A stretch of 64,000 nt of DNA. It comes from Oscillospiraceae bacterium (GTDB lineage: Bacteria; Bacillota; Clostridia; Oscillospirales; Ruminococcaceae). The DNA lies in NCBI GenBank assembly GCA_030539275.1, contig JAUNSK010000012.1, forward strand, positions 42,890 to 106,889. The letters are read 5' to 3'. This document shows, in pieces, positions 1 to 64,000 of this stretch. Every line of letters begins with the position of its first letter. Within the stretch, counting starts at the first letter, position 1. Under the pieces are notes generated by a model that saw only the letters and a list, made by a program, of their open reading frames with translations, made no database searches and had not been told where the DNA came from. Made by a program: the position numbers and the translations under genes.

Positions 1-1
1 A

Positions 2-358
2 TGCGGATCGGAATTCTGGGACTGTGACGAAATAACCATAAAGGAATTTATGCCGTCAGATCCTCAGACACAGGTATATCAACCTAAGTGGGGGATAATA
101 GAAGATTTAGAAGAAGAGTACACAGATATGCCTAATGATACTGACGTTCAGAAAACAGATGTAGAATCAGTTCTGAGAGAGCATTTTCCGATGATAAACT
201 GGGATAAGCTGATAGAAGGCATTGTTCCTGAAGTTATTACACTTGGCGACGGTAATATAAGCTTTCAGTGTTCTGATAATCTGGGTGAAATCATTCTGTG
301 CAGTGCGTATGATGACCTGGACGAACATCTTGTATTTACGGACTGGCATAATTTTTAG
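2..358 (+). CDS. C-terminal part of an acidic hypothetical protein (5' end probably outside window)
   Basis: The frame is open from base 2 to the TAG ending at 358, so this may be the 3' end of a longer gene. An internal ATG at 50 has a usable AAAGGA five bases upstream, so a short 102-residue protein starting there is the alternative. The product is acidic, with a run of Asp/Glu early (DLEEEYTDMPND) and no membrane segment or signal. I recognise no family and assign no function. The gene is followed by about 100 bases of AT-rich sequence and then a strong inverted repeat (463-493). Confidence 0.5.
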   Translation, partial: CGSEFWDCDEITIKEFMPSDPQTQVYQPKWGIIEDLEEEYTDMPNDTDVQKTDVESVLREHFPMINWDKLIEGIVPEVITLGDGNISFQCSDNLGEIILCSAYDDLDEHLVFTDWHNF

Positions 359-462
359 GAGTATGTCATCCTGTAAGTATTCAACTGTTTTTTGATATAC
401 ATATTCTATTGAGGAAAATAAATTATTAAATACTGACTTAACTTTTTGCTAAACATAATTCA

Positions 463-493
463 GCCGTATCCGGTCATTACCACCGGATACGGC
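463..493. terminator. Bidirectional intrinsic terminator
   Basis: Perfect 12-bp inverted repeat GCCGTATCCGGT / ACCGGATACGGC with a 7-base loop, between a plus-strand gene ending at 358 and a minus-strand gene ending at 499. The same 12-base arm recurs in the terminator at 40522-40566. Confidence 0.75.
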
Positions 494-498
494 TTTCG

Positions 499-609
499 TT
501 ATATCATACTCATATTATCCTCAAGATGATTTACCTGCAGCAGACACATAGTGAAAATACCCACTGCAGCACCGAACATAGCACCTGAGAGAAAAACGAG
601 CCAGCCCAT
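499..609 (-). CDS. DUF3789-like small membrane protein (36 aa)
   Basis: On the minus strand an ATG at 609 opens a 36-codon frame: MGWLVFLSGAMFGAAVGIFT, then MCLLQVNHLEDNMSMI. The Trp/Leu start, Gly-rich membrane helix and Met-Cys-Leu-Leu-Gln end of the helix match the very small DUF3789 family of Firmicutes as I remember it. One membrane segment spans residues 2-24. Its ATG overlaps the TAA of the upstream micro-gene (TAATG), so the pair is translationally coupled. No function is known for the family. Confidence 0.55.
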   Translation of the reverse strand: MGWLVFLSGAMFGAAVGIFTMCLLQVNHLEDNMSMI

Positions 610-716
610 TACACTTCACCATATGTAAGCTTCTTCTTTCCAGGCGTACGGAAGACGACAGCATGTATAGCAGAGACAGCAGTAATGGATATGAAAATTA
701 TAAATATTTTCTTCAA
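609..716 (-). CDS. Small single-span membrane peptide (35 aa), coupled to DUF3789-like gene
   Basis: On the minus strand a TTG at 716 is preceded at good distance by GGAGGAG (rc of 723-730) and opens a 35-codon frame beginning (M)KKIFIIFISITAVSAIHAVV, a hydrophobic helix after a Lys pair, then a basic tail with a KKK motif. Its TAA overlaps the ATG of the next ORF. The strong Shine-Dalgarno, coupling and membrane composition support a real gene. The family is unknown. Too short for usual ORF callers. Confidence 0.45.
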   Translation of the reverse strand: MKKIFIIFISITAVSAIHAVVFRTPGKKKLTYGEV

Positions 717-1049
717 GAAATATCTCCTCCATATAAGATTATCTGTTATAAGTATCTGATTTATTAAACTAACTTCTGAAAGGCGGGGATTTTACCGGAT
801 CAGATGTACAGTATTTTACATTACTATTATATTAAGTAATAAAAAAATGGTGAATAAAAATCAGATCTGAAAAATATTAAATTGCAGTCGGCAAATTTTG
901 CTGATCATAAAAATGTCCTCCTATCGCTGTCTTCATCATATATCATTTTGCTGAGGCATAAACTGGTTAAGTGAAGAATTGCAGCTGATACTAACAGGTG
1001 TTTACTCCTGATGTAAGCTCTATGTCAGAGTCAGAAAGGAGAATGATAT
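717..1049. other. Intergenic region without a convincing gene
   Basis: AT-rich. It holds the ribosome binding site of the minus-strand pair at 723-730 and a minus-strand 15-codon frame (908-861) behind AGGAGG, too short to support. Promoters for both directions are expected here, but no clean -35/-10 pair stands out. Confidence 0.4.
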
Positions 1050-1313
1050 ATGCAGCAGTCATATCCGTTATCAGAAAAACAAAAGACAGCTTTAAGATTC
1101 AAGCCGAAAAAAACAAGCTGCATGCAGGTCAGAACTCTGGAAGACCTGAAAAACTGCACCGGGACACTGGTATTTATATGGCTCAAAAACAATAACGGAT
1201 TCTGGTTTTACATTCATGCAGTTACGGGAAACACATTGTACGGATATATGATGACACTGAATATGTGGCGGTATTCTTCTGTTTCCATACAGCATATCTG
1301 CAGCTTCTACTGA
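1050..1313 (+). CDS. Small hypothetical protein (87 aa)
   Basis: The ATG at 1050 has a good AAAGGAG upstream. The 87-residue product has a basic N-terminal half and an aromatic C-terminal half (FIWLKNNNGFWFYIHAV, then LYGYMMTLNMWRYSSVSI). The repeated Phe/Trp-Leu and Trp-Phe-Tyr pattern followed by a Tyr-Gly turn suggests a small beta-rich fold, and I recall similar small clostridial proteins without known function. It lies 109 bases before the csp operon in the same direction and could be its first gene, but no evidence ties it to germination. Confidence 0.5.
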   Translation: MQQSYPLSEKQKTALRFKPKKTSCMQVRTLEDLKNCTGTLVFIWLKNNNGFWFYIHAVTGNTLYGYMMTLNMWRYSSVSIQHICSFY

Positions 1314-1421
1314 TATTTCAAATCAGTTCTCTGACAAAAGTAAAATCCAGCAGAAAAAAATAATAAAAGAGTAGATTTTAATTATTTCCGGAACATTCAG
1401 CAAAACAGAAAGGGTGAGAAT

Positions 1422-3185
1422 ATGGGCAGTCAGTATAACTCTGGACGCGGATATCCGGATGCGCTTTTTGCTATGGCAGAGGGGTTTGAAAGTGAAACGG
1501 GAGATCAGTTTGAGAATGATGAACGTGTAGAAGTTATAGTAAAGTTTAACGGAGATATTGAATCTGCAGCGCGCGAACTTATGGCTGAGGCTGAAGTGTT
1601 GTTTAAGGAATACGCCATTATAACAATTGACCGTGAAAATATCAGTAAGCTGTATTCATATTCACAGATAGAGAGTCTGGAGCTGCCAAAAAATCTGTAC
1701 ATAGAAACCGACTTTAATCTGAATTCTACATGCATCCGGGCGGTTCAGGGTCAGAACTCCGGCGGACTTACAGGTGTAGGAGTAATTGTTGCGGTTATTG
1801 ATTATGGAATTGACTATACTCACAGGGATTTCAGAAATGAGGACGGTACCAGCCGGATCTTATTTTTATGGGATCAGACACAGACAGGAACTCCGCCGGC
1901 CGGCTTTGCCGCAGGGGCTGAATATACTAAAGCTGAGCTTGACAGGGCGCTTGAATCTGAAAATCCTTTTTCAGTAGTACCAAGCAGGGATACAAACGGT
2001 CATGGTACAGCTGTTGCGGGAATAGCGGCAGGAAACGGGAATGAAAGCAACGGTGAAAATGCCGGAGCTGCACCCCGGGCTGATATAATCTTTGTTAAAG
2101 TGGGCACAAGAGGATTCAGATCATTTACACGAAATACTGAACTGATGCGGGCGGTAAAGTACGTGATAGATAAAGCCAGACAGCTGAATAAGCCGGTGGC
2201 AATAAATATGAGTTTTGGAATGAATAACGGTTCACATACGGGTGATTCGCTGTTTGAAACATACCTGTCGGATGTCAGCACTGAATGGAAAACAGTAATA
2301 GTTGTACCTACAGGAAACGAAGGTGCAGCCGGCCATCATTATACTGCAAGGCTTGAAGCGAATAAAACACATGAAGCAGAATTTTTTACTGCAAGCGGGA
2401 TTTCGAGGTTTTATATTTCTATGTGGAAAAACTTTGTAGATATTTTATCCGTTGAAATAGTGTTTCCGGACGGATCTTCATCCGGTATTATCGGAATAGA
2501 AAATCAGATCAAAAATATCCGCTTTGGAAATATCATGCTTACAGTTATATACAGTCAGCCGAGTCATTATTCTGTCAGACAGGAGATCTATATAAATGTT
2601 CAGGCAAAGGGCGGCGAAATTTCAGCGGGATTATGGAAGGTTATAATAAGACCGTCACTGATTGCCGACGGCAGTATAGAAATGTGGCTGCCGACGGTAG
2701 AAGAGGTGACTGCCAATACGCAGTTTACAAATCCAACAAAATATCTGACTATGACTATTCCGTCTACTGCACAAAAAGTTATTACTGTTGCAGGATATAA
2801 TGACAGGCTCGGGAATATAGCAGAGTTTTCCGGAGCAGGAAGCGTGTGTACATCACTCCAGGTACCGGACATAGCTGCACCTGCAGTCAGTATTCTTACT
2901 GCGAAAAACGGCGGGGGGTATGATTCATATTCGGGTACCAGTATGGCGGCACCATTTGTAACAGGAGCAGCTGCGCTTATGATGCAGTGGGGTATTGTCA
3001 GGCGCAATGATCCGTTTCTATACGGCGAGCGGGTCAAGGCATTTTTACGGCTTGGTGCAAACAGAAAAGCTGCTTCATTATATCCTCAGCCGGATTTCGG
3101 ATACGGGACACTGTGTCTGAGCAATACCATAAGTTTTCTGGAACGTTATAAATGGGGAGGGAACAGTCAATGGCTTCAGACATAA
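1422..3185 (+). CDS. Subtilisin-like serine protease of the Csp type (S8 family)
   Basis: 587 residues. The subtilase triad is intact: Asp127 in VIDYGID, His194 in NGHGTAVAG, Ser507 in GTSMAAP, with the oxyanion Asn299 in PTGNEG. Residues 1-115 resemble the short Csp prodomain, and about 180 residues between Asn and Ser form the jelly-roll insert typical of clostridial Csp proteases. There is no signal peptide, as in Csp proteins packaged in spores. In Clostridium, Csp proteases cut pro-SleC during germination. Here the next two genes are a second Csp and a SleC homologue, which strongly supports that role. The start has a GGGTGAG ribosome binding site. Which Csp paralogue (A, B or C) it matches cannot be told from motifs alone. 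Confidence 0.85.
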   Translation: MGSQYNSGRGYPDALFAMAEGFESETGDQFENDERVEVIVKFNGDIESAARELMAEAEVLFKEYAIITIDRENISKLYSYSQIESLELPKNLYIETDFNLNSTCIRAVQGQNSGGLTGVGVIVAVIDYGIDYTHRDFRNEDGTSRILFLWDQTQTGTPPAGFAAGAEYTKAELDRALESENPFSVVPSRDTNGHGTAVAGIAAGNGNESNGENAGAAPRADIIFVKVGTRGFRSFTRNTELMRAVKYVIDKARQLNKPVAINMSFGMNNGSHTGDSLFETYLSDVSTEWKTVIVVPTGNEGAAGHHYTARLEANKTHEAEFFTASGISRFYISMWKNFVDILSVEIVFPDGSSSGIIGIENQIKNIRFGNIMLTVIYSQPSHYSVRQEIYINVQAKGGEISAGLWKVIIRPSLIADGSIEMWLPTVEEVTANTQFTNPTKYLTMTIPSTAQKVITVAGYNDRLGNIAEFSGAGSVCTSLQVPDIAAPAVSILTAKNGGGYDSYSGTSMAAPFVTGAAALMMQWGIVRRNDPFLYGERVKAFLRLGANRKAASLYPQPDFGYGTLCLSNTISFLERYKWGGNSQWLQT

Positions 3186-4906
3186 CAGAAGAAGACAGCC
3201 TGCCGTTGTCAGAGTTTGTAAAACTACCTACAACAGTAGATTTTCAGGCATTCAATACTGACCGTTTTAAGAAATTTGCAAAGGCACGACCGTATATTCA
3301 TCTGGGGACTGAGTTTGATAATCAGTACATTGTAGGGTATACAAATAAGGCTTATATTCCTCAGCTTCTCAGCGATATGGGGAGTGATTTCCTGTACATT
3401 CTGCCAAGGATCATGTCACCTACTGACAGTAAGAGCAATGATGTTACAGGAGCGACTCAGGTACTCAACCAGCCATTTCTGAATCTTTCAGGCAGAGGGG
3501 TTATTATAGGCATAGTAGATACGGGTATAGACTACCAAAATGATGCTTTCAAGTTTGAGAACGGGAAAACAAAAATATTAAGTATCTGGGATCAGACAAT
3601 TGATGGTGAAAGACCGGATAACCTTTACTTCGGTTCGACTTATGACAATGAAAAAATAGATAATGCCCTGAGTTCTGAGCAGCCTCTGAGCATTGTTCCC
3701 AGTGTTGATGAGGATGGACATGGAACCTTTCTTGCATCGGTTGCAGCAAGCAATGAAACAGGTGAATACATAGGTACAGCACCAAAGGCATATCTTATGG
3801 TCGTTAAACTTCGTCGGGCAAGACAATTTTTAATAGACCGATATCTTGTTACTGAGGATAATCCTAATTTATTTGAATCTTCAGATTATATGCTTGGAAT
3901 GAAGTATATAATTGATGAATCTGACAGGCTCAATATGCCTCTCGTTATGTGCATCGGAATGGGAACTAACGGCGGCGCTCATGACGGAAGCAGTCTTATA
4001 GAAGAATATATAAGTTTTGTTTCCCAGCGCATAGGATTTGCTTTTGTTACTGCAGTAGGAAATGAAGCAAATGCCAAGCACCATACTGAAGGCAAGATAC
4101 CGGCGACTAAAGGAGTTGACCGTATCAGCATTAAGGTCGGCGAGCAGGATACTTCCTTTACTGTTATTATTTTCGGACCTGGTTATGATAAAATTTCTAT
4201 CGGAGTTGTATCTCCGACAGGAGAGGTCGTTTCGAGAGTATCGTTTCAGTCAGGAATTGAGTATAATAAACAATTAATTCTTGAAAGAACAAATATAACG
4301 ATCAGGTATTTCAGAGACAATAACAACAACGTTATAGTTGCTTTTAAAAATGCTACACAGGGCATCTGGGATATTATCATGTATGGTGATCTTATCATAG
4401 ACGGAGGATACTGGGCGTGGCTTCCGATTACCGGGCAGGTAAGTCCTTCAGTCGAATTTCTCAGACCAACACCTGAATTTACTACAGTTATCCCATCAAC
4501 TGCTCTGAGAGCCATTAAGTGCGGAGCGTATAACAGCAACGATCAGAGCCTGCTTGTATCATCGTCGTGGGGACCAACCAGACTATTCAGAGTTGCACCG
4601 GATTTTGTTGCTCCGGGTGTTGACGTGAGAGGTATTTATCCGACGGGATATGGAACCATGACAGGAACCAGCGTGTCTGCTGCTGTTACTTCGGGCCTGA
4701 CAGCCCTGCTTCTTGAATGGGGCATAGTAAACGGCAACAAGTCTTCTATGGACTCAGATCTGATTCGGAGTTTTCTTATCAGCGGATGTGTCCGTGAGAT
4801 CAATCTGACTTATCCGAATGACAAATGGGGATTTGGAAAAGTAAATCTTTACAGAACCTTTGATGTGATCAAAGAATCATCACCTAATTTTGAAAAAAAT
4901 TTCTAG
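3170..4906 (+). CDS. Second Csp-type subtilisin-like serine protease
   Basis: 578 residues from the ATG at 3170, chosen because GGGGAGG lies eight bases upstream; the ATG at 3152 would place the binding site inside the gene. Triad: Asp117 in IVDTGID, His184 in EDGHGTFLA, Ser501 in GTSVSAA. It overlaps the first protease by 16 bases. The architecture is the same as its neighbour: short N-terminal prodomain-like part, catalytic core split by a long insert, no signal peptide. In C. difficile one of the paired Csp proteins is a dead pseudoprotease used as germinant sensor; here neither has lost a catalytic residue, so the division of labour must differ or cannot be read from the triad. Confidence 0.85.
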   Translation: MASDITEEDSLPLSEFVKLPTTVDFQAFNTDRFKKFAKARPYIHLGTEFDNQYIVGYTNKAYIPQLLSDMGSDFLYILPRIMSPTDSKSNDVTGATQVLNQPFLNLSGRGVIIGIVDTGIDYQNDAFKFENGKTKILSIWDQTIDGERPDNLYFGSTYDNEKIDNALSSEQPLSIVPSVDEDGHGTFLASVAASNETGEYIGTAPKAYLMVVKLRRARQFLIDRYLVTEDNPNLFESSDYMLGMKYIIDESDRLNMPLVMCIGMGTNGGAHDGSSLIEEYISFVSQRIGFAFVTAVGNEANAKHHTEGKIPATKGVDRISIKVGEQDTSFTVIIFGPGYDKISIGVVSPTGEVVSRVSFQSGIEYNKQLILERTNITIRYFRDNNNNVIVAFKNATQGIWDIIMYGDLIIDGGYWAWLPITGQVSPSVEFLRPTPEFTTVIPSTALRAIKCGAYNSNDQSLLVSSSWGPTRLFRVAPDFVAPGVDVRGIYPTGYGTMTGTSVSAAVTSGLTALLLEWGIVNGNKSSMDSDLIRSFLISGCVREINLTYPNDKWGFGKVNLYRTFDVIKESSPNFEKNF

Positions 4907-4923
4907 GAGGGTATCAGTATATT

Positions 4924-6162
4924 ATGAATGGAAATAATACAGCACCTGTTATAAATACTCAGGGTGGATCCGGAAAACTTCAGATAAATGTGTATATCGG
5001 AAATATCGGAAGGCCTGCGTCAGGCGCACTTGTACGTGTTATTGATCCGGATAACAACAGGGTTCTTGAAGAGCAGAGGACTGATACTCAGGGGCAGATA
5101 AAGGCTATTACACTTGCTGCTCCGCCGGTTGAGAACTCAATGAGGCCTGATCTGCAAAGGCCTTTTAATCAGTACAATATCCAGGTAACTTTTCCTGACT
5201 TTCAGCAGGCAGATATAAATAATGTTCAGCTGTTTCCTGACAGCACTTCACAGCAGAATGTATTTCTTACGCCTCAGTTTAAGCAGATCATAATACCATA
5301 TCCGGTTCTCTGGGGAACATATGAAGCAAAAATTCCGGAGACAGAGATAAAGACGCTTCCGTTTCCTACAGGTCAGGTCGTACTTCCTGAACCTGTTGTC
5401 CCGGACCTTATAGTCGTTCATGACGGCAGACCTGAAGATACAAGCGCCAGAAACTATACAGTAGGATTTGCTGACTATATTAAAAATGTTGCAAGCAGTG
5501 AAATATACTCGACATGGCCGACAGAGGCAATAAAGGCTAATGTCCTTGTAATATTGTCATTTACCCTCAACCGTGTTTATACAGAATGGTACAGGGGAAA
5601 AGGATATGATTTTACAGTAACAAACTCTACTGCGTTTGATCAGGCGTTTACATATGGACGAAATATATTCAAAGAAATTTCTGACGTAGTTGATGAGATA
5701 TTCACTACCTATATTTCAAAATCTGATATAATCCAGCCTCTGTTTACCCAGTACAGTGACGGAAGAAGAATTGTCAGAAACGGATGGCTAAGTCAGTGGG
5801 GTTCAAAGGAGCTTGCCGATCAGGGTCTTAATGCACTGCAGATCCTGAAAAATTATTACGGTTCAGAGATCGTTCTTAAGCAGGCAAAGAAAGTTGAGGG
5901 AATTCCGTTGTCATTTACAAAGGTTCTGGAAGTAGGATCTACAGGTGATGCTGTACGTACGATCCAGAATCAGCTTAATACCATTTCAAAAAACTATCCG
6001 CTCATACAAAAAGTAGTAGTGGACGGAAATTACGGTGAGGACACAGCAGATGCCATTAAGGTATTTCAGGAAGTATTTGATCTGCCTGTGACAGGTAAAG
6101 TAAACTTTCCGACATGGTACAGTATATCTGATGTGTTTGTTGCAATCAGCAAACTTTCCTGA
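4924..6162 (+). CDS. sleC: SleC-like spore cortex-lytic enzyme (SpoIID-like lytic domain plus peptidoglycan-binding domain)
   Basis: 412 residues. Residues 20-117 form a carboxypeptidase-regulatory-like beta domain (SGALVRVIDPDNNRVLEE, NNVQLFPDS) as in the SleC propeptide. Residues about 160-330 carry the SpoIID-like lytic domain with NVASSEIYSTWPTEAIKAN, where Glu193 aligns with the catalytic Glu of SpoIID (SEMP...WP), followed by FTLNRVYTEWYR, the conserved YDFTVTNST block and QWGSKELADQG. Residues 336-405 are a PG_binding_1 domain (VGSTGDAVRTIQNQLN, VDGNYGEDT). This matches SleC, the cortex hydrolase activated by Csp proteases, and gene order csp-csp-sleC is the same as in C. difficile. 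Translation starts 17 bases after the second protease. A Cys often seen in the YCDG motif is Ser here. Confidence 0.82.
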   Translation: MNGNNTAPVINTQGGSGKLQINVYIGNIGRPASGALVRVIDPDNNRVLEEQRTDTQGQIKAITLAAPPVENSMRPDLQRPFNQYNIQVTFPDFQQADINNVQLFPDSTSQQNVFLTPQFKQIIIPYPVLWGTYEAKIPETEIKTLPFPTGQVVLPEPVVPDLIVVHDGRPEDTSARNYTVGFADYIKNVASSEIYSTWPTEAIKANVLVILSFTLNRVYTEWYRGKGYDFTVTNSTAFDQAFTYGRNIFKEISDVVDEIFTTYISKSDIIQPLFTQYSDGRRIVRNGWLSQWGSKELADQGLNALQILKNYYGSEIVLKQAKKVEGIPLSFTKVLEVGSTGDAVRTIQNQLNTISKNYPLIQKVVVDGNYGEDTADAIKVFQEVFDLPVTGKVNFPTWYSISDVFVAISKLS

Positions 6163-6173
6163 GTGATGATAAA

Positions 6174-6209
6174 AAACAGTCTCCTTGTTTTAAGGCGGGG
6201 AGGCTGTTT
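6174..6209 (+). terminator. Terminator of the csp-sleC operon
   Basis: Stem AAACAGTCTCC / GGAGGCTGTTT (one G-T pair) 12 bases after the sleC stop; the downstream T-run is interrupted (gtgctttctt). Confidence 0.6.
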
Positions 6210-6428
6210 GTGCTTTCTTGACTTATTACTGCCAGGATGATAAACTAATGAAGTAAACTCTCATTATATATGAGTATAATAATTCTCTGAAAAATATAGA
6301 AAACTGGTTCAGTCATAAGCCTGATATCTGAGTTGATCAGCTGAGAGCAGGAAAATGAAGATATCATTACTATAAAAATCTGTTTAAAGGAAATATAATA
6401 TAATAATAAATTGAAAGAGAAATAAATT

Positions 6429-7184
6429 ATGAAAGACGATATTACAAAAAGAAGGTTTGAAGACCTGGTCGATAAATCATACAAATATAATAAATTTACA
6501 TTTACATCATTTCTGACAGAAGCTGAGCTGTCAGAATTTTTCGAAATGCGTTTGCCGGTTTCATCTGCTGACTATAAAATTTCCGGAGGCAGGGAGGGTG
6601 CGGACAGGGTAATGATCCGGTTTGGAAACCCGGAAGAACTGGGATATGAAGAGGAGTTTCCGATATGCTGTATTAAAGTAGAGCCTTTGCAGAAGAAATT
6701 CGCAGATAATCTGACTCACAGGGATTTCCTCGGAGCACTTATGAATCTTGGAATCAACAGAAGTGAACTTGGAGATATTCTGGTTGATGATAAAGCCGCT
6801 TTTATTCTCTGTACAGAAAATATGGCAGATTTTCTGTGCAGTGAAATAACACGTGTCAGGCATACCACTGTGAATGCTGTAAGGGTAAGCGAAATACCGG
6901 AAAATCTGGGAGAGAAGGTGTCAGAGGAAGAGGTACAGGTCTCAAGTGAGCGAATTGACGGTGTTATTTCTAAAATATATCGGATTTCAAGAGGAAACTG
7001 TGTTGAATTGTTCAGAACAAAAAAAGTATTTGTAAATTCTAAATGTACAGAAAACAACAGCTATATGCTCAAAGAAGGTGATAGGGTCTCAGTAAGGGGA
7101 TTCGGAAAATTCCGTTTCCTGACCATAGGCGGCTTCACGAGAAAAGGCAATAAAATCGTGAAATTTGAGAGATTTATCAGTTAG
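6429..7184 (+). CDS. ylmH: YlmH-family S4-domain RNA-binding protein
   Basis: 251 residues. Residues 1-165 match the YlmH N-terminal region, a ribosomal-L30e/L7Ae-like platform: RFEDLVDKSY, FTSFLTEAE, CCIKVEPL, THRDFLGALMNLGINRSELG, ILVDDKAA. Residues about 178-245 are an S4 RNA-binding domain with SRGNCVELFRTKKVFVNSK and GDRVSVRGFGKF. Bacillus YlmH works in ribosome-associated quality control and is usually encoded in the sepF-ylmG-ylmH-divIVA division cluster; here it stands alone behind the sleC terminator. The ATG follows a GAAAGAGA-type site. Assignment to the family is firm; the precise role here is inferred. Confidence 0.85.
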   Translation: MKDDITKRRFEDLVDKSYKYNKFTFTSFLTEAELSEFFEMRLPVSSADYKISGGREGADRVMIRFGNPEELGYEEEFPICCIKVEPLQKKFADNLTHRDFLGALMNLGINRSELGDILVDDKAAFILCTENMADFLCSEITRVRHTTVNAVRVSEIPENLGEKVSEEEVQVSSERIDGVISKIYRISRGNCVELFRTKKVFVNSKCTENNSYMLKEGDRVSVRGFGKFRFLTIGGFTRKGNKIVKFERFIS

Positions 7185-7222
7185 GCTGATTATACCTTAC
7201 TGATGCTGTCTCTGTATAGCTA

Positions 7223-8401
7223 TCAGCTATGTCTTAGAAACCTTTTATAAGTCAGATCGATCATAAATGCGCCGAATGGTGCAGTGATAATTATTGACAG
7301 CACAGCGACGGACAGAATCACAGGACCGCAGTCAAGACCCATAGCAAGAGGTATTGCACCGATCGCAGCCTGAACAGTAGCTTTCGGAGTATATGCAAGC
7401 ATACAGAAAAGGCGTTCTTTCTTATTGAGCTTTGTTCTTATAAGTGATACAAATACACCAAGCATTCTGAATATAAGTGCTGCCGCAACAAGTAAAACTG
7501 CTGATAGTCCGTATTCAGTAATGCTCCTTATCTGCACAGCTGCACCTACGAGGACAAACAGTACTATTTCAGCTGCGACCCAGACTTTAGTGTACTTTTC
7601 AGACAGCCTTTTTGCCAGAACAGGATATTTAGTTAAGAGCGTCATTCCTATTGTCATAATTGCAATCAGACCAGAAACACGAACGAAATCTGCTGACAGA
7701 TCCTGCAGTGCAAGGATAAGAAATGAAAGGCTCATGATAATGATCAGTTTTGCACTGTCACGAATATGCACTTTCCTGAAAAAAATATTTAGAATAAGTC
7801 CTGCAGCTATACCAAGACCAATACCCAGCAATATAGATGCAGGTATCTGGATAAAATCTGTAACTGTTGCATCACCGCCTGATACAATAGCAGAAAATGA
7901 TGTAAACAGCACTATAACATATACATCATCGGCAGATGCACCTGCAAGAATGATCTGGGGGATCTGCTTGTCAGTTCCATAACCCTCATTAAGTAACTTA
8001 AGCATTCGTGGTACAACGACTGCCGGAGACACAGCGGCAATTACCGCACCTGTCAGTGCAGCCTCCATATATGAGATACCAAACAGGACAGGCGCTAAAA
8101 TGACTGTACCGATGATTTCGAAGCTCGCCGGAACAAAGCACATCAGAAGTGCAGACCTTCCGGCTTTCTTTAGGTCATTTATATCCAGTGAAAGTCCGGC
8201 TCTTGTGAGAATAACAACGAGTGCGATCTGTCTTAACTGTGCTGAAATATCTAGAACAGCAGGATCAATCAGATCAAGCATACACGGTCCCAGCATGATT
8301 CCGGTAAGGATCATGCCTAACAGTGACGGCAGACGCAGCTGCTTAAAAACCCATCCCAGAAACATACCGGTCAGAAAGATAAGTGCAATACTTGTAAGCA
8401 T
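7223..8401 (-). CDS. Cation:proton antiporter (CPA family, NhaP/KefB-like)
   Basis: 392 residues, almost wholly hydrophobic with about 12 membrane helices. Motifs of the Na_H_Exchanger fold include the early LGMILTGIMLGP, LTRAGLSLD in helix 3, and GAVIAAVSPAVVVPRML followed by ASADD, the crossed-helix ion site region. It should exchange Na+ or K+ for H+ across the membrane. There is no C-terminal NAD-binding (TrkA-N) domain, unlike full KefB proteins. The start has AGGAGGTA eight bases upstream. The transcript has its own promoter (8534-8563) and a leader that ends in an intrinsic terminator before the gene (8437-8526), so expression is probably set by attenuation. Confidence 0.85.
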   Translation of the reverse strand: MLTSIALIFLTGMFLGWVFKQLRLPSLLGMILTGIMLGPCMLDLIDPAVLDISAQLRQIALVVILTRAGLSLDINDLKKAGRSALLMCFVPASFEIIGTVILAPVLFGISYMEAALTGAVIAAVSPAVVVPRMLKLLNEGYGTDKQIPQIILAGASADDVYVIVLFTSFSAIVSGGDATVTDFIQIPASILLGIGLGIAAGLILNIFFRKVHIRDSAKLIIIMSLSFLILALQDLSADFVRVSGLIAIMTIGMTLLTKYPVLAKRLSEKYTKVWVAAEIVLFVLVGAAVQIRSITEYGLSAVLLVAAALIFRMLGVFVSLIRTKLNKKERLFCMLAYTPKATVQAAIGAIPLAMGLDCGPVILSVAVLSIIITAPFGAFMIDLTYKRFLRHS

Positions 8402-8436
8402 AAAAAATACCTCCTGTATTTATATTTATTGAACGC

Positions 8437-8526
8437 AAAAAAAGCTGACAGCTTCTGCGTAAACTGCAGAAGTCATCAGCTTGGATAAGCGGTTCAGGTT
8501 TCCCTTGGGAGTACTTCATTCCCTTT
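8437..8526 (-). promoter_or_regulatory. Structured leader with transcription attenuator (candidate riboswitch) of the antiporter gene
   Basis: Read on the minus strand: just after the predicted start of transcription comes a GGGA...TCCC hairpin (8507-8523), then a conserved-looking stretch AAGGGAAACCTGAACCGC, then a long hairpin with outer arms AAGCTGA / TCAGCTT (8442-8482) and inner arms CTTCTGC / GCAGAAG followed directly by seven T. That last element is an intrinsic terminator 36 bases upstream of the antiporter ATG. A compact fold plus terminator before an ion antiporter is the usual layout of a metal-ion riboswitch. A Na+- or Li+-type class is possible; the ligand is a guess. It does not match the c-di-AMP, fluoride or Mn2+ consensus I remember. 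Confidence 0.6.
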
Positions 8527-8533
8527 TCTACTT

Positions 8534-8563
8534 ATTTTAACACAAATATTTTATTAAAGTCAA
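8534..8563 (-). promoter_or_regulatory. Promoter of the antiporter transcript
   Basis: On the minus strand TTGACT (8563-8558), an 18-base spacer, then TAAAAT (8539-8534). It places the transcript start at about 8527, right at the structured leader. Confidence 0.65.
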
Positions 8564-8747
8564 TATTTACAGGGATAAATTTACGGCAGACTGTCTGAAA
8601 TACACAGTCTGTCATTATTCTATATGTATATTGAAATATATTGACTATGAACATAAGAGCATAGCTTGTTGTATAAGCTGACTGATCCTGGTTTGCGATG
8701 AATGCTGTAAAATAGCGGTAAAATCACATTTTATAGTAATTTATGGG

Positions 8748-8776
8748 TTGAAATAAAACAGCTTATATGATATAAT
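8748..8776 (+). promoter_or_regulatory. Promoter upstream of the 8943 gene
   Basis: TTGAAA (8748-8753), 17-base spacer, TATAAT (8771-8776). The leader before the gene is about 160 bases, AT-rich, with no obvious structured element. Confidence 0.6.
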
Positions 8777-8942
8777 CTAGATAATGTAATTATATGGTGA
8801 CATAGGAATAAGAACACACATATATAAGATGATATAGGAGATACTGCAGCGCAAAAACTGATATTACAGAGAAAAAACAGAGTGCTTATTAAAAGAACTA
8901 AAAGATTTCAGTATTTTTATAATGCAGCAGGGGGAAAACAGA

Positions 8943-9377
8943 ATGATCTTGGATATTAGGGCACCAATAATACCTTATGATGGATTTGGTGAAATAAAAT
9001 TATACAGTACTATAATGGAACTTGATGAAATTTTAACATTGTCTGTTTCTAAGAAAAAAATACTCAATGATAACTGGATCATCTATGATATACAAAACAG
9101 CATTGAGTTGTTTTTTCATAGGAAGAATGACAAATTATTCCGGATAACGACACTCGATAACTACAAGGGAAAAGTATTTGGAAGTATTGGAGTCGGAACT
9201 ACACTCAAAGAAATGCTCAGTATAGAATCCTCATTTGTTTATTATGAGTTTGAGGAACTGTGGCAGTCAGATAAAGGTGCATTTATTGAAATGGATCCTG
9301 TTACAAATAAGGTAAGATGGATCTCGGTATATATTCATGAACTGGAAGAAGATAATTTTGAACAATGTCTATGGTAG
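8943..9377 (+). CDS. Hypothetical cytoplasmic protein (144 aa)
   Basis: Start chosen at the ATG at 8943, eight bases after AGGGGG; an in-frame ATG at 8922 lies upstream of that site. The sequence begins MILDIRAPIIPYDGFGEIKL and is rich in beta-type segments (LFFHRKNDKLFRITTLDNY, GVGTTLKEMLSIESSFVYYE). I recall similar lone proteins from Firmicutes and Proteobacteria without a defined function; the size and acidic character would fit a toxin-immunity protein, but no toxin gene is next to it. It is followed 32 bases later by a lipoprotein gene in the same direction. Confidence 0.6.
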   Translation: MILDIRAPIIPYDGFGEIKLYSTIMELDEILTLSVSKKKILNDNWIIYDIQNSIELFFHRKNDKLFRITTLDNYKGKVFGSIGVGTTLKEMLSIESSFVYYEFEELWQSDKGAFIEMDPVTNKVRWISVYIHELEEDNFEQCLW

Positions 9378-9408
9378 ATCATATTCAGATGAATGGAGAA
9401 TTTTTTTT

Positions 9409-11598
9409 ATGAGATCTGTATTTGCATTATGTCTTGCGCTTATATCATCGCTTATGCTCACTTCCTGTTCTATAAATGCTGCAGATAATAATAAAACTCA
9501 GAATTCTGCTGTTTCAGATGCTCAAACAAAATCAGAAACTGTAACAAAAGAAGCACAACAGACATCACTGACTACAGATGATCCGGCAGAAGCAAAACAA
9601 AAAGCCCGGAGACTTCAGGAAAAGTATGGACTCTCTGAGGATACATATCCGGATACAGAATGTGCTTTTTCATCTGTACCTGTCAGTGCAGGACTAAGAA
9701 GTGTGTATTTAGGGTTACCTGCGCTTACCGCTGAAGCAAAAGAAGTTTACAGCAGTGATGAGGAAGCTTTTAATGATCTAATAAATAATAAAACTGATGC
9801 TGTTTTTATACATGAACTTTCAGATGAGCAGAAGTCTGATGCCTCAGAGGCAGATTTTAACCCTGAAAGTATTCCGGTTACGAGGGAAGCACTTGTTTTT
9901 ATGGTAAGCCGGGAAAATCAGATAGATTCTCTTTCGGGTGATACTATAAGAAAAATCTACAGCGGTGAAATAACAAACTGGCAGGAGGTCGGCGGAGCGG
10001 ACGAAGAAATAGATGCATATCAGCGATGCACTATTATGCCGGCTCATAAAAAGATGCTGAAGTTTATGGGTGATACTGCTCTTTCAGAGCCTCCGACTGA
10101 GATAATGGACATAAATAACAGTCCCGGCGCTAAAGAACGAATTCCCGAATATATAAACACAACAGCATCAATAGGCTACGCAGTTTACTCAGAGGAGCTT
10201 GAGGATTATTATGAGGCTTCGGGAATAAAACTGATTTCAGTTGACGGTGTGAAACCGGATACACAAAGTATCCAGTCACAAAAATATCCTTTGACAGAGA
10301 CATTATTCTATACATATTCTGCAGATGAACCTGACGATTCGCCTGTCAGAAAACTTGGTGAGTTTATTTCGTCCGATGACGGTAAGGATGCAGTAATGTC
10401 ATCAGTAATTAACAAAAGCTTATCGCACTCCAAAGGTACTGGTCCTGAAGGGGTGCCTCAAAAAAAATCTGAACTTACGGTTTATACCGCTCATCCTGAA
10501 ATCGTAAATATCTCTGACACCGATATCCGCGAATATCTTGCGCAGTGGAACAACGAACTTCCGGAAAGGACAAAGGGCTGCATAACTGTTATCAATGGCT
10601 ATTTATTTGCATATTCGGATGACAGTAATTTTGATTGCGATACGTTTGCTGAGTCAGCTATATTTGATCTGTATACAGGATGCCAGCTGCAGTTCTCAGA
10701 TCTGTTTTACAGGGATACAGATTATATAGAATACTATAACAAACAGATAGCGCAGTATCTTCATAATACTTACCTGGGTTTTACAGATGAAGTGAATAAA
10801 CATATCGCTCAGAAAAGGGAATTCTGCGGTGTTACAGATGACTGTATTTTTGCTCCGACCGGAAGATACTGTCAGATATATGTTCCGGAAATAAATCCGT
10901 ATTTCACAGGCACAATTATTTGCAGCCTTCCACAGGACAGCTTTTTTTACAGCAACAGCATTGTTTTCAGAGAACCAAGAGATATGAATGATCTGTTCAC
11001 CGGTAATGTAGATATATCATCATCAATGTATGATGCATCGTCAGATGATGAATTTACTTACGGTCATCATGAGCAGACAGGTGGGGTTCGAATGAACAAG
11101 CTTCTGGACAGGAGCACTGTGCTTGATGATCAGAAGATAACACAGATAAATCAGATAGCCCGGGATATGGTTAATGACAGCTTTGTTGCAGATATATGCC
11201 GGAACACATTCGGAAGAAGCCTTACCGATGCAGGTAATTTATACGGTCCCATGTTTTATAATGGCTACGCAGTTGATGTAGATGTGTATAAGGATAAAAA
11301 TATTTTTACTGTGACCACATGTTACCTTGGCAGCAAAGCAGATCCGTTTCATCCTGCCATTGTATACGTTTATGATCTGAATAATCTCGGTAAGCTTACA
11401 AATAAACAGACACTTAAAAAAATATTCGGCGGGGATTATACAGAATATACTAATGATAAAGTTGATGATAGTGATCTGCACGATGACACATGCTACGTGA
11501 GTCATTTAAGCATATCAGGCGGCCACAGTATAGTAACATTTGCTGATACGGAGGACGACAGAGGGTTATGTAAGTATTGGTTTGAGAAAATAGAATGA
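9409..11598 (+). CDS. Lipoprotein with PstS-like substrate-binding domain and a C-terminal DUF3298-like region
   Basis: 729 residues from the ATG at 9409, which has GGAGAA upstream and gives a clear lipoprotein signal peptide ending in LMLTSC (Cys20). The longer frame from 9337 would bury that signal. After a Ser/Thr/Gln-rich linker, residues about 75-350 look like a type 2 periplasmic binding protein of the PstS kind: EAFNDLINNKTDAVF, SLSGDTIRKIYSGEITNWQEVGG, IPEYINTTASIGYAVYSEEL, LGEFISSDDGKDAV. Residues about 370-729 are a separate region with YLFAYSDD, IFDLYTGCQLQFSDLFY and late Tyr/Asp-rich strands, similar in style to DUF3298-type domains. No permease genes are adjacent, so it is probably not a phosphate transporter subunit; a sensing or binding lipoprotein is more likely. 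Confidence 0.65.
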   Translation: MRSVFALCLALISSLMLTSCSINAADNNKTQNSAVSDAQTKSETVTKEAQQTSLTTDDPAEAKQKARRLQEKYGLSEDTYPDTECAFSSVPVSAGLRSVYLGLPALTAEAKEVYSSDEEAFNDLINNKTDAVFIHELSDEQKSDASEADFNPESIPVTREALVFMVSRENQIDSLSGDTIRKIYSGEITNWQEVGGADEEIDAYQRCTIMPAHKKMLKFMGDTALSEPPTEIMDINNSPGAKERIPEYINTTASIGYAVYSEELEDYYEASGIKLISVDGVKPDTQSIQSQKYPLTETLFYTYSADEPDDSPVRKLGEFISSDDGKDAVMSSVINKSLSHSKGTGPEGVPQKKSELTVYTAHPEIVNISDTDIREYLAQWNNELPERTKGCITVINGYLFAYSDDSNFDCDTFAESAIFDLYTGCQLQFSDLFYRDTDYIEYYNKQIAQYLHNTYLGFTDEVNKHIAQKREFCGVTDDCIFAPTGRYCQIYVPEINPYFTGTIICSLPQDSFFYSNSIVFREPRDMNDLFTGNVDISSSMYDASSDDEFTYGHHEQTGGVRMNKLLDRSTVLDDQKITQINQIARDMVNDSFVADICRNTFGRSLTDAGNLYGPMFYNGYAVDVDVYKDKNIFTVTTCYLGSKADPFHPAIVYVYDLNNLGKLTNKQTLKKIFGGDYTEYTNDKVDDSDLHDDTCYVSHLSISGGHSIVTFADTEDDRGLCKYWFEKIE

Positions 11599-11607
11599 AT
11601 TAATAGT

Positions 11608-11648
11608 ATGAGACCTTAAAATTTCAGATTTTTAAGGTCTCATGTTTT
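11608..11648 (+). terminator. Intrinsic terminator
   Basis: Long perfect stem ATGAGACCTTAAAA / TTTTAAGGTCTCAT followed by GTTTTT, just after the lipoprotein gene. Confidence 0.85.
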
Positions 11649-11778
11649 TATCATAACGGATGAATGTATAATTTATATAAGAAATTTAAATTAACTCAGC
11701 CAGTTATGGTTGTGATTTAAAACTAAATAATATATAATATAACATATTGGTTTATAAAATAATAATGGAGGTATCATA

Positions 11779-12468
11779 GTGCTGAAAAAAAACATACTGG
11801 TTATCGACGATGATGAGGACCTCTCATATATAATCACAGATATGCTTGAAAGCTACGGATACAGCGTAACTTGTGCAGAAAACAGCGAGACAGCATTCAG
11901 GCTGCTGTCTACACACACATACCATGTAATTCTGCTTGACATAAATCTCCCGGATACTACAGGATTTGAACTGTGTAAGGAGTTAAGACGTGTCTGCGAT
12001 GTTCCTGTTATATTTGCCAGTGCAAGAACCAGTGAAACTGACCGAATAACAGGCTTTGACATAGGCGGTGATGACTATATCCCGAAGCCGTATTCGATGC
12101 AGGAGCTTTTATCGAGAGTAAACGCATTAGTCAGACGTACTTACTCAGTTCATGATGAGGATCAGATCGTACACTTTGGTGACATCTGCGTAAATATAGC
12201 ATCGAGGACGGTAACGAAGAAAAATCAGCCTGTCTCTCTTTCTTTGCGTGAGTTTGACTTGCTGAGTTACCTGTGTACTCATATAAATACAGCGGTTTCA
12301 AAGGAGACTTTGCTGTCAAAGGTGTGGGGTGCATTCAACGAGGTCGAGCCGTCTACGCTTACTGTCCATATCCGCTGGCTGCGTGAGAAACTCGAGGATG
12401 ATCCAAGGATGCCTGTGTTCATAAAAACTGTATACAAGGTAGGTTATATACTGGAGGCAGCGGAATGA
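11779..12468 (+). CDS. OmpR/PhoB-family response regulator (module 1)
   Basis: 229 residues from a GTG start (11779) with TGGAGG ten bases upstream. Receiver domain residues 5-118 with the acidic pocket DDDED, phospho-acceptor Asp54 in LLDINLPD, and KP in DDYIPKPYS. A winged-helix DNA-binding domain covers residues 130-227 (FDLLSYLCTH, VWGAFNEVEPSTLTVHIRWLREKL, TVYKVGYIL). The stop overlaps the start of the histidine kinase (ATGA). It probably controls the ABC exporter genes that follow; phased TTCTTAA repeats lie before that operon (13584-13612). Confidence 0.9.
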   Translation: MLKKNILVIDDDEDLSYIITDMLESYGYSVTCAENSETAFRLLSTHTYHVILLDINLPDTTGFELCKELRRVCDVPVIFASARTSETDRITGFDIGGDDYIPKPYSMQELLSRVNALVRRTYSVHDEDQIVHFGDICVNIASRTVTKKNQPVSLSLREFDLLSYLCTHINTAVSKETLLSKVWGAFNEVEPSTLTVHIRWLREKLEDDPRMPVFIKTVYKVGYILEAAE

Positions 12469-13601
12469 GAAACAGACTTTTTAAGCTGACTTTTATTTTT
12501 ACAATTGTAATTATACTGCTGACTATGCTTTTTATTTATCAGAATTCTGTTGTATCCCAGGATGATACAGACTCAGAAACGATAGTTGCGCTCAACGAGA
12601 TCGGGCAGCTTGCTGATGAAAATAATTACACACTTATGAATGAGAAAATTGCTGCTTTGCAGGATGAACTGCGGACAGATAAGCCATCAAAAGGCGGATT
12701 TTATCTGCCGGTTTTTTTTGCAGGTTTCAGTATAATTTTTATGTTCACTGTTTTGGGATATGTTTATATTGCTATACTGAAACCTTTTGAGAAAATGAAG
12801 AAGTATGCAGATAAAATTGCTGTCGGTGACTTTGACTTGCCGCTTGACTATGAACGTTCTAATTATTTCGGAGAGTTTACCTGGGCTTTTGACAGTATGA
12901 GGCGCGAGATTACAAAAGCCCGTGCCTGTGAAAAAGAGGCGGTCGAAAACAATAAAACAGTTATTGCTACCCTCTCGCATGACATTAAAACACCGGTTGC
13001 CTCGATACGTGCGTATTCTGAGGGACTTGAGGCCGGTCTTGACAGCAGCCCGGAAAAACGATCAAAATATCTTAAAGTTATAATGAAAAAATGCGATGAG
13101 GTTTCCGCCCTTACAAACGACCTGTTCATACATTCACTGTCCGATCTGGACAAACTGAAGATTTATCCGGAGGAAACGGAGCTTTGCAGCTTCACAAAAA
13201 GCATTCTGGACGAGTTGTCTGCTGATAAAAATGATATAGCAGTAGTATCATCAGATTTTACTGCTGTTATAAGTCTTGATAAAAACCGTTATACGCAGCT
13301 TGTTGAGAATATTATCAATAATGCGAGAAAGTATGCTAAAACGAAGATCGAAGTAAGTTTCGCACTTAATGAAAAATATGCTGAGATACGACTGCGGGAT
13401 TTTGGCAGCGGTATCCCTGATGAGGATATGCCGTTTATTTTTGAAAAGTTTTACCGCGGAAAAAATTGCGGTAACGAACAGGGCTCAGGACTAGGCTTGT
13501 ATATAGTCAGGTATATCGCAAGACAGATGCATGGTGATGTAACACTTTTAAACAGCAGCAGCGGTTTAGAGGTAACAATAAAGTTCTTAAGGACTTCTTA
13601 A
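12465..13601 (+). CDS. Sensor histidine kinase (module 1)
   Basis: 378 residues. Membrane helices at about 8-26 and 81-104 enclose a short outside loop of about 55 residues; a HAMP segment follows (KPFEKMKKYADKIAVGDFD). The HisKA motif is ATLSHDIKTPVASIRAY with His172, and the HATPase_c domain shows N-box NIINNARKYAKT, G1 RDFGSGIPDEDMPFIFEKFY and GSGLGLYIVRYIA. It should phosphorylate the regulator encoded just upstream. The small sensor loop and position before an FtsX-type ABC exporter suggest that the transporter helps in sensing, as in Bce-type systems; that is inference. Confidence 0.9.
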   Translation: MRNRLFKLTFIFTIVIILLTMLFIYQNSVVSQDDTDSETIVALNEIGQLADENNYTLMNEKIAALQDELRTDKPSKGGFYLPVFFAGFSIIFMFTVLGYVYIAILKPFEKMKKYADKIAVGDFDLPLDYERSNYFGEFTWAFDSMRREITKARACEKEAVENNKTVIATLSHDIKTPVASIRAYSEGLEAGLDSSPEKRSKYLKVIMKKCDEVSALTNDLFIHSLSDLDKLKIYPEETELCSFTKSILDELSADKNDIAVVSSDFTAVISLDKNRYTQLVENIINNARKYAKTKIEVSFALNEKYAEIRLRDFGSGIPDEDMPFIFEKFYRGKNCGNEQGSGLGLYIVRYIARQMHGDVTLLNSSSGLEVTIKFLRTS

Positions 13602-13612
13602 TATCTTTTCTG
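13584..13612 (+). promoter_or_regulatory. Phased direct repeats, probable response-regulator binding site
   Basis: TTCTTAA (13584), TTCTTAA (13595) and a weaker TTTTCTG (13606), starts exactly 11 bases apart, overlapping the 3' end of the kinase gene and lying 34-62 bases before the ABC ATPase start; a possible -10 (TTAAAAT) follows at about 13612. Head-to-tail half-sites with one-turn spacing are typical for OmpR-family regulators. Confidence 0.5.
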
Positions 13613-13645
13613 TTAAAATAAGCTCATAACAGAAAGGAGATCATT

Positions 13646-14404
13646 ATGGATACGATTTTAACAGCTAAAGGTCTTTGCAAAAGCTACGCGCTCAACGGAG
13701 TGCAGAATCATGTTTTATCACAGGTAGACGTTCAGATATATGAGGGCGATTTCACGATTATTATGGGTGCATCCGGGAGCGGTAAATCTACTCTGCTGTA
13801 CTCCCTGAGCGGAATGGATAAGGCAACTGCAGGTAAAGTAATCTACAACGGGATGGATATTGTAAGTCTTAAGGAAAAGGAACTTACTAAGCTCAGATAC
13901 GCAGACTTCGGATTTGTTTTTCAGCAGATGAGGCTTGTAAGCAACCTTACTCTTTTTGAAAATGTTGCTGTTTCCGGATATCTTAATAAGAGCTCATCAG
14001 CAAATGAAGTTAATAAAAGAGCAGATATGCTTCTTGAGCAAATGGGGCTTGCGCAGATAAAACAGCACCTGCCGTCACAGTCCTCAGGCGGTGAGCAGCA
14101 GCGCTGCGCAATTGCCAGGGCAGTTATAAATAATCCAAAGCTTTTGTTTGCAGATGAACCGACAGGAGCACTCAACAGAAAAAATACACTGGAGGTATTA
14201 GATCTGCTGACACAGATCAATAAAGATGGTCAGAGTATTCTTATGGTAACTCATGATATGAAGGCTGCGCTTCGTGCTACAAGACTTCTGTATCTGGCTG
14301 ACGGTAATATAATCGGTGATCTGTCACTTGCACCATATGAGTCTGAGAATGAAAAAAGCCGTGAAATTCAGGTAAACGCATGGCTTTCTTCAATGGAATG
14401 GTAG
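13646..14404 (+). CDS. ABC transporter ATP-binding protein, MacB/LolD type (module 1)
   Basis: 252 residues. Walker A GASGSGKST at 41-49, Q-loop in FVFQQMRL, signature SSGGEQQR, Walker B LLFADEPTGAL and switch His in MVTHDMKA. The closest group is the MacB/LolD/BceA ATPases that energise FtsX-type permeases. A strong AGAAAGGAG lies before the ATG and the permease gene starts nine bases after the stop. The signature has Ser-Ser in place of the usual Leu-Ser. Confidence 0.9.
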   Translation: MDTILTAKGLCKSYALNGVQNHVLSQVDVQIYEGDFTIIMGASGSGKSTLLYSLSGMDKATAGKVIYNGMDIVSLKEKELTKLRYADFGFVFQQMRLVSNLTLFENVAVSGYLNKSSSANEVNKRADMLLEQMGLAQIKQHLPSQSSGGEQQRCAIARAVINNPKLLFADEPTGALNRKNTLEVLDLLTQINKDGQSILMVTHDMKAALRATRLLYLADGNIIGDLSLAPYESENEKSREIQVNAWLSSMEW

Positions 14405-14413
14405 GGTGATAAT

Positions 14414-16756
14414 ATGGAACTGTTAACATTGCTTAAAGCCAACATTCGTCATAAAAAAGGATCATTTATCAGTATTATCGTTCTGATGATCATTGTTGCA
14501 ACGTCGTTTACTTCAATAATCAGTACAAAAGATAATGTTATTTCAAGTGGACTTAAGGAACATGAACGCCTTAACACTCCAAATGTTGCGGTCTTTATAA
14601 AATCCGGGAATCTTACTGAAGAACTTCTGCAAAGTGTTGAAAACAGCGAATTAACTAAAGATACAGCGGTATATCCCGCGGTGGCATCTGATAAAATGAT
14701 ATGCGGGAGCGGGGAATATACAAATGCTATGTTTGTTGCGAAGCTTCGTGATGACTACAGGCTGTTTAACAGAAATTTAGACGGCTACGAGGATAAAATG
14801 CCTGCACTTAAAAAGGGAGAGATATACCTGACTCTTGGCATACGTTCAAAAATGCCGTGTGAGGTCGGTGATACAGTAATACTCAAAACCATATTCGGTG
14901 ATTATGATTTTAAAGTTGCAGGATTTATCGTTGAACCGCTGCTTGGTTCTGCTATGATCGGATGGAAACAGATCTTTGTAAGTGATGAAAGTTTTGATGA
15001 GATGCATGAGGCGTGCAAAACCGTCACCACAGATGATATCAGCGCCGATTACAAAATGCTTAGTATTTATAAAGCTGATGACTGCAGGCTTTCAGATATA
15101 AAGTTCTGCCGTCAGCTTAATCTCGAAACAGGACTCATGGATAATGCACTCGGCTCTATGTCTCAGGAATCCAGTGTTTATTATACAAATCTGTTTGCAC
15201 AGACCATACTGAAAGTTCTTATGATCTTTGTATCTTTTTTATTTGTGATAGTAATAATCGTTATGGCACACAGCATCACAACAGGAATCGAAATGGAGTA
15301 TGTAAGCATTGGTGTTCTTAAAGCTCAGGGTTTTTCAGATTTAAAAATTAAAGCGGTATTTGCACTTCAGTATCTGACTGCACAGCTTTTCGGTACGATC
15401 ATCGGTATGCTTGCAGCAATTCCTCTGACAAAAGTGATCGCAGGCATTTTTCTTACACTTAATGCTATAGTCCCGCAAAACAAAATATCATTTTTAAAGG
15501 TTACGGCGGTAATAGTCTCAATTCTGATCATTTCAGTATTGATCATTGCTGCTGCAACAAGTAAGATCAAAAAGATCTCGCCGATAACAGCTATCAACGG
15601 CGGTAAAAATGATGTGTATTTTGCAAGCCGATTAAATATCCCTATACGTAAAAAAGGACTTATCGCTAGCATTGCATTACGTCAGTTCACTTCAGCCAAG
15701 CGTCAGTATGTCGGCATTATTGCGATAGTATCGATCCTGGTGTTTTTTATGATGACTATGATGATCACAGGAAACTCAATATCATCACGCGACGCAATGG
15801 AATCAATGGGCGGATTTATGACTGATATTAAAATTACAATAAATCACGATATCAGTGATGAAAAAACAGCGGAAATTGAACACTCCGTTTCTGAAATTAC
15901 AGAGATTACAAAGAAAGTCTACAAGTCATCATGTTATCTCTCAGTTGAGGGTGAGCAGATATATACAATCATCTACAAAAATCCTGAGCAGATCGGCAGT
16001 ATTTTAAGAGGCAGAGCACCGCTTTATGAAAACGAGGTAATGATCACTGACATCGTTGCGGAGGCACTTGATGTAAATATCGGAGATACGATAACAATAT
16101 CTAAGAATAATGAAAAATATGAGTATCTTATTGTAGGCAGCTGTCAGAATCTCAACGATACTGGTATGGTAATTACAATGGGTCTTAAAGGTGCCGAACG
16201 TCTTGGAGACGTTTGCTTTACCAGATCAGGCTACAACCTCGCAGGCAGCGGGAAAGCTTCAGAAGTCGTAAAAATGCTGAATGAAAAATACGGCGATATA
16301 CTGCAGGCAAGCGAGCTTGACTATAAATCTGAACTTGGATTTATCCAGACTGCAGTTGAAGGTATGAAACTTGTTATTTATCTGTTTTCTGCTGTATTTT
16401 CTCTTGTTGCAGTAAATATGGCCTGCAAAAAAGCATTTCTGAAAGAAAGAACAGATATCGGCATTTACAAGGCTGTAGGTTTTACTTCGGGTAAACTTCG
16501 TCTTCAGTTTGCGTTGCGATATTTAATAGCAGCGGTGTGCGGTTCAGTGCTGGGTGCTGCTGTGAGTATGATTCTTTCAGGTTATTTGCTTAATGCTTTG
16601 TTGAGAGTAACCGGGATAACAAGTTTTGTTATAAAATATACACCAGCTACATTTATATATCCTGTTTTGATGATCTGTACATGTTTCTTCGTTTTTTCGT
16701 ACATTGCGTCAAGAAAGGTAAAGACTGTGGAGGTTACCGAGCTTATCAGTGAATAA
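14414..16756 (+). CDS. FtsX-family ABC transporter permease (module 1)
   Basis: 780 residues in two similar halves, each with one helix, an extracytoplasmic domain and three helices: TM1 about 17-37, outside region to about 262, TM2-4 about 265-390, TM5 about 435-457, second outside region to about 650, then TM6-8. The last halves carry the FtsX core (VSIGVLKAQGFSDLKIKAVF and IGIYKAVGFTSGKLRLQF). This is the 8-helix, two-domain layout of peptide or lipid exporters rather than the 10-helix BceB type with one large loop. Together with the ATPase and two-component system it probably protects against an envelope-active compound; the substrate is unknown. Confidence 0.85.
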   Translation: MELLTLLKANIRHKKGSFISIIVLMIIVATSFTSIISTKDNVISSGLKEHERLNTPNVAVFIKSGNLTEELLQSVENSELTKDTAVYPAVASDKMICGSGEYTNAMFVAKLRDDYRLFNRNLDGYEDKMPALKKGEIYLTLGIRSKMPCEVGDTVILKTIFGDYDFKVAGFIVEPLLGSAMIGWKQIFVSDESFDEMHEACKTVTTDDISADYKMLSIYKADDCRLSDIKFCRQLNLETGLMDNALGSMSQESSVYYTNLFAQTILKVLMIFVSFLFVIVIIVMAHSITTGIEMEYVSIGVLKAQGFSDLKIKAVFALQYLTAQLFGTIIGMLAAIPLTKVIAGIFLTLNAIVPQNKISFLKVTAVIVSILIISVLIIAAATSKIKKISPITAINGGKNDVYFASRLNIPIRKKGLIASIALRQFTSAKRQYVGIIAIVSILVFFMMTMMITGNSISSRDAMESMGGFMTDIKITINHDISDEKTAEIEHSVSEITEITKKVYKSSCYLSVEGEQIYTIIYKNPEQIGSILRGRAPLYENEVMITDIVAEALDVNIGDTITISKNNEKYEYLIVGSCQNLNDTGMVITMGLKGAERLGDVCFTRSGYNLAGSGKASEVVKMLNEKYGDILQASELDYKSELGFIQTAVEGMKLVIYLFSAVFSLVAVNMACKKAFLKERTDIGIYKAVGFTSGKLRLQFALRYLIAAVCGSVLGAAVSMILSGYLLNALLRVTGITSFVIKYTPATFIYPVLMICTCFFVFSYIASRKVKTVEVTELISE

Positions 16757-16837
16757 GCTTAAGCTATGACTTATCAGGCGGGTTATATTCAGATGTGAAG
16801 TTTCAATATATAAAAATAAATACGCAGGAGAAACAAA

Positions 16838-16945
16838 ATGAGTGACAATTATCCGGATATACCGTCTGATCAGATTAACAGCAATTCACTGGATTTATTA
16901 AACAGTAGATTTTTTGCAGAAGGGACAAATAATGAGGCCATATAG
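16838..16945 (+). CDS. Small ORF (35 aa) overlapping the MerR gene start
   Basis: The ATG at 16838 follows CAGGAGA at good distance and encodes MSDNYPDIPSDQINSNSLDL then LNSRFFAEGTNNEAI. The end resembles the start of a short SHOCT-type motif (Leu-Asn-Ser-Arg-Phe...Gly). It overlaps the first 14 bases of the MerR-family gene in another frame. It could be a real coupled peptide or a remnant. Confidence 0.3.
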   Translation: MSDNYPDIPSDQINSNSLDLLNSRFFAEGTNNEAI

Positions 16946-17690
16946 TATCGGAGAGGTATCCGCAATTACACAGATATCGCGTGACAGAATCAGAAATTAT
17001 GAGAAACAGGGGATCATCTGTCCCGGACGTGACAAAGAAAATGATTATCGTATGTACAGTGAGCGTGATATTGCAATGCTCCAGGCGGTAGAGACATATC
17101 GCTTTGCTGACTTCGGCATTGATGATATATCTGCCATATGTACTCAGACATCTGTTGAAGATATAATGAAAATAGCTATGAGCAGATCTGATAATATCGA
17201 CAGGCAGATAAATGAGCTTAAAATATTGAAGCAGCGAAATCTTGACATAACCAATAAGTGTCGTTTGATCAGGGAAAATCTGAATATCCTCTGTGTGCGT
17301 ACTTATGATGATTTTGAGATTCTGGGGGAACTTGATGATTATATGAGTTTCGATGAGTACAGCAGGATCTACTCGGCAGATGAGTCCCGGAGACCTGTTG
17401 TATATAAACTTCAGCGTATGATCACATTTGACCCTGGCGGGATAAAAACAAATAAGATGGTGATCACAAGACCAAAAGATCACCCTGAGAAGATCCGTTG
17501 TCTTTATATGATAGTAAAGGACGGCGAAAATACGGATGACGCTATGAAAACAGCATTTCCCAAATGTCTGGATTACTGTAAGGCTAATGATCTTATTGTA
17601 ACAGGAACAGTATATATAGGGATGCTTCTGATAATGTGTGAGGATAGAAAGATATCTACATATCTTGAAATAAAAGCCCCTATAAAATAA
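16932..17690 (+). CDS. MerR-family transcriptional regulator
   Basis: 252 residues from the ATG at 16932 (GAAGGGA upstream; a TTG at 16914 is the alternative). The N-terminal winged helix is typical: YSIGEVSAITQISRDRIRNY, then EKQGIICPGRDKENDYRMYS. A coiled linker follows (about residues 85-120), and the C-terminal 130 residues form a ligand-binding part with GyrI-like strand spacing (GGIKTNKMVITRP, RCLYMIVKDGENTDDAMKTA). No obvious target operator was found next to it. It is likely an effector-responsive activator; the effector is unknown. Confidence 0.8.
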   Translation: MRPYSIGEVSAITQISRDRIRNYEKQGIICPGRDKENDYRMYSERDIAMLQAVETYRFADFGIDDISAICTQTSVEDIMKIAMSRSDNIDRQINELKILKQRNLDITNKCRLIRENLNILCVRTYDDFEILGELDDYMSFDEYSRIYSADESRRPVVYKLQRMITFDPGGIKTNKMVITRPKDHPEKIRCLYMIVKDGENTDDAMKTAFPKCLDYCKANDLIVTGTVYIGMLLIMCEDRKISTYLEIKAPIK

Positions 17691-17751
17691 TGCCTGACAA
17701 AGCTCCATGACCATAGTGCAACAAAATTGATTGAGAAAGAGTGATTTTACA

Positions 17752-18255
17752 TTGGAAACTAATCGTTTGATTTTAAGAAAATATGAAGAAAGAGACCTTG
17801 AAGACCTTTATGAATACCTGTCAGATCCTGAAGTAGTAAAATATGAACCGTATAAGCCTATGACAATGGATGAGACAAAGGAAAACCTCAGCTGGCGTAT
17901 TTCGGCTGAAGAGATGATAGCTGTGGAAGAAAAATCACATCATAAAATGATAGGAAACATTTATCTGGGAAAGCGTGAATTTGATACACTTGAATTAGGT
18001 TATGTATTTAATAAAAATTTCTGGTCAAAGGGCTATGCTAAGGAGAGCTGTCAGGCTGTAATAGACAAAGCAGCTGCTGACGGGATCCACAGGATATTTG
18101 CTGAGTGTGATCCGCTCAATCCCGCTTCATGGCATCTGCTTGAAAGTCTGGGTTTTGTAAGAGAAGCACATTTCAGGAGCAATGTTTACTTCTGGACAGA
18201 CGAGAACGGTGAGCCTGTGTGGAAGGATACATATGTTTATGCAAAGCTTTTATAA
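17752..18255 (+). CDS. GNAT acetyltransferase, RimJ/RimL-like
   Basis: About 167 residues. The sequence LETNRLILRKYEERDLEDLYEYL at the start is the hallmark of the RimJ/RimL branch (Acetyltransf_3), followed by LELGYVFNKNFWSKGYAKES, which carries the acetyl-CoA pyrophosphate-binding region, and IFAECDPLNPASWHLLESLGF. Start is uncertain: TTG at 17752 with GAAAGAG upstream, or TTG at 17731. It probably acetylates a small amine or a protein N-terminus; the substrate cannot be told from sequence. It lies 61 bases after the MerR gene and may be cotranscribed. Confidence 0.8.
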   Translation: METNRLILRKYEERDLEDLYEYLSDPEVVKYEPYKPMTMDETKENLSWRISAEEMIAVEEKSHHKMIGNIYLGKREFDTLELGYVFNKNFWSKGYAKESCQAVIDKAAADGIHRIFAECDPLNPASWHLLESLGFVREAHFRSNVYFWTDENGEPVWKDTYVYAKLL

Positions 18256-18326
18256 TAAAGGATTCTGCCTGTCTTAAAATTAAAGTTCTTCTGAAATAAA
18301 ATAGTTCTTGACATTGGTATAATACC

Positions 18327-19178
18327 ATGGTTTATACTGAACTCAACAGGGAAAGGCCCCTGAAATATCAGCCGTTTACCGGCAGACTGGAGTTCGGTAT
18401 GAATAAATATCGTAATATTTACATTGTAATGAATTATGTTGTATTTCTTGTGCTGTTTTGCATAGTAGGCGCAGTAAATACGTTTGTAACTGACAACAGG
18501 GCAGTTCTTCAGGTGCTTAAAACTATTCTTGCATGGACATCATTTTTTGTTCTGCTTGTAATGTTTAAAAAGCTTATGCCGGATAAGACATTCGGACAGT
18601 TTGTGAAGGGTATGTTTGCACAGAAGCTTGACCTGAAAATTTTTTCATCTATTTTTGCAGTTTCACTTATTATTTTTATTCTAAGTGTTTATGCCGCTTC
18701 CGTGATCTCTGATACAACATTCAGCTCTCTTTTTAATATATCCTTTAAGTCTGTTGCAGGCGGATTTTTTGTTCAGCTTGTAAGCGGACCTATTGGAGAG
18801 GAACCGGGCTACAGGGGATATCTTTTCCCTGAGCTTACGAAAAAACACAGCATTATTATGAGTGGTCTAATCGTCGGACTTTTATGGGGCTTCTGGCATT
18901 TCCCGCTCTGGATCATTACAGGGTATAAGGGAGCGCAGCTGATTATTTACAGCGTATGTTTTCTTATAAGTATTGTCTGTGCATGCGTGGTAATGTGTAT
19001 TACATACAGCATCAATAAAAATATACTCAACTGTATTCTGATCCACCAGATGGTAAATTTCACGGTAAGTTCACTATACACCGGTGATATACTTGCAGTA
19101 ATAATACCGATGGCTATACAATATCTGATCTGCACTGCTGTAATATGCTTTATATTTATAAAAAAACAAAAAAAATAA
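18327..19178 (+). CDS. CPBP-family intramembrane metalloprotease (CAAX protease-like)
   Basis: About 283 residues with around seven membrane helices. The catalytic motifs are present: GPIGEEPGYRGYLFPEL (EExxxR box with Glu-Glu and Arg) and FWHFPLW, the second motif with His, then a third near CILIHQMVNFTVS. These are the Abi/CPBP glutamic-type intramembrane proteases, in Gram-positives often linked to bacteriocin immunity. A TATAAT just before the ATG at 18327 hints that the real start could be the ATG at 18399, which has CTGGAG upstream. Substrate unknown. Confidence 0.8.
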   Translation: MVYTELNRERPLKYQPFTGRLEFGMNKYRNIYIVMNYVVFLVLFCIVGAVNTFVTDNRAVLQVLKTILAWTSFFVLLVMFKKLMPDKTFGQFVKGMFAQKLDLKIFSSIFAVSLIIFILSVYAASVISDTTFSSLFNISFKSVAGGFFVQLVSGPIGEEPGYRGYLFPELTKKHSIIMSGLIVGLLWGFWHFPLWIITGYKGAQLIIYSVCFLISIVCACVVMCITYSINKNILNCILIHQMVNFTVSSLYTGDILAVIIPMAIQYLICTAVICFIFIKKQKK

Positions 19179-19287
19179 TAAGATTATAGTATTTTAAGTA
19201 CTCCGCGTTGTAATTGACTGTCTGATATGGTACAATATATATAATTGCCCTGACATAGACATTTTTTATGACGTAAAGGAGTTTGTG

Positions 19288-20037
19288 ATGACAAAAGCAC
19301 TTAAAATCTGCGGAATTGTTCTTGGCGCTGCGATCTTAATATGTATCATAGCTTATATCATTATTTTGATTTTTGTCCCCGGTTTGTTTTTATATCTTCA
19401 TACATTAAAAGAATGCCCGAATATTAATGACAAAATAGAGGAGTATCCTTATTATGACACGGTTGTTCCTGATGATTATCAAAAAGTTAAGGCCGGAGTA
19501 TTCTACATAAGCGGGCCTATGGATGATTATCTTGTCGGCAGAACCAGTTCAGTTAAGACAGTTTTTAAAAACAGTGAAAGAAATTTTATGGTTATGTCCA
19601 CTTCGAGTTCAGCCGGATCGGTTGATTTTTCAGACAGTGATTATCCCGATCTTGATAAAAGTGATTATATTCATTTTTTTGAGTCAATTAAATATAATTA
19701 CCCGCAGAATAATAAGGAAATGAAAATATTTATTCGTAACGGACTGAATCTCAGATTAAGCCTTCATCTCAGGGGAAAAGATAAAAAAGTATACAAACAA
19801 TTTGCCTCTAAGAAAGAAATGGTATCAGGCCTGGAGAAGATATATGCATATAAAAAAGGAAATGTTGACTGTTTTGTGTGTAATTGCAGTATCTCTGATA
19901 GTAAAAAAAGCGGGACTTTCTGGAGTATAGATGCATACACCGGAGATAATGCAGAAACAGTAAATAAAATATCTATATCATCAAACGATATTGATGAAAT
20001 AAAAAAAGTGATTGCATCTGTGGAGATGGCAGAGTAA
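19288..20037 (+). CDS. Membrane-anchored hypothetical protein
   Basis: 249 residues from the ATG at 19288, six bases after AAAGGAG. One long N-terminal helix (residues about 8-37, rich in Ile/Leu) anchors an outside-facing domain with many Lys and Asp and Ser-Asp-type turns (SSAGSVDFSDSDYPDLDKSD). No conserved motif is recognised. It is the last gene before a terminator and a gene-poor stretch. Confidence 0.65.
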   Translation: MTKALKICGIVLGAAILICIIAYIIILIFVPGLFLYLHTLKECPNINDKIEEYPYYDTVVPDDYQKVKAGVFYISGPMDDYLVGRTSSVKTVFKNSERNFMVMSTSSSAGSVDFSDSDYPDLDKSDYIHFFESIKYNYPQNNKEMKIFIRNGLNLRLSLHLRGKDKKVYKQFASKKEMVSGLEKIYAYKKGNVDCFVCNCSISDSKKSGTFWSIDAYTGDNAETVNKISISSNDIDEIKKVIASVEMAE

Positions 20038-20070
20038 CTGTTCAGCGTGACTTATTAATACTTTTAATAA

Positions 20071-20129
20071 TCTGAGAAAAAATACTGCGCTTTAATTAAA
20101 GTGCGGTATTATTCCTCAGATTCTTTTTT
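20071..20129 (+). terminator. Intrinsic terminator with nested stem
   Basis: Inner stem AATACTGCGCTTT / AAAGTGCGGTATT (two G-T pairs) inside an outer TCTGAG / CTCAGA, followed by TTCTTTTTT. Confidence 0.7.
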
Positions 20130-20223
20130 GCTGTCTGAATTTGCCTTATTCAACAAAAAATCATAAGTGGTATCGACTGAACAGGGACAAGTATCAAAAG
20201 TATAAAATAATTAGCAATATAGG

Positions 20224-20274
20224 TTGACTTTACCATTTAACATGGTGTATAATATAAAAAACCAGTAAATGGTA
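20224..20274 (+). promoter_or_regulatory. Promoter with repressor-type inverted repeats
   Basis: TTGACT (20224), 18-base spacer, TATAAT (20248-20253). The spacer contains ACCAT-ttaac-ATGGT (20232-20246), and TACCATTTA (20231-20239) is repeated inverted as TAAATGGTA (20266-20274), so operator half-sites cover the promoter. The first frame downstream is the decayed gene at 20436. Confidence 0.5.
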
Positions 20275-20435
20275 TAATCAGGCTGAAAACAAAGATTTTA
20301 TCACACATCCTGTTTGTGAACTTATTTCAGCTGTAAACTAGTTTTCTTTATACTTCACATTACGAGTGACGTGTTAAGATAAAAAATAATTGCCTTATGG
20401 CAGAAAGGATGAGAAATAATAGAAGGAACAGCAGG

Positions 20436-20629
20436 ATGCTGGACAATAGCACTATGAAGCCTGTCTCTCTCCCGGAGAAGGTTGCAACAGCATTTTCATC
20501 AGTAACTTCAAAATTAGTGGGCACTGAGTATATGACGGTTTTTATTGCGGTAGTCAGGTAGTGAAGGGATGCAATTACATGATAATATTCAAACAGATAC
20601 AGATCTTCGTAATTGTGCTGTATGATTAA
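20436..20629 (+). pseudogene. Frameshifted small gene of unknown family
   Basis: The ATG at 20436 starts a frame reading MLDNSTMKPVSLPEKVATAF, then SSVTSKLVGTEYM, which stops at 20561. In another frame the sequence carries on as FYCGSQVVKGCNYMIIFKQ up to a stop at 20629. The two pieces read like one small globular protein broken by an indel near 20540-20550; I recall intact Ruminococcus proteins with the same run of motifs. GAAGGA lies before the ATG and a promoter at 20224-20253. The family has no function known to me. Confidence 0.45.
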
Positions 20630-20983
20630 AGAACGGTATTAAAGAACATATAGTCAGAAACCTGAGAAAATGGCACCTGGAACCGGATACACAGTTCTTA
20701 AGTATATTTATGATTCTCTGCTGTAATAGCCGGAACATTTTGAAACGATATTTATATTATATTTCTTATAAGTTTGTTTAAATCATGGCTTTCAGAAATA
20801 TTACCGGTTGCATGGAATATGAAATCCATTGTTCTGAAAAAAACTAATTTAAATGAAATACATATTTTTCATTATATTCCGGCTGCAAATTCCTGTCTGA
20901 GTACGAGGATGATTTATCAGATTTTTCCTCAGTTACTTTTGTCCGGATTCTGCATCCGAAGTTTATATTATGCAAGTTCATAC
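20630..20983. other. Gene-poor, probably decayed sequence
   Basis: No convincing gene. An 95-codon frame at 20774-21061 lacks a ribosome binding site and overruns the strong terminator at 20984, so it is not accepted. Possible traces of the frameshifted gene's C-terminus lie at about 20640-20720. Confidence 0.35.
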
Positions 20984-21020
20984 AGAACCCTCTCTGTTAT
21001 CTCAGAGAGGGTTCTTATTT
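20984..21020 (+). terminator. Intrinsic terminator
   Basis: Perfect 13-bp stem AGAACCCTCTCTG / CAGAGAGGGTTCT with a 6-base loop and TATTTTT. Confidence 0.85.
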
Positions 21021-21145
21021 TTAATGATTTATATGCTTTATCTGTTGCATATTTATGCTAAAAATGTTATAATACTTATATGTTTTGAGGATTAATGATA
21101 CAAAAAATGTATTATTTTTACGAAAGGAAGTGTGATATCATTCAA

Positions 21146-22012
21146 ATGAAAATTCTTGTTGCAGGCGGCACACGTTTTTTTGGAATTCCTATGGTAAAAT
21201 CACTTATCAAGGACGGGTTTGACGTTACAGTAGCTACAAGGGGGAAAACTGAGGATCCGTTCGGAGATTCGGTTTCACGCATAATTTATGACAGACATGA
21301 TGAGAGCAGTACGGCCAGTGCAATGAAGGGAAGAAGCTTTGACATTGTAATCGATAAGATCGCATATTGTTCGCAGGATGTTGAACTTCTGTCAAAATAT
21401 CTTTCCTGCGGCAGATACATACTTATGTCAAGTGCGGCTGTTTATAAGCCAATGCGTGCGAACACACCAGAAAGTGATTTTAATGCAGGCAATTACGGGT
21501 ACCGGCTCTGCAGACGGGAAGACTCTGATTATGGTGAGGTCAAGCGACAGGCTGAATGTGCAGCTTTCAGGACCTTCGGAGAGTCAGGCTATACAGCCGT
21601 ACGTTATCCTGTGGTTATGGGAAAACATGATTATACCGGAAGACTTCAGTTTTATGTCTCACATATCGTGAACGGCATACCGATGTTTGTTGATGATCTG
21701 GATTGTGAGATAAGTTTTATTGAAGAAAATGAGGCAGGTAACTTTCTGGAATTTCTGGTATCCCACAAAGTAGCCGGACCTGTGAACGGATGTTCTTTAA
21801 GTGGTATAAGTATACGCTCAATTATTGACTTCATAGAGAAAAGAACAAACAAAAAGGCAGTTTTATCAGATTCGGGTGACGCAGCACCATACAACGGATA
21901 TGAAGCACACTCGACTCTCAGTACAGAAATCGCGGAAAATGCAGGCTATAAGTTCAGCAATATTAATGACTGGATATTCAGACTTATAGATTTCTATCTT
22001 AATGAACTATAA
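21146..22012 (+). CDS. NAD-dependent epimerase/dehydratase (extended SDR)
   Basis: 288 residues starting MKILVAGGTRFFGIPMVKSL, the Rossmann GGTRFFG nucleotide-binding loop. ILMSSAAVYKP supplies the active-site Ser and the following Tyr; the canonical YxxxK is not obvious, YGEVKRQAE (Tyr-x-x-x-Lys) being the best candidate. The longer frame from 21095 would put 17 residues before the Rossmann strand, so the ATG at 21146 is preferred, though AAAGGAAG is then rather far (about 15 bases). It resembles isoflavone-reductase-like or UDP-sugar epimerase relatives common in clostridia. Substrate unknown. It is a single gene, not part of the rfb operon. Confidence 0.75.
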   Translation: MKILVAGGTRFFGIPMVKSLIKDGFDVTVATRGKTEDPFGDSVSRIIYDRHDESSTASAMKGRSFDIVIDKIAYCSQDVELLSKYLSCGRYILMSSAAVYKPMRANTPESDFNAGNYGYRLCRREDSDYGEVKRQAECAAFRTFGESGYTAVRYPVVMGKHDYTGRLQFYVSHIVNGIPMFVDDLDCEISFIEENEAGNFLEFLVSHKVAGPVNGCSLSGISIRSIIDFIEKRTNKKAVLSDSGDAAPYNGYEAHSTLSTEIAENAGYKFSNINDWIFRLIDFYLNEL

Positions 22013-22110
22013 GATTATTGTTTATTCAGTGAGTATCCGGTAACCTTTTTATGCGGCAGTTAATTGTGATACATATTATTCATAACTTGTTTTACTGGCA
22101 GAGAAACAGG

Positions 22111-22139
22111 TTATGAGAAAGAAAACGTTTTCGTATAAT
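22111..22139 (+). promoter_or_regulatory. Promoter with LacI/CcpA-like operator for the GH95 gene
   Basis: TTATGA (22111), 17-base spacer, TATAAT (22134-22139). The spacer holds the perfect palindrome GAAAACGTTTTC (22121-22132), with the central CG typical of LacI-family sites and close to a cre box, so binding would block RNA polymerase. Confidence 0.55.
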
Positions 22140-22165
22140 CAGATGAATCAGGGAGGGTTGATTTG

Positions 22166-25100
22166 ATGAGGTTTGTAAAATTAAGAAAATGTATATCAGC
22201 CGGACTTGCAGTGTGTATGGCAGCAGGGGCGGCAGTGAATGTGCCGGACAATAAGGCAGTTCACAACAGCGGTTATATTGCAGAAGCTGAAAGTGTACAT
22301 GATGATGACCTTGTTCTTCGATATGACAAAATGGCGGGAACGGTGAATACTGATAACGCATGGAATAATTCCGAATCATTTTATCGTGCACTTCCGCTTG
22401 GAAACGGTCGAATAGGTGCAATGGTTTATGGAAACTGTCCGGATGAGCTTATTGATCTCAACGAATGTACAGTCTGGAGTTCAGGCCCCGGCGACAACAA
22501 CAGGCAGGGTGCTGGTGACCATCTGAAAGAGGTACAGTCACTGCTTGAAAATTCAAAGTACTCAGAAGCCAACAAAATTATTTCACAGTATATGATAGGA
22601 TCAGGTCAGGCAAAGTATCAGAAGGTAGGTTCACTCAAGCTTTCGTTCGGACATGATTATGTTTCTGATTATTCGAGACAGCTTGATATGAATGACGCAG
22701 TTGCTTCATCATCATATACCTGCGGCGGGGTCAAGTATACAAGAGAGACTTTTGTAAGTCATCCTGATGATGTTATGGTAACACGAATAACCTGTGACAA
22801 GAAAGGTGCTCTGTCAATGACAGCCACATATGACGGGGTCCTCAATGGTACTGTAACCACAGAAAAAGGTGATACACTTGTTGCGAATGGTCACGCAGAC
22901 GGTGATCTCGGACTTTACGGAGCTGTATATTTTTCTACGCGCAGCAGATTTATTAATGAAAACGGTGTAGTAAGTACAGCTGGTGGAAAAGTTACTGTAT
23001 CCGGGGCAGATTCTCTGCTTATCCTTACGTCAGTACGTACAAATTTTATTGACTATAAAACATGCAACGGTGATGAAAAAGGTGATGCACTGGCAGATAT
23101 AAACAGGGTGTCAGAAATGTCTTATGATACACTGTACAAGAATCATTCAGATGATTATCAGGAACTGTTCAAACGTGTAGATATAGATCTCGGCGGAGAC
23201 AGTGAAGTAACAAATGCAAAAACGATAGAGACACGTATAGCTGAATTCAGTAAAACAAATGATCCGAAGATGGTAAAAACTTTGTTTCAGTTCGGAAGGT
23301 ATCTTATGATAAGTGCATCACGTGACGCACAGGCTATGAATCTTCAGGGTATCTGGAACAAGTACTCAGCCCCGGCATGGGGCAGCAAATCCACTACAAA
23401 CATAAATTATGAAATGAATTACTGGCCGGCATTCACAACAAATCTGGCTGAATGCTTTGAGCCGTTCGTAAAAAAAGCTGAGGATCTTCAGAAAACAGGA
23501 CACGAAACTGCTAAGGTCCATTACGGAATAAACGACGGCTGGGTCCTTCATCACAACACTGATATCTGGAACAGAAGCGGCCCTATTGATGGTTCATGGG
23601 GTCAGTGGCCTGTCGGCGGAGCATGGATCTCAAATATGCTGTATGACGCATACCGCTTCAATCAGGACGAGGATTATCTGCAAGAGGTTTATCCTGTTAT
23701 CAAAGGAAGCGCAGAGTTTCTTAATGAGCTTATGAAGAAGGAAACGATAGACGGTCAGGATTATATGGTAATAAGCCCGAGTGCATCTCCTGAACTGCCG
23801 CTTCCTGGTTATCCCTGGAATGATAATGTATACTGTTCTTATGGTGTCACAATGGATAACAGTATCTGTCGTGAGCTGTTCAAGGACACTACAGATGCAT
23901 CATCGATCCTTGGTCAGGACTCCGGTTTCAGAGGGGAGCTTGAGTCAAAGCTTTCACTTATTAAACCTGAAACCATCGGAAAATGGGGACAGCTTCAGGA
24001 ATGGGCATATGACTGGGATAATAAAAATGAAACACACCGTCATATTTCACATTTGTATTCTCTGTTCCCGGGAAATAATGTAACGCCATATGAAAATGAA
24101 ACTGTTGCAGACGCAGCCAGGGTATCTCTTAATGCAAGAGGAGATGCAGGCACAGGATGGTCAGAGGCATGGAAGCTTAACTGCTGGGCAAGGCTCTGTG
24201 ACGGTGAGCATGCTTATAATTTTATAAGACTTCTGATCACACCGGTTGGTGCGGACGGAAGACTGTACGATAATCTCTGGGATGCACATCCGCCGTTCCA
24301 GATCGACGGTAACTTTGGCTTTACATCCGGTGTAGCAGAAATGCTGCTTCAGAGTCAGAATGATATGATACAGCTGCTTCCGGCACTGCCGTCACAGTGG
24401 AAGACAGGCCATGCAAACGGATTGTGTGCAAGAGGAAATTTTGAAATATCAAAGATGAGCTGGTCTGACGGAAAACTGAGATCCGTTTGCGTTTTGTCTG
24501 GATCAGGCGGTGTCTGCTCTCTGAAGTACGGCAGTACACAGATAAGCTTTGAGACCAAAGCAGGAGAAGAGTATAGTCTTAATGGAAATCTGCAGTTCTG
24601 CGATGATACACAAACGCTTCAGAATCTTGCTTTGAATAAAAAAGTTACAGCATCAGGGGAGACAAAATCAGAAGAAGCAATATATGCTGTTGACGGTGAT
24701 AAAACTACAAAATGGTGCGATATGGGCGGACTTTCAGATGAGTGGATCCAGATAGACCTTGGTGAAGCAAAGGATATAGAGCGCTATGTCTTAAGTCTTG
24801 CCGGTACAGCTGAGGACATCTGCTATAACGCAAGGGATTTCAGGCTGCAGACGAGTATAAACGGTACTGACTGGACTGATGCAGATACAGTATACGGAAA
24901 TACCAAGAGTGTATACACCAGTAATATAGATAAAACTTACGCACAGTTCGTACGACTGTATTTTATAACGTCTACTCAGAATAATCAGGGCGGTGCAAGA
25001 GTCTATGACATTGAACTCTGGGGAACAGGAGAAGCTCCCGGAGCAAGATGTGCGTATGTAAAAACAGGAGCTGAATCTTTTGATTTTATGTATGGAGATA

Positions 25101-25636
25101 TACAGACAGAGACTTCTGATACTGGCGACGCGGATATAGGATATATAACGGACGGTTCATATGTTGTATACAGAAACATGGATTTTGAAACAGGGCCTGA
25201 AGGATTCATGGTAAGTGCTTCAAGTGATACAGAGGGAGGAACGATCGAGATAAGAGCCGGAGGAACTGACGGAAAGCTGCTTGGTACCTGCGGGATTGCA
25301 GGCACGCAGGGCTGGCAGAACTATGAGACGCTAAGCTGCGCTGCATCAGAATGTACAGGAAAGCAGGATGTCTATCTGATCTTCAAAGGTGATTCGGGAT
25401 ATCTGTTCAATATTGAATGGTTCAGCTTTTATGGAATCAAAGGAGATATTGACCGTACATCACGTATAGGCATAAGAGACTTTATATATATGAAAGATCA
25501 CATTCTGAGCGGCGGCAGTTCCCTGACAGGTCTTGCTCTGTCGAATGCAGATATAAACAGTGATGACAAGGTTGACATTACTGATGCAGTGATCCTTCAG
25601 GAGTTCCTTACCGGAATGCGTTCACAGCTTGAATAA
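22166..25636 (+). CDS. Secreted GH95 alpha-L-fucosidase with two carbohydrate-binding modules and a type I dockerin
   Basis: 1156 residues from the ATG at 22166 (GGGAGGG upstream). Signal peptide about 1-35. The GH95 catalytic part covers about 45-805: LPLGNGRIGAMVYG near the start, TNINYEMNYWP at about 411 with the paired catalytic-site Asn residues, Glu612 in QLQEWAYD, and Asp714 in FQIDGNFG, matching the residues known from Bifidobacterium AfcA. Residues about 815-955 are an F5/8 type C (CBM32-like) module (NLALNKKVTASG, WIQIDLGEAKDIERY); about 960-1090 a CBM6-like module (ITDGSYVVYRNMDF, FNIEWFSFYG). The last 64 residues are a dockerin: the second loop DINSDDKVDITD is canonical, the first DIDRTSRIGIRD lacks the Asp at position 5. 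It should release terminal fucose from glycans while docked on a scaffoldin or surface cohesin. Single gene between its own promoter and terminator. Confidence 0.9.
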   Translation: MRFVKLRKCISAGLAVCMAAGAAVNVPDNKAVHNSGYIAEAESVHDDDLVLRYDKMAGTVNTDNAWNNSESFYRALPLGNGRIGAMVYGNCPDELIDLNECTVWSSGPGDNNRQGAGDHLKEVQSLLENSKYSEANKIISQYMIGSGQAKYQKVGSLKLSFGHDYVSDYSRQLDMNDAVASSSYTCGGVKYTRETFVSHPDDVMVTRITCDKKGALSMTATYDGVLNGTVTTEKGDTLVANGHADGDLGLYGAVYFSTRSRFINENGVVSTAGGKVTVSGADSLLILTSVRTNFIDYKTCNGDEKGDALADINRVSEMSYDTLYKNHSDDYQELFKRVDIDLGGDSEVTNAKTIETRIAEFSKTNDPKMVKTLFQFGRYLMISASRDAQAMNLQGIWNKYSAPAWGSKSTTNINYEMNYWPAFTTNLAECFEPFVKKAEDLQKTGHETAKVHYGINDGWVLHHNTDIWNRSGPIDGSWGQWPVGGAWISNMLYDAYRFNQDEDYLQEVYPVIKGSAEFLNELMKKETIDGQDYMVISPSASPELPLPGYPWNDNVYCSYGVTMDNSICRELFKDTTDASSILGQDSGFRGELESKLSLIKPETIGKWGQLQEWAYDWDNKNETHRHISHLYSLFPGNNVTPYENETVADAARVSLNARGDAGTGWSEAWKLNCWARLCDGEHAYNFIRLLITPVGADGRLYDNLWDAHPPFQIDGNFGFTSGVAEMLLQSQNDMIQLLPALPSQWKTGHANGLCARGNFEISKMSWSDGKLRSVCVLSGSGGVCSLKYGSTQISFETKAGEEYSLNGNLQFCDDTQTLQNLALNKKVTASGETKSEEAIYAVDGDKTTKWCDMGGLSDEWIQIDLGEAKDIERYVLSLAGTAEDICYNARDFRLQTSINGTDWTDADTVYGNTKSVYTSNIDKTYAQFVRLYFITSTQNNQGGARVYDIELWGTGEAPGARCAYVKTGAESFDFMYGDIQTETSDTGDADIGYITDGSYVVYRNMDFETGPEGFMVSASSDTEGGTIEIRAGGTDGKLLGTCGIAGTQGWQNYETLSCAASECTGKQDVYLIFKGDSGYLFNIEWFSFYGIKGDIDRTSRIGIRDFIYMKDHILSGGSSLTGLALSNADINSDDKVDITDAVILQEFLTGMRSQLE

Positions 25637-25716
25637 CCGATGTAATACGGATAAAGTCTATGAAAAAAATATTTACAGTCAACATAAAGTCAGCAAATAA
25701 GTAAATTTACTTTATA

Positions 25717-25763
25717 GCCGGAAGCATGATGTTTCACAGTTCATGTTTCCGGCAATTTTTTTT
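25717..25763 (+). terminator. Terminator of the GH95 gene
   Basis: Stem GCCGGAAGCATGA / TCATGTTTCCGGC (one mismatch-type G-T) followed by AATTTTTTTT. Confidence 0.85.
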
Positions 25764-25802
25764 GCAATTCTACAGATTATATGTAAAATATATAAATAAT
25801 AT

Positions 25803-25831
25803 TTGACATTTGCTAATTAATGGTGTAAAAT
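25803..25831 (+). promoter_or_regulatory. Distal promoter of the dideoxyhexose operon
   Basis: Consensus TTGACA (25803-25808), exactly 17-base spacer, TAAAAT (25826-25831). The transcript would begin about 165 bases before rfbF and include a GAAGACCGG / CCGGACTTC hairpin (25919-25950). Confidence 0.65.
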
Positions 25832-25951
25832 AGATAATTGATACTGTATAAATTTTTTATTAGTTTTTATATGCAAATTAAATTTTTTTGATATAAAATG
25901 TTTATTCATCTTGATAAAGAAGACCGGCACATGCAGGAGATCCGGACTTCG

Positions 25952-25980
25952 TTGACAGTATATAAATAATATGTTAGAAT
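25952..25980 (+). promoter_or_regulatory. Proximal promoter of the dideoxyhexose operon
   Basis: TTGACA (25952-25957), 17-base spacer, TAGAAT (25975-25980), starting directly after the hairpin at 25919-25950 and 25 bases before the rfbF start. Confidence 0.6.
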
Positions 25981-26004
25981 ATTTTCTAAAAGAGGGGTGT
26001 TTTA

Positions 26005-26778
26005 ATGAAAGTGGTAATATTAGCAGGGGGGTTTGGGACTCGTATTATTGAGGAAAGTTATATTCGTCCAAAGCCAATGGTCGAGATAGGCGGAATGCCG
26101 ATATTATGGCATATAATGAAAGAATTTTTCTATTACGGATATGATGAGTTTATTATTTGTGCAGGATATAAGCAGCACATTATAAAAGAATTTTTCGCTG
26201 ATTATTATCTTCACAGAAGTGATATAACATTTGACTTCAGTGCGGACAACAACATAATAATACACAATAATGCTGCAGAACCCTGGAAGGTAACTATTAT
26301 AGATACTGGTCTTAATACAATGACCGGCGGCCGTGTCAAGCGTATCAGGGATTACATAGGAAATGAGACTTTTATGCTTACTTATGGTGACGGGGTAAGT
26401 GATGTCAACATATCTGAGCTCGTTGATTTTCATAAATCACACGGTAAGATGGCTACGATCACAGCTATAAGTGTAAATCAGCGTTTTGGTGTGCTTGATA
26501 TAGATGAAAACTCAGCAATAAAGTCAATGCGTGAAAAAAGCGACGTTGACGGCAGCGTGATAAACGGCGGATATATGGTTCTTGAACCTCAAATATTTGA
26601 TCTTATTGAAGGCGATGAAACAGTATTTGAAAAAGAACCTCTTGAATCTGCTGTCAAAATGGGACAGCTCATGGCATACAAACATAATGGATTCTGGCAG
26701 TGCATGGACACTCAGCGTGACATGCTGCAGCTTGAAGCTTTGTGGAATTCCGGAAGTGCTCCATGGAGGAAATGGTAA
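26005..26778 (+). CDS. rfbF: Glucose-1-phosphate cytidylyltransferase
   Basis: 257 residues, the usual length of the family. The nucleotidyltransferase signature is MKVVILAGGFGTRIIEES, followed by RPKPMVEIGGMPILWHIM, with GDGVSDVNI carrying the metal-binding Asp. It makes CDP-glucose from CTP and glucose-1-phosphate, the first committed step to CDP-3,6-dideoxyhexoses. The order rfbF-rfbG-rfbH is that of known O-antigen clusters. Its stop overlaps the start of rfbG (TAATG). AGAGGGG precedes the ATG. Confidence 0.92.
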   Translation: MKVVILAGGFGTRIIEESYIRPKPMVEIGGMPILWHIMKEFFYYGYDEFIICAGYKQHIIKEFFADYYLHRSDITFDFSADNNIIIHNNAAEPWKVTIIDTGLNTMTGGRVKRIRDYIGNETFMLTYGDGVSDVNISELVDFHKSHGKMATITAISVNQRFGVLDIDENSAIKSMREKSDVDGSVINGGYMVLEPQIFDLIEGDETVFEKEPLESAVKMGQLMAYKHNGFWQCMDTQRDMLQLEALWNSGSAPWRKW

Positions 26779-27830
26779 TGAATTTTGATTTTTACCGCGG
26801 GAAGACAGTGCTTGTAACCGGTCATAGCGGATTCAAGGGCGGCTGGATGTGCAAACTGCTGGCTATACATGGTGCAAAGGTTGTCGGATACTCACTTGAT
26901 CCTCCGACGACACCCAGTCTGTTTGATATTGCATCAATTGCTGTCAGTACAGAATCCATCACCGGAGATGTGCGTGATCTTGAAAAGCTTAAACAGACTA
27001 TGGACAGATACAAGCCTGAAATAGTAATTCACATGGCAGCTCAGCCTATCGTTCGTGAAAGTTATATAAATCCCGTTTATACCTATGAAACAAATGTAAT
27101 GGGAACAGTAAATGTTTGTGAAGCAGTACGTCTGTGTGACAGTGTAAGATCATTTATCAATGTTACTACTGACAAGGTCTATAAAAATAATGAATGGGTA
27201 TGGGGATACAGAGAAAATGATGCTCTCGACGGATATGATCCGTACTCTAATTCAAAAAGCTGTTCAGAATTAGTGACCGGATCTTATAAGAGATCATTTT
27301 TCAGCACCAGGGATATTTCTGTATCTACCTGTCGTGCAGGAAATGTCATTGGCGGAGGGGATTTTGCAGCAGACAGAATTATTCCTGACTGTTTCAGAGC
27401 TATGCAGGATACAGGCATAATCAAAGTCAGAAATCCTGATTCTGTTCGTCCGTTTCAGCATGTTCTGGAGCCTGTGAGTGCCTATCTTATGCTTGCACAG
27501 GCACAGTATGACAATAAATCAGCTGAAGGCTGCTATAACATAGGTCCGGATGACATTGACTGTATCTGTACAGGAAAACTCACAGATATTTTCTGCTCTT
27601 TCTGGTCAGACAATGCTTCCAGGGTAAGAAGCTTTGAAAACAACGCGCCTCATGAAGCGAACTTTCTGAAGCTTGACTGCTCAAAAATAAAAAAAGTCCT
27701 TGACTGGGAACCACGCTGGCATATTGAGCAGGCAGTTGAGAAGACAGTTGAATGGTACAAGTCATATATTGACGGATCTGATATAAATAAACTGATGGAA
27801 AAACAAATCAATGAATACATAAAGGGGTAG
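26778..27830 (+). CDS. rfbG: CDP-glucose 4,6-dehydratase
   Basis: 350 residues from the ATG at 26778; TGGAGGA lies upstream, inside the end of rfbF. Extended SDR: TGHSGFKGGWMCKLL (TGxxGxxG NAD loop), HMAAQPIVRESY, the catalytic Thr in NVTTDKVYKNNEW, and YDPYSNSKSCSEL with the Tyr-x-x-x-Lys pair. Converts CDP-glucose to CDP-4-keto-6-deoxyglucose. Forms one transcription and translation unit with rfbF and rfbH. Confidence 0.92.
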   Translation: MNFDFYRGKTVLVTGHSGFKGGWMCKLLAIHGAKVVGYSLDPPTTPSLFDIASIAVSTESITGDVRDLEKLKQTMDRYKPEIVIHMAAQPIVRESYINPVYTYETNVMGTVNVCEAVRLCDSVRSFINVTTDKVYKNNEWVWGYRENDALDGYDPYSNSKSCSELVTGSYKRSFFSTRDISVSTCRAGNVIGGGDFAADRIIPDCFRAMQDTGIIKVRNPDSVRPFQHVLEPVSAYLMLAQAQYDNKSAEGCYNIGPDDIDCICTGKLTDIFCSFWSDNASRVRSFENNAPHEANFLKLDCSKIKKVLDWEPRWHIEQAVEKTVEWYKSYIDGSDINKLMEKQINEYIKG

Positions 27831-27834
27831 ATAT

Positions 27835-29181
27835 ATGTTTGATAATATGACTGAACAGCAGGCAAGAGAGCAGATACTTGGTATGGTAAAGAGTTACTGC
27901 GATAAATATCATGCTCCGAAGGAATACACGAAAGGCAGCAGGATTCCGTACGCATCAAGAATATATGACTCTGATGAAATGACAAATCTCGTTGACAGCT
28001 CACTGGAATTCTGGCTTACATCCGGAAGATACACAGATGAGTTTGAAAAGAAATTATCTGAGTTTCTTGGTGTAAAATACTGTTCGCTGGTAAATTCAGG
28101 TTCTTCAGCAAATCTGGCAGCATTTATGGCTCTTACGTCTCCGCTTCTGGGAGAAAGGGCAGTAAAGCGTAATGACGAGATAATTACTGTTGCAGCCGGA
28201 TTTCCTACAACAGTAACACCAATGATCCAGTTTGGTGCTGTTCCGGTATTTGTTGATGTAACAATACCTCAGTACAACATAGATGTCAGTATGCTGGAAA
28301 AGGCATATACATCAAAAACCAAGGCCGTAATGCTTGCACATACACTTGGAAATCCGTTTGATATTGCAAAGGTCAGAGAATTCTGCACCAGTCATAATCT
28401 ATGGCTTGTAGAGGACAACTGTGATGCCCTTGGGTCAAAGTACATTATTGACGGCAAAGAGTACTTTACAGGTACTGTCGGAGATATAGGAACTTCAAGT
28501 TTTTATCCTCCTCATCATATGACAATGGGTGAGGGCGGTGCTGTATATACAAATGATCCGCTGCTTGCAAAGATAGTACGATCTTTTCGTGACTGGGGAC
28601 GTGACTGTGTCTGCAGGTCAGGCTGTGATAATATGTGCGGTCACAGGTTTGACAGGCAGTACGGTGATCTTCCTCTTGGATATGATCATAAGTATGTTTA
28701 TTCGCATTTCGGCTACAACCTGAAGGCCACTGATATGCAGGCTGCTATAGGATGTGCACAGCTTGGAAAGCTTCCTTTATTCGTGGAAAAAAGGAAAGAG
28801 AATTTCAGGCTCTTGAAAAATATTCTTATGAGTGAGCAGGACAGACTGATCCTTCCTGAAAGCTGCGAAAACTCTGATCCCAGCTGGTTTGGTTTTCTTC
28901 TCACATGCAGGGAAGGTGTCAGCCGAAATAAACTGGTAAGCTACATAGAAAGCAAAGGTATACAGACAAGAATGCTGTTTGCAGGCAATCTTACAAAACA
29001 TCCCTGCTTTGATGAAATGAGAGCGACAGGTACAGGCTACAGGATCGTGGGCAGCCTTGAAAATACAGACCGTATCATGAATGATTCATTCTGGGTAGGA
29101 GTTTATCCGGGAATGACACAGCAGATCATTGAGACTATCGGACAGGTCATAAAAGAGGCACTTAATGACTGTTGTGAATAA
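27835..29181 (+). CDS. rfbH: CDP-4-keto-6-deoxyglucose 3-dehydrase (E1)
   Basis: 448 residues. DegT/DnrJ/EryC1 fold but with His228 in SFYPPHHMTMGEGG at the place of the usual pyridoxamine-phosphate-binding Lys, the mark of the E1 dehydrase. The [2Fe-2S] ligands are visible as Cys196 (EDNCDALG) and Cys258, Cys260 and Cys268 in CVCRSGCDNMC. It removes the 3-hydroxyl group and needs a separate ferredoxin-type reductase (E3, AscD/RfbI), which is not encoded in this window. Four bases separate it from rfbG. Confidence 0.92.
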   Translation: MFDNMTEQQAREQILGMVKSYCDKYHAPKEYTKGSRIPYASRIYDSDEMTNLVDSSLEFWLTSGRYTDEFEKKLSEFLGVKYCSLVNSGSSANLAAFMALTSPLLGERAVKRNDEIITVAAGFPTTVTPMIQFGAVPVFVDVTIPQYNIDVSMLEKAYTSKTKAVMLAHTLGNPFDIAKVREFCTSHNLWLVEDNCDALGSKYIIDGKEYFTGTVGDIGTSSFYPPHHMTMGEGGAVYTNDPLLAKIVRSFRDWGRDCVCRSGCDNMCGHRFDRQYGDLPLGYDHKYVYSHFGYNLKATDMQAAIGCAQLGKLPLFVEKRKENFRLLKNILMSEQDRLILPESCENSDPSWFGFLLTCREGVSRNKLVSYIESKGIQTRMLFAGNLTKHPCFDEMRATGTGYRIVGSLENTDRIMNDSFWVGVYPGMTQQIIETIGQVIKEALNDCCE

Positions 29182-29641
29182 ACTATGGAATCTTTTTGAG
29201 CGGATATTAAAAAGTACGGTCAGTTTGCTGCTTAAAATTCCGGGGAAGGAACTATCAGATTCACAGTGGCAGAATTTTATGCAGTTCGTAAAGTTCTGCC
29301 TTGTCGGCGTATCAAACACAGCGATTTCCCTGGGAGTATATTATATATTTGTTGCTGTAAACAGCAGTCTTTATATGATCGGAAATGCAGCCGGTTTTGT
29401 TGTAAGTGTGCTCAACTCGTACATTCTCAACAGCAGATTTGTTTTCAAAAAACAGGATGAAAAGGGTAAGACACTGGTAAAAACCTTCGCAGCTTACGGG
29501 ACAAATCTGATCATCGGAACTCTGATGCTTTATCTGCTGGTTGATATCATCGGCATTTCAGAGTTTATTGCTCCTCTGATCAATCTGCTGATAACTGTTC
29601 CGCTCAACTATATACTCAATAAAAAATGGGTTATGAAATAG
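29165..29641 (+). CDS. GtrA-family membrane protein (probable lipid-linked sugar flippase)
   Basis: 158 residues, starting inside the end of rfbH (17-base overlap). The GtrA fold is clear: FVKFCLVGVSNTAISLGVYY as first helix, then NAAGFVVSVLNSYILNSRFVF and a last NYILNKKWVM, four helices in all. GtrA proteins act with a GtrB glycosyltransferase, encoded next, to move an undecaprenyl-phosphate-linked sugar across the membrane. Here the sugar is presumably made by this operon. Confidence 0.85.
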   Translation: MTVVNKLWNLFERILKSTVSLLLKIPGKELSDSQWQNFMQFVKFCLVGVSNTAISLGVYYIFVAVNSSLYMIGNAAGFVVSVLNSYILNSRFVFKKQDEKGKTLVKTFAAYGTNLIIGTLMLYLLVDIIGISEFIAPLINLLITVPLNYILNKKWVMK

Positions 29642-29672
29642 GACGTAAATTATTGAAAGGATAATAAATATA

Positions 29673-30620
29673 ATGAAGAAGATTTCCGTTCTTATCCCGT
29701 GTTATAATGAAGAAGAAAATGTTGAAGAGTTAAGCAGGGAGATAAAAGAGCAGTTTGAAAAATATCTTTCTGAGTATGATTATGAGATCATCTTTATAGA
29801 TAACTATTCAACTGATTCAACAAGGGTCAAGCTTATCAGGCTTTGCAGTGAAGATAAAAGGATCAAGGCCATATTCAACGCCAGAAATTTTGGTCAGTTC
29901 AATTCTCCTTACTACGGGATGCTTCAGACCACGGGGGACTGTACGATAACGATGTGTGCTGATTTTCAGGATCCGGTTGATCTGATCCCGCGACTTGTTC
30001 ATGAATGGGAACAGGGATATAAAATTGTCTGTTCTATAAAGACAAAAAGTAAGGAAAACCCACTGATCAGATCAATGAGAACATGTTACTACAAACTAAT
30101 TAAAAAAATGTCAAATATAGATCAGATAGAGCAATTTACAGGAACAGGACTTTATGACAAGGACTTTATTGATGTGCTCAGAGGACTTAATGATCCGACT
30201 CCTTTTCTTCGTGGTATAGTTGCTGAACTTGGATTCAGACGCAAGGATATTCCATATGAGCAGCAGAAACGACGCGCAGGAAAAACCAGCAACAACTGGT
30301 ATAAGCTTTACGATGCGGCAATGCTCAGCTTTACTTCCTATACAAAAGTCGGTATGAGGATATGTACTATCGCAGGCTTTTTTATGTCAATGATAAGTAT
30401 TCTCGTAGCGGTGATCTATCTTATTCTTAAACTGGTAAACTGGTATAGTTTTGCAATGGGTGATGCACCTATCCTTATAGGCATTTTTCTTCTGGGCGGA
30501 ATACAGTTGTTCTTTATAGGTTTTCTGGGTGAATATATGATGAGCATTAACCAGAGGGTTATGAACAGACCGCTGGTTATAGAGGAACGCAGGATTAATT
30601 TTGATGAAAATGAAAAATAA
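29673..30620 (+). CDS. GtrB-like polyprenyl-phosphate glycosyltransferase (GT2)
   Basis: 315 residues. GT-A domain at 1-225: VLIPCYNEEENVEEL, FIDNYSTDST, ARNFGQFNSPYYGML, and FQDPVDL in place of the usual DLQDP motif. Two C-terminal membrane helices (about 230-255 and 265-290). This is the DPM1/GtrB/ArnC class, which transfers a sugar from a nucleotide carrier to polyprenyl phosphate on the inner face. With GtrA it makes a lipid-linked donor. Preceded by GAAAGGA and 31 bases after GtrA. Confidence 0.87.
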   Translation: MKKISVLIPCYNEEENVEELSREIKEQFEKYLSEYDYEIIFIDNYSTDSTRVKLIRLCSEDKRIKAIFNARNFGQFNSPYYGMLQTTGDCTITMCADFQDPVDLIPRLVHEWEQGYKIVCSIKTKSKENPLIRSMRTCYYKLIKKMSNIDQIEQFTGTGLYDKDFIDVLRGLNDPTPFLRGIVAELGFRRKDIPYEQQKRRAGKTSNNWYKLYDAAMLSFTSYTKVGMRICTIAGFFMSMISILVAVIYLILKLVNWYSFAMGDAPILIGIFLLGGIQLFFIGFLGEYMMSINQRVMNRPLVIEERRINFDENEK

Positions 30621-31557
30621 TAAAACAGCAGTAATTACAGGTGCAACAGGAATGCTTGCCCTTGCTCTGATGAGAAGACTCATTTCAGAAGGGTATTACA
30701 TATATGCGGTGGCCAGACCTGATTCACCGCGCATCGCAGATATTCCTGAATCTGATATGATAACAACAGTAAAATGCGATATGCATAATTATAAAAACCT
30801 GAGCAGTATGATAAATTCATGCTGCGATATATTTTTCCACTTTGCATGGGAAGGTACTTCAGGAAATGCCAGAAATGATATGGCACTTCAGACACGAAAT
30901 ATCAGGGCGTCAGCAGAAGCAGTCAGTGCGGCTGCTGAGCTTGGATGTCAGGTATTTTTGGGAGCAGGATCTCAGGCTGAATACGGAAGAAAAGAATGTG
31001 CTGTGACACCGGACATGCCTGCATTTCCTGAGAACGGCTATGGAATGGCTAAGCTCTGTGCAGGACAGATGACACGGCTGATGTGTAAGGAGAAAGGAAT
31101 AAAGCACATATGGTGCCGTATTTTCAGTGTTTACGGACCATACGACGGAAATCAGACCATGATAATGTCGTCAGTCAGAAAGCTTATTGACGGCGGGACA
31201 CCGTGTTTCACTCCGGCGGAACAGATGTGGGATTATCTTTATTGTGATGATGCTGCCGCTGCTTTGTATCTTGCGGCTGTTAAAGGCAGGGATGGTCATG
31301 TCTACTGTGTCGGAAGCGGAGAAGTCCGGATGCTCAGGGATTACATAACAGAGTTAAGAGACAGGACAGATCCGGCTGCACAAATAGAAATCGGGGCCGT
31401 CCCTTACAGCGAAAATCAGGTTATGTATTTATGTGCTGATATAACTTCTCTTAAAGAAGATACAGGTTTTATACCGCAGTACAGTTTTTCGCGAGGCATA
31501 TCAGCTACAATAGAATGGTATAAACTCAGACTAAACGGCGGAGGTACAGATAAATGA
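30604..31557 (+). CDS. NAD-dependent epimerase/reductase of the dideoxyhexose pathway
   Basis: 317 residues from the ATG at 30604 (AGGA nine bases upstream), overlapping the GT2 gene by 17 bases. Extended SDR with TAVITGATGMLALALMRRL (TGxxGxLA), FLGAGSQAEYG with Ser, and YGMAKLCAGQM with Tyr-x-x-x-Lys. In this setting it may reduce the 4-keto group, as RfbJ/RfbS do for abequose and paratose or YerF does for yersiniose; which stereo-outcome applies cannot be told from sequence. Confidence 0.8.
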   Translation: MKMKNNKTAVITGATGMLALALMRRLISEGYYIYAVARPDSPRIADIPESDMITTVKCDMHNYKNLSSMINSCCDIFFHFAWEGTSGNARNDMALQTRNIRASAEAVSAAAELGCQVFLGAGSQAEYGRKECAVTPDMPAFPENGYGMAKLCAGQMTRLMCKEKGIKHIWCRIFSVYGPYDGNQTMIMSSVRKLIDGGTPCFTPAEQMWDYLYCDDAAAALYLAAVKGRDGHVYCVGSGEVRMLRDYITELRDRTDPAAQIEIGAVPYSENQVMYLCADITSLKEDTGFIPQYSFSRGISATIEWYKLRLNGGGTDK

Positions 31558-33164
31558 AAAAAATAATGCTTCTGGACTGTACATTGCGTGACGGAGGGTA
31601 TGTGAATGACTGGAATTTTGGTCACAATAATCTGGTAAGCATATTTGAACGGCTCGCAGAAGCTATGGTTGATATAATTGAAATAGGTTTTCTGGATGAA
31701 CGGAGAAATTTTGACCCCAACAGGAGTATTATGCCTGATACCGACTGTGTAAGTAAGATTTACGGACGTCTGGACAGGAAAAATTCAATGGTCGTAGGTA
31801 TGATCGACTACGGTACATGCAGTCTGAGTAATATAAGACCCTGTGAAGACAGCTATCTCGACGGCATCAGAGTAATATTTAAAAAGCACCTTAGAAAACC
31901 GGCTCTTGAATTTTGTGCAGAGCTGAAAAAACTCGGTTACAAGGTTTTTGCTCAGCTTGTAAGTGTTACAAGCTATACAGACGAGGAGATTCTTGATCTT
32001 ATTTCTATTGCAAATGAAGTTAAGCCATATGCTGTGTCTATGGTCGATACATACGGACTTATGCATCAGAATAATCTTAACCACTATTTCAGGCTGCTTG
32101 ATGAAAATCTATGCCCTCAGATAAATCTCGGATATCATGCACACAACAATTTTCAGATGGGTTATGCTAACTGTATTGCAATGCTTGCAAACAGTACCAA
32201 GAGAAATATTATAGTTGACGGATCGCTTTACGGAATGGGCAAAAGTGCGGGAAATGCGCCGGTTGAGCTTATCGCCATGCACATAAATCATTCCTATGGC
32301 CACAGGTATCATATAAGTCAGCTTCTTGAAGCAATTGATTCAAATATATCACAGTTTTACACAAGTGCTACCTGGGGATATAACATGTTTTATTATCTTG
32401 CTGCTTCAAATGACTGTCATCCTAATTATGTTTCCTATCTTACAGAAAAAAGGACGCTGTCAGTTAAAAGTGTAAATGAGCTGCTCGGACGGCTTGAAGG
32501 GGAGAAAAAACTGCTTTTTGATAAGAAATATATAGAGCTGCTGTATCTTCAGTATCTTGACAATGAAGTGAACGATACTCAGACAGTATCTGAACTAGAA
32601 GCAATTCTTTCAGGCAGGCCTTTGATGATAATCGGACCGGGAAGCTCGGTCAGGAGTGAAAAAGCTGCGGTAGACAAATATATTTCAGCTAACTCTCCTG
32701 TAATCATTTCAATAAATTATATACCTGATAATATAAGACCGGACTATGTTTTTGTCAGTAATTCAAAAAGATATGTACAGATGGCAACTGAACTTGCAAA
32801 TTCGCAGTTTACAATAATTGCAACATCAAATGTTACAAGCTATAAAGGAAGCTTCGATTATATAGTCAATGTCAGTCCGCTTCTGGATCTTGATGCTGAG
32901 ATAATCGATAATTCTCTTACAATGCTTCTGAGGCTTCTGATAAAAACAAATATCAAAGATGCAGCACTTGCAGGATTTGACGGTTATTCAAAAGTTGTAG
33001 AAAACTATGCTCATCCTGTAATGGAGTATTCTTTTGCAAAGGAAAAAGCTGATTATCTTAATAAATATACAACTGATTTTATAGGCAGCATCAAAGATAA
33101 AATGACATTAAGCTTTGTTACAAAATCAAGATATGCATGTGGAGGAAGCTATGAGCAGGTATAA
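31554..33164 (+). CDS. HMGL-type (4-hydroxy-2-oxovalerate aldolase-like) protein fused to a C-terminal Rossmann-like domain
   Basis: 536 residues. Residues 1-300 are a TIM-barrel aldolase of the HMG-CoA lyase/DmpG family: LLDCTLRDGGYVNDW with Arg12-Asp13, SMVDTYGLM, and the metal-binding pair in LGYHAHNNFQMG, then DGSLYGMGKSAGNAP. Residues about 350-500 form a second domain starting MIIGPGSSVRSEKAAV, with SINYIPDNIRPDYVFVSN, resembling the DUF115/MptE-like or MAF-type fold seen in glycan loci. Free-standing DmpG works with an acetaldehyde dehydrogenase; none is here. Instead a thiamine-diphosphate enzyme follows two genes later, so the aldolase may supply or use a 2-keto acid for sugar branching. 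Overlaps the SDR gene by four bases. Confidence 0.75.
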   Translation: MKKIMLLDCTLRDGGYVNDWNFGHNNLVSIFERLAEAMVDIIEIGFLDERRNFDPNRSIMPDTDCVSKIYGRLDRKNSMVVGMIDYGTCSLSNIRPCEDSYLDGIRVIFKKHLRKPALEFCAELKKLGYKVFAQLVSVTSYTDEEILDLISIANEVKPYAVSMVDTYGLMHQNNLNHYFRLLDENLCPQINLGYHAHNNFQMGYANCIAMLANSTKRNIIVDGSLYGMGKSAGNAPVELIAMHINHSYGHRYHISQLLEAIDSNISQFYTSATWGYNMFYYLAASNDCHPNYVSYLTEKRTLSVKSVNELLGRLEGEKKLLFDKKYIELLYLQYLDNEVNDTQTVSELEAILSGRPLMIIGPGSSVRSEKAAVDKYISANSPVIISINYIPDNIRPDYVFVSNSKRYVQMATELANSQFTIIATSNVTSYKGSFDYIVNVSPLLDLDAEIIDNSLTMLLRLLIKTNIKDAALAGFDGYSKVVENYAHPVMEYSFAKEKADYLNKYTTDFIGSIKDKMTLSFVTKSRYACGGSYEQV

Positions 33165-33804
33165 GCTGGCGGTATTTGATGTTGACGGGACTCTTCTTGA
33201 CACAACGCAGGGGGTTCTGGCATCGGTCAGATATACAATAGACCATTTCGGATTTAAAATGCCCGATAATGAGAGACTTAAAAAATTTATCGGTCCACCT
33301 ATACAGGACTCTTTTGCTGATCTGTATGACCTGAAAGGAGATATTCTTCAGGATATAGCTACAGTGTTCCGCAATCGTTATAAGAGTTCAGATCTGCTTA
33401 AGGCAAAACCGTATGACGGAATATATGATGTAATGGATAAGCTGCGTCAGGAAAATGTCATCTGTGCGATCGCAACTTATAAAAGAGAGGACTATGCAGT
33501 TGAGCTGCTTGATCATTTCGGATTTAACAGATATTCTGATATTATATACGGCGCAGATCACGAGAACAAACTGAAAAAAAGTGATATAATAAAAAAATGC
33601 CTGAAATCAGCGCAGATAGAAGACTATCGTGAGGCTGTGATGATCGGTGATACAATGAATGATGCTGTCGGAGCCGGCAAGCTCGGAATGGATTTTATAG
33701 CCGTAACTTACGGGTTCGGATTTAAAACCGCCAGTGAACTTGACAAAACCGGGAAAATAGGATATACGGACAGTACAGACGGGATACTAGCTCTTATCCT
33801 GTAA
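33151..33804 (+). CDS. HAD-superfamily phosphatase
   Basis: 217 residues from the ATG at 33151 (GGAGG upstream); a longer frame from 33115 is less likely. HAD motifs: FDVDGTLLDT with nucleophile Asp10 and acid Asp12, IATYKRED in motif II, Lys in NKLKKSDI, and IGDTMNDAVGAG in motif IV. C1-type cap; closest in style to phosphoglycolate phosphatase or sugar-phosphate phosphatases. Overlaps the aldolase gene by 14 bases and so is tightly coupled to it; it may dephosphorylate an aldol product or sugar intermediate. Confidence 0.8.
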   Translation: MSRYKLAVFDVDGTLLDTTQGVLASVRYTIDHFGFKMPDNERLKKFIGPPIQDSFADLYDLKGDILQDIATVFRNRYKSSDLLKAKPYDGIYDVMDKLRQENVICAIATYKREDYAVELLDHFGFNRYSDIIYGADHENKLKKSDIIKKCLKSAQIEDYREAVMIGDTMNDAVGAGKLGMDFIAVTYGFGFKTASELDKTGKIGYTDSTDGILALIL

Positions 33805-33821
33805 ATCAATCAACAAATCAG

Positions 33822-33862
33822 AAGGAGGTCATATTTCTTTAAGGAAATATGTATATCAAATG
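33822..33862 (+). promoter_or_regulatory. Ribosome binding site separated from its ATG by a perfect hairpin
   Basis: AAGGAGGT (33822-33829) is followed by CATATTTC-tttaag-GAAATATG (33830-33851), then eight bases, then the ATG at 33860. Taken linearly the spacing is 30 bases, too long; with the hairpin folded the Shine-Dalgarno lies eight bases from the ATG. Confidence 0.6.
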
Positions 33863-35686
33863 AAAATTAAAGTTTCGGATTATATAGCTGATTTTTTAGT
33901 CAACAAAGGTATTAAGGACTGCTTTATGGTTACAGGCGGCGGAGCCATGCATCTTGATGATTCACTCGGTCATAAAGAAGGACTGCATTGTATCTTTAAT
34001 CATCACGAACAGGGCAGCTCCATTGCTGCTGAAGCATATGCAAGACTTACAGGGAACATTGCCGCAGTATGCGTTACAAGCGGTCCCGGAGGAACAAATG
34101 CTATTACAGGTGTTATGGGCGGATGGCTTGATTCAATTCCTATGTTTGTTATTTCAGGTCAGGTCAAACGTGAGACAACAACATGGTCATGCTCCGGGCT
34201 TGGACTCAGGCAGCTTGGTGATCAGGAATTTGACATAGTTAATTCTGTTTCCAATATGACAAAATATGCTGTTATGGTCACAGAACCGGAAAAAATAGCA
34301 TACCATCTTGAAAAAGCATATTATCTTGCACTTGAGGGACGAAAAGGCCCTGTATGGCTGGATATCCCGCTTGACGTTCAGGGTGCTAAGGTGGAAGAGG
34401 ATGATCTTGTACATTTCACACCTGAGACTCAGATAAGCGTTACCCAGGATTTTACGGCTCACAATGCAGCGGAGATACTCGAGAAGATAAAGTCTGCAGA
34501 TTCTCCTCTTATCCTAGCCGGTACAGGTATAAGGCTTGGAGGTGCTCATCAGAAGTTCCTGGATCTTGTCAGAAAACTTGATATTCCTGTTGTTACAGCC
34601 TGGAATGCGAATGATACACTGGCTTATGATGATCCATGCTTTTGCGGAATGCCGGGTACAGTGGGAACACGTTCAGGCAATTTTGCAGTGCGCGGTTGTG
34701 ATGTGATACTAAGTCTCGGCTGCCGCCTTAACATCAGAATGATAGGTTATAATCATTTTGATTTTGCAAAAGACGCATATAAGATAATTGTGGACATAGA
34801 TGAGAGAGAACTCAGAAAGCCTACTATAAGACCTGATATGGCTGTAAATGCAGATGTAGATGATGTTATTTCAGAGCTTTTGAAATGCGAGTACAGTCGC
34901 CCTTTGAAGCATGACAAATGGCTCTCATGGTGCAGACAGCTAAAAGACAGATTTCCTGCAGCATTGCCTGAGTATGCACATGCAGACAAGCTCAATCCAT
35001 ATACATTTATTGATCTGCTCTCAGATAAACTTGACAATAGGGATAAGATCATTTGCGGTAACGGAAGTGCATGCGTAATTACATTTCAGGCACTGAAAAT
35101 CAAACAGGGTCAGCGTATGTTCACAAACTCAGGCTGTGCAGCAATGGGATACGGACTTCCCGCAGCTCTGGGTGCTGCTGCGGCAGACGGCAAAAACAGA
35201 ACAATATGTATTGACGGAGACGGTAGCATCATGATGAATATACAGGAACTTGCTGCGATTGCTTACAACAAGCTTGACATTAAGATCATACTTATCAACA
35301 ACAACGGATACCATTCTATCAGACAGACTCAGAAAAATCTGTTCAAGCCTCCTTTTGTCGGTATCGACAGTGACAGCGGAGTAAGTTTTCCTGACTTTGA
35401 TCTTCTTGCCAAGGCTTTTGGTCTTAAGTATTTTGTTATAGAAAATGAGAATATGGCAGAAAGTGTTCTGGATGATGCACTTAACTGTGACGGTGCATGC
35501 ATATGTGAGGTGATCGTAGATCCGAAACAGAACTTTGCTCCGAAATCATCATCAAAGGTCCTGCCGGACGGAAAGATCGTGTCTGCATCACTTGACGATA
35601 TGGCACCGTTCCTAGACAGGGATGAGTATAGCGCGATACATTTTGAGCCTGAGAGCGGACAGTCTGACAAGGAGAAATGCCGATGA
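33860..35686 (+). CDS. Thiamine-diphosphate enzyme, acetolactate synthase-like (YerE-type candidate)
   Basis: 608 residues. Catalytic Glu50 in FNHHEQGSSIAAEAYAR; the three domains of the AHAS/POX fold; ThDP-Mg site GDGSIMMNIQ ... NNNGY. The family spans acetolactate synthase, pyruvate oxidase, benzoylformate decarboxylase and YerE, the flavoprotein that adds a two-carbon unit from pyruvate to CDP-3,6-dideoxy-4-ketohexose in yersiniose synthesis. Its place in a CDP-dideoxyhexose operon makes a YerE-like role more likely than branched-chain amino acid synthesis; no ilvN small subunit is next to it. Translation seems to depend on the hairpin-shortened binding site just upstream. Confidence 0.8.
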   Translation: MKIKVSDYIADFLVNKGIKDCFMVTGGGAMHLDDSLGHKEGLHCIFNHHEQGSSIAAEAYARLTGNIAAVCVTSGPGGTNAITGVMGGWLDSIPMFVISGQVKRETTTWSCSGLGLRQLGDQEFDIVNSVSNMTKYAVMVTEPEKIAYHLEKAYYLALEGRKGPVWLDIPLDVQGAKVEEDDLVHFTPETQISVTQDFTAHNAAEILEKIKSADSPLILAGTGIRLGGAHQKFLDLVRKLDIPVVTAWNANDTLAYDDPCFCGMPGTVGTRSGNFAVRGCDVILSLGCRLNIRMIGYNHFDFAKDAYKIIVDIDERELRKPTIRPDMAVNADVDDVISELLKCEYSRPLKHDKWLSWCRQLKDRFPAALPEYAHADKLNPYTFIDLLSDKLDNRDKIICGNGSACVITFQALKIKQGQRMFTNSGCAAMGYGLPAALGAAAADGKNRTICIDGDGSIMMNIQELAAIAYNKLDIKIILINNNGYHSIRQTQKNLFKPPFVGIDSDSGVSFPDFDLLAKAFGLKYFVIENENMAESVLDDALNCDGACICEVIVDPKQNFAPKSSSKVLPDGKIVSASLDDMAPFLDRDEYSAIHFEPESGQSDKEKCR

Positions 35687-37263
35687 AAATAACATATAAT
35701 AAACTGCGGCGTGCAGCAGTTCTTTACTGTGTTTTTCCGGTAGTAATTTTTTTGTTCGGATGGATTTCTACCGTTTTTGCATGTTTGTTCACTATGTTTA
35801 TAGCAGGCGGATTATTTATTATGGTCAGAAATTCTGATGAAGATGATGGTAATGTTCCTTATATGCAGATATCAAAAAAAGCTGTGATCTTCATTGCTGT
35901 CGCGGCAGTAATATGGTGCATACTTGCGGGACAGGGCGGTTTTATCTCCCAGACAAAGGACCACGAAATTAGAAATGCAATTTTTCATGATCTTATTAAA
36001 ATGGACTGGCCGGTAATCTATGATCAGGACCAGATGCTTTCTTACTACATAGCACACTGGATGTTTCCCGCTCTCGCAGGAAAAGCAGTACTTGCTCTTT
36101 CGGGAAGTGTTTTCTATGGATATCTTGCAGGAAATATTGCTCTTTTGATATGGAGTAGTATAGGTTGTTTTATTGCATTGATGCTGACGGCAATGGTTAC
36201 AGCATCAAAAGATAAATCACATCCTGTTGCTGCCGCTGTTATGTTTATAATGTTCAGCGGACTGGATGTAGTAGGAAAATACCTGACAGGATTCAAAAGA
36301 GTAGATCATATCGAATGGTGGGCAAATTACTTTCAGTTCAGTTCGATCTCAACCTGCCTTTTCTGGGTCTATAATCAGGCAATAGTGAGCTGGATCATAA
36401 CGCTTTGCCTGATCAATGAGAAAAAAATAAAAAACTTTGCATTGCTGGGAATACTCGTTCTTCCGTTCGGGCCTTTTCCTTTTATCGGAATTGTCATGAT
36501 GTGTATTATTAAAGCATGTGAAATAACAATAAAACGCATCCGCAGTAAAATGAAGACGGCAGAAATTTTGCGTGACATATTCTCAGTTTCAAATATTGCA
36601 ATGCTTATAGGAACAGGAATTCCTTATGCTGCATATTACATGTCAAATGCGATCGTATCAAACGACGCAGTATATGATGAAAGTAAGGTAAATGTCGGCC
36701 TTCGTTTCCTGGACTCATTTGTTGATATTATTTACAGCAGGGATCTGAACAGAATTGTTCTTTTCTTTGCTGTGTATGTATCATTTATCTTTCTGGAATC
36801 CGGAATTTTTATATTGCTGATAGCAGCTTACCGTAAGAAAAAAATATTTGATAATATGACATTCATAATTTTATCCGAGCTTCTTTTATTCATTCCTCTT
36901 ATGCAGATGGGATCTCAGTTTGACTTCGGTATGAGAGTATCAATACCAATGATCATTTATATCTATGTAGAGTTTACAAAAATGGTAACTCAGATGCTGC
37001 CGTCAAAAGGTGAATTCAGGACTTTTGACAGCCTTATAAAAGCAAAACCTTTGCTGATAATCTCACTTTTTGTTTTTTTACTGGGCACAGTTACACCACT
37101 TACTGAAGCAGCACGTGGTGTTTTTGATACGATTTCATTAGGTGTTCATCCAAAAACAGATTATTTTTTCAATGAGTCGTTAAACGATGTTTATGAAAAA
37201 AATAATTTTGCATCGTCAAACTATACAGAGTCTGCTTTTTATAAGTATCTTTGCAGAAAGTGA
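35683..37263 (+). CDS. Polytopic membrane protein of the glycan operon (GT-C-like or polymerase candidate)
   Basis: 526 residues from the ATG at 35683 (AAGGAG eight bases upstream; ATGA overlap with the thiamine enzyme). About 11-13 membrane helices. A longer outside loop near residues 85-115 contains TKDHEIRNAIFHDLIKMDWP and DQDQMLSYYIAHWMFP with acidic residues after the second helix, the place where GT-C glycosyltransferases keep their catalytic Asp/Glu. With GtrA and GtrB homologues upstream it would fit the third, acceptor-specific part of a GtrABC-like system, or a Wzy-type polymerase. No direct family match. Confidence 0.6.
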   Translation: MKITYNKLRRAAVLYCVFPVVIFLFGWISTVFACLFTMFIAGGLFIMVRNSDEDDGNVPYMQISKKAVIFIAVAAVIWCILAGQGGFISQTKDHEIRNAIFHDLIKMDWPVIYDQDQMLSYYIAHWMFPALAGKAVLALSGSVFYGYLAGNIALLIWSSIGCFIALMLTAMVTASKDKSHPVAAAVMFIMFSGLDVVGKYLTGFKRVDHIEWWANYFQFSSISTCLFWVYNQAIVSWIITLCLINEKKIKNFALLGILVLPFGPFPFIGIVMMCIIKACEITIKRIRSKMKTAEILRDIFSVSNIAMLIGTGIPYAAYYMSNAIVSNDAVYDESKVNVGLRFLDSFVDIIYSRDLNRIVLFFAVYVSFIFLESGIFILLIAAYRKKKIFDNMTFIILSELLLFIPLMQMGSQFDFGMRVSIPMIIYIYVEFTKMVTQMLPSKGEFRTFDSLIKAKPLLIISLFVFLLGTVTPLTEAARGVFDTISLGVHPKTDYFFNESLNDVYEKNNFASSNYTESAFYKYLCRK

Positions 37264-37318
37264 TTTAATTAATATTATTAACAATAATCAGATCAGTCTG
37301 CAGTTACTGCAAAAAAAA

Positions 37319-37349
37319 TTGAGATACACGGTGGAAACGTGTATCTCAA
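37319..37349. terminator. Bidirectional terminator between convergent genes
   Basis: Perfect stem TTGAGATACACG / CGTGTATCTCAA, loop 7, with eight A upstream and TAAAAAT downstream, so it can end both the glycan operon and the minus-strand gene at 37466. Confidence 0.8.
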
Positions 37350-37465
37350 TAAAAATATAAGCGGTTTTACAAAATGGTTTACCTGTGAGCTTAAAACATC
37401 AGACTCAGAAAACTGCAGGAAAACAAATTAAATAATAACCGGATCAACCGGCCGAAAGCTGAATG

Positions 37466-37864
37466 TTAAGACATTTTTGTCTTGTGTGCACCGCTGTCTA
37501 TTGATTTGCGGGAGTGAAATAACTGCATTATCAGAACTGCAGCAGATACAGCAGCTGCCATGATCACTGTCACACATGCAATGAATGCTGCAGTTTTCCA
37601 GTTTCGTATAATAAGCTTGATAAGCCATACAGCACCATACATTATTGCCCATACAGATAAAAAGAAAAATATACGGCTGAATATACAGCATATTCTGACT
37701 GAGATGTTGTCACGCAATTCATCACTTAAATATAGTTCGTCGACATTTGTAAATGTAAGTTTGTAGATAATAAGTACTGCTGCGGCCAGGATAATGTATT
37801 CCCAATACCATTCAAGCGCCAGGCCAAGCGGTTGCGCTGCTCTTTTCAGAATAAATTCTATCAT
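37466..37864 (-). CDS. Small membrane protein of unknown function
   Basis: 132 residues; on the minus strand AAAGGAAA precedes the ATG. Three hydrophobic segments (about 20-36, 58-85, 92-115); a short acidic loop FTNVDELYLSDELRDN between the first two. No family recognised. A SigA-type promoter TTTCAA, 17 bases, TATAAT lies upstream on the minus strand (38019-37991). Confidence 0.6.
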   Translation of the reverse strand: MIEFILKRAAQPLGLALEWYWEYIILAAAVLIIYKLTFTNVDELYLSDELRDNISVRICCIFSRIFFFLSVWAIMYGAVWLIKLIIRNWKTAAFIACVTVIMAAAVSAAVLIMQLFHSRKSIDSGAHKTKMS

Positions 37865-38171
37865 TTGTCATTTCCTTTCTGTTATCCTTCATAGTGTTCG
37901 TGATACATGCGGCATTTATTTTTATAATAGCTTATCAGCTACGCCTGCATTTATATTCCGAACAGAAGGATGTCCTTTCTTTTCTATCTTATTATAACAT
38001 ATTCATTTATATTTTGAAAGATATAAGGAGAGAAAATTTAATGTTTATAGAAAATAAATAATCAGAATTTTAGTGAAAACTTACAGGATTTTCAAGTAAA
38101 AATGTACTTCAAAGTTAATAATATAAAACAGCCGGTTATATAAAAAAATTCTAAAAAAATGCAAAAAGGGG
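37865..38171. other. Divergent intergenic region
   Basis: Carries the minus-strand promoter for the small membrane gene (-35 TTTCAA at 38019-38014, -10 TATAAT at 37996-37991). Nothing else is seen except AT-rich sequence. Confidence 0.5.
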
Positions 38172-38199
38172 TTGTAGTATAAACGACATCTGCTATAAT
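38172..38199 (+). promoter_or_regulatory. Promoter of trmO
   Basis: TTGTAG (38172-38177), 16-base spacer, TATAAT (38194-38199), 40 bases before the start codon. Confidence 0.55.
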
Positions 38200-38238
38200 A
38201 GGAATTACGGTACCGATAAAAAATAAGGAGAGTTAATT

Positions 38239-38715
38239 ATGAATAATTTTACTGTAAATTCTATCGGCAGGGTGCGTGTATCTGAGGAAGGTTTTTGCGT
38301 GGAGCTTGACAAAAAATATATCCCGGCGCTGCAGGGACTGGACGGTTTTAGTTATGTTCAGGTATTCTGGTGGTTTGACGGATGTGACAACGAAGCCTCA
38401 CGTTCAAGTCTTACTGTAAACAAGCCATATAAAAAGGGACCGGAGGTAATGGGTACGTTTGCAACACGTTCGCCTGAGCGTCCTAATCCGATAGCCCTTA
38501 CACCGGCTTACGTTACAGGCATTGATCATGAAAACGGCATAATATATCTTGCGTACATCGATGCATTTGACAATACTCCTGTTCTCGATATAAAGCCATA
38601 TACACCGAGTCTGGACAGAGTTGAAAATCCGGAAGTTCCGGACTGGTGTTCTCACTGGCCGGAGTCAAACGAAGAATCAGGAGAATTTGACTGGGAAAGC
38701 GAATTTAACTTTTAA
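38239..38715 (+). CDS. trmO: tRNA (N6-threonylcarbamoyladenosine37-N6)-methyltransferase TrmO family
   Basis: 158 residues. The family hallmark TFATRSPERPNPIALTP is complete, along with the early SIGRVR, VFWWFDGCD and the late LDIKPYTPSLD. TrmO uses S-adenosylmethionine to methylate t6A at position 37 of some tRNAs, through an unusual beta-barrel fold. Length is that of the short, single-domain form (E. coli TrmO has an added C-terminal domain). AAGGAG lies before the ATG. Single gene with own promoter and terminator. Confidence 0.85.
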   Translation: MNNFTVNSIGRVRVSEEGFCVELDKKYIPALQGLDGFSYVQVFWWFDGCDNEASRSSLTVNKPYKKGPEVMGTFATRSPERPNPIALTPAYVTGIDHENGIIYLAYIDAFDNTPVLDIKPYTPSLDRVENPEVPDWCSHWPESNEESGEFDWESEFNF

Positions 38716-38742
38716 ACTAATGTAAATACTTATTATGTTATG

Positions 38743-38783
38743 TCAGCGCAGATTAAATAAATATCTGCGCTGATTATCTTTTT
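38743..38783 (+). terminator. Terminator of trmO
   Basis: Stem TCAGCGCAGAT / ATCTGCGCTGA followed by TTATCTTTTT. Confidence 0.8.
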
Positions 38784-38860
38784 ATCTGTTTTTTTCGGTC
38801 TGATCAATATATATATTGAAAAACATATCAGAAAATGTTAATATGTAAACACAGACCTTT

Positions 38861-38900
38861 TCAGATACGTTAATTTAAAATGATAAATTAACGTATCTGA
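38861..38900 (+). repeat. 17-bp perfect inverted repeat in the leader of the esterase gene
   Basis: Arms TCAGATACGTTAATTTA and TAAATTAACGTATCTGA, loop 6, ending 43 bases before the esterase start. Followed on the plus strand by A-rich rather than T-rich sequence, so it is not a normal terminator. A possible promoter TTGAAA / TAATAT lies just upstream (about 38817-38845). Confidence 0.6.
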
Positions 38901-38943
38901 AAAATATATTAAAACTTATTAATATAAACAGAAAGGCACAAAA

Positions 38944-39906
38944 ATGAAAGTTACAAACAAAATGATAGCAAAAGAACTCCGTCTGATGGGTGCACTGTAC
39001 AGACCGATTACCAGTCTTGCACTTCCAAAGAAAAGTAAGTCAGTCAAGAACAGCAAAAAGAAAAAAACATGCAGCAGCAGGATAAAGTTCAACCACTACA
39101 TACCGCGTCCGGATAATACAATGATGCGTCTTCTTATTGTAAAACCTCAGAAACCTGAATCCACAACCGGCGTGCTGTGGCTTCACGGCGGCGGATATGT
39201 TATAGGTCAGCCTGAAATGATGAAGATGTCTATGGCAGGCAAAATATCATCAGAGTATGTTCTCGTTTCTCCTGAGTATACTCTTGCAACTGAGAAACCG
39301 TTCCCGGCAGCACTTGATGACTGCTATACAGCGCTTATATGGATGAAGGAACATGCTGATGAACTCGGTATTTCACCTGATATGATAATTGTAGGCGGCG
39401 AAAGTGCAGGAGGCGGCCTTACTGCGGCACTTAGTCTGTATGCAAGAGACAAAGGAGAGGTCAACATTATATGCCAGATACCGCTTTATCCGATGCTTGA
39501 CGACAGAATGCAGACTCATTCAATGATAAATAATAATGCGCCTGTATGGGACTATGTAAATAATAAAAAAGCATGGAATATGTATCTTGACGGTGCGACA
39601 GGCGATGAAGTTTCTAAGTATGCAGCAGCAGCCAGAGAGACAGATTACAGTGAACTGCCTCCGACAATCACATTTGCCGGTGATATTGAACCTTTTTATG
39701 ACGAAACAGCAGAGTATGTGAGACACCTTAAAAAAGCAGGTGTTCCTGTTGCATTTAAAAAATATGAAGGATGTTTCCATGCATTTGACATGACTGTTCC
39801 GTGGTCTCCGCAGGCTAAGGATGCAGCAGCATTTGTTATGAGAAATCTTCATACAGCAGTCAAAAAAGCTGAAAAAAAACGAATTTTAGATAATCTGGAA
39901 GTATAA
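38944..39906 (+). CDS. Alpha/beta hydrolase, hormone-sensitive-lipase-like esterase
   Basis: 320 residues. Oxyanion motif HGGGYVIG, nucleophile elbow VGGESAGGG, Asp in GDIEPFYDE and His in EGCFHAFDM; this is the HSL (family IV) esterase layout. The basic N-terminus (KKSKSVKNSKKKKTCSSR) is unusual and could be a membrane- or polymer-facing tail. No signal peptide. AGAAAGG before the ATG. Physiological ester unknown. Confidence 0.85.
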   Translation: MKVTNKMIAKELRLMGALYRPITSLALPKKSKSVKNSKKKKTCSSRIKFNHYIPRPDNTMMRLLIVKPQKPESTTGVLWLHGGGYVIGQPEMMKMSMAGKISSEYVLVSPEYTLATEKPFPAALDDCYTALIWMKEHADELGISPDMIIVGGESAGGGLTAALSLYARDKGEVNIICQIPLYPMLDDRMQTHSMINNNAPVWDYVNNKKAWNMYLDGATGDEVSKYAAAARETDYSELPPTITFAGDIEPFYDETAEYVRHLKKAGVPVAFKKYEGCFHAFDMTVPWSPQAKDAAAFVMRNLHTAVKKAEKKRILDNLEV

Positions 39907-40102
39907 TATTTTTATTATTAAGTTTTTTTAAAGCGATTACATAAAAGAAAGCATAATATATAACAGATATTATTTTAAATACGCAGTGAAAATATACCGG
40001 GATATTTTTTCACAAATACATTTTGCATATTGAATGCAAACTAATATTATGGTATAGACAAGATGCCATATAACTGGAAAATAGTGAGAGGGGAGCTGCC
40101 TG

Positions 40103-40513
40103 ATGATAATCAGATATAAAGACACCAAGCACTTTACAAAGTCGCAGGTACAGGAACTTTTCCAATCAGTAAACTGGATTTCAGCTAATTATCCTGACAG
40201 ACTACTGACAGCTTTTAAAAACTGTGAGACAGTTTATTCTGCCTGGGACAATGAAAAACTTGTGGGCATAGTAAATGCTGTGGATGATGGTGCTCTGACA
40301 GCATTTGTTCCTTATCTCTGTGTAAATCCTTCGTATCAGGGAAAAGGTATAGGCAAAGAACTTCTTAATATGATAAAAGAAAAATACAAGGACTATTTGT
40401 ATATTGAGCTGATTGCCGAAAATGAAGGTCTTATAAAATACTATAAGAGCAATGGATTTAATTGCCTCGATACAAGTTTTGTCTGCTGTATTAAAAAAAA
40501 TGATCTCAAGTAA
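40103..40513 (+). CDS. GNAT acetyltransferase
   Basis: 136 residues. FVPYLCVNPSYQGKGIGKEL holds the acetyl-CoA loop (Q-x-x-G-x-G), then YIELIAENEGLIKYYKSNGF. GAGAGGGGAG lies before the ATG. Substrate unknown. Ends at the shared-arm terminator 40522-40566. Confidence 0.8.
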   Translation: MIIRYKDTKHFTKSQVQELFQSVNWISANYPDRLLTAFKNCETVYSAWDNEKLVGIVNAVDDGALTAFVPYLCVNPSYQGKGIGKELLNMIKEKYKDYLYIELIAENEGLIKYYKSNGFNCLDTSFVCCIKKNDLK

Positions 40514-40521
40514 TTAAATAA

Positions 40522-40566
40522 GCCGTATCCGGTATCTGCTTTTGCAGAGGATCAACCGGATACGGC
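40522..40566. terminator. Bidirectional terminator between convergent genes
   Basis: GCCGTATCCGGT / ACCGGATACGGC with a 21-base loop; the arm is identical to that of the terminator at 463-493. Confidence 0.75.
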
Positions 40567-40584
40567 TTATATTTATTTATTAAT

Positions 40585-43500
40585 TCAGTGCTGTTTTTTT
40601 CTTATTGCAGTAAACCTGTCAAATATTGAAAGCAATCCCGGAAGAATAACAACTATCAGAATTATTGCTGAAAGAACGCCGAGTGAAAGTGTTGTGCATA
40701 TCGGTCCGAGAGTATCATCGTCACTTGCAAAACCAACTATTCCGGTAACGATGACCATTATAAGTCCGGAGGTAAGTATTGTATGAATAGAACCGTCGTA
40801 TGCAGCTTTCATAGCATCTCTTATATCAAAGCGTTTTCTGTATTCACGATAATAATTTGTATAAAGTATTCCGTAGTCGATGGCTGCACCCATCAGGATG
40901 CACTGTACAATAATGTACGCAAGGAAATGTATGCTGCCGTCACCAGTGCCGCTGATCGCAACTGTAATATATACACCGCACATTACTATAAGAACAAGAA
41001 TGGCCGGGATAATAAATGAACGGAAGGTTATTACAACAATAAGGAAAATAGCAAGAGCTGTAAGTATAGTGATCAGGAGCATTTCTCTGTTAAATGAATT
41101 TTTCATTTCATAATTCATTACGGAGTTTCCGACCAGATAGTAGTCACCGTCAAGCGTACTGCTGCAGCTGTCGAAGAGATCTCCTATGAAGCTGTAGGTA
41201 TCATCAGATTCATTGAGCAGTGTTGTATTGAATACAAGAAGTGAATAGTGAGTACCTTTCATCTGGTTTACAGCATCATTTATCTGGACATTCATATCAT
41301 CAATGTCTGCAGTGAAGCTGTCACCGAGAAAAGAGCTGAAGGATTCGTCATTTACTATATTATCCTCAAGATAATTAAGAAGCGTGTCAAGTGACATTGT
41401 CCATGATCCGTCAAAATTATTCTGACTAGTATATGCGAGCATAAGAATATCTATAATGTTTTTATCAAAATCTCCGCTTATATCATCAAACAGATCATAT
41501 AATCCTGATGCGTCGTATTTTGTCTGAGAAACGATATTGTCGCACATACTCTTAAGTACGGGCAGCATCTTTGAAGTGTCACTGTCAAGCTTATCTTTAA
41601 AGTCCGGATCAGAGATCACGTCATCAGCGAGATATTTTACAAATGTCTGAGGTGAAATAAGCCACGAATCTGTGTCACCGTGTCTGGAAATAAACAGAAG
41701 GAACATTGTATCAAGCTGTTTTTCATCCATGCCTATCAGTTCGCTGAGAGTTTCAGGAGTAAACTGTTGTTTTTGAGCGCAGGCATTGATTATTTTATCA
41801 GCAAGATTTATCATCTGAGTCCTGTCCTTGTCGAGCATCGGTGAGAATGTTTTTGTGTTGCTGTTAATGAACCCTATAAGCTCTTTGATGCTTAATCTGG
41901 TAACATTTCTTCCTGTTGATGAGTCGTGCATACAGTAAAGCAGTCTGAGTGTCTGTGAATCCATCGGGATCAGAGCTGTCATCTGTGTACATGAGTACTT
42001 GGTTCCGGAGGCTGATGCTGTCATGATATTATTCATAAGTGTAAGCTTTGACACAGTAACGTTGTCAAACTGAGATGAAAATGCAGGATCTGATATGATA
42101 TCAGACAAGAGGTAGTTTGAAAACTCCTGCATAGACATGGTTTTGTCACTTTTCTGAATACCGCTGTATACAGCAAAAAGCTGATCAGCCATTGATTTGT
42201 CTAAGCCAAGCATATCTGAGATCTGCTGAGATGTCATCGGGATGCCGGCGGTGCTTATAAGCTGATGAACCTGAGTTATCTGAGAAGCGCTTGCATTATC
42301 AAAGTATGATGAGTAAGCAGGATCAGTTAGTATATGGTTTACTATAAAGTCTGTAAATTCAGGAAGAGTCATGGTCATGTCTGCAGCAATTTCTGTACCG
42401 GTTTTAAGTGCAAATACCTGCGCTGCAGCCGTCTCATCCATACCAAGAGCCTGTGAGATCTGTGCCGCACTGAGTTGTTGTCCTGAAATGGCGGTTTTGA
42501 TAAGGGTATTTGTCTGGATAAGTGATGCAAGAGTTCCTTCATCAATGGAACCTGCATAGGAACCTGTCATAAGATCAAGGAAATCCGTAAGCTGCATTGA
42601 GTCTGTGCCATTCATCATAAGAATACCGTCTATTGATGCGGCATCAATTCCGGTTACTGATGAAAGCTCAGCAGATGTAAGGCTTGTGCCGGAAGCAGCT
42701 GTAAGTATAAGATGATTGATGGTGATCAGCTGATTATATGTTGTGCTGTCGATCATTTCTTCATGAGCCAGAAGGAATGATATGAAATTTCCGAGTGTCA
42801 TTGTTTGCGAACTTACATCAGTATTTGATGAGGCATACAGTATAAACAGCTTATCAATAACTGCGCTGTCTGTTCCAAGAATACCGGACAGCTGGGATGA
42901 ATTAAACTTTGTACCTGACTGTGCAGCTGAAAGCATTTTGTTAAGGTCTGAAATCTGAGCCGACATACTGCTGTCCACAGCTCCGGCAAAAGCAGGGTTT
43001 GAAAGCACGCTTCCGGAAAGAAATTCTGTGAACTGGTATAATGTCATAGTTTTGCCTGTGGCATCAGAACCAAAATACAGATTATAAATAAGATCTGTAA
43101 CTGAGCCGTCCATAGAGAGCCTTGAGGAAAGCTCAGAGCTTGTCAGCTGAGTATTGATGCCGTTTATATCTGTGAATGTTTTAAGTTCGCTCACGGCATT
43201 GATCGTTTTGCTGTCAAAGTATGAAGAAAGAAGCTTGTTTTTAGAAGCGGTATCTGATATAAAGTTTACTAGTTCAGTTACTGTCATTGCCTGAGGATTA
43301 TAATTCCTGTCAAGTGAATTGTAATAAACAAAGAGAAGCTTTACACTTTCCTCATCAATACCGATAAGCTTTGATATGTCTAAGGTGCTGAGTTTTTCTT
43401 CTGATTTCTGAGGATCTGCAAATATCTTCAGTGTGTCAATCTGCTTTTTTACATCATCACTAAGCATTGATGAATATGTCTTGTCTTCAAGAATATCCTT

Positions 43501-45150
43501 GCTCAGGAAGTTTACAAATTCAGTGATAGTCATTGTTCCTCTGTCAACGCTCTCATTTTCAGAAAAATAGAGCATATAAAGTGACATAACGGTATCCTTG
43601 TCCAGCTGAGAAATATCAAAAAATCCGGTCATTTCTTCTGCTGTCATTCGGGTCTTAAGTCTGCCGGCATCTGAAAACTTTTTAAGCAGCTCTATATTAT
43701 CAGAAATGCTGCTGTCTATTTTATCTGCAAATGTTTTATTTGTAAGAATGTCATCGCAGATGAAATTAATCAGATCATCAAGCTTAACGTCAGGAATATC
43801 GCTGCCTGAGTAGTACTTGTAGTAAAGGATCTTCAGCATTTCCTCGTCAATGTCCTGACCTGGAGAAAGTTCAGAAATACTGTCGGCCATTTCACCTGCT
43901 GTCATTTCTTTTCCTAGTGTTGACGGATAGCTCATGGATGATCTGACATAATCTCTGTCACTGAATCTGTCAGCGAGAGCGGAAATTTTGTCTTCGTCTT
44001 CATTATTATAGAGTACTACAACTGTGTTGTTTGCAGGGAATATTTCGGTTATTGGGGTTGTAGCTGACATTGCGAATTCAATAGGTGTAAGGGTAGATAA
44101 AAGATATGAACCCACAAGAACGACAGCGAAGATCGGGACAGCAGCCTTGCGGCTTCTGTAGCTTAACTTTGAGATCCCGTTCATAGGGATATTTATTATC
44201 GGCTTTGATGTTTTGGCTATGATCTTATCAAATATAAGGATAAGCCCGGGCAGTATAGTAAAGATGCAGAAGAGACTGCATATTACACCTTTGGCAAGTA
44301 CGATTCCAAGATCCGCTCCAATTTTAAAACTCATAAATACCAGCATGAGCAATCCTACAAATGTTGTGAAAGCACTGCTTGATATCGATGAAAAAGCATT
44401 TGTCAGTGCATTTTTCATAGCCTCAATATGATCATCGCTTTTTCTTAGTTCCTGACGGTATCTGTTCATGAGGATTATTGAATAGTCCATTGACAGTACG
44501 ACCTGGAGTATGGCAGCTATTGAAAATGTAACGCTGGAAACGCTGGGCTTGAAAACATTTGTGCCCATATTTATAACAATAGCTGTGCATATTACAAACA
44601 GAAATATAAGTGGTTCAAACCATGATCCGCACATTATTAAAAGAATTACAGTGAGAACAACAAACGATACGATATATACCCAGAACGGGAGACCTGTCTT
44701 GAAATGACCATTTTCAAATATGTAGTCGTAATCGTTTACCAGATTATGTATCTGTGTCTCAATTGCTTCTTCTTCCGGGGTTCCATATTCTGCTTGTGTA
44801 GAAATTTCAAACAGAGTATGATTATCTTTGTTGTAATAGCTGTCATCTGATTCATATGCGACGCTTTGAATATCTTTAATATTTTCAAGCTTTTCCTTAA
44901 GACCGAGCTTCGACTTATCATCAAGGTCATTTACCATCAGCTTCATGACTTCAGAAGTATCTGATTCAGGGAAATCTGATGCAATAATGTCCGCACCGTG
45001 CTTCATCTGTGAATCATCGGCAAGATATTTTGTCATATCAGAGTTGATGTTAACCCTGGTAATAAGCCAGCCGCAAATAACAGTCAGCGTCAGTACAACA
45101 GTAAGTATAAGATATCTTTTGTTTACTATAAAATTTGCTGCTTTTCTCAT
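40585..45150 (-). CDS. MMPL/RND-family exporter with giant repeat-filled outer loop
   Basis: 1521 residues; usual MMPL proteins have 700-1100. TM1 about 13-32, a short first outer loop, TM2-6 about 155-310 with SMDYSIILMNRYRQE and the DHIEAM segment, TM7 about 337-355. The second outer loop runs from about 360 to 1340 and contains, at about 430-1300, roughly 11 degenerate repeats of 70-85 residues (pattern TMTL..F..FL...IL.D..Y.S, then a Leu-rich helix, then S.LI.GMD...L..L). TM8-12 follow, with GAAIDYGILYTNYYREYRKR and a second DAMKAA. It should export lipids or hydrophobic compounds with the proton gradient. Divergent from a TetR gene that probably represses it; own promoter at 45235-45206. 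Confidence 0.88.
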   Translation of the reverse strand: MRKAANFIVNKRYLILTVVLTLTVICGWLITRVNINSDMTKYLADDSQMKHGADIIASDFPESDTSEVMKLMVNDLDDKSKLGLKEKLENIKDIQSVAYESDDSYYNKDNHTLFEISTQAEYGTPEEEAIETQIHNLVNDYDYIFENGHFKTGLPFWVYIVSFVVLTVILLIMCGSWFEPLIFLFVICTAIVINMGTNVFKPSVSSVTFSIAAILQVVLSMDYSIILMNRYRQELRKSDDHIEAMKNALTNAFSSISSSAFTTFVGLLMLVFMSFKIGADLGIVLAKGVICSLFCIFTILPGLILIFDKIIAKTSKPIINIPMNGISKLSYRSRKAAVPIFAVVLVGSYLLSTLTPIEFAMSATTPITEIFPANNTVVVLYNNEDEDKISALADRFSDRDYVRSSMSYPSTLGKEMTAGEMADSISELSPGQDIDEEMLKILYYKYYSGSDIPDVKLDDLINFICDDILTNKTFADKIDSSISDNIELLKKFSDAGRLKTRMTAEEMTGFFDISQLDKDTVMSLYMLYFSENESVDRGTMTITEFVNFLSKDILEDKTYSSMLSDDVKKQIDTLKIFADPQKSEEKLSTLDISKLIGIDEESVKLLFVYYNSLDRNYNPQAMTVTELVNFISDTASKNKLLSSYFDSKTINAVSELKTFTDINGINTQLTSSELSSRLSMDGSVTDLIYNLYFGSDATGKTMTLYQFTEFLSGSVLSNPAFAGAVDSSMSAQISDLNKMLSAAQSGTKFNSSQLSGILGTDSAVIDKLFILYASSNTDVSSQTMTLGNFISFLLAHEEMIDSTTYNQLITINHLILTAASGTSLTSAELSSVTGIDAASIDGILMMNGTDSMQLTDFLDLMTGSYAGSIDEGTLASLIQTNTLIKTAISGQQLSAAQISQALGMDETAAAQVFALKTGTEIAADMTMTLPEFTDFIVNHILTDPAYSSYFDNASASQITQVHQLISTAGIPMTSQQISDMLGLDKSMADQLFAVYSGIQKSDKTMSMQEFSNYLLSDIISDPAFSSQFDNVTVSKLTLMNNIMTASASGTKYSCTQMTALIPMDSQTLRLLYCMHDSSTGRNVTRLSIKELIGFINSNTKTFSPMLDKDRTQMINLADKIINACAQKQQFTPETLSELIGMDEKQLDTMFLLFISRHGDTDSWLISPQTFVKYLADDVISDPDFKDKLDSDTSKMLPVLKSMCDNIVSQTKYDASGLYDLFDDISGDFDKNIIDILMLAYTSQNNFDGSWTMSLDTLLNYLEDNIVNDESFSSFLGDSFTADIDDMNVQINDAVNQMKGTHYSLLVFNTTLLNESDDTYSFIGDLFDSCSSTLDGDYYLVGNSVMNYEMKNSFNREMLLITILTALAIFLIVVITFRSFIIPAILVLIVMCGVYITVAISGTGDGSIHFLAYIIVQCILMGAAIDYGILYTNYYREYRKRFDIRDAMKAAYDGSIHTILTSGLIMVIVTGIVGFASDDDTLGPICTTLSLGVLSAIILIVVILPGLLSIFDRFTAIRKKQH

Positions 45151-45205
45151 TATCTGTTTTTTTCTCCTTTTCCTGTTAGTATTGATTTTTACAAAAATAT
45201 ATTAT

Positions 45206-45235
45206 ATTATAATATACAACAAGACTTAAAGTCAA
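45206..45235 (-). promoter_or_regulatory. Promoter of the MMPL gene
   Basis: On the minus strand TTGACT (45235-45230), 18-base spacer, TATAAT (45211-45206). An AGTC-aacc-GACT palindrome overlaps the -35 and could be part of the TetR operator. Confidence 0.6.
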
Positions 45236-45335
45236 CCGACTGTTTATTTAAATGTGTTGATTTTTGTCATATGCAGTTCAATTTGTTTTAAAAGCATCAA
45301 AAAACGATTATTTGTTGATTTAAGAGGAGCTTAGT

Positions 45336-45860
45336 ATGGAAAATCAGAGAATAAGGCTCAGCAAAAAAATGCTGAAGCTTGCCCTAATCGATCTTATGCA
45401 GGAAAAAAACATAGAGAAGATAACAGTTTACAGTATCTGTGAAAAAGCAATGATCAACAGAACAACATTCTATAAGTACTATGGCAGTCAGTATGATCTG
45501 TTTGAGGATATAATAGATGACATTTTCAATGAGCTTGAGATCTGTTTTTCAAATCAGGATAAGGATTCATGCATGGCTTTCTGTGATTATCTCAGATATA
45601 TGAGTGAGGACAGAAAGAAATTTCTTGTGATAATCAACTCGTCGGCAAGCTACAGATTTTCAGAAAGACTATTCAGTCTGGATTTTCTGAAGAATATGAT
45701 ACACGCCCACATGAATCATAATTTCACTGAGCAGCAGGAGAGGTATGCTATCATATTTATCTGTACCGGAACGTTTTCAATAATCTGTGAGTGGATGAAC
45801 AATGGATGTACCGAGCAGCCTGAAGAGATACTGGATATGCTTATCAAGCTAATGAGCTGA
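45336..45860 (+). CDS. TetR/AcrR-family regulator
   Basis: 174 residues. The N-terminal helix-turn-helix reads RLSKKMLKLALIDLMQEKN then ITVYSICEKAMINRTTFYKYYG, a standard TetR motif. The C-terminal part is a TetR_C-like ligand domain ending with the FICTGTFSIICEWMNNG pattern. AAGAGGAG before the ATG. Most likely represses the divergent MMPL exporter until a substrate of the pump binds. Confidence 0.87.
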   Translation: MENQRIRLSKKMLKLALIDLMQEKNIEKITVYSICEKAMINRTTFYKYYGSQYDLFEDIIDDIFNELEICFSNQDKDSCMAFCDYLRYMSEDRKKFLVIINSSASYRFSERLFSLDFLKNMIHAHMNHNFTEQQERYAIIFICTGTFSIICEWMNNGCTEQPEEILDMLIKLMS

Positions 45861-46027
45861 TGACAGCCTGATTTCTTTTTATTTTGTATTTAACAACAGA
45901 TCATTGTACTTATATATGAAATAAACTGCTGTCTGTGAGTATCCTTCCAAAATAAAAGCAGTAAATATCAGAAAATGAATTCACTGCTTATCAATATTTT
46001 TTTGCCTGCTGTATTCCGGATTATATT

Positions 46028-48130
46028 TTAATGCTCCGGTTCAGGGGAAGGAAGAGTCAGCAATTCGTCGTACGGAATTACTGATATTGATATATTTGAG
46101 CTGCCGCCGACATTATAGTATCTTTGTTCTCTGCAGAATTCCCCTGTCTGAGTATTGATATACAGGCAGTTATAGTCAGATATATTATTAAATCCGTCAT
46201 CATAAAGAAGAATTCTTGCATCAAACTGTGCAGTTACGCCATTGACAGTGTGAGACCAGTATTTTGCGTTTTCCGCTGTATATGCCTCGCTTTTGTACTG
46301 TGCTCCATAAGCAACCATAGTATGACTCGAGTTTTCTAAGTTCACACTATTGTTATAAACAAAAGGCGGAAAGATTCCGGTGTTTATTAATCTGCAGTAA
46401 TCATACAGTTTTTTTATACTGTTATTAACATTATTTCCGTATGCGGATATGCCATAAATTTTATCAGCATTGAGTGTATTAGCTGCCGCCCAATAATATG
46501 TAATCAGCGAACGAAGGCTGTTGTCTATGTTATTACCATTTACATCTCTGAGTTCAGTAACCGGTGAACCGTTTTTTATAATTGCAGGAACATTGTCAAA
46601 CACATTATATGACTTCATGTACTGCATTACAGAAAGTGCTGCTAATCCAGTACATACTCCTATACAAGGTCTTGAAGTTATATCAGCGGCTCTTTTACTG
46701 CTTAATTCTTTATTATAGACACTGTCAAGAAGAGCAGCGTGAGCAGAATTGAGATAATAGTTATATGTGTCGCTGCCGTTCGGTTTTACTCCGTGTATTT
46801 CATTTTTATTTGCAGTTCCCCATACAAAAGGTGAAAAATCAATGGGTTGTGTCTGATCAGAATAATTAAAACCATAATGAGCTGCATAGCTCTGGGCTTT
46901 GGAAGAACCTGAAAGGGTAAAGCCATCTATTTTCTGCAGAGTATCAGTAAATCCAAGTCCTTTGCTGGCTATATACGAATTCGGATTTTCTATTACAGCA
47001 CCGCGCATTGTCGGACAGTCTGCAAATGCCCGTTCTCCGACATTGACCTTGCTCTTAAATATAACTGATGTCATAGCAGTGTCATAAAAAGCTTCTTTTC
47101 CAATGCTGATTTCCTGATTAAATACTGACGGGTACCAGTCAAACTGAGATGAGTAGGTAGTTTTGCTGAGATGTGAGCAGTACTTAAAAGCTCCGCTTTT
47201 AATGGTTGTTACGCTGTCCGGAATTACAGCACATTCAAGCTGCCTGCAGTCACGAAAAGCACGGTCACCGATTGTTGTTACACTGTCCGGAATCTTTATT
47301 TCCTTTACAGCACATGATGCAAAGGCATAGTCATCAATCGCAGTAAGTGTTTTACTATTATAGTAAGTAAATTCTACCTGAGCCAGATCAGAACAATCAG
47401 AAAAGCATCGTTTTGGAACCTTCCCGGCAGATAAACCAATCATTGCAGAGGTTACCCGGCTGTATCTGAATGCTTGTTCACCTAACTGCTCAATACAGGT
47501 AATGTTAGCAACCGATCCGAGTGTTCCGGTGTTGTAAAAGGCTTCAGAACCGATTTTTTTGATATAGTTAAGATTACTGACAAAAGAAGAATTGAGAGAA
47601 GAGCAGTTATAAAATGCCTGTGAGCCGATCTCACTTATCTTTTGCCCGAATGCACGCTCAAGATAGTTATCCTGTTTAATACTTTCAAGGGAAGTACAGT
47701 CCTTAAAAGCTCTTTCGCCTATCTTTGTAACCCATTTCATACCGGATACTTTTTTGATATCAGTCTGACCGTTAAATGCATCCTGATAAATCTCGGTAAC
47801 TTTATAATCACCGTAGACTGTTTCAGGAATTACAATTTCAGATACTTCTCCGGTTGCTACGCATCCGATGATAGAAGCGGTTTTGTCGGTAGTCGATAAA
47901 AGTCTGTAATACAGCCAGTAATTACCGGTTGAACCCTCAACAGAAAGCTTGGTTCCGTATATTCCGGTTGAGATCAGTTTTATCCCGTTATATCCCTGAG
48001 AAATCAGTGCAGCTGACACAACAGAATTATCTGATTGAGACGAATGACCGGAAAATAATCCTGTTTCAGCCTGAGCTGTTATTGAAAATGCGATGACCAG
48101 ACATAATGCTTTTTTTAAAGATTTCCTCAT
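46028..48130 (-). CDS. Secreted leucine-rich-repeat (BspA-like) protein with papain-like C-terminal region
   Basis: 700 residues. Signal peptide about 1-22 (KKALCLVIAFSITAQA). Residues about 90-400 hold BspA-type LRR_5 repeats (IGERAFKDCTSLESI, IPDSVTTIGDRAFRDCRQLE, IKSGAFKYCSHLS). Residues about 440-690 form another domain with a Cys in PCIGVCTGLAALSVMQYM (Cys493) and a His in SSHTMVAYGAQYKS (His603), followed by DDGF; this Cys...His order and context are those of papain-like peptidases. No dockerin, sortase motif or membrane anchor, so it is probably released. Own promoter TTGACA, 17 bases, TATAGT at 48214-48186. Confidence 0.75.
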   Translation of the reverse strand: MRKSLKKALCLVIAFSITAQAETGLFSGHSSQSDNSVVSAALISQGYNGIKLISTGIYGTKLSVEGSTGNYWLYYRLLSTTDKTASIIGCVATGEVSEIVIPETVYGDYKVTEIYQDAFNGQTDIKKVSGMKWVTKIGERAFKDCTSLESIKQDNYLERAFGQKISEIGSQAFYNCSSLNSSFVSNLNYIKKIGSEAFYNTGTLGSVANITCIEQLGEQAFRYSRVTSAMIGLSAGKVPKRCFSDCSDLAQVEFTYYNSKTLTAIDDYAFASCAVKEIKIPDSVTTIGDRAFRDCRQLECAVIPDSVTTIKSGAFKYCSHLSKTTYSSQFDWYPSVFNQEISIGKEAFYDTAMTSVIFKSKVNVGERAFADCPTMRGAVIENPNSYIASKGLGFTDTLQKIDGFTLSGSSKAQSYAAHYGFNYSDQTQPIDFSPFVWGTANKNEIHGVKPNGSDTYNYYLNSAHAALLDSVYNKELSSKRAADITSRPCIGVCTGLAALSVMQYMKSYNVFDNVPAIIKNGSPVTELRDVNGNNIDNSLRSLITYYWAAANTLNADKIYGISAYGNNVNNSIKKLYDYCRLINTGIFPPFVYNNSVNLENSSHTMVAYGAQYKSEAYTAENAKYWSHTVNGVTAQFDARILLYDDGFNNISDYNCLYINTQTGEFCREQRYYNVGGSSNISISVIPYDELLTLPSPEPEH

Positions 48131-48185
48131 AAATTTTCCCCCTTGTTGTTATTTTGAATATATTTATTTAATATTTGCTATTAAA

Positions 48186-48214
48186 ACTATAACATATTCA
48201 GGATATTATGTCAA
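48186..48214 (-). promoter_or_regulatory. Promoter of the LRR protein gene
   Basis: On the minus strand TTGACA (48214-48209), 17-base spacer, TATAGT (48191-48186). Confidence 0.6.
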
Positions 48215-48269
48215 TTCACGGAAACGTATACATTAAAAAATATTTCTATGTATAAATGAGCATAAAAAA

Positions 48270-48312
48270 AGAACAGCAGATCTCAGGTTTTGAGTTTGCT
48301 GTTCTGTTTTTT
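48270..48312 (-). terminator. Terminator of putP
   Basis: Stem AGAACAGCA / TGCTGTTCT with A-run on one side and GTTTTTT on the other, downstream of the minus-strand putP. Confidence 0.7.
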
Positions 48313-48366
48313 GTTAAATATCAATTCATATGAAAGAATCCTGTTGTTTTGCTTAATGCAATTAAG

Positions 48367-49911
48367 TTAAGCATTACGCATGCATTTCTTAACATCATCA
48401 AATTCATCAATGATCTCTTTATCCGGTTTTGCAGTAACAAGAGATACAATAATAATAGCTGCAAGTGCAGCAATGAATGCAGGCAGAAGTTCATAAATAT
48501 CGAGTGCGCCGCCAAGAGGTCTGATGACGAACTTCCATACAAATACTGTGATTCCGCCGGCGATCATTCCTGCCAGTGCACCCCATTTGTTTGAACGTTT
48601 CCAGAACAGGGCTGTAAGCATTACCGGTCCGAATGTTGCGCCGAAGCCTGCCCATGCAAATGAAACGATCTGGAATACTGAGCTGTTCGGATTCCATGCA
48701 AGTACTATTGAAACTAAAGCTATTACGATCAGAACAAGACGAGCTGAGAGCATTGATGCTTTCTGTGAGAGCTTGAGTCTGAAAACGCCGTTGAGAATAT
48801 TTTCAGAAAGGCTTGAGGAAGCAGCAAGAAGCTGTGAATCTGATGTAGACATTGTACATGCAAGGATTCCGGCAAATATAAGTCCTGCACACAGTGCTGC
48901 TATTACGCTGTGCTCACTCATGACCGTTGCCATTTTGATAACAACTGTTTCAGCCTCGCTGCTGCCTGAAAGTGCAGCTATTGAACCGTTTGCTGAAAGA
49001 GTATTTCCGATAAATCCGATAAGAATTGCAACACCCATTGAAATAACTACCCATACTGAAGCAATTCTTCTTGATGTTTTAACTTTGTTTGTATCGCCGA
49101 TTGCCATAAATCTCAGAAGGATATGAGGCATACCAAAATATCCGAGTCCCCATGCCATAGTTGAAGCGATCTTTATGAAGCCGTACGAAGAAGATCCGCC
49201 TGTGGCATTATGTATTCTGTCAGCAGAAAGGTAGCCGGATATGGATTTTGCATTATCAATTACCGCATCAAATCCTCCGGCAGTCTGAATACCGAAAATA
49301 ACAAGAATAACGAGTGCAATTGTCATTACTATACTCTGGATAAGGTCAGTAGTACTGGCTGCCAGAAATCCTCCGATACTTGTGTAAGAAATAATGATTA
49401 CCGCACTTAATATCATTGCAGCGTGATAGTCAAGACCAAACAGTGAATTGAAAAGCTTTCCGCATGCTGCAAATCCTGAAGCCGTATAAGGGATAAAGAA
49501 TATCAGGATAATAAGCGCCGAAATCCCCATAAGTACATGATTGTTGTCTCTGTAACGGTTTGAGAAAAAGTCAGGAATAGTAATAGCGTTGCTGCACTTC
49601 TGTGAGTAAATACGCAGCCTTTTTGCAACGATGAGCCAGTTTACATATGTACCAAGTGCAAGACCTATAGCAGTCCATCCTGCATCGGCAAATCCGCTCA
49701 GATAAGCAACACCAGGCAGTCCCATCAGCAGCCAGCTGCTCATGTCTGATGCCTCCGCACTCATTGCAGTAACGATCGGTCCGAGCTTACGTCCGCCGAG
49801 ATAAAAATCATTGACGCTGCTCATTTTTTTGGAACACAGGATTCCGATGATAACCATCATAACAAGATAAGCAATTATGGTTATCAAAATGCAGATAATA
49901 TTTGATTCCAT
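48367..49911 (-). CDS. putP: Sodium/proline symporter (SSS family)
   Basis: 514 residues, 13 expected helices. FYLGGRKLGPIVTAMSAEAS and DMSSWLLMGLPGVAYLSG are the PutP sodium and substrate region, AWGLGYFGMPHILLRFMAI and TMSTSDSQLLAASSSLSEN are conserved SSS motifs. It imports proline with Na+, as nutrient or osmoprotectant. The ribosome binding site before the ATG is weak. A consensus promoter sits 170 bases upstream, with phased TCTTAAC repeats (50051-50068) just inside the transcript. Confidence 0.9.
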   Translation of the reverse strand: MESNIICILITIIAYLVMMVIIGILCSKKMSSVNDFYLGGRKLGPIVTAMSAEASDMSSWLLMGLPGVAYLSGFADAGWTAIGLALGTYVNWLIVAKRLRIYSQKCSNAITIPDFFSNRYRDNNHVLMGISALIILIFFIPYTASGFAACGKLFNSLFGLDYHAAMILSAVIIISYTSIGGFLAASTTDLIQSIVMTIALVILVIFGIQTAGGFDAVIDNAKSISGYLSADRIHNATGGSSSYGFIKIASTMAWGLGYFGMPHILLRFMAIGDTNKVKTSRRIASVWVVISMGVAILIGFIGNTLSANGSIAALSGSSEAETVVIKMATVMSEHSVIAALCAGLIFAGILACTMSTSDSQLLAASSSLSENILNGVFRLKLSQKASMLSARLVLIVIALVSIVLAWNPNSSVFQIVSFAWAGFGATFGPVMLTALFWKRSNKWGALAGMIAGGITVFVWKFVIRPLGGALDIYELLPAFIAALAAIIIVSLVTAKPDKEIIDEFDDVKKCMRNA

Positions 49912-50050
49912 AGTTCTTAGTATGAAAAAAGGTGATGATACTCATGGAGTGTCTTAATAAATGATATAAAAATAATCAGGTTTAAAAGTTGAATATCTTT
50001 TCAGACTTTTCCACACTCTCTCCCTTCGTAATATTATTATGCCAGTAAAA

Positions 50051-50112
50051 TCTTAACAGTTTCTTAACAGGCATTACATTGTAATTATACACAAAAATCA
50101 GGAAAATGTCAA
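50051..50112 (-). promoter_or_regulatory. Consensus promoter of putP with phased TCTTAAC repeats
   Basis: On the minus strand TTGACA (50112-50107), exactly 17 bases, TATAAT (50089-50084). On the plus strand TCTTAAC occurs at 50051 and 50062 (11 bases apart), falling just after the predicted transcript start (about 50077). The rest of the 49912-50324 gap is AT-rich with no gene. Confidence 0.6.
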
Positions 50113-50324
50113 TTAAAATCAGTTCATTTCAGAAATTTCAGGATATTAACAGTTGTGAGAGGATATGACAACACGATGGAGCTTTTTATATCGCTTACGG
50201 TATTTCATTATATTTTTTTAACTTGATATCAGATGCAGTTTAGATTATAATTAAATATGAATGTATTTTTAATAGTATTTGTATTACTTAAGCAGCTGGA
50301 AAAACATAAAAGTGGTGAATGCAA

Positions 50325-50960
50325 ATGAATTATAATATGTTAGAATATGACAAAGCAATAGGGATATGTACATATACAGTAAGTCAGCTTAATAAAATAT
50401 GCAGTCTATATATCAAGAAATATAGGAAACTCAATAATATCACTCTTCGTGAGAAAAAAGACTCGCCTGTGTTTTGTACTAATCTGTTCTATATCGGCGG
50501 ACCGGCTTGGTTCATCGAATTAGAACAAAGAGTAGCTGATAATAAATGTGAAGTAACCAGAACGATCATAATTTCAGATAAAAACGGCCAGGTTTTTGAG
50601 TCATGCTGCAACGCATGCAATATACAAGGAAATACTATATTAACAAAAAAAGATGTATTAAAGATCACTGATGAACATATAAAATATTTGCATAGCTGCG
50701 AAAGAAAAAAGCTCACATATACTGTGCTCGCAGATCGCATAACTTATGAAGTATGTAATAAAAATTCAGAAGGCGATTATGAGCCTGTCTGGGTTGTGCC
50801 AGTAGAATGTGAAGAAGAAAAATGGTTTTCTGATCCGTGTCATTATCTAGAAATTTCAGACCTAACAGGTGAAATCATTCATATTATGAATTGTCATGGA
50901 AGATATATAGAATCAGAGATATATGGTGATAAAAATAATAAGAGCGGAAGACGATTATAA
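50325..50960 (+). CDS. Hypothetical cytoplasmic protein (211 aa)
   Basis: ATG at 50325 preferred (GGTGA seven bases upstream); 50319 is an in-frame alternative. Starts MNYNMLEYDKAIGICTYTVS. Cys-rich middle (ESCCNACNIQ) and a C-terminal region with PVWVVPVECEEEKW and YLEISDLTGEIIHIMNCHG, which looks like a PepSY-type beta unit. No membrane segment and no function recognised. Confidence 0.55.
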   Translation: MNYNMLEYDKAIGICTYTVSQLNKICSLYIKKYRKLNNITLREKKDSPVFCTNLFYIGGPAWFIELEQRVADNKCEVTRTIIISDKNGQVFESCCNACNIQGNTILTKKDVLKITDEHIKYLHSCERKKLTYTVLADRITYEVCNKNSEGDYEPVWVVPVECEEEKWFSDPCHYLEISDLTGEIIHIMNCHGRYIESEIYGDKNNKSGRRL

Positions 50961-51053
50961 ATGTATTTTGTTTATAATTATAAAGAAGCTGATTAGAAGC
51001 AGTATATAAATACTAGACGCAGCCCTATAAAGTTTATTTTTAAGGAGTTCGAT

Positions 51054-51461
51054 ATGTGGAAGTGTCCTAAATGTAACAGAGAATTTACAAAAGAAAATCA
51101 GCATCATTATTGTGGTGAAAAGCCAAAGACAATTGATGAATACATCAAGAGTATGGACGAAAATATACAGAAAGAACTCATGTTTATGAAACGGATCCTT
51201 ACGCAGTCACTCCCTGAGGCAGATGAACGCATTTCATGGAGTATGCCAACCTACTGGAAAGGTCACAATATAATTCATTTTGCGGCATCAAAAAAGCATA
51301 TAGGTCTTTATCCCGGACCAGCAGCTGTTGAGCATTTCGCAGATAAATTACAGGGATACAAAACATCCAAGGGTACCATCCGGATCCCATATGGAAAAAT
51401 CGACGAAGAATTAGTTAAAACTATTGCAAAATGGTGTTATGATACCGGTAATCATGCATAG
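51054..51461 (+). CDS. DUF1801-family protein with N-terminal zinc-ribbon-like motif
   Basis: 135 residues. WKCPKCNREFTKENQHHYCG is a Cys2-His/Cys zinc-binding-like start; the remainder is the DUF1801 (YdhG/YdeI-like) fold with ISWSMPTYWKGHNIIHFAA, HIGLYPGPAAVEHF and KGTIRIPYGKI. Such proteins are often near stress genes; function unknown. AAGGAG before the ATG. Confidence 0.75.
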   Translation: MWKCPKCNREFTKENQHHYCGEKPKTIDEYIKSMDENIQKELMFMKRILTQSLPEADERISWSMPTYWKGHNIIHFAASKKHIGLYPGPAAVEHFADKLQGYKTSKGTIRIPYGKIDEELVKTIAKWCYDTGNHA

Positions 51462-51575
51462 CATGGACAATCCTGTAAGTGATCATATTACTGAACAATT
51501 GCCTGAAGGAAAGACCCGCCCACTAAGCACAATCAAAAATACGCAATCACACAGTCTCAGAAAGGAAAATCAATT

Positions 51576-52058
51576 ATGATTAAAATCATGTTCGTCTGCC
51601 ACGGCAACATATGCCGATCTCCGATGGCAGAATATATACTAAAAGACATGTTAAAGAAAAAAACCTTTGGCACAGACCTTTACATAGCCTCATGTGCCAC
51701 AAGCACAGAAGAGATCTGTAACGGAATCGGCAACCCCGTTTATCCTCCTGCAAGGCAGGAACTTAAGCGGCACGGAATCTGCTGCGGCGACAGAAGGGCA
51801 GTGCAGCTGAAGAAGAGTGATTATACAGAGTACGACTATTTAATTGGAATGGACAGCGCGAATATCAGAAATATGATAAGGATCCTGGACGGTGACCCTG
51901 ATGAAAAAGTACACAGGCTCATGGATTATACTCAAAGAGGCGGAGATGTGGCGGATCCGTGGTACAGCGGACGGTTTGATACGGCTTACAGGGATATTTA
52001 TGACGGCTGTACCGGATTTCTCAAATATCTGAAGCAAAAATATGCAGATGTGGACTAA
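51576..52058 (+). CDS. Low-molecular-weight protein tyrosine phosphatase
   Basis: 160 residues. P-loop VCHGNICRSPMAE with nucleophile Cys8 and Arg14 (C-x5-R-S), and the general acid Asp in GDVADPWYSG. AGAAAGGA before the ATG. In Gram-positives these enzymes often act on BY-kinases of polysaccharide synthesis, but no BY-kinase gene is nearby. Confidence 0.87.
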   Translation: MIKIMFVCHGNICRSPMAEYILKDMLKKKTFGTDLYIASCATSTEEICNGIGNPVYPPARQELKRHGICCGDRRAVQLKKSDYTEYDYLIGMDSANIRNMIRILDGDPDEKVHRLMDYTQRGGDVADPWYSGRFDTAYRDIYDGCTGFLKYLKQKYADVD

Positions 52059-52163
52059 TCACGCTGTACTGATACTGATTAATTAAACTCAACCGGGGAT
52101 CGAAGATTTATATGTAATAAAAATTCGTGTAAATATTAAATAGATATACTAAGAGGAGAAATA

Positions 52164-52826
52164 ATGAAACAGATAGCTGTAATTGACGATGACCAGTACA
52201 TAAGTGATATGCTGTACAAGCTTCTTACAAGAGAGGGCTACAGTGTTATAAGGGCATATTCGGGAACGGAAGCACTGATGCTTCTTTCATCACACACTCC
52301 GGATCTGATACTTCTGGATCTTATGCTTCCGGGACTTACAGGAGAGGAAATTTTACCGAAAATTAAGAATATCCCGGTGATCGTTGTCAGTGCAAAGGTT
52401 GATACAAATGATAAGGTTAGACTGCTGCTTGACGGTGCTGCGGATTATGTCACAAAGCCGTTTGATACAAAAGAGCTGCTGGCCCGGATTATTGCGGCAC
52501 TGAGAAAATCCCAGCCGAATACTTCGTCAGTGCTGAGCTTCAGAGAACTGACCCTTGATACTGATACGCACCTGGTATGTGTGAATGAAAAGACAGTTAA
52601 GCTTACTAAAACAGAGTTTGCCATACTCAGACAGCTGATGCAGAGTCCTTCACAGGTGATAACAAAGTCGCAGATCCTTGATCTTATAAGTACAGATACA
52701 CCGGACTGTATGGAGAGTTCACTTAAGGTGCATATAAGCAATCTCAGAAAGAAACTCAGAGAGATAAACGGCAGGGATTATATTGAAGCAGTATGGGGAA
52801 TAGGATTCAAAATGCAGGAAGAATAA
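52164..52826 (+). CDS. OmpR-family response regulator (module 2)
   Basis: 220 residues. Receiver: IDDDQY, Asp52 in LLDLMLPGLTG, KP in VTKPFDTKE; winged helix with LTKTEFAILRQLMQ and SLKVHISNLRKKLREI. AGAGGAG before the ATG. Followed at once by four phased TCTTAAC-type repeats and then the ABC genes, so the repeats are the probable binding site of this regulator. Confidence 0.9.
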   Translation: MKQIAVIDDDQYISDMLYKLLTREGYSVIRAYSGTEALMLLSSHTPDLILLDLMLPGLTGEEILPKIKNIPVIVVSAKVDTNDKVRLLLDGAADYVTKPFDTKELLARIIAALRKSQPNTSSVLSFRELTLDTDTHLVCVNEKTVKLTKTEFAILRQLMQSPSQVITKSQILDLISTDTPDCMESSLKVHISNLRKKLREINGRDYIEAVWGIGFKMQEE

Positions 52827-52827
52827 A

Positions 52828-52869
52828 TCTTAACTTTTTCTTTACTGTTTTCTTAACCTCTATCTTAAC
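52828..52869 (+). promoter_or_regulatory. Four phased TCTTAAC direct repeats before the module 2 ABC genes
   Basis: TCTTAAC at 52828, TCTTTAC at 52839, TCTTAAC at 52851, TCTTAAC at 52863; starts 11, 12 and 12 bases apart, all on the same face of the helix. A -10-like TACAAT or TATACT follows (52872-52885), about 45 bases before the ATPase start. Confidence 0.65.
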
Positions 52870-52915
52870 TATACAATGATATACTACAGACATAAACAAA
52901 AGAGGAGGTAATGAT

Positions 52916-53830
52916 ATGGAATATATCATGAAAACGAGTGGGTTAAGTAAAAAATACAGAAACTTCAAAGCTCTTGACGGTCTGGATATGAATATACCAA
53001 AGGGTGCGATCTATGGTTTTGTCGGAAAAAACGGAGCCGGAAAAACAACACTTATACGTCTGTTATGCGGACTTCAGGAGCCGACAGGAGGAGAGTACAC
53101 TCTCTACGGCAAAAAGAATACTGACAGGGATATTTCCAAAGCCAGAAGAAGAATAGGTGCTGTTGTTGAGACACCTTCGATCTATCTTGATATGACAGCA
53201 ATGGAAAATATGAAGGAACAGTATCGTGTTCTCGGAATGCCGTCATTTGACAATATTCCTGAGATTCTCAGACTGGTAGGTCTTGAAAATACCGGTTCAA
53301 AAAAAGCAAAGAATTTTTCACTTGGAATGAGGCAAAGACTTGGAATAGCTATTGCACTTGCCGGTGATCCGGATTTCCTGGTGCTTGATGAACCGGTAAA
53401 CGGTCTTGATCCGCAGGGAATTATTGAAATGCGTGAGCTTATTCTGAAGCTTAACCGCGAAAAACATATTACCGTGCTGATATCAAGTCACATTCTTGAT
53501 GAGCTGTCAAGACTGGCTACACACTACGGATTTATTGACAGAGGGCATATGGTTAAGGAGATAAGTGCAGATGATCTTGAAAAAGCATGCAGAAAATGTG
53601 TTCGTACGCAGGTAACCGATATTAAGGCGCTTGCAAGGGTTCTCGACAGCTTTGGCATGGAGTACAGTGTTATTTCAGATAACGAGGCTGATATTTTCAG
53701 TGATGTGAATATAACAAAGCTTGTTATGGCACTTGTTAAGGAAAACTGTGAAGTGCTGAAACTCTCAGAACATGATGAGAGTCTTGAGAACTACTATGTA
53801 AGTCTGATCGGAGGCGGAAGCTATGAGTAA
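52916..53830 (+). CDS. ABC transporter ATP-binding protein, BcrA type (module 2)
   Basis: 304 residues. Walker A GKNGAGKTT, Q-loop-type VVETPSIYLDMTAMEN, signature FSLGMRQRLG, Walker B FLVLDEPVNGLDP, His-switch ISSHILDEL. The C-terminal 85 residues are the added domain found in BcrA and lantibiotic-immunity (LanF) ATPases. AGAGGAGG before the ATG; stop overlaps the permease start. Confidence 0.9.
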   Translation: MEYIMKTSGLSKKYRNFKALDGLDMNIPKGAIYGFVGKNGAGKTTLIRLLCGLQEPTGGEYTLYGKKNTDRDISKARRRIGAVVETPSIYLDMTAMENMKEQYRVLGMPSFDNIPEILRLVGLENTGSKKAKNFSLGMRQRLGIAIALAGDPDFLVLDEPVNGLDPQGIIEMRELILKLNREKHITVLISSHILDELSRLATHYGFIDRGHMVKEISADDLEKACRKCVRTQVTDIKALARVLDSFGMEYSVISDNEADIFSDVNITKLVMALVKENCEVLKLSEHDESLENYYVSLIGGGSYE

Positions 53831-54659
53831 ATTGTTATCTGCAAATTTTTCAAGGTTATTTAAAAGTAAAATATTCTGGGCTGGTATGATCTTTATGTTC
53901 GGATTTGCGGCATTTCTGATAATTATGAGCCGTATTCAGAACGGCGCAGACAGCAGCGGTTCAAGAGAAATGGACAGTGCGGTATTTGCAGGAACTATTC
54001 TCATTCCGGTAGTAACAGCTGTGTTTTCAGGAATATTTCTTGGAACCGAATACAGTGACGGAACTATGAGAAACAAGATAATAGTCGGACATACCAGGGC
54101 ATCAGTCTATTTGTCGGATTTAGCAGTATGCTGTGCCGGATCACTTCTTATGAATGTAATGTTCATTATTACAATAATAGCACTGGGAGTACCTTTGCTT
54201 GGAATGACAGCAGCAGATACAGGGAAAATGATCATTTCATTTTTAATAATCAGTGCTGCTTTATGTGCATGGTGCGCAGTACTCGTGTTCATATCAATAC
54301 TTATTCATTCAAAATCAGCCGGTGTTGTAACTGCGATCATAACCGGATTTGTGATGATGATGGGCGCAATAGCGCTTTATACCAGATATACTGAACCGGA
54401 ATACTATCCCGGTGATTATATGTATACAGATTCAAACGGCGAGATCACGTCAGATATGGTGAAGAATCCGGGATATCTGACCGGAACAAAGCGAAAGGTT
54501 TATAAAACTTTGCTTGACCTGATTCCGTCAGGACAGTTTATGCAGATAAATCAGGGCAGTCTGGATAATGAGTTATTAAAAACGCTGTACTCAATGTCAA
54601 TCATAGTGGTGTTCACTTGCGGCGGAATTATATTGTTCAGAAAAAAAGACCTGAAATAG
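53823..54659 (+). CDS. ABC-2 type permease, BcrB/LanE-like (module 2)
   Basis: 278 residues with about six helices (18-35, 56-75, 100-127, 143-165, 172-192, 254-272). GIFLGTEYSDGTMRNKIIVGHTR is the characteristic ABC-2 coupling segment. Together with the BcrA-type ATPase it should expel an antimicrobial peptide or lipid from the membrane. The stop is followed by AGGAGG and the kinase gene. Confidence 0.87.
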   Translation: MSKLLSANFSRLFKSKIFWAGMIFMFGFAAFLIIMSRIQNGADSSGSREMDSAVFAGTILIPVVTAVFSGIFLGTEYSDGTMRNKIIVGHTRASVYLSDLAVCCAGSLLMNVMFIITIIALGVPLLGMTAADTGKMIISFLIISAALCAWCAVLVFISILIHSKSAGVVTAIITGFVMMMGAIALYTRYTEPEYYPGDYMYTDSNGEITSDMVKNPGYLTGTKRKVYKTLLDLIPSGQFMQINQGSLDNELLKTLYSMSIIVVFTCGGIILFRKKDLK

Positions 54660-54670
54660 GAGGATATAAT

Positions 54671-55552
54671 ATGTTATGGCTTATATGCTTATCGGTTTTT
54701 ATGAGTGCCGTCTGCTTTTTTCTTCTTATAAAAACTATCATGCTCAGAAAATCAGCAGATGAGATACGTGATCAGATAAGGTCAATACCATCCGATGATA
54801 CAAATATACTGATAACCATATCAGGTCATGACAGGCATATAAAAATGCTCGCAGCTGAGCTTAATACTCAGCTGCGTTTTCTGCGTGATGAAAGACATAA
54901 GTATATAAACGGTGATAATGAACTTAAGGAAGCAGTAACTAATATTTCTCATGATCTCAGAACTCCTCTGACCGCAATATGCGGATATCTTGACCTGCTA
55001 AAAAACGAAAAAAAGAGTGAAACGGTGGATAGTTATATTTCAGTTATTGAAAACCGTACTGAAGTTCTGAGACAGCTTACTGAGGAATTGTTCAGGTATT
55101 CAGTTCTTGCTTCAGTATCTGACGAACTGAGCTGTGAGGATGTTGATATAGGACGAGTAATTGAAGAAAGTATTTCAGGGTTCTATGCTGCACTCAAGGG
55201 GGCAGGAATAACGCCTCAGATATCAATAGCTGATAGAAAAATCATAAGAAAACTGGATGCAGGCAGTCTTATAAGGATATTTTCCAATATAATCAGCAAT
55301 GCTATAAAATACAGCGACGGTGATCTTAATATTGTACTGAGTGATGACGGAGAAATAATATTTTCAAACAGTGCCCCGGAACTAAGCGAGACACAGGTCG
55401 GAAGACTCTTTAACCGCTTTTACACAGTTGAAAATGCCAGAAATTCTACCGGTCTTGGTCTTTCTATAGCGAAGCTGCTTACTGAGCATATGGGAGGGAC
55501 TATAAGAGCGGAATATAAGAACAGGCAGCTGATCATCAGACTGACTTTTTAG
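54671..55552 (+). CDS. Sensor histidine kinase with minimal sensor (module 2)
   Basis: 293 residues from the ATG at 54671, which has AGGAGG before it; a longer frame from 54617 would run into the permease gene. Helix at 2-22 only, with almost no outside part, so sensing is probably through the membrane or the transporter. His94 in NISHDLRTPLTAICGYLDLL; ATPase motifs NIISNAIKYS and STGLGLSIAKLLTEHMGG. Partner of the regulator encoded at 52164. Order RR-ABC-ABC-HK is that of lantibiotic- and bacitracin-resistance loci. Confidence 0.87.
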   Translation: MLWLICLSVFMSAVCFFLLIKTIMLRKSADEIRDQIRSIPSDDTNILITISGHDRHIKMLAAELNTQLRFLRDERHKYINGDNELKEAVTNISHDLRTPLTAICGYLDLLKNEKKSETVDSYISVIENRTEVLRQLTEELFRYSVLASVSDELSCEDVDIGRVIEESISGFYAALKGAGITPQISIADRKIIRKLDAGSLIRIFSNIISNAIKYSDGDLNIVLSDDGEIIFSNSAPELSETQVGRLFNRFYTVENARNSTGLGLSIAKLLTEHMGGTIRAEYKNRQLIIRLTF

Positions 55553-55895
55553 TGTGCTTTGATATCAGATCTTCCACACTATATAGTGACGGGTCTTCAC
55601 ACATAAAATCAGCTTCGCCGAGTCCGGTGCAGTATTTTGACGTGAGCTTACACGGCGAACTGATCAGATCAAGCTTCTGGTTTTTTGTAAGCTTTTTAAG
55701 TGCACATTCAAGTTTTCTTGCATCAGTATCATTCGGGGTGCTCCATAATGCTTCCAGTGAAAGTATTTTATGACTTTTAGTGTATTTTGCGCCGCCTGCA
55801 ATAAGTCCTGCATGCTGCCTTAAACGCCTGGTAATATCAGTAGTTATGCCGGTGTAAAGTGTTTCGCCCTGACACCTGATAATATATATAAACAT
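55536..55895 (-). CDS. GIY-YIG nuclease-superfamily protein (YhbQ/UPF0213-like)
   Basis: 119 residues from the ATG at 55895 (AAGGAA upstream on the minus strand); an in-frame ATG at 55967 adds 24 residues with no binding site. FIYIIRCQGETLYTGITTDI and TRRLRQHAGL give the GIY-YIG core (here Y-I-I ... Y-T-G), typical of the small UPF0213 group. It has an extra C-terminal 40 residues. The 3' end overlaps the convergent kinase gene by 17 bases. Role in the cell unknown. Confidence 0.82.
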   Translation of the reverse strand: MFIYIIRCQGETLYTGITTDITRRLRQHAGLIAGGAKYTKSHKILSLEALWSTPNDTDARKLECALKKLTKNQKLDLISSPCKLTSKYCTGLGEADFMCEDPSLYSVEDLISKHTKKSV

Positions 55896-56033
55896 GGTAT
55901 TTTTCCTTGCTTTTTGTTTTTTTATGTTCAGTATAGCATATGTCGATATTGATATCAAGAATAGCAAAAAAAAAAATTTGCTTGCATGATTTATTCCAAA
56001 AATGTATAATTAAATAAATAAATTTTACTTATC

Positions 56034-56460
56034 TGGCGCCCCTGAAAGGGGAGCTGTCGCGCAGCGACTGAGGGGTATTGGAACTGAGAACTCAGCGCAA
56101 GCAGCAGTAATATGCGACTGGGCAATCCGCCTGAGCATATTTTATGTAACAAATATCTACTAAAGGTTTTCACATTTCCTTGGCGCCCCTGAAAGGGGAG
56201 CTGTCGCGCAGCGACTGAGGGGTTTTGGAACTGAGAACTCAGCGCAAGCAGCAGTAACATGCGACCGGGTAATTCGCCCGAGCATATTTTATGTACCAAA
56301 TATCTACTAAAGGTTTTCCCATTCCCTTGGCGCCCCTGAAAGGGGAGCTGTCGCGCAGCGACTGAGGGGTTTGGAGCTGAGAACTCAGCGCAAGCAGCAG
56401 TAACATGCGACTGGGCAATCCGCCTGAGCATATTTCATTTAATCTGATATCTACGAAAGG
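56034..56460. repeat. Three-copy 147-bp tandem repeat, GC-rich and hairpin-forming
   Basis: Units begin with TGGCGCCCCTGAAAGGGG at 56034, 56181 and 56328; the first two are each exactly 147 bases, the third runs to the binding site of the next gene and decays at its end. Each has CCCCTGAAAGGGG and GTCGCGCAGCGAC hairpins plus CTGAGAACTCAG. The GC content is far above the surroundings. Similar GC-rich CCCCTGAAAGGGGAGCTGTC elements are spread through many Ruminococcus and Faecalibacterium genomes as I recall. Confidence 0.88.
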
Positions 56461-56467
56461 ACAACAT

Positions 56468-57292
56468 ATGAACACACAATCAACTGGTAAAATAACATCA
56501 AAATCCGATATATTGAATTTTCTCAAAAAGTCAGGCATCTGCCATGATGACAAAGTGCTTGTTCACACTTCACTCAGGTCAACAGGTGAAATAGAAGGCG
56601 GAGCAGACGGGCTTATAGATGCTTTCTGCGAGTATCTGTATAACGGACTTTTTATAGTTCCAACACACACGTGGGACGAAGTAGTCAGAGAGAATCCGTA
56701 TTATGATGTGAAAACATCTGTACCATGTATCGGAACACTGCCGCGTATAGCAGCTTTCAGAAAAGATGCAAAACGTTCACTGCATCCGACACACTCGGTT
56801 GCTGTATTCGGAAAAAACGCCGGGGAGTTTATAAAAGGAGAAGAAAACTGTGCGTCACCGGCACCGGTCGGCAGCTGTCTGAGCAGGTTATATGAAGAGG
56901 GCGGAAAGATCCTTCTTATCGGAGTCGGACATGATAAAAATACATATCTTCATGCAGTTGATGAGAGACTTGATATAAAAAACAGACTTAATCCGGATCC
57001 GTTTGTTATTACTATTAAGGACAGTGAAGGAAACCTGATAAAATCTCCCCCGTTTCATACACATTTTTCAAAGGGGATCAATGGCTGCTGCAGTGAATAC
57101 TATCCGAACTACAAAAAAGCATTTGAGTATACAGGTGCCGTAACATACAGAGAACTTGGCAATGCTACTGTATACTGCTGTGATGCAGTAAAAATGACTG
57201 ATACAGTAAAAATGCTATGGGAAAATACAGATCATGATCTGTGTTCCGGAGTACAGGATATCCCGGAGGAATACTATATAAGGAGCAGATAG
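56468..57292 (+). CDS. AAC(3)-family N-acetyltransferase (YokD-like)
   Basis: 274 residues from the ATG at 56468 (AAAGGA upstream); an earlier in-frame ATG at 56405 lies inside the tandem repeat and is rejected. Family motifs: VLVHTSLRSTGEIEGGADGL, FIVPTHTWDEV, SLHPTHSVAVFGK, LIGVGHDKNTYLHAVDER. The family includes aminoglycoside 3-N-acetyltransferases but also many enzymes of unknown natural substrate. It lies four bases before the module 3 regulator and may belong to that operon. Resistance cannot be assumed. Confidence 0.82.
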   Translation: MNTQSTGKITSKSDILNFLKKSGICHDDKVLVHTSLRSTGEIEGGADGLIDAFCEYLYNGLFIVPTHTWDEVVRENPYYDVKTSVPCIGTLPRIAAFRKDAKRSLHPTHSVAVFGKNAGEFIKGEENCASPAPVGSCLSRLYEEGGKILLIGVGHDKNTYLHAVDERLDIKNRLNPDPFVITIKDSEGNLIKSPPFHTHFSKGINGCCSEYYPNYKKAFEYTGAVTYRELGNATVYCCDAVKMTDTVKMLWENTDHDLCSGVQDIPEEYYIRSR

Positions 57293-57295
57293 ACG

Positions 57296-57970
57296 ATGTA
57301 TTCAATTCTGATAACCGAAGATGATACTGCCCTGCGTACAGGTCTTGAGTTTGAACTTTCAGAAGAAGGCTACAGGGTATATACGGCTTGTAATGCTGCC
57401 GAAGCAGTTAGATCTTTTGACAATGTTATAGATCTTGCAGTCCTGGACGTAAACCTTCCTGATATGGACGGTTTTACATTATGTTCAAGAATCAAGAAGC
57501 TTAAAAATATCCCGGTAATATTTCTGACATGCAGGGATCTTGAAGAGGATGAGTTAAGAGGCTTTGACTGCGGGGCTGATGACTATATAACAAAGCCGTT
57601 TTCAGTTCCTCTGCTTAGAAAACGAATTGCTGCTGTTCTGGGAAGGTACAATGCTAAAAGTTCTGAGTATACGGACGGTTTTCTGACAGTAAATTTTGAT
57701 AAATTATCGGCCAGGGCTGGTGACAAGGAACTTAGCTTTACACCTACGGAATATAAGCTTCTCAAGGTTTTTATTACTAATGGTTCAAATGTTCTGACCC
57801 GCCGGATGCTTCTTGAAAAGCTCTGGGACAATGAAGGAAATTTTGTAGATGAGCATGCCCTTACAGTAAATATCAACCGTATCAGAACAAAAATAGAGCA
57901 GTCCGGACATAAGTACATTAAAACAGTATATGGTATAGGCTATTCCTGGATCGGTGAAATGACATGCTGA
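57296..57970 (+). CDS. OmpR-family response regulator (module 3)
   Basis: 224 residues. Acidic pocket ITEDDT, Asp51 in AVLDVNLPDMDG, KP in YITKPFSV; winged helix FTPTEYKLLKVFITNGSNV and HALTVNINRIRTKIE. AAGGAG before the ATG; overlaps the kinase start. BceR/VanR-like. Confidence 0.9.
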   Translation: MYSILITEDDTALRTGLEFELSEEGYRVYTACNAAEAVRSFDNVIDLAVLDVNLPDMDGFTLCSRIKKLKNIPVIFLTCRDLEEDELRGFDCGADDYITKPFSVPLLRKRIAAVLGRYNAKSSEYTDGFLTVNFDKLSARAGDKELSFTPTEYKLLKVFITNGSNVLTRRMLLEKLWDNEGNFVDEHALTVNINRIRTKIEQSGHKYIKTVYGIGYSWIGEMTC

Positions 57971-58878
57971 TCATTTTCATATGTACAACTGTAGTATTGA
58001 GTGTTCTTCTGGTCTGTGTAATAATTCATAACAATCGTGAAATATCCAGGTTATCCGATATGCTGAGTACTGCTCTTGATGATATGCTGTCTGATAAGGC
58101 ACCGCAATTTGAAGAAAATAAAGAAACTCTTATTTCAAAGCTTAATCTGAAACTCAGAAGGCTGTATGATATTCTGCAGGGCAAAACAGAGGAGTCTTTG
58201 CATGATAAGGAAAAAATGCAGTCACTTATTTCGGATATTTCACATCAGGTGAAAACCCCGGTAGCAAATCTAAAGATGTATAATGAAATACTGTCTGAGA
58301 GAAAACTCACGGGTGATAAGCAGAAGGAATTTTTAAACCTTTCCCGGATGCAGATAAACAAGCTTGATTTTCTGATGCAGTCACTTGTCAAAATGTCCAG
58401 ACTTGAAAATGGGATCATTTCATTTTGTACAGACAAAATTCCTGTCCAGTCTCTGCTGGTTGAGGGCCTTTCCGGGATCATGCCGGCTGCTGAACGTAAA
58501 AATATCGAAGTGTCTGTTGAATGTCAGGAAGATATATATGCTTTATGCGATAAAAAGTGGACGTGTGAAGCGATATTCAATATACTGGATAACGCTGTCA
58601 AGTATACTCCTGAAAATGGCATGGTCAGAGTCTCTGTTACAGTAAACGGTTTTTATACAGTAATAAGTGTAAAGGACAGTGGTGCAGGAATTCCCGAAGC
58701 TGAGCAGCCTCTGATCTTTGAACGATTTTATCGTTCGGGTGCAGTCAGGGATATAAACGGGCTTGGAATCGGTCTGTTTCTTTCGAGAAAGATCATTTCA
58801 GAACAGGGCGGATATATACAGGTAAAGTCAGAACCACCGGACGGTGCTGAGTTTATAGTATGTCTTAAAAATAAATAA
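57964..58878 (+). CDS. Sensor histidine kinase with minimal sensor (module 3)
   Basis: 304 residues. One N-terminal helix (2-22), no outside domain. His94 in DISHQVKTPVANLKMYNE, where the residue after His is Gln, as in Bce-type intramembrane-sensing kinases. ATPase motifs NILDNAVKYTPEN, DSGAGIPEAEQPLIFERFY and GLGIGLFLSRKII. Probably senses the state of the FtsX-type transporter encoded downstream. Confidence 0.88.
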   Translation: MLIIFICTTVVLSVLLVCVIIHNNREISRLSDMLSTALDDMLSDKAPQFEENKETLISKLNLKLRRLYDILQGKTEESLHDKEKMQSLISDISHQVKTPVANLKMYNEILSERKLTGDKQKEFLNLSRMQINKLDFLMQSLVKMSRLENGIISFCTDKIPVQSLLVEGLSGIMPAAERKNIEVSVECQEDIYALCDKKWTCEAIFNILDNAVKYTPENGMVRVSVTVNGFYTVISVKDSGAGIPEAEQPLIFERFYRSGAVRDINGLGIGLFLSRKIISEQGGYIQVKSEPPDGAEFIVCLKNK

Positions 58879-58882
58879 TCAC

Positions 58883-58920
58883 AAAACCTCTCAAAGCTGT
58901 TATGTTTTTGAGAGGTTTTT
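58883..58920 (+). terminator. Terminator between the two-component and ABC genes of module 3
   Basis: AAAACCTCTCAAA / TTTTGAGAGGTTTTT right after the kinase stop. Confidence 0.8.
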
Positions 58921-58932
58921 GTTACAATTGAG

Positions 58933-58950
58933 TGTTATGATAAGATAACA
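58933..58950 (+). promoter_or_regulatory. Inverted repeat before the module 3 ABC genes
   Basis: TGTTAT-gataag-ATAACA, a six-base inverted repeat with six-base spacer, 21 bases before the ATPase start; candidate regulator site. No TCTTAAC-type repeats are seen here, unlike modules 1 and 2. Confidence 0.4.
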
Positions 58951-58970
58951 AAAAGAAAGGAATGATCTGT

Positions 58971-59636
58971 ATGAATATACTTAAAACAGAAAATCTGAAA
59001 AAATACTATGGAAACGGCGACAGTCAGGTAAAAGCACTTGACGGAGTTGATCTTTCGGTAGGGCAGGGGGAATTCGTTGCCATAGTTGGCACATCAGGCA
59101 GCGGTAAATCAACTCTGCTTAATATGATGGGCGGTCTTGATATACCAACAGAGGGAAAAGTGATCATTGACAACAAGGAGATTTCAGGAATGACTGCAGA
59201 TGAACTGACAATATTCAGACGCAGACAGATTGGCTTCATTTTTCAGAATTACAACCTTGTACCGATGCTGACTATTTATGAGAACATTGTACTGCCGGTT
59301 GAACTCGACGGATCAAAAGCAGACAGGTCTTTTATAGCTGAGGTAACAAAAATGCTTCATCTTGATGACAAACTGGACAGATTCCCTAATAATCTTTCAG
59401 GCGGTCAGCAGCAGAGAGCTGCAATTGCCAGAGCAATAGCAGCAAAACCGGCTATAATACTTGCTGATGAGCCGACAGGAAATCTTGACAGCAAAACAGG
59501 ACAGGAGGTTCTCGGACTTCTGAAAGAGAGTATTTCAAGATTCAGACAGACTCTTGTTATGATCACACATAACAGTGAGATAGCACAGCTTGCAGACAGG
59601 ATCGTGCGCATCGAAGACGGAAAAATAAAGGAGTGA
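58971..59636 (+). CDS. ABC transporter ATP-binding protein, MacB/BceA type (module 3)
   Basis: 221 residues from the ATG at 58971 (AGAAAGGA about nine bases upstream). Walker A GTSGSGKST, Q-loop FIFQNYNL, signature LSGGQQQR, Walker B IILADEPTGNLD, His in MITHNSEI. Followed after six bases by its permease gene. Confidence 0.92.
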   Translation: MNILKTENLKKYYGNGDSQVKALDGVDLSVGQGEFVAIVGTSGSGKSTLLNMMGGLDIPTEGKVIIDNKEISGMTADELTIFRRRQIGFIFQNYNLVPMLTIYENIVLPVELDGSKADRSFIAEVTKMLHLDDKLDRFPNNLSGGQQQRAAIARAIAAKPAIILADEPTGNLDSKTGQEVLGLLKESISRFRQTLVMITHNSEIAQLADRIVRIEDGKIKE

Positions 59637-59642
59637 TGTGCT

Positions 59643-62066
59643 ATGATTAAAAATAATAATTCCGCTGTAACACGCAAACTTACTGTCAGAAGCCTTGCAA
59701 CAGGAAAAATGCGCAACTTTTTTATTATACTTACCGTTGCACTCTCAGCAGCACTTATCTCAGGACTTTCACTCTCAGCGCTTTCAATGCGTGAGGCAGA
59801 AAATCTGGATCTTGAGAAAATGCAGCATGTTCTGTATATGAAAGCCGATGAGAACCAGATCGAACAGATAAGATCAGACAGCCGTACGGACGAAGTAGTA
59901 ACGTACAAACTTGGCAAATCAATGGAGGTAGACAACTTTATCATTGTACCTGAGTATGTATCAGAAAACAGCGGCAGGATGCAGATGAGAAATATCAGTG
60001 AGGGCAGTTATCCCCAGGAGTTCGATGAAATCGTAGTGGATAAGGAATACTTAAAACGCATAGGACATGAACCTGTACTGGGTTCAACGCTTGATATCAC
60101 ATGGATAGACGGTACTCAGGAAACATTCAGGATTTCAGGTTTTACCGGAACAGGCGGGTCACAGAGTGTTTTCATGATATATTTTTCTCAGAAATACGCT
60201 GAAAACGGCAGTCAGCTGGCAGAAGTACCGTATTCAGCCGCTGTCAGGATCATCGGAGCTGAGAAAATGAGTGAAAACGAATTTCTTGATGAAATAAGAA
60301 CACTTGGTGCTGACTGTGGAATAGAGCGTCCGGATATAAATGAGAACAATGCATTTGTAACAACACTTTCAGTATCATCATCGGAACTTATATTTCTTAT
60401 ACTTGTTTCAATATCCGTTCTTTTTGTAAGTGTTCTGGTTATTTACAGTATCTTTTATATATCAGTCACGGGAAAGATTCGTCAGTTCGGACAGCTCATA
60501 ACTCTCGGAACCACGTCACGACAGATCAGAAAGATGATAAAGCTTGAGGGAATATTGCTGTGTCTTGCCGGTGCACCATGCGGCATTATAATCGGAATTA
60601 TTTTCTCATACATTATAAGACCACAGGGGCTTACACTCAGGAATATACTGATCGTATCACTTGTAGTATTGCTCGCGAATATGATAACAGTACTTATCTC
60701 TATAAAAAAACCTGCCAGGATCGCTTCAGCAGTTTCTCCTATTGAGGCACTCAAGTCAAGCGGATATAAGGATGAGGATAATGCAAAGCAGAAAAAGAAA
60801 GGACGCAGACTTACTCCGTTCGGACTTGCAATGATAAGTGCAAAAAGAAATCACAAAAAATCTCTTATGACCGCTCTTTCTCTGGGGGTCGGGGGAGTCT
60901 TGTTTATGACAGGTACAACACTGATCGTATCTATGAACGAAGACGAATATTCCAGACAGAGTGAGTACAGATTCGGTGAATATGTTCTGAGTCTTTCATC
61001 AAATGCTACAGAGGCAAATGAACATGGCATGAGTGGAATTCAGCTTCAGAATCCTTTATCGGAAGACATGATCAATAAAATAAAAGATATTAATGGTGTT
61101 AAGAGCGTTATGGCGCTTAAAAACATGTCAATAGATTTTTCGTATAATAACTATAACGGTTCAGATTTCATTCAGCCGTATACACGAGACGATTCACAGA
61201 TTTTTAACAGATACAGAACTCAGGAAAAACTGCTTGATTATGATGAAATGATAAAAAATAAGGAATTAATAGTTGTTCATAATGACGTTGCCAAAGAAAT
61301 CTTCGGATGGAATTTCAAAGCAGGAGATAAGGTAAATATCAGATGGTTCGACGGCAGCGGGTATCAGGAGGAACAGTTCACAATAATTGATACAATTAAT
61401 ACAGATAAAATGTTAAAGAATGATGAAGCATATCGTCTGCTGATGGGAATGGGATGGTTCCTTGCGCCTGAAGAACTGACTGAAAATATGATGCCTGAAA
61501 ACTTCAATTTTAATACTTCACTTGTTGTCTCAGCCTCTGACTATGAAAAAGACGGTGAAAGCATAGAAAATGAGCTGCGTCAGACAGCAGACAGCAGTGC
61601 ATCAGTGATCATGCATACACTTAAGGAGAATATCAGTAATAATCAATATACTTTCAGTATCCTGTATACAACAGTGTTTGGTTTGTCAGCATTTATTATC
61701 GGATTTGCTCTTATAAATCTTATTAATACACTTGTATCTGATGCAATGAGCAAGAAACAGGAATTTGCTATGCTGTGTTCAATAGGAATGACACGCAGCC
61801 AGCTTGCAAAGATGATACAGGGTGAAGGCCTGATTCTTGCAGTAAAGAATATCATTATAACTGCCGTGGCCGGTATACCTGCAGGATTTGCATTGATCCT
61901 GCTTATGCAGAATATCGGAGCAGATTATCTTCACTGGCATCTGCCATGGATGTATCTTTTGGGCTATGCAGTTATGATAGTTGCTGCACCTTTGATAATC
62001 TCCTCAGTAATAATAAGGATCATATGCAAAAAGTCGCTTGTTGAAAGACTCAGAGAAATAGAATAA
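59643..62066 (+). CDS. FtsX-family ABC transporter permease (module 3)
   Basis: 807 residues, two halves with one helix, outside domain and three helices each. TM1 about 22-44; TM2-4 about 250-370 with QFGQLITLGTTSRQIRKMI; TM5 about 410-432; second outside region to about 660; TM6-8 to the end with QEFAMLCSIGMTRSQLAKM. The same layout as the module 1 permease, but the sequences have diverged. Probably removes or resists an envelope-active compound. Confidence 0.88.
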   Translation: MIKNNNSAVTRKLTVRSLATGKMRNFFIILTVALSAALISGLSLSALSMREAENLDLEKMQHVLYMKADENQIEQIRSDSRTDEVVTYKLGKSMEVDNFIIVPEYVSENSGRMQMRNISEGSYPQEFDEIVVDKEYLKRIGHEPVLGSTLDITWIDGTQETFRISGFTGTGGSQSVFMIYFSQKYAENGSQLAEVPYSAAVRIIGAEKMSENEFLDEIRTLGADCGIERPDINENNAFVTTLSVSSSELIFLILVSISVLFVSVLVIYSIFYISVTGKIRQFGQLITLGTTSRQIRKMIKLEGILLCLAGAPCGIIIGIIFSYIIRPQGLTLRNILIVSLVVLLANMITVLISIKKPARIASAVSPIEALKSSGYKDEDNAKQKKKGRRLTPFGLAMISAKRNHKKSLMTALSLGVGGVLFMTGTTLIVSMNEDEYSRQSEYRFGEYVLSLSSNATEANEHGMSGIQLQNPLSEDMINKIKDINGVKSVMALKNMSIDFSYNNYNGSDFIQPYTRDDSQIFNRYRTQEKLLDYDEMIKNKELIVVHNDVAKEIFGWNFKAGDKVNIRWFDGSGYQEEQFTIIDTINTDKMLKNDEAYRLLMGMGWFLAPEELTENMMPENFNFNTSLVVSASDYEKDGESIENELRQTADSSASVIMHTLKENISNNQYTFSILYTTVFGLSAFIIGFALINLINTLVSDAMSKKQEFAMLCSIGMTRSQLAKMIQGEGLILAVKNIIITAVAGIPAGFALILLMQNIGADYLHWHLPWMYLLGYAVMIVAAPLIISSVIIRIICKKSLVERLREIE

Positions 62067-62069
62067 CAG

Positions 62070-62106
62070 ATTAACCGGTATACAAAAAATGTGTATACCG
62101 GTTAAT
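62070..62106 (+). terminator. Terminator of module 3
   Basis: Perfect 15-bp stem ATTAACCGGTATACA / TGTATACCGGTTAAT, seven-base loop, four bases after the permease stop. Confidence 0.8.
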
Positions 62107-62193
62107 TTATGATTATTTTTATATAATTATTGTTATTTTGATGTATTTTCAAAAAATATATAATAAATATTTATCATTTTTGCTTTTTAGTTA

Positions 62194-62222
62194 TTGATAT
62201 CTGTAATAAAACATGTTAAAAT
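62194..62222 (+). promoter_or_regulatory. Promoter of the surface protein gene
   Basis: TTGATA (62194-62199), 17-base spacer, TAAAAT (62217-62222). Confidence 0.55.
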
Positions 62223-62270
62223 ATCATTATATTATTGAATTTACAATTATTTACTAAAGGAGGAGCTACA

Positions 62271-64000
62271 GTGAAGGACAATAAAATGATAAGAAACTTT
62301 ACAGCAGACAGCAGAAAACGATTTTTATGTATTTTTACTGCTCTGTTTATGGTATTGCTTGCGCTTGGCGACTGCCTGCCTGTATTTGCACAGACAGCAG
62401 CAGAAATTTATGGAATTGAGAATGTAACAGGAAATAATTCAAGGAAAGAACAATTGCTTGATATAGAAGATCCGGATGAACTGTTTCTGGGCATATCGGG
62501 CAATTTTACTGTATTCGTTAAAGATAAGCTTACTATCCCGGCTCAAAGTTCTGACATCGAAGGAAGAGTAGCTGCGGGCGGCGGGATTGTGAACAATCGT
62601 GACGGCAGCAGTACATATACAATAGGAAACAAGTACAAGGGAACCGGGGCTGCGGTGATTGTCGGAGGCGGCAGCTTTGACAGACTTGAAACAACACCTA
62701 AAAATGATTTAAATGAAAGAATTTTTGTAGTATCATCCGATACAGATATTACTCCACAGAGCAATATTAATCCATCAAACTTTTACATATGTGATGATAT
62801 TATCGATTATGATGCTGAATTTGAAAAGCTTGAACACTTAAGCGGTATGATGTCACAGTACCAGAATACAGGGGTTGTCGAACTGACATCATACAGCGCT
62901 GTATTCAAGGGAGTTTCTTCAGGACTTAATGTATTTAATCTGACTGAGGATCAGTGGAATTCAATTATACAGCAAGCAGAGATCAGGATAATGGTTCCTG
63001 AAGACGCCTATGTTGTTTTTAATGTTGAGGGCAGGAAACTTGAAATGCCTCATTTCAGTATTAATTTTAACGGTACTATTGTTGATCAGGATTCACAGCT
63101 TACACCTTCATCACTCCTGGCAGGACATATACTTTACAATCTTTATGAAGCAGAAGATGTAAAGTACACAGGTAGCATCAAGGGCAGTCTTCTTGCTGTG
63201 CATGCCAATGTTTCCGGTCAGCTCGGGGGACATGTATCAGGTTCTACTATTGCTCAGTCAGCAGAAAACTTTGGAATAGAGGCAGGCTCTGTTACGTTTA
63301 ATCCTCCGAAATCCGTTATCGACAATCTTGACCACAGTGAATTTTCATTCAGTAAGGTTGATGAGAAAGGTAATCTGCTGCCTGGTGCACATATGCAGAT
63401 ACTTTACAACGGCACAGTTATAGATGAGTTTATATCATCAGACGAGCCTTATGTTCCCGAAACTGCATTTACACAGAGCGGTACTTATTATCTTCATGAA
63501 GCAAAGGCACCTGATGGTTACGAGATCAATACACAGGATGCTGCATTTTATGTAACAAAGATAAATGAAACATTATTCAATCAGCTTACCAATACATCAA
63601 CAATAATAAATGCTGTGCTTCTTGACACACAGTCATATATTCATACAAGTACTGAAATGTCACCGTTATGGCAGCCGATATATTACATGAATATTTATAC
63701 TGCACCTGATGCGATAGTTACAATAAACGATCAAACATATACAGGAGGATCTGCAAAGGTTCTTATCGGTGACGATGGTCTTGCAGCCGGTACTTATGAA
63801 ATGACAGTAACTCTGGGTGACAAGACCTCTGTCAGAAATATTACAATAGACAGAAATGCTGACTCCTCATATGAAGCAAAGGCTGAAAAACAGGATGGTC
63901 ACATATCGATAGAGTTTGTTAATACAGCGAAGGAAGTAACAACTACGACAACAGCGGCAACAACAACGCCGCAGACATCGACAACAGCAGCAACAACAAC
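62271..64000 (+). CDS. Choice-of-anchor-A surface protein with SpaA-like domain (truncated by window end)
   Basis: Frame open from a GTG at 62271 (AAGGAGGAG before it) to the last base; at least 576 residues are present. Signal peptide about 1-42 (FLCIFTALFMVLLALGDC, then LPVFAQ). Residues about 65-340 are a choice-of-anchor A domain: LFLGISGNFTVFVKDKLTIP, DIEGRVAAGGGI, GAAVIVGGGSFD, GSIKGSLLAVHANV. Residues about 360-440 are a SpaA/collagen-binding-B-like unit (FSFSKVDEKGNLLPGAHMQI, YYLHEAKAPDGYEIN). A further beta domain follows (VTINDQTYTGGSAKV), then a Thr-rich linker (TTTTTAATTTPQTSTTAATT) at the window edge. It is probably cell-wall attached; the anchor itself lies beyond this window. 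Confidence 0.82.
   Translation, partial: MKDNKMIRNFTADSRKRFLCIFTALFMVLLALGDCLPVFAQTAAEIYGIENVTGNNSRKEQLLDIEDPDELFLGISGNFTVFVKDKLTIPAQSSDIEGRVAAGGGIVNNRDGSSTYTIGNKYKGTGAAVIVGGGSFDRLETTPKNDLNERIFVVSSDTDITPQSNINPSNFYICDDIIDYDAEFEKLEHLSGMMSQYQNTGVVELTSYSAVFKGVSSGLNVFNLTEDQWNSIIQQAEIRIMVPEDAYVVFNVEGRKLEMPHFSINFNGTIVDQDSQLTPSSLLAGHILYNLYEAEDVKYTGSIKGSLLAVHANVSGQLGGHVSGSTIAQSAENFGIEAGSVTFNPPKSVIDNLDHSEFSFSKVDEKGNLLPGAHMQILYNGTVIDEFISSDEPYVPETAFTQSGTYYLHEAKAPDGYEINTQDAAFYVTKINETLFNQLTNTSTIINAVLLDTQSYIHTSTEMSPLWQPIYYMNIYTAPDAIVTINDQTYTGGSAKVLIGDDGLAAGTYEMTVTLGDKTSVRNITIDRNADSSYEAKAEKQDGHISIEFVNTAKEVTTTTTAATTTPQTSTTAATT

Follow-up and report, generated by a model that had tools for sequence, protein, structure and literature searches.

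The window, by which we mean the whole stretch of 64,000 nucleotides that was analysed, comes from a host that is probably a Gram-positive gut anaerobe. Between positions 26005 and 37263, it carries ten open reading frames on the plus strand that overlap or are spaced by at most 55 bases, and this ten-gene stretch is a genuine operon (Table 1). The identities of its genes, as read from their sequences, bear out the preliminary description, which had placed a thiamine enzyme, an SDR, an HMGL/DmpG-type aldolase and a HAD phosphatase in one operon, since all of these were confirmed by family matches. That description had left out the GtrA-like protein, the PgfS-like glycosyltransferase, the membrane protein and the C-terminal domain of about 190 residues that the aldolase carries.

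Table 1. Genes of the operon, with their coordinates in the window and the main matches that identify them.
Gene product	Position	Strand	Evidence
RfbF, glucose-1-phosphate cytidylyltransferase	26005..26778	+	TIGR02623 384 bits, cut-off 300
RfbG, CDP-glucose 4,6-dehydratase (ATG at 26778)	26778..27830	+	TIGR02622 451 bits, cut-off 278
RfbH, E1-type 3-dehydrase giving CDP-4-keto-3,6-dideoxyglucose	27835..29181	+	PRK15407 711 bits, cut-off 423; HHMTMGEGG and Cys cluster
GtrA-like membrane protein, probable flippase partner (predicted role)	29165..29641	+	PF04138 E 1.5e-26
Family 2 glycosyltransferase, PgfS/ArnC type	29673..30620	+	PF00535 E 2.3e-24; NF047588 PgfS 174 bits, cut-off 500
Extended SDR	30604..31557	+	PF01370 E 1.4e-32
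Two-domain protein, DmpG-like class II aldolase and C-terminal domain	31554..33164	+	PF00682 E 3.3e-22
HAD phosphatase (HAD_2)	33151..33804	+	PF13419 E 1.7e-34
YerE-like thiamine diphosphate enzyme	33860..35686	+	PDB 8rph (JanthE) 394 bits; tree
Polytopic membrane protein	35677..37263	+	10 hydropathy peaks, two pairs overlapping

RfbF, RfbG and RfbH each exceed their own NCBIfam cut-off, so that their reading as the CDP-4-keto-3,6-dideoxyglucose pathway stands. E1 dehydrases are marked by a histidine that replaces the lysine and by a cluster of cysteines, and RfbH has the HHMTMGEGG stretch together with cysteines at 196, 258, 260, 264 and 268. The view that this CDP-3,6-dideoxyhexose route is mainly Gram-negative is weak at the genomic level, as RfbH is found in 50 of 120 genomes from the family of Lachnospiraceae AC2029 (G679, the genome of locus L035). 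The AscD-like E3 reductase, for which a search had been suggested, was not found in the genome, whose one FAD_binding_6 match (E 7.5e-4, barely past the cut-off) lies in a frame of 276 residues.

The thiamine enzyme carries all three TPP domains, and its nature can be approached through its relatives. Among PDB entries, its best solved relative is JanthE, while E. coli acetolactate synthase I scores 256 bits; the genome's own IlvB shows the opposite, with 159 bits for JanthE and 463 for acetolactate synthase I. This IlvB and an adjoining IlvN (adjacency judged by eye) sit elsewhere in the genome, and no IlvN is found in the operon. The top-scoring NCBIfam names for the thiamine enzyme are those of acetolactate synthases, but the listed matches all fall under their cut-offs (TIGR00118 gives 342 bits against 538). 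In the tree, the window enzyme joins JanthE (support 95/86), which is the YerE-side reference there, YerE and ErwE not being among its sequences, and six acetolactate synthases stand separately (100/99). We thus rejected the acetolactate synthase reading on the sub-cut-off scores, the separate IlvB-IlvN pair, the reversed IlvB scores and the tree. By sequence, the enzyme is YerE-like in descent and is not a biosynthetic acetolactate synthase; the firm grouping with the latter that had been named in advance as the outcome to refute a YerE-like identity did not appear in this tree, with JanthE rather than YerE as its reference. A ketone is the predicted acyl acceptor of the enzyme. Its HHEQ motif with Glu50 and its GDGS at 453-456 are invariant across the four rows of the alignment; we take Glu50 to be the catalytic glutamate and GDG the thiamine-binding motif. 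JanthE forms a long branch in the tree, and long branches meet at that point. PDB 5ahk, which we take to be PpYerE, was placed on the acetolactate synthase side and not with the window enzyme. A search of plasmids with the thiamine enzyme gave no match at 1e-80, and at 1e-50 it gave 19 records, of which 15 are annotated as acetolactate synthase and 4 are without annotation there.

The aldolase is made of an N-terminal domain (about residues 1-320), HMGL-like by Pfam and DmpG-like by NCBIfam and PDB, and of a C-terminal domain (about 345-536). Its score with TIGR03217, the 4-hydroxy-2-oxovalerate aldolase family, is 82 bits, far under the cut-off of 286. Aligned to 1nvm, the residues R12, D13, H195 and H197 and the GMG..GN motif are invariant in 51 of 51 sequences, and we take these to be the Arg-Asp-Gly loop and the metal ligands of the DmpG/BphI type. 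Position 16 is a tyrosine where DmpG has a histidine, presumably its catalytic one. The C-terminal domain has no convincing Pfam match, and its matches to PDB chains are weak (GT42 chain, E 0.087; MptE chain, E 1.7). With hhalign, it aligned with a set of 22 of 23 MptE-like regions (the other contained a stop and was left out) at 41% over 133 columns and with 11 of the 23 at 46% over 166 columns, and unrelated controls gave 0.2 to 2.8%. The GT42 family had no match in 299 genomes of the phylum, where the controls were likewise without a match, which makes this result uninformative. The alignments hint weakly at an MptE/GT42-like domain.

For the remaining genes, the sequences point to roles at the level of candidates. 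The SDR would be a branch-ketone reductase or an epimerase, the PgfS/ArnC-type glycosyltransferase probably makes a polyprenyl-phosphate sugar, and the last membrane protein, which has no Pfam, NCBIfam or PHROGs family, is possibly a GT-C type glycosyltransferase. Of the 64 loci scored, 16 have no HAD phosphatase near the aldolase, and about 10 changes are needed to explain its presence on the tree of the aldolase (mean after shuffling 14.4, with 1 of 500 shufflings this low); HAD is thus dispensable for the cassette. No column of the aldolase alignment separates HAD-bearing from HAD-free loci, and the idea that HAD determines the type of donor was dropped on both counts.

The conserved co-occurrence of these genes was followed in 80 loci that were picked by the thiamine enzyme alone and then scored for their neighbours. 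The aldolase is found in 70 of them, HAD in 55, GT2 in 47, the SDR in 46 and RfbH in 41; in the 51 loci flanked by at least 6 kb on each side, the aldolase is present in 47 and RfbH in 35. When 1168 ORFs were clustered into families, nine recurred in at least 18 loci, all of them window genes (the SDR family in 43 loci, the window counted), and the next family reached 7 loci. The gene company of the operon is not due to chance, because nine of its ten families recur together elsewhere, the exception being the membrane protein, with relatives in 6 of the 80 loci. On the tree of the thiamine enzyme, the aldolase label needs 3 changes, for a shuffled mean of 7.8 and none of 500 shufflings as low. 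Co-divergence was dropped as an argument: over all family pairs the Spearman coefficients run from 0.12 to 0.50, and those of the thiamine enzyme with the aldolase (0.48) and with HAD (0.49) are not distinct enough.

The pairing has its exceptions. Five adequately flanked loci, plus L007 and L008, have the thiamine enzyme without the aldolase; conversely, the aldolase is present without the thiamine enzyme at L099, and none was seen within the short loci L096 and L097. At L024, aldolase and HAD are fused in one frame. On a Leisingera plasmid, a two-domain aldolase of the same length lies beside a CMP-Kdo-synthetase-like gene and a HAD gene, with no thiamine enzyme annotated nearby. When the search started from RfbH, 7 of the 12 further genomes with RfbH in the window's family had a YerE-like enzyme, compared with 4 of 147 across the order at 1e-100, a count that includes the window's own genome. 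The titles of the records with the cassette name Lachnospiraceae, Oscillospiraceae, Treponema, Bacteroides, Fibrobacter and others, and single taxon labels may be wrong since many of these records are metagenome-assembled genomes.

We consider it likely that the aldolase and the thiamine enzyme of the operon build a rare cell-surface sugar, a 3,6-dideoxyhexose with a long branch at C4, and that the operon also exports it. RfbF, RfbG and RfbH would convert glucose-1-phosphate to CDP-4-keto-3,6-dideoxyglucose. From the aldolase onward, the reactions, the donor and the final polymer are predictions: the DmpG-like aldolase would add a pyruvate enolate to an aldehyde to give a 4-hydroxy-2-oxo acid, from which HAD would strip the phosphate if the aldehyde were phosphorylated, and the YerE-like enzyme would decarboxylate this acid and move the hydroxyacyl group, probably of at least four carbons, to the C4 ketone. 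This would give a long-branched tertiary alcohol, and the SDR would probably reduce the new ketone of its branch. The PgfS-like glycosyltransferase would then load the sugar on polyprenyl phosphate for flipping by GtrA, after which the membrane protein may pass it to a wall glycan or a protein. The preliminary description had proposed that the thiamine enzyme receives its donor from the aldolase; this fits with their near-constant pairing (70/80), with the tree and with the donor preference of ErwE. A more detailed version is possible but doubtful as a whole, namely that the aldolase supplies a polyhydroxylated 2-oxo acid, that the product is an undescribed long-branched 3,6-dideoxyhexose in many anaerobic gut and rumen bacteria, and that the MptE/GT42-like domain binds the CDP sugar, uniting acceptor and donor.

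Other readings of the same genes have to be considered. The thiamine enzyme could transfer only a two-carbon acetyl group from pyruvate, as for yersiniose, the earliest product known for sugar branching by a thiamine enzyme in the covered part of PMC12247030, while the aldolase and HAD would make something else, such as an ulosonic acid for the same polymer. The Leisingera plasmid shows such an association, but in the loci picked by the thiamine enzyme the aldolase keeps its company and follows its tree, and RfbF is the sole cytidylyltransferase among the nine recurring families; we find this reading unlikely. Still less probable is that both enzymes have a different 4-keto sugar nucleotide or a free metabolite as their substrate, RfbFGH being mere company in a polysaccharide locus. 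Indeed, 14 of the 51 well-flanked loci have the aldolase and the thiamine enzyme with no RfbF, RfbG or RfbH nearby, two of these genomes being without any RfbH match, and the YerE-like enzyme of L007 has no sugar-nucleotide gene nearby (by eye). The window genes, however, form one operon, and 12 of the 14 genomes bear RfbH elsewhere, above the rate in the control family (50/120; Fisher p 0.0016, two shared genomes excluded), a comparison that is only moderately informative because RfbH is common in that family, of which some of the 14 genomes are not members. Finally, a spare acetolactate synthase beside an ordinary unbranched 3,6-dideoxyhexose pathway, suggested by the best NCBIfam names, is highly improbable given the TIGR00118 score, the IlvB-IlvN pair elsewhere with no IlvN adjoining, the tree, and three plasmid rfbFGH control clusters near which an incomplete gene table annotates neither a thiamine enzyme nor an aldolase.

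Branched dideoxy sugars are chemically known from LPS and from mycobacterial lipooligosaccharides. The parts of the literature covered do not say where the longer donor acids come from, and the cassette names a candidate enzyme for this step. As it is present in records of Lachnospiraceae, Treponema, Bacteroides and others, the surfaces of gut bacteria may carry such sugars unrecognised, and the cassette provides a large number of thiamine enzymes, each with a partner aldolase, as candidates for tertiary alcohol synthesis.

Several known systems come close to the one proposed here, and what follows is limited to the covered parts of the papers cited. YerE, from the yersiniose pathway of Yersinia pseudotuberculosis, branches CDP-4-keto-3,6-dideoxyglucose at C4, but its branch has two carbons and comes from pyruvate, its donors being limited to C3 transfer (PMC12247030); it is set apart by this description. 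The erwiniose pathway of Pectobacterium atrosepticum shares the acceptor proposed for the window and likewise has a YerE-like enzyme, ErwE, whose preferred donors are 4-hydroxy-2-oxo acids and for which pyruvate is not a donor (PMC12247030), although erwiniose is a Gram-negative LPS sugar. Caryophyllose of Mycobacterium marinum, a 3,6-dideoxyhexose whose C4 bears a tetrahydroxyhexyl branch of six carbons (PMC5706390), belongs instead to a lipooligosaccharide; its YerE-like enzyme MMAR_2332 has the donor preference of ErwE, with ketone acceptance unproven (PMC12247030), and the word aldolase is absent from the main text of the literature queried around it. JanthE of Janthinobacterium accepts ketones and uses longer 2-oxo acids, among them 4-hydroxy-2-oxovalerate with benzaldehyde (PMC12188165); it is the closest solved relative, yet its similarity is too low for an orthologue, and its thiamine motif is CDG (PMC12188165) where the window enzyme has GDG. 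With the donors of ErwE, MMAR_2332, the six-carbon branch of caryophyllose and more than 200 YerE-like enzymes listed in silico (PMC12247030), the preliminary statement that no such pathway had been described is therefore too strong. A published pairing of an aldolase with a YerE-like enzyme was not found in the literature searched and may exist beyond it; compared with these systems, the apparent novelty lies in the cassette, which is distributed among anaerobes and brings along an aldolase of its own to which an uncharacterised domain is fused.

The operon is probably a YerE-like branched-sugar operon with a long branch. RfbF, RfbG and RfbH pass their curated NCBIfam cut-offs, and the other genes are listed in the table together with two other features of the window. 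The membrane protein has no family in Pfam, NCBIfam or PHROGs. The genome that carries the operon measures 3.68 Mb in 49 contigs. The mostly Bacillota relatives of its thiamine enzyme and the CspB prodomain of the first subtilase make a clostridial host likely. By eye, the C-terminus of the GH95 protein is dockerin-like; a CspB prodomain is a feature of spore-germination proteases.

Features of the operon and its surroundings
Feature	Coordinates	Strand	Position or remark
Pair of adjoining subtilases	1422-4906		first (at 1422) with CspB prodomain
GH95 glycoside hydrolase, CBM6 and F5/8 domains	22163-25636		directly upstream of operon
Operon, ten genes	26005..37263	+	overlaps or gaps of at most 55 bases
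GtrA		+	downstream of RfbF/RfbG/RfbH genes
PgfS/ArnC-type glycosyltransferase		+	after GtrA
Extended SDR		+	after glycosyltransferase
HMGL-like aldolase with additional C-terminal domain	31554..33164	+	after SDR
HAD_2 phosphatase	33151..33804	+	after aldolase
Thiamine enzyme, three domains	33860..35686	+	after HAD_2 phosphatase
Membrane protein		+	last gene of ten

Against the PDB, the thiamine enzyme scores best with 8rph (394 bits), ahead of acetolactate synthase I from E. coli (256) and 5ahk (253); PMC12188165 describes 8rph as JanthE, a YerE-like enzyme. The second TPP protein of the same genome, which by eye adjoins IlvN, shows the reverse pattern (acetolactate synthase I 463, JanthE 159). 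In a 42-row tree, with 30 loci sampled from the best 80 of at least 549 relatives, all six acetolactate synthases fall on one side of a branch (100/99), the window enzyme grouping with JanthE (95/86). JanthE, locus L009 and 5ahk are long branches, 5ahk lying on the opposite side from the window enzyme, whose closest relatives by path are mostly Bacillota. On these scores and this tree, we place the descent of the thiamine enzyme with the YerE-like enzymes; the reference in the tree is JanthE, with no YerE or ErwE rows, which calls for caution. Two relatives have other neighbours by eye: a YerE-like enzyme (about 49% identical; L007:10109-13733) adjoins an apparent KDPG aldolase and KDG kinase in surroundings where sugar-nucleotide genes were not seen, and a remoter one (37%; L009:8666-14060) adjoins an apparent transketolase pair, an SDR and a NeuB-like gene.

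The relatives came from a single scan of genome contigs with a three-row thiamine-enzyme alignment, which gave at least 549 of them; the best 80 were retained, and the aldolase played no part in this selection. Gene presence in these best 80 loci, many of which are cut by contig ends, was scored by tblastn with fixed score thresholds: the aldolase N-domain is found in 70 and the C-domain in 69, the HAD in 55 (some matches weak), GT2 in 47, SDR in 46, RfbH in 41, RfbG in 35, RfbF in 32, GtrA in 18 and the membrane protein in 6. A single open frame spans both aldolase domains in 66 of them. Flanks of 6 kb on each side are present in 51, of which 47 carry the aldolase and 4 do not; RfbF, RfbG and RfbH are complete in 23 of these 47, partial in 10 and missing in 14. 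When the 1168 ORFs of the best 80 loci and the window were clustered, the families present in 79, 69, 46, 43, 41, 36, 35, 28 and 18 loci (window counted) were all window families, and the next reached only 7 loci; that of the membrane protein occurs in 2, and there is no other recurring reductase or E3 family in this set.

The aldolase and the thiamine enzyme belong together. Indeed, on a 79-row thiamine-enzyme tree, labelled for the 70 aldolase-bearing loci and the window (four short-flank loci were left out of the test, and one of the 80 has no complete frame), the aldolase label requires 3 changes against 7.8 in shuffles, none of 500 being as low. The main clade carries it in 67 of 68 rows, the exception (L091) lying at the clade base. 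Outside this clade, L007, L008, L085, L086, L093 and L094 have no aldolase, and four rows (L076, L087, L088 and L089) fall there despite having one.

RfbH is usually regarded as a Gram-negative O-antigen enzyme. It is found elsewhere in the genome in 12 of the 14 genomes whose aldolase loci have no RfbF, RfbG or RfbH nearby, against 50 of 120 control genomes from the family of G679, a Lachnospiraceae genome itself among the 14. Two of the 50 also belong to the 14; without them, Fisher's test gives p 0.0016, uncorrected for kinship and with the 14 not all of the control family. Of 100 genomes in the family to which the window's genome belongs, 13 have RfbH, counting that genome itself, and 7 of the 12 others carry a YerE-like enzyme (1e-100 or better), which in five cases shares a contig with RfbH according to the coordinates; the comparison value is 4 of 147 genomes of the order, own included, with one genome (G067) counted in both sets.

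Residues 1-320 of the aldolase can be aligned to 3dxi, DmpG (1nvm) and relatives. All 51 aligned aldolases keep R12, D13, H195, H197 and the GMG..GN loop, and Tyr16 of the window aldolase replaces the DmpG His adjoining the loop. We take this loop, which is DmpG-like, to denote an aldolase rather than a CoA-using synthase. The aldolase profile finds 3 of 398 genomes of the phylum, own included. Beyond the best 80 loci, on a Desulfobaculum plasmid (L098:3992-10014), the same aldolase domain accompanies RfbH and a transketolase pair, the latter being a thiamine enzyme of a different kind in the YerE-like place; the RfbF and RfbG matches are each two overlapping pieces. A Leisingera plasmid (L099:12001-15003) carries a two-domain aldolase of equal length, a CMP-Kdo-synthetase-like gene and a HAD. 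Both settings fit an aldolase making 4-hydroxy-2-oxo acids for various users, and the latter suggests that the family also makes ulosonic acids.

Among 51 members of the C-domain, the window copy has no Pfam match, and others give scattered weak ones that do not agree. The PDB gives it three matches at E 10 or below: 0.087 for a GT42 sialyltransferase, 0.094 for a SteA-like protein and 1.7 for MptE. With hhalign, the comparison to MptE-like regions yields 46% over 166 columns when 11 of the 23 regions are used, and 41% over 133 columns for 22 of them with the strand corrected, against 0.2 to 2.8% for controls (HAD, SDR, RfbH, RfbG, GT2, thiamine enzyme). A nucleotide-binding MptE/GT42-like fold is a plausible candidate for this domain.

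The window HAD family is present in 46 loci (window counted) in the clustering of 1168 ORFs from the best 80 loci and the window. In a Butyrivibrio MAG, aldolase (7723-9303) and HAD phosphatase (9322-9963) share an open frame (L024:7693-9990) some 760 residues long. Three spirochaete loci have a different HAD in place of the window family, and 16 of 64 scored loci lack a HAD. Thus, a phosphorylated aldehyde is a plausible aldolase substrate, which would not be required everywhere.

No paper on the combination of the aldolase with a YerE-like enzyme was found in the literature searched, which left out the main primary papers. Caryophyllose is a 3,6-dideoxy-4-C-(tetrahydroxyhexyl)-hexopyranose (PMC5706390), and the ketoreduction of yersiniose synthesis was uncharacterised at the time of PMC4753412. 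The central idea of the preliminary description, in which the aldolase could supply a longer 2-keto acid to the thiamine enzyme of a branched dideoxy sugar operon, is therefore right in kind, but it has precedents in ErwE, reported to prefer 4-hydroxy-2-oxo acids (PMC12247030), and in caryophyllose (PMC5706390). Compared with this known chemistry, novelty remains in the aldolase with its two domains, the accompanying HAD, the genes for export and how widely the set occurs.
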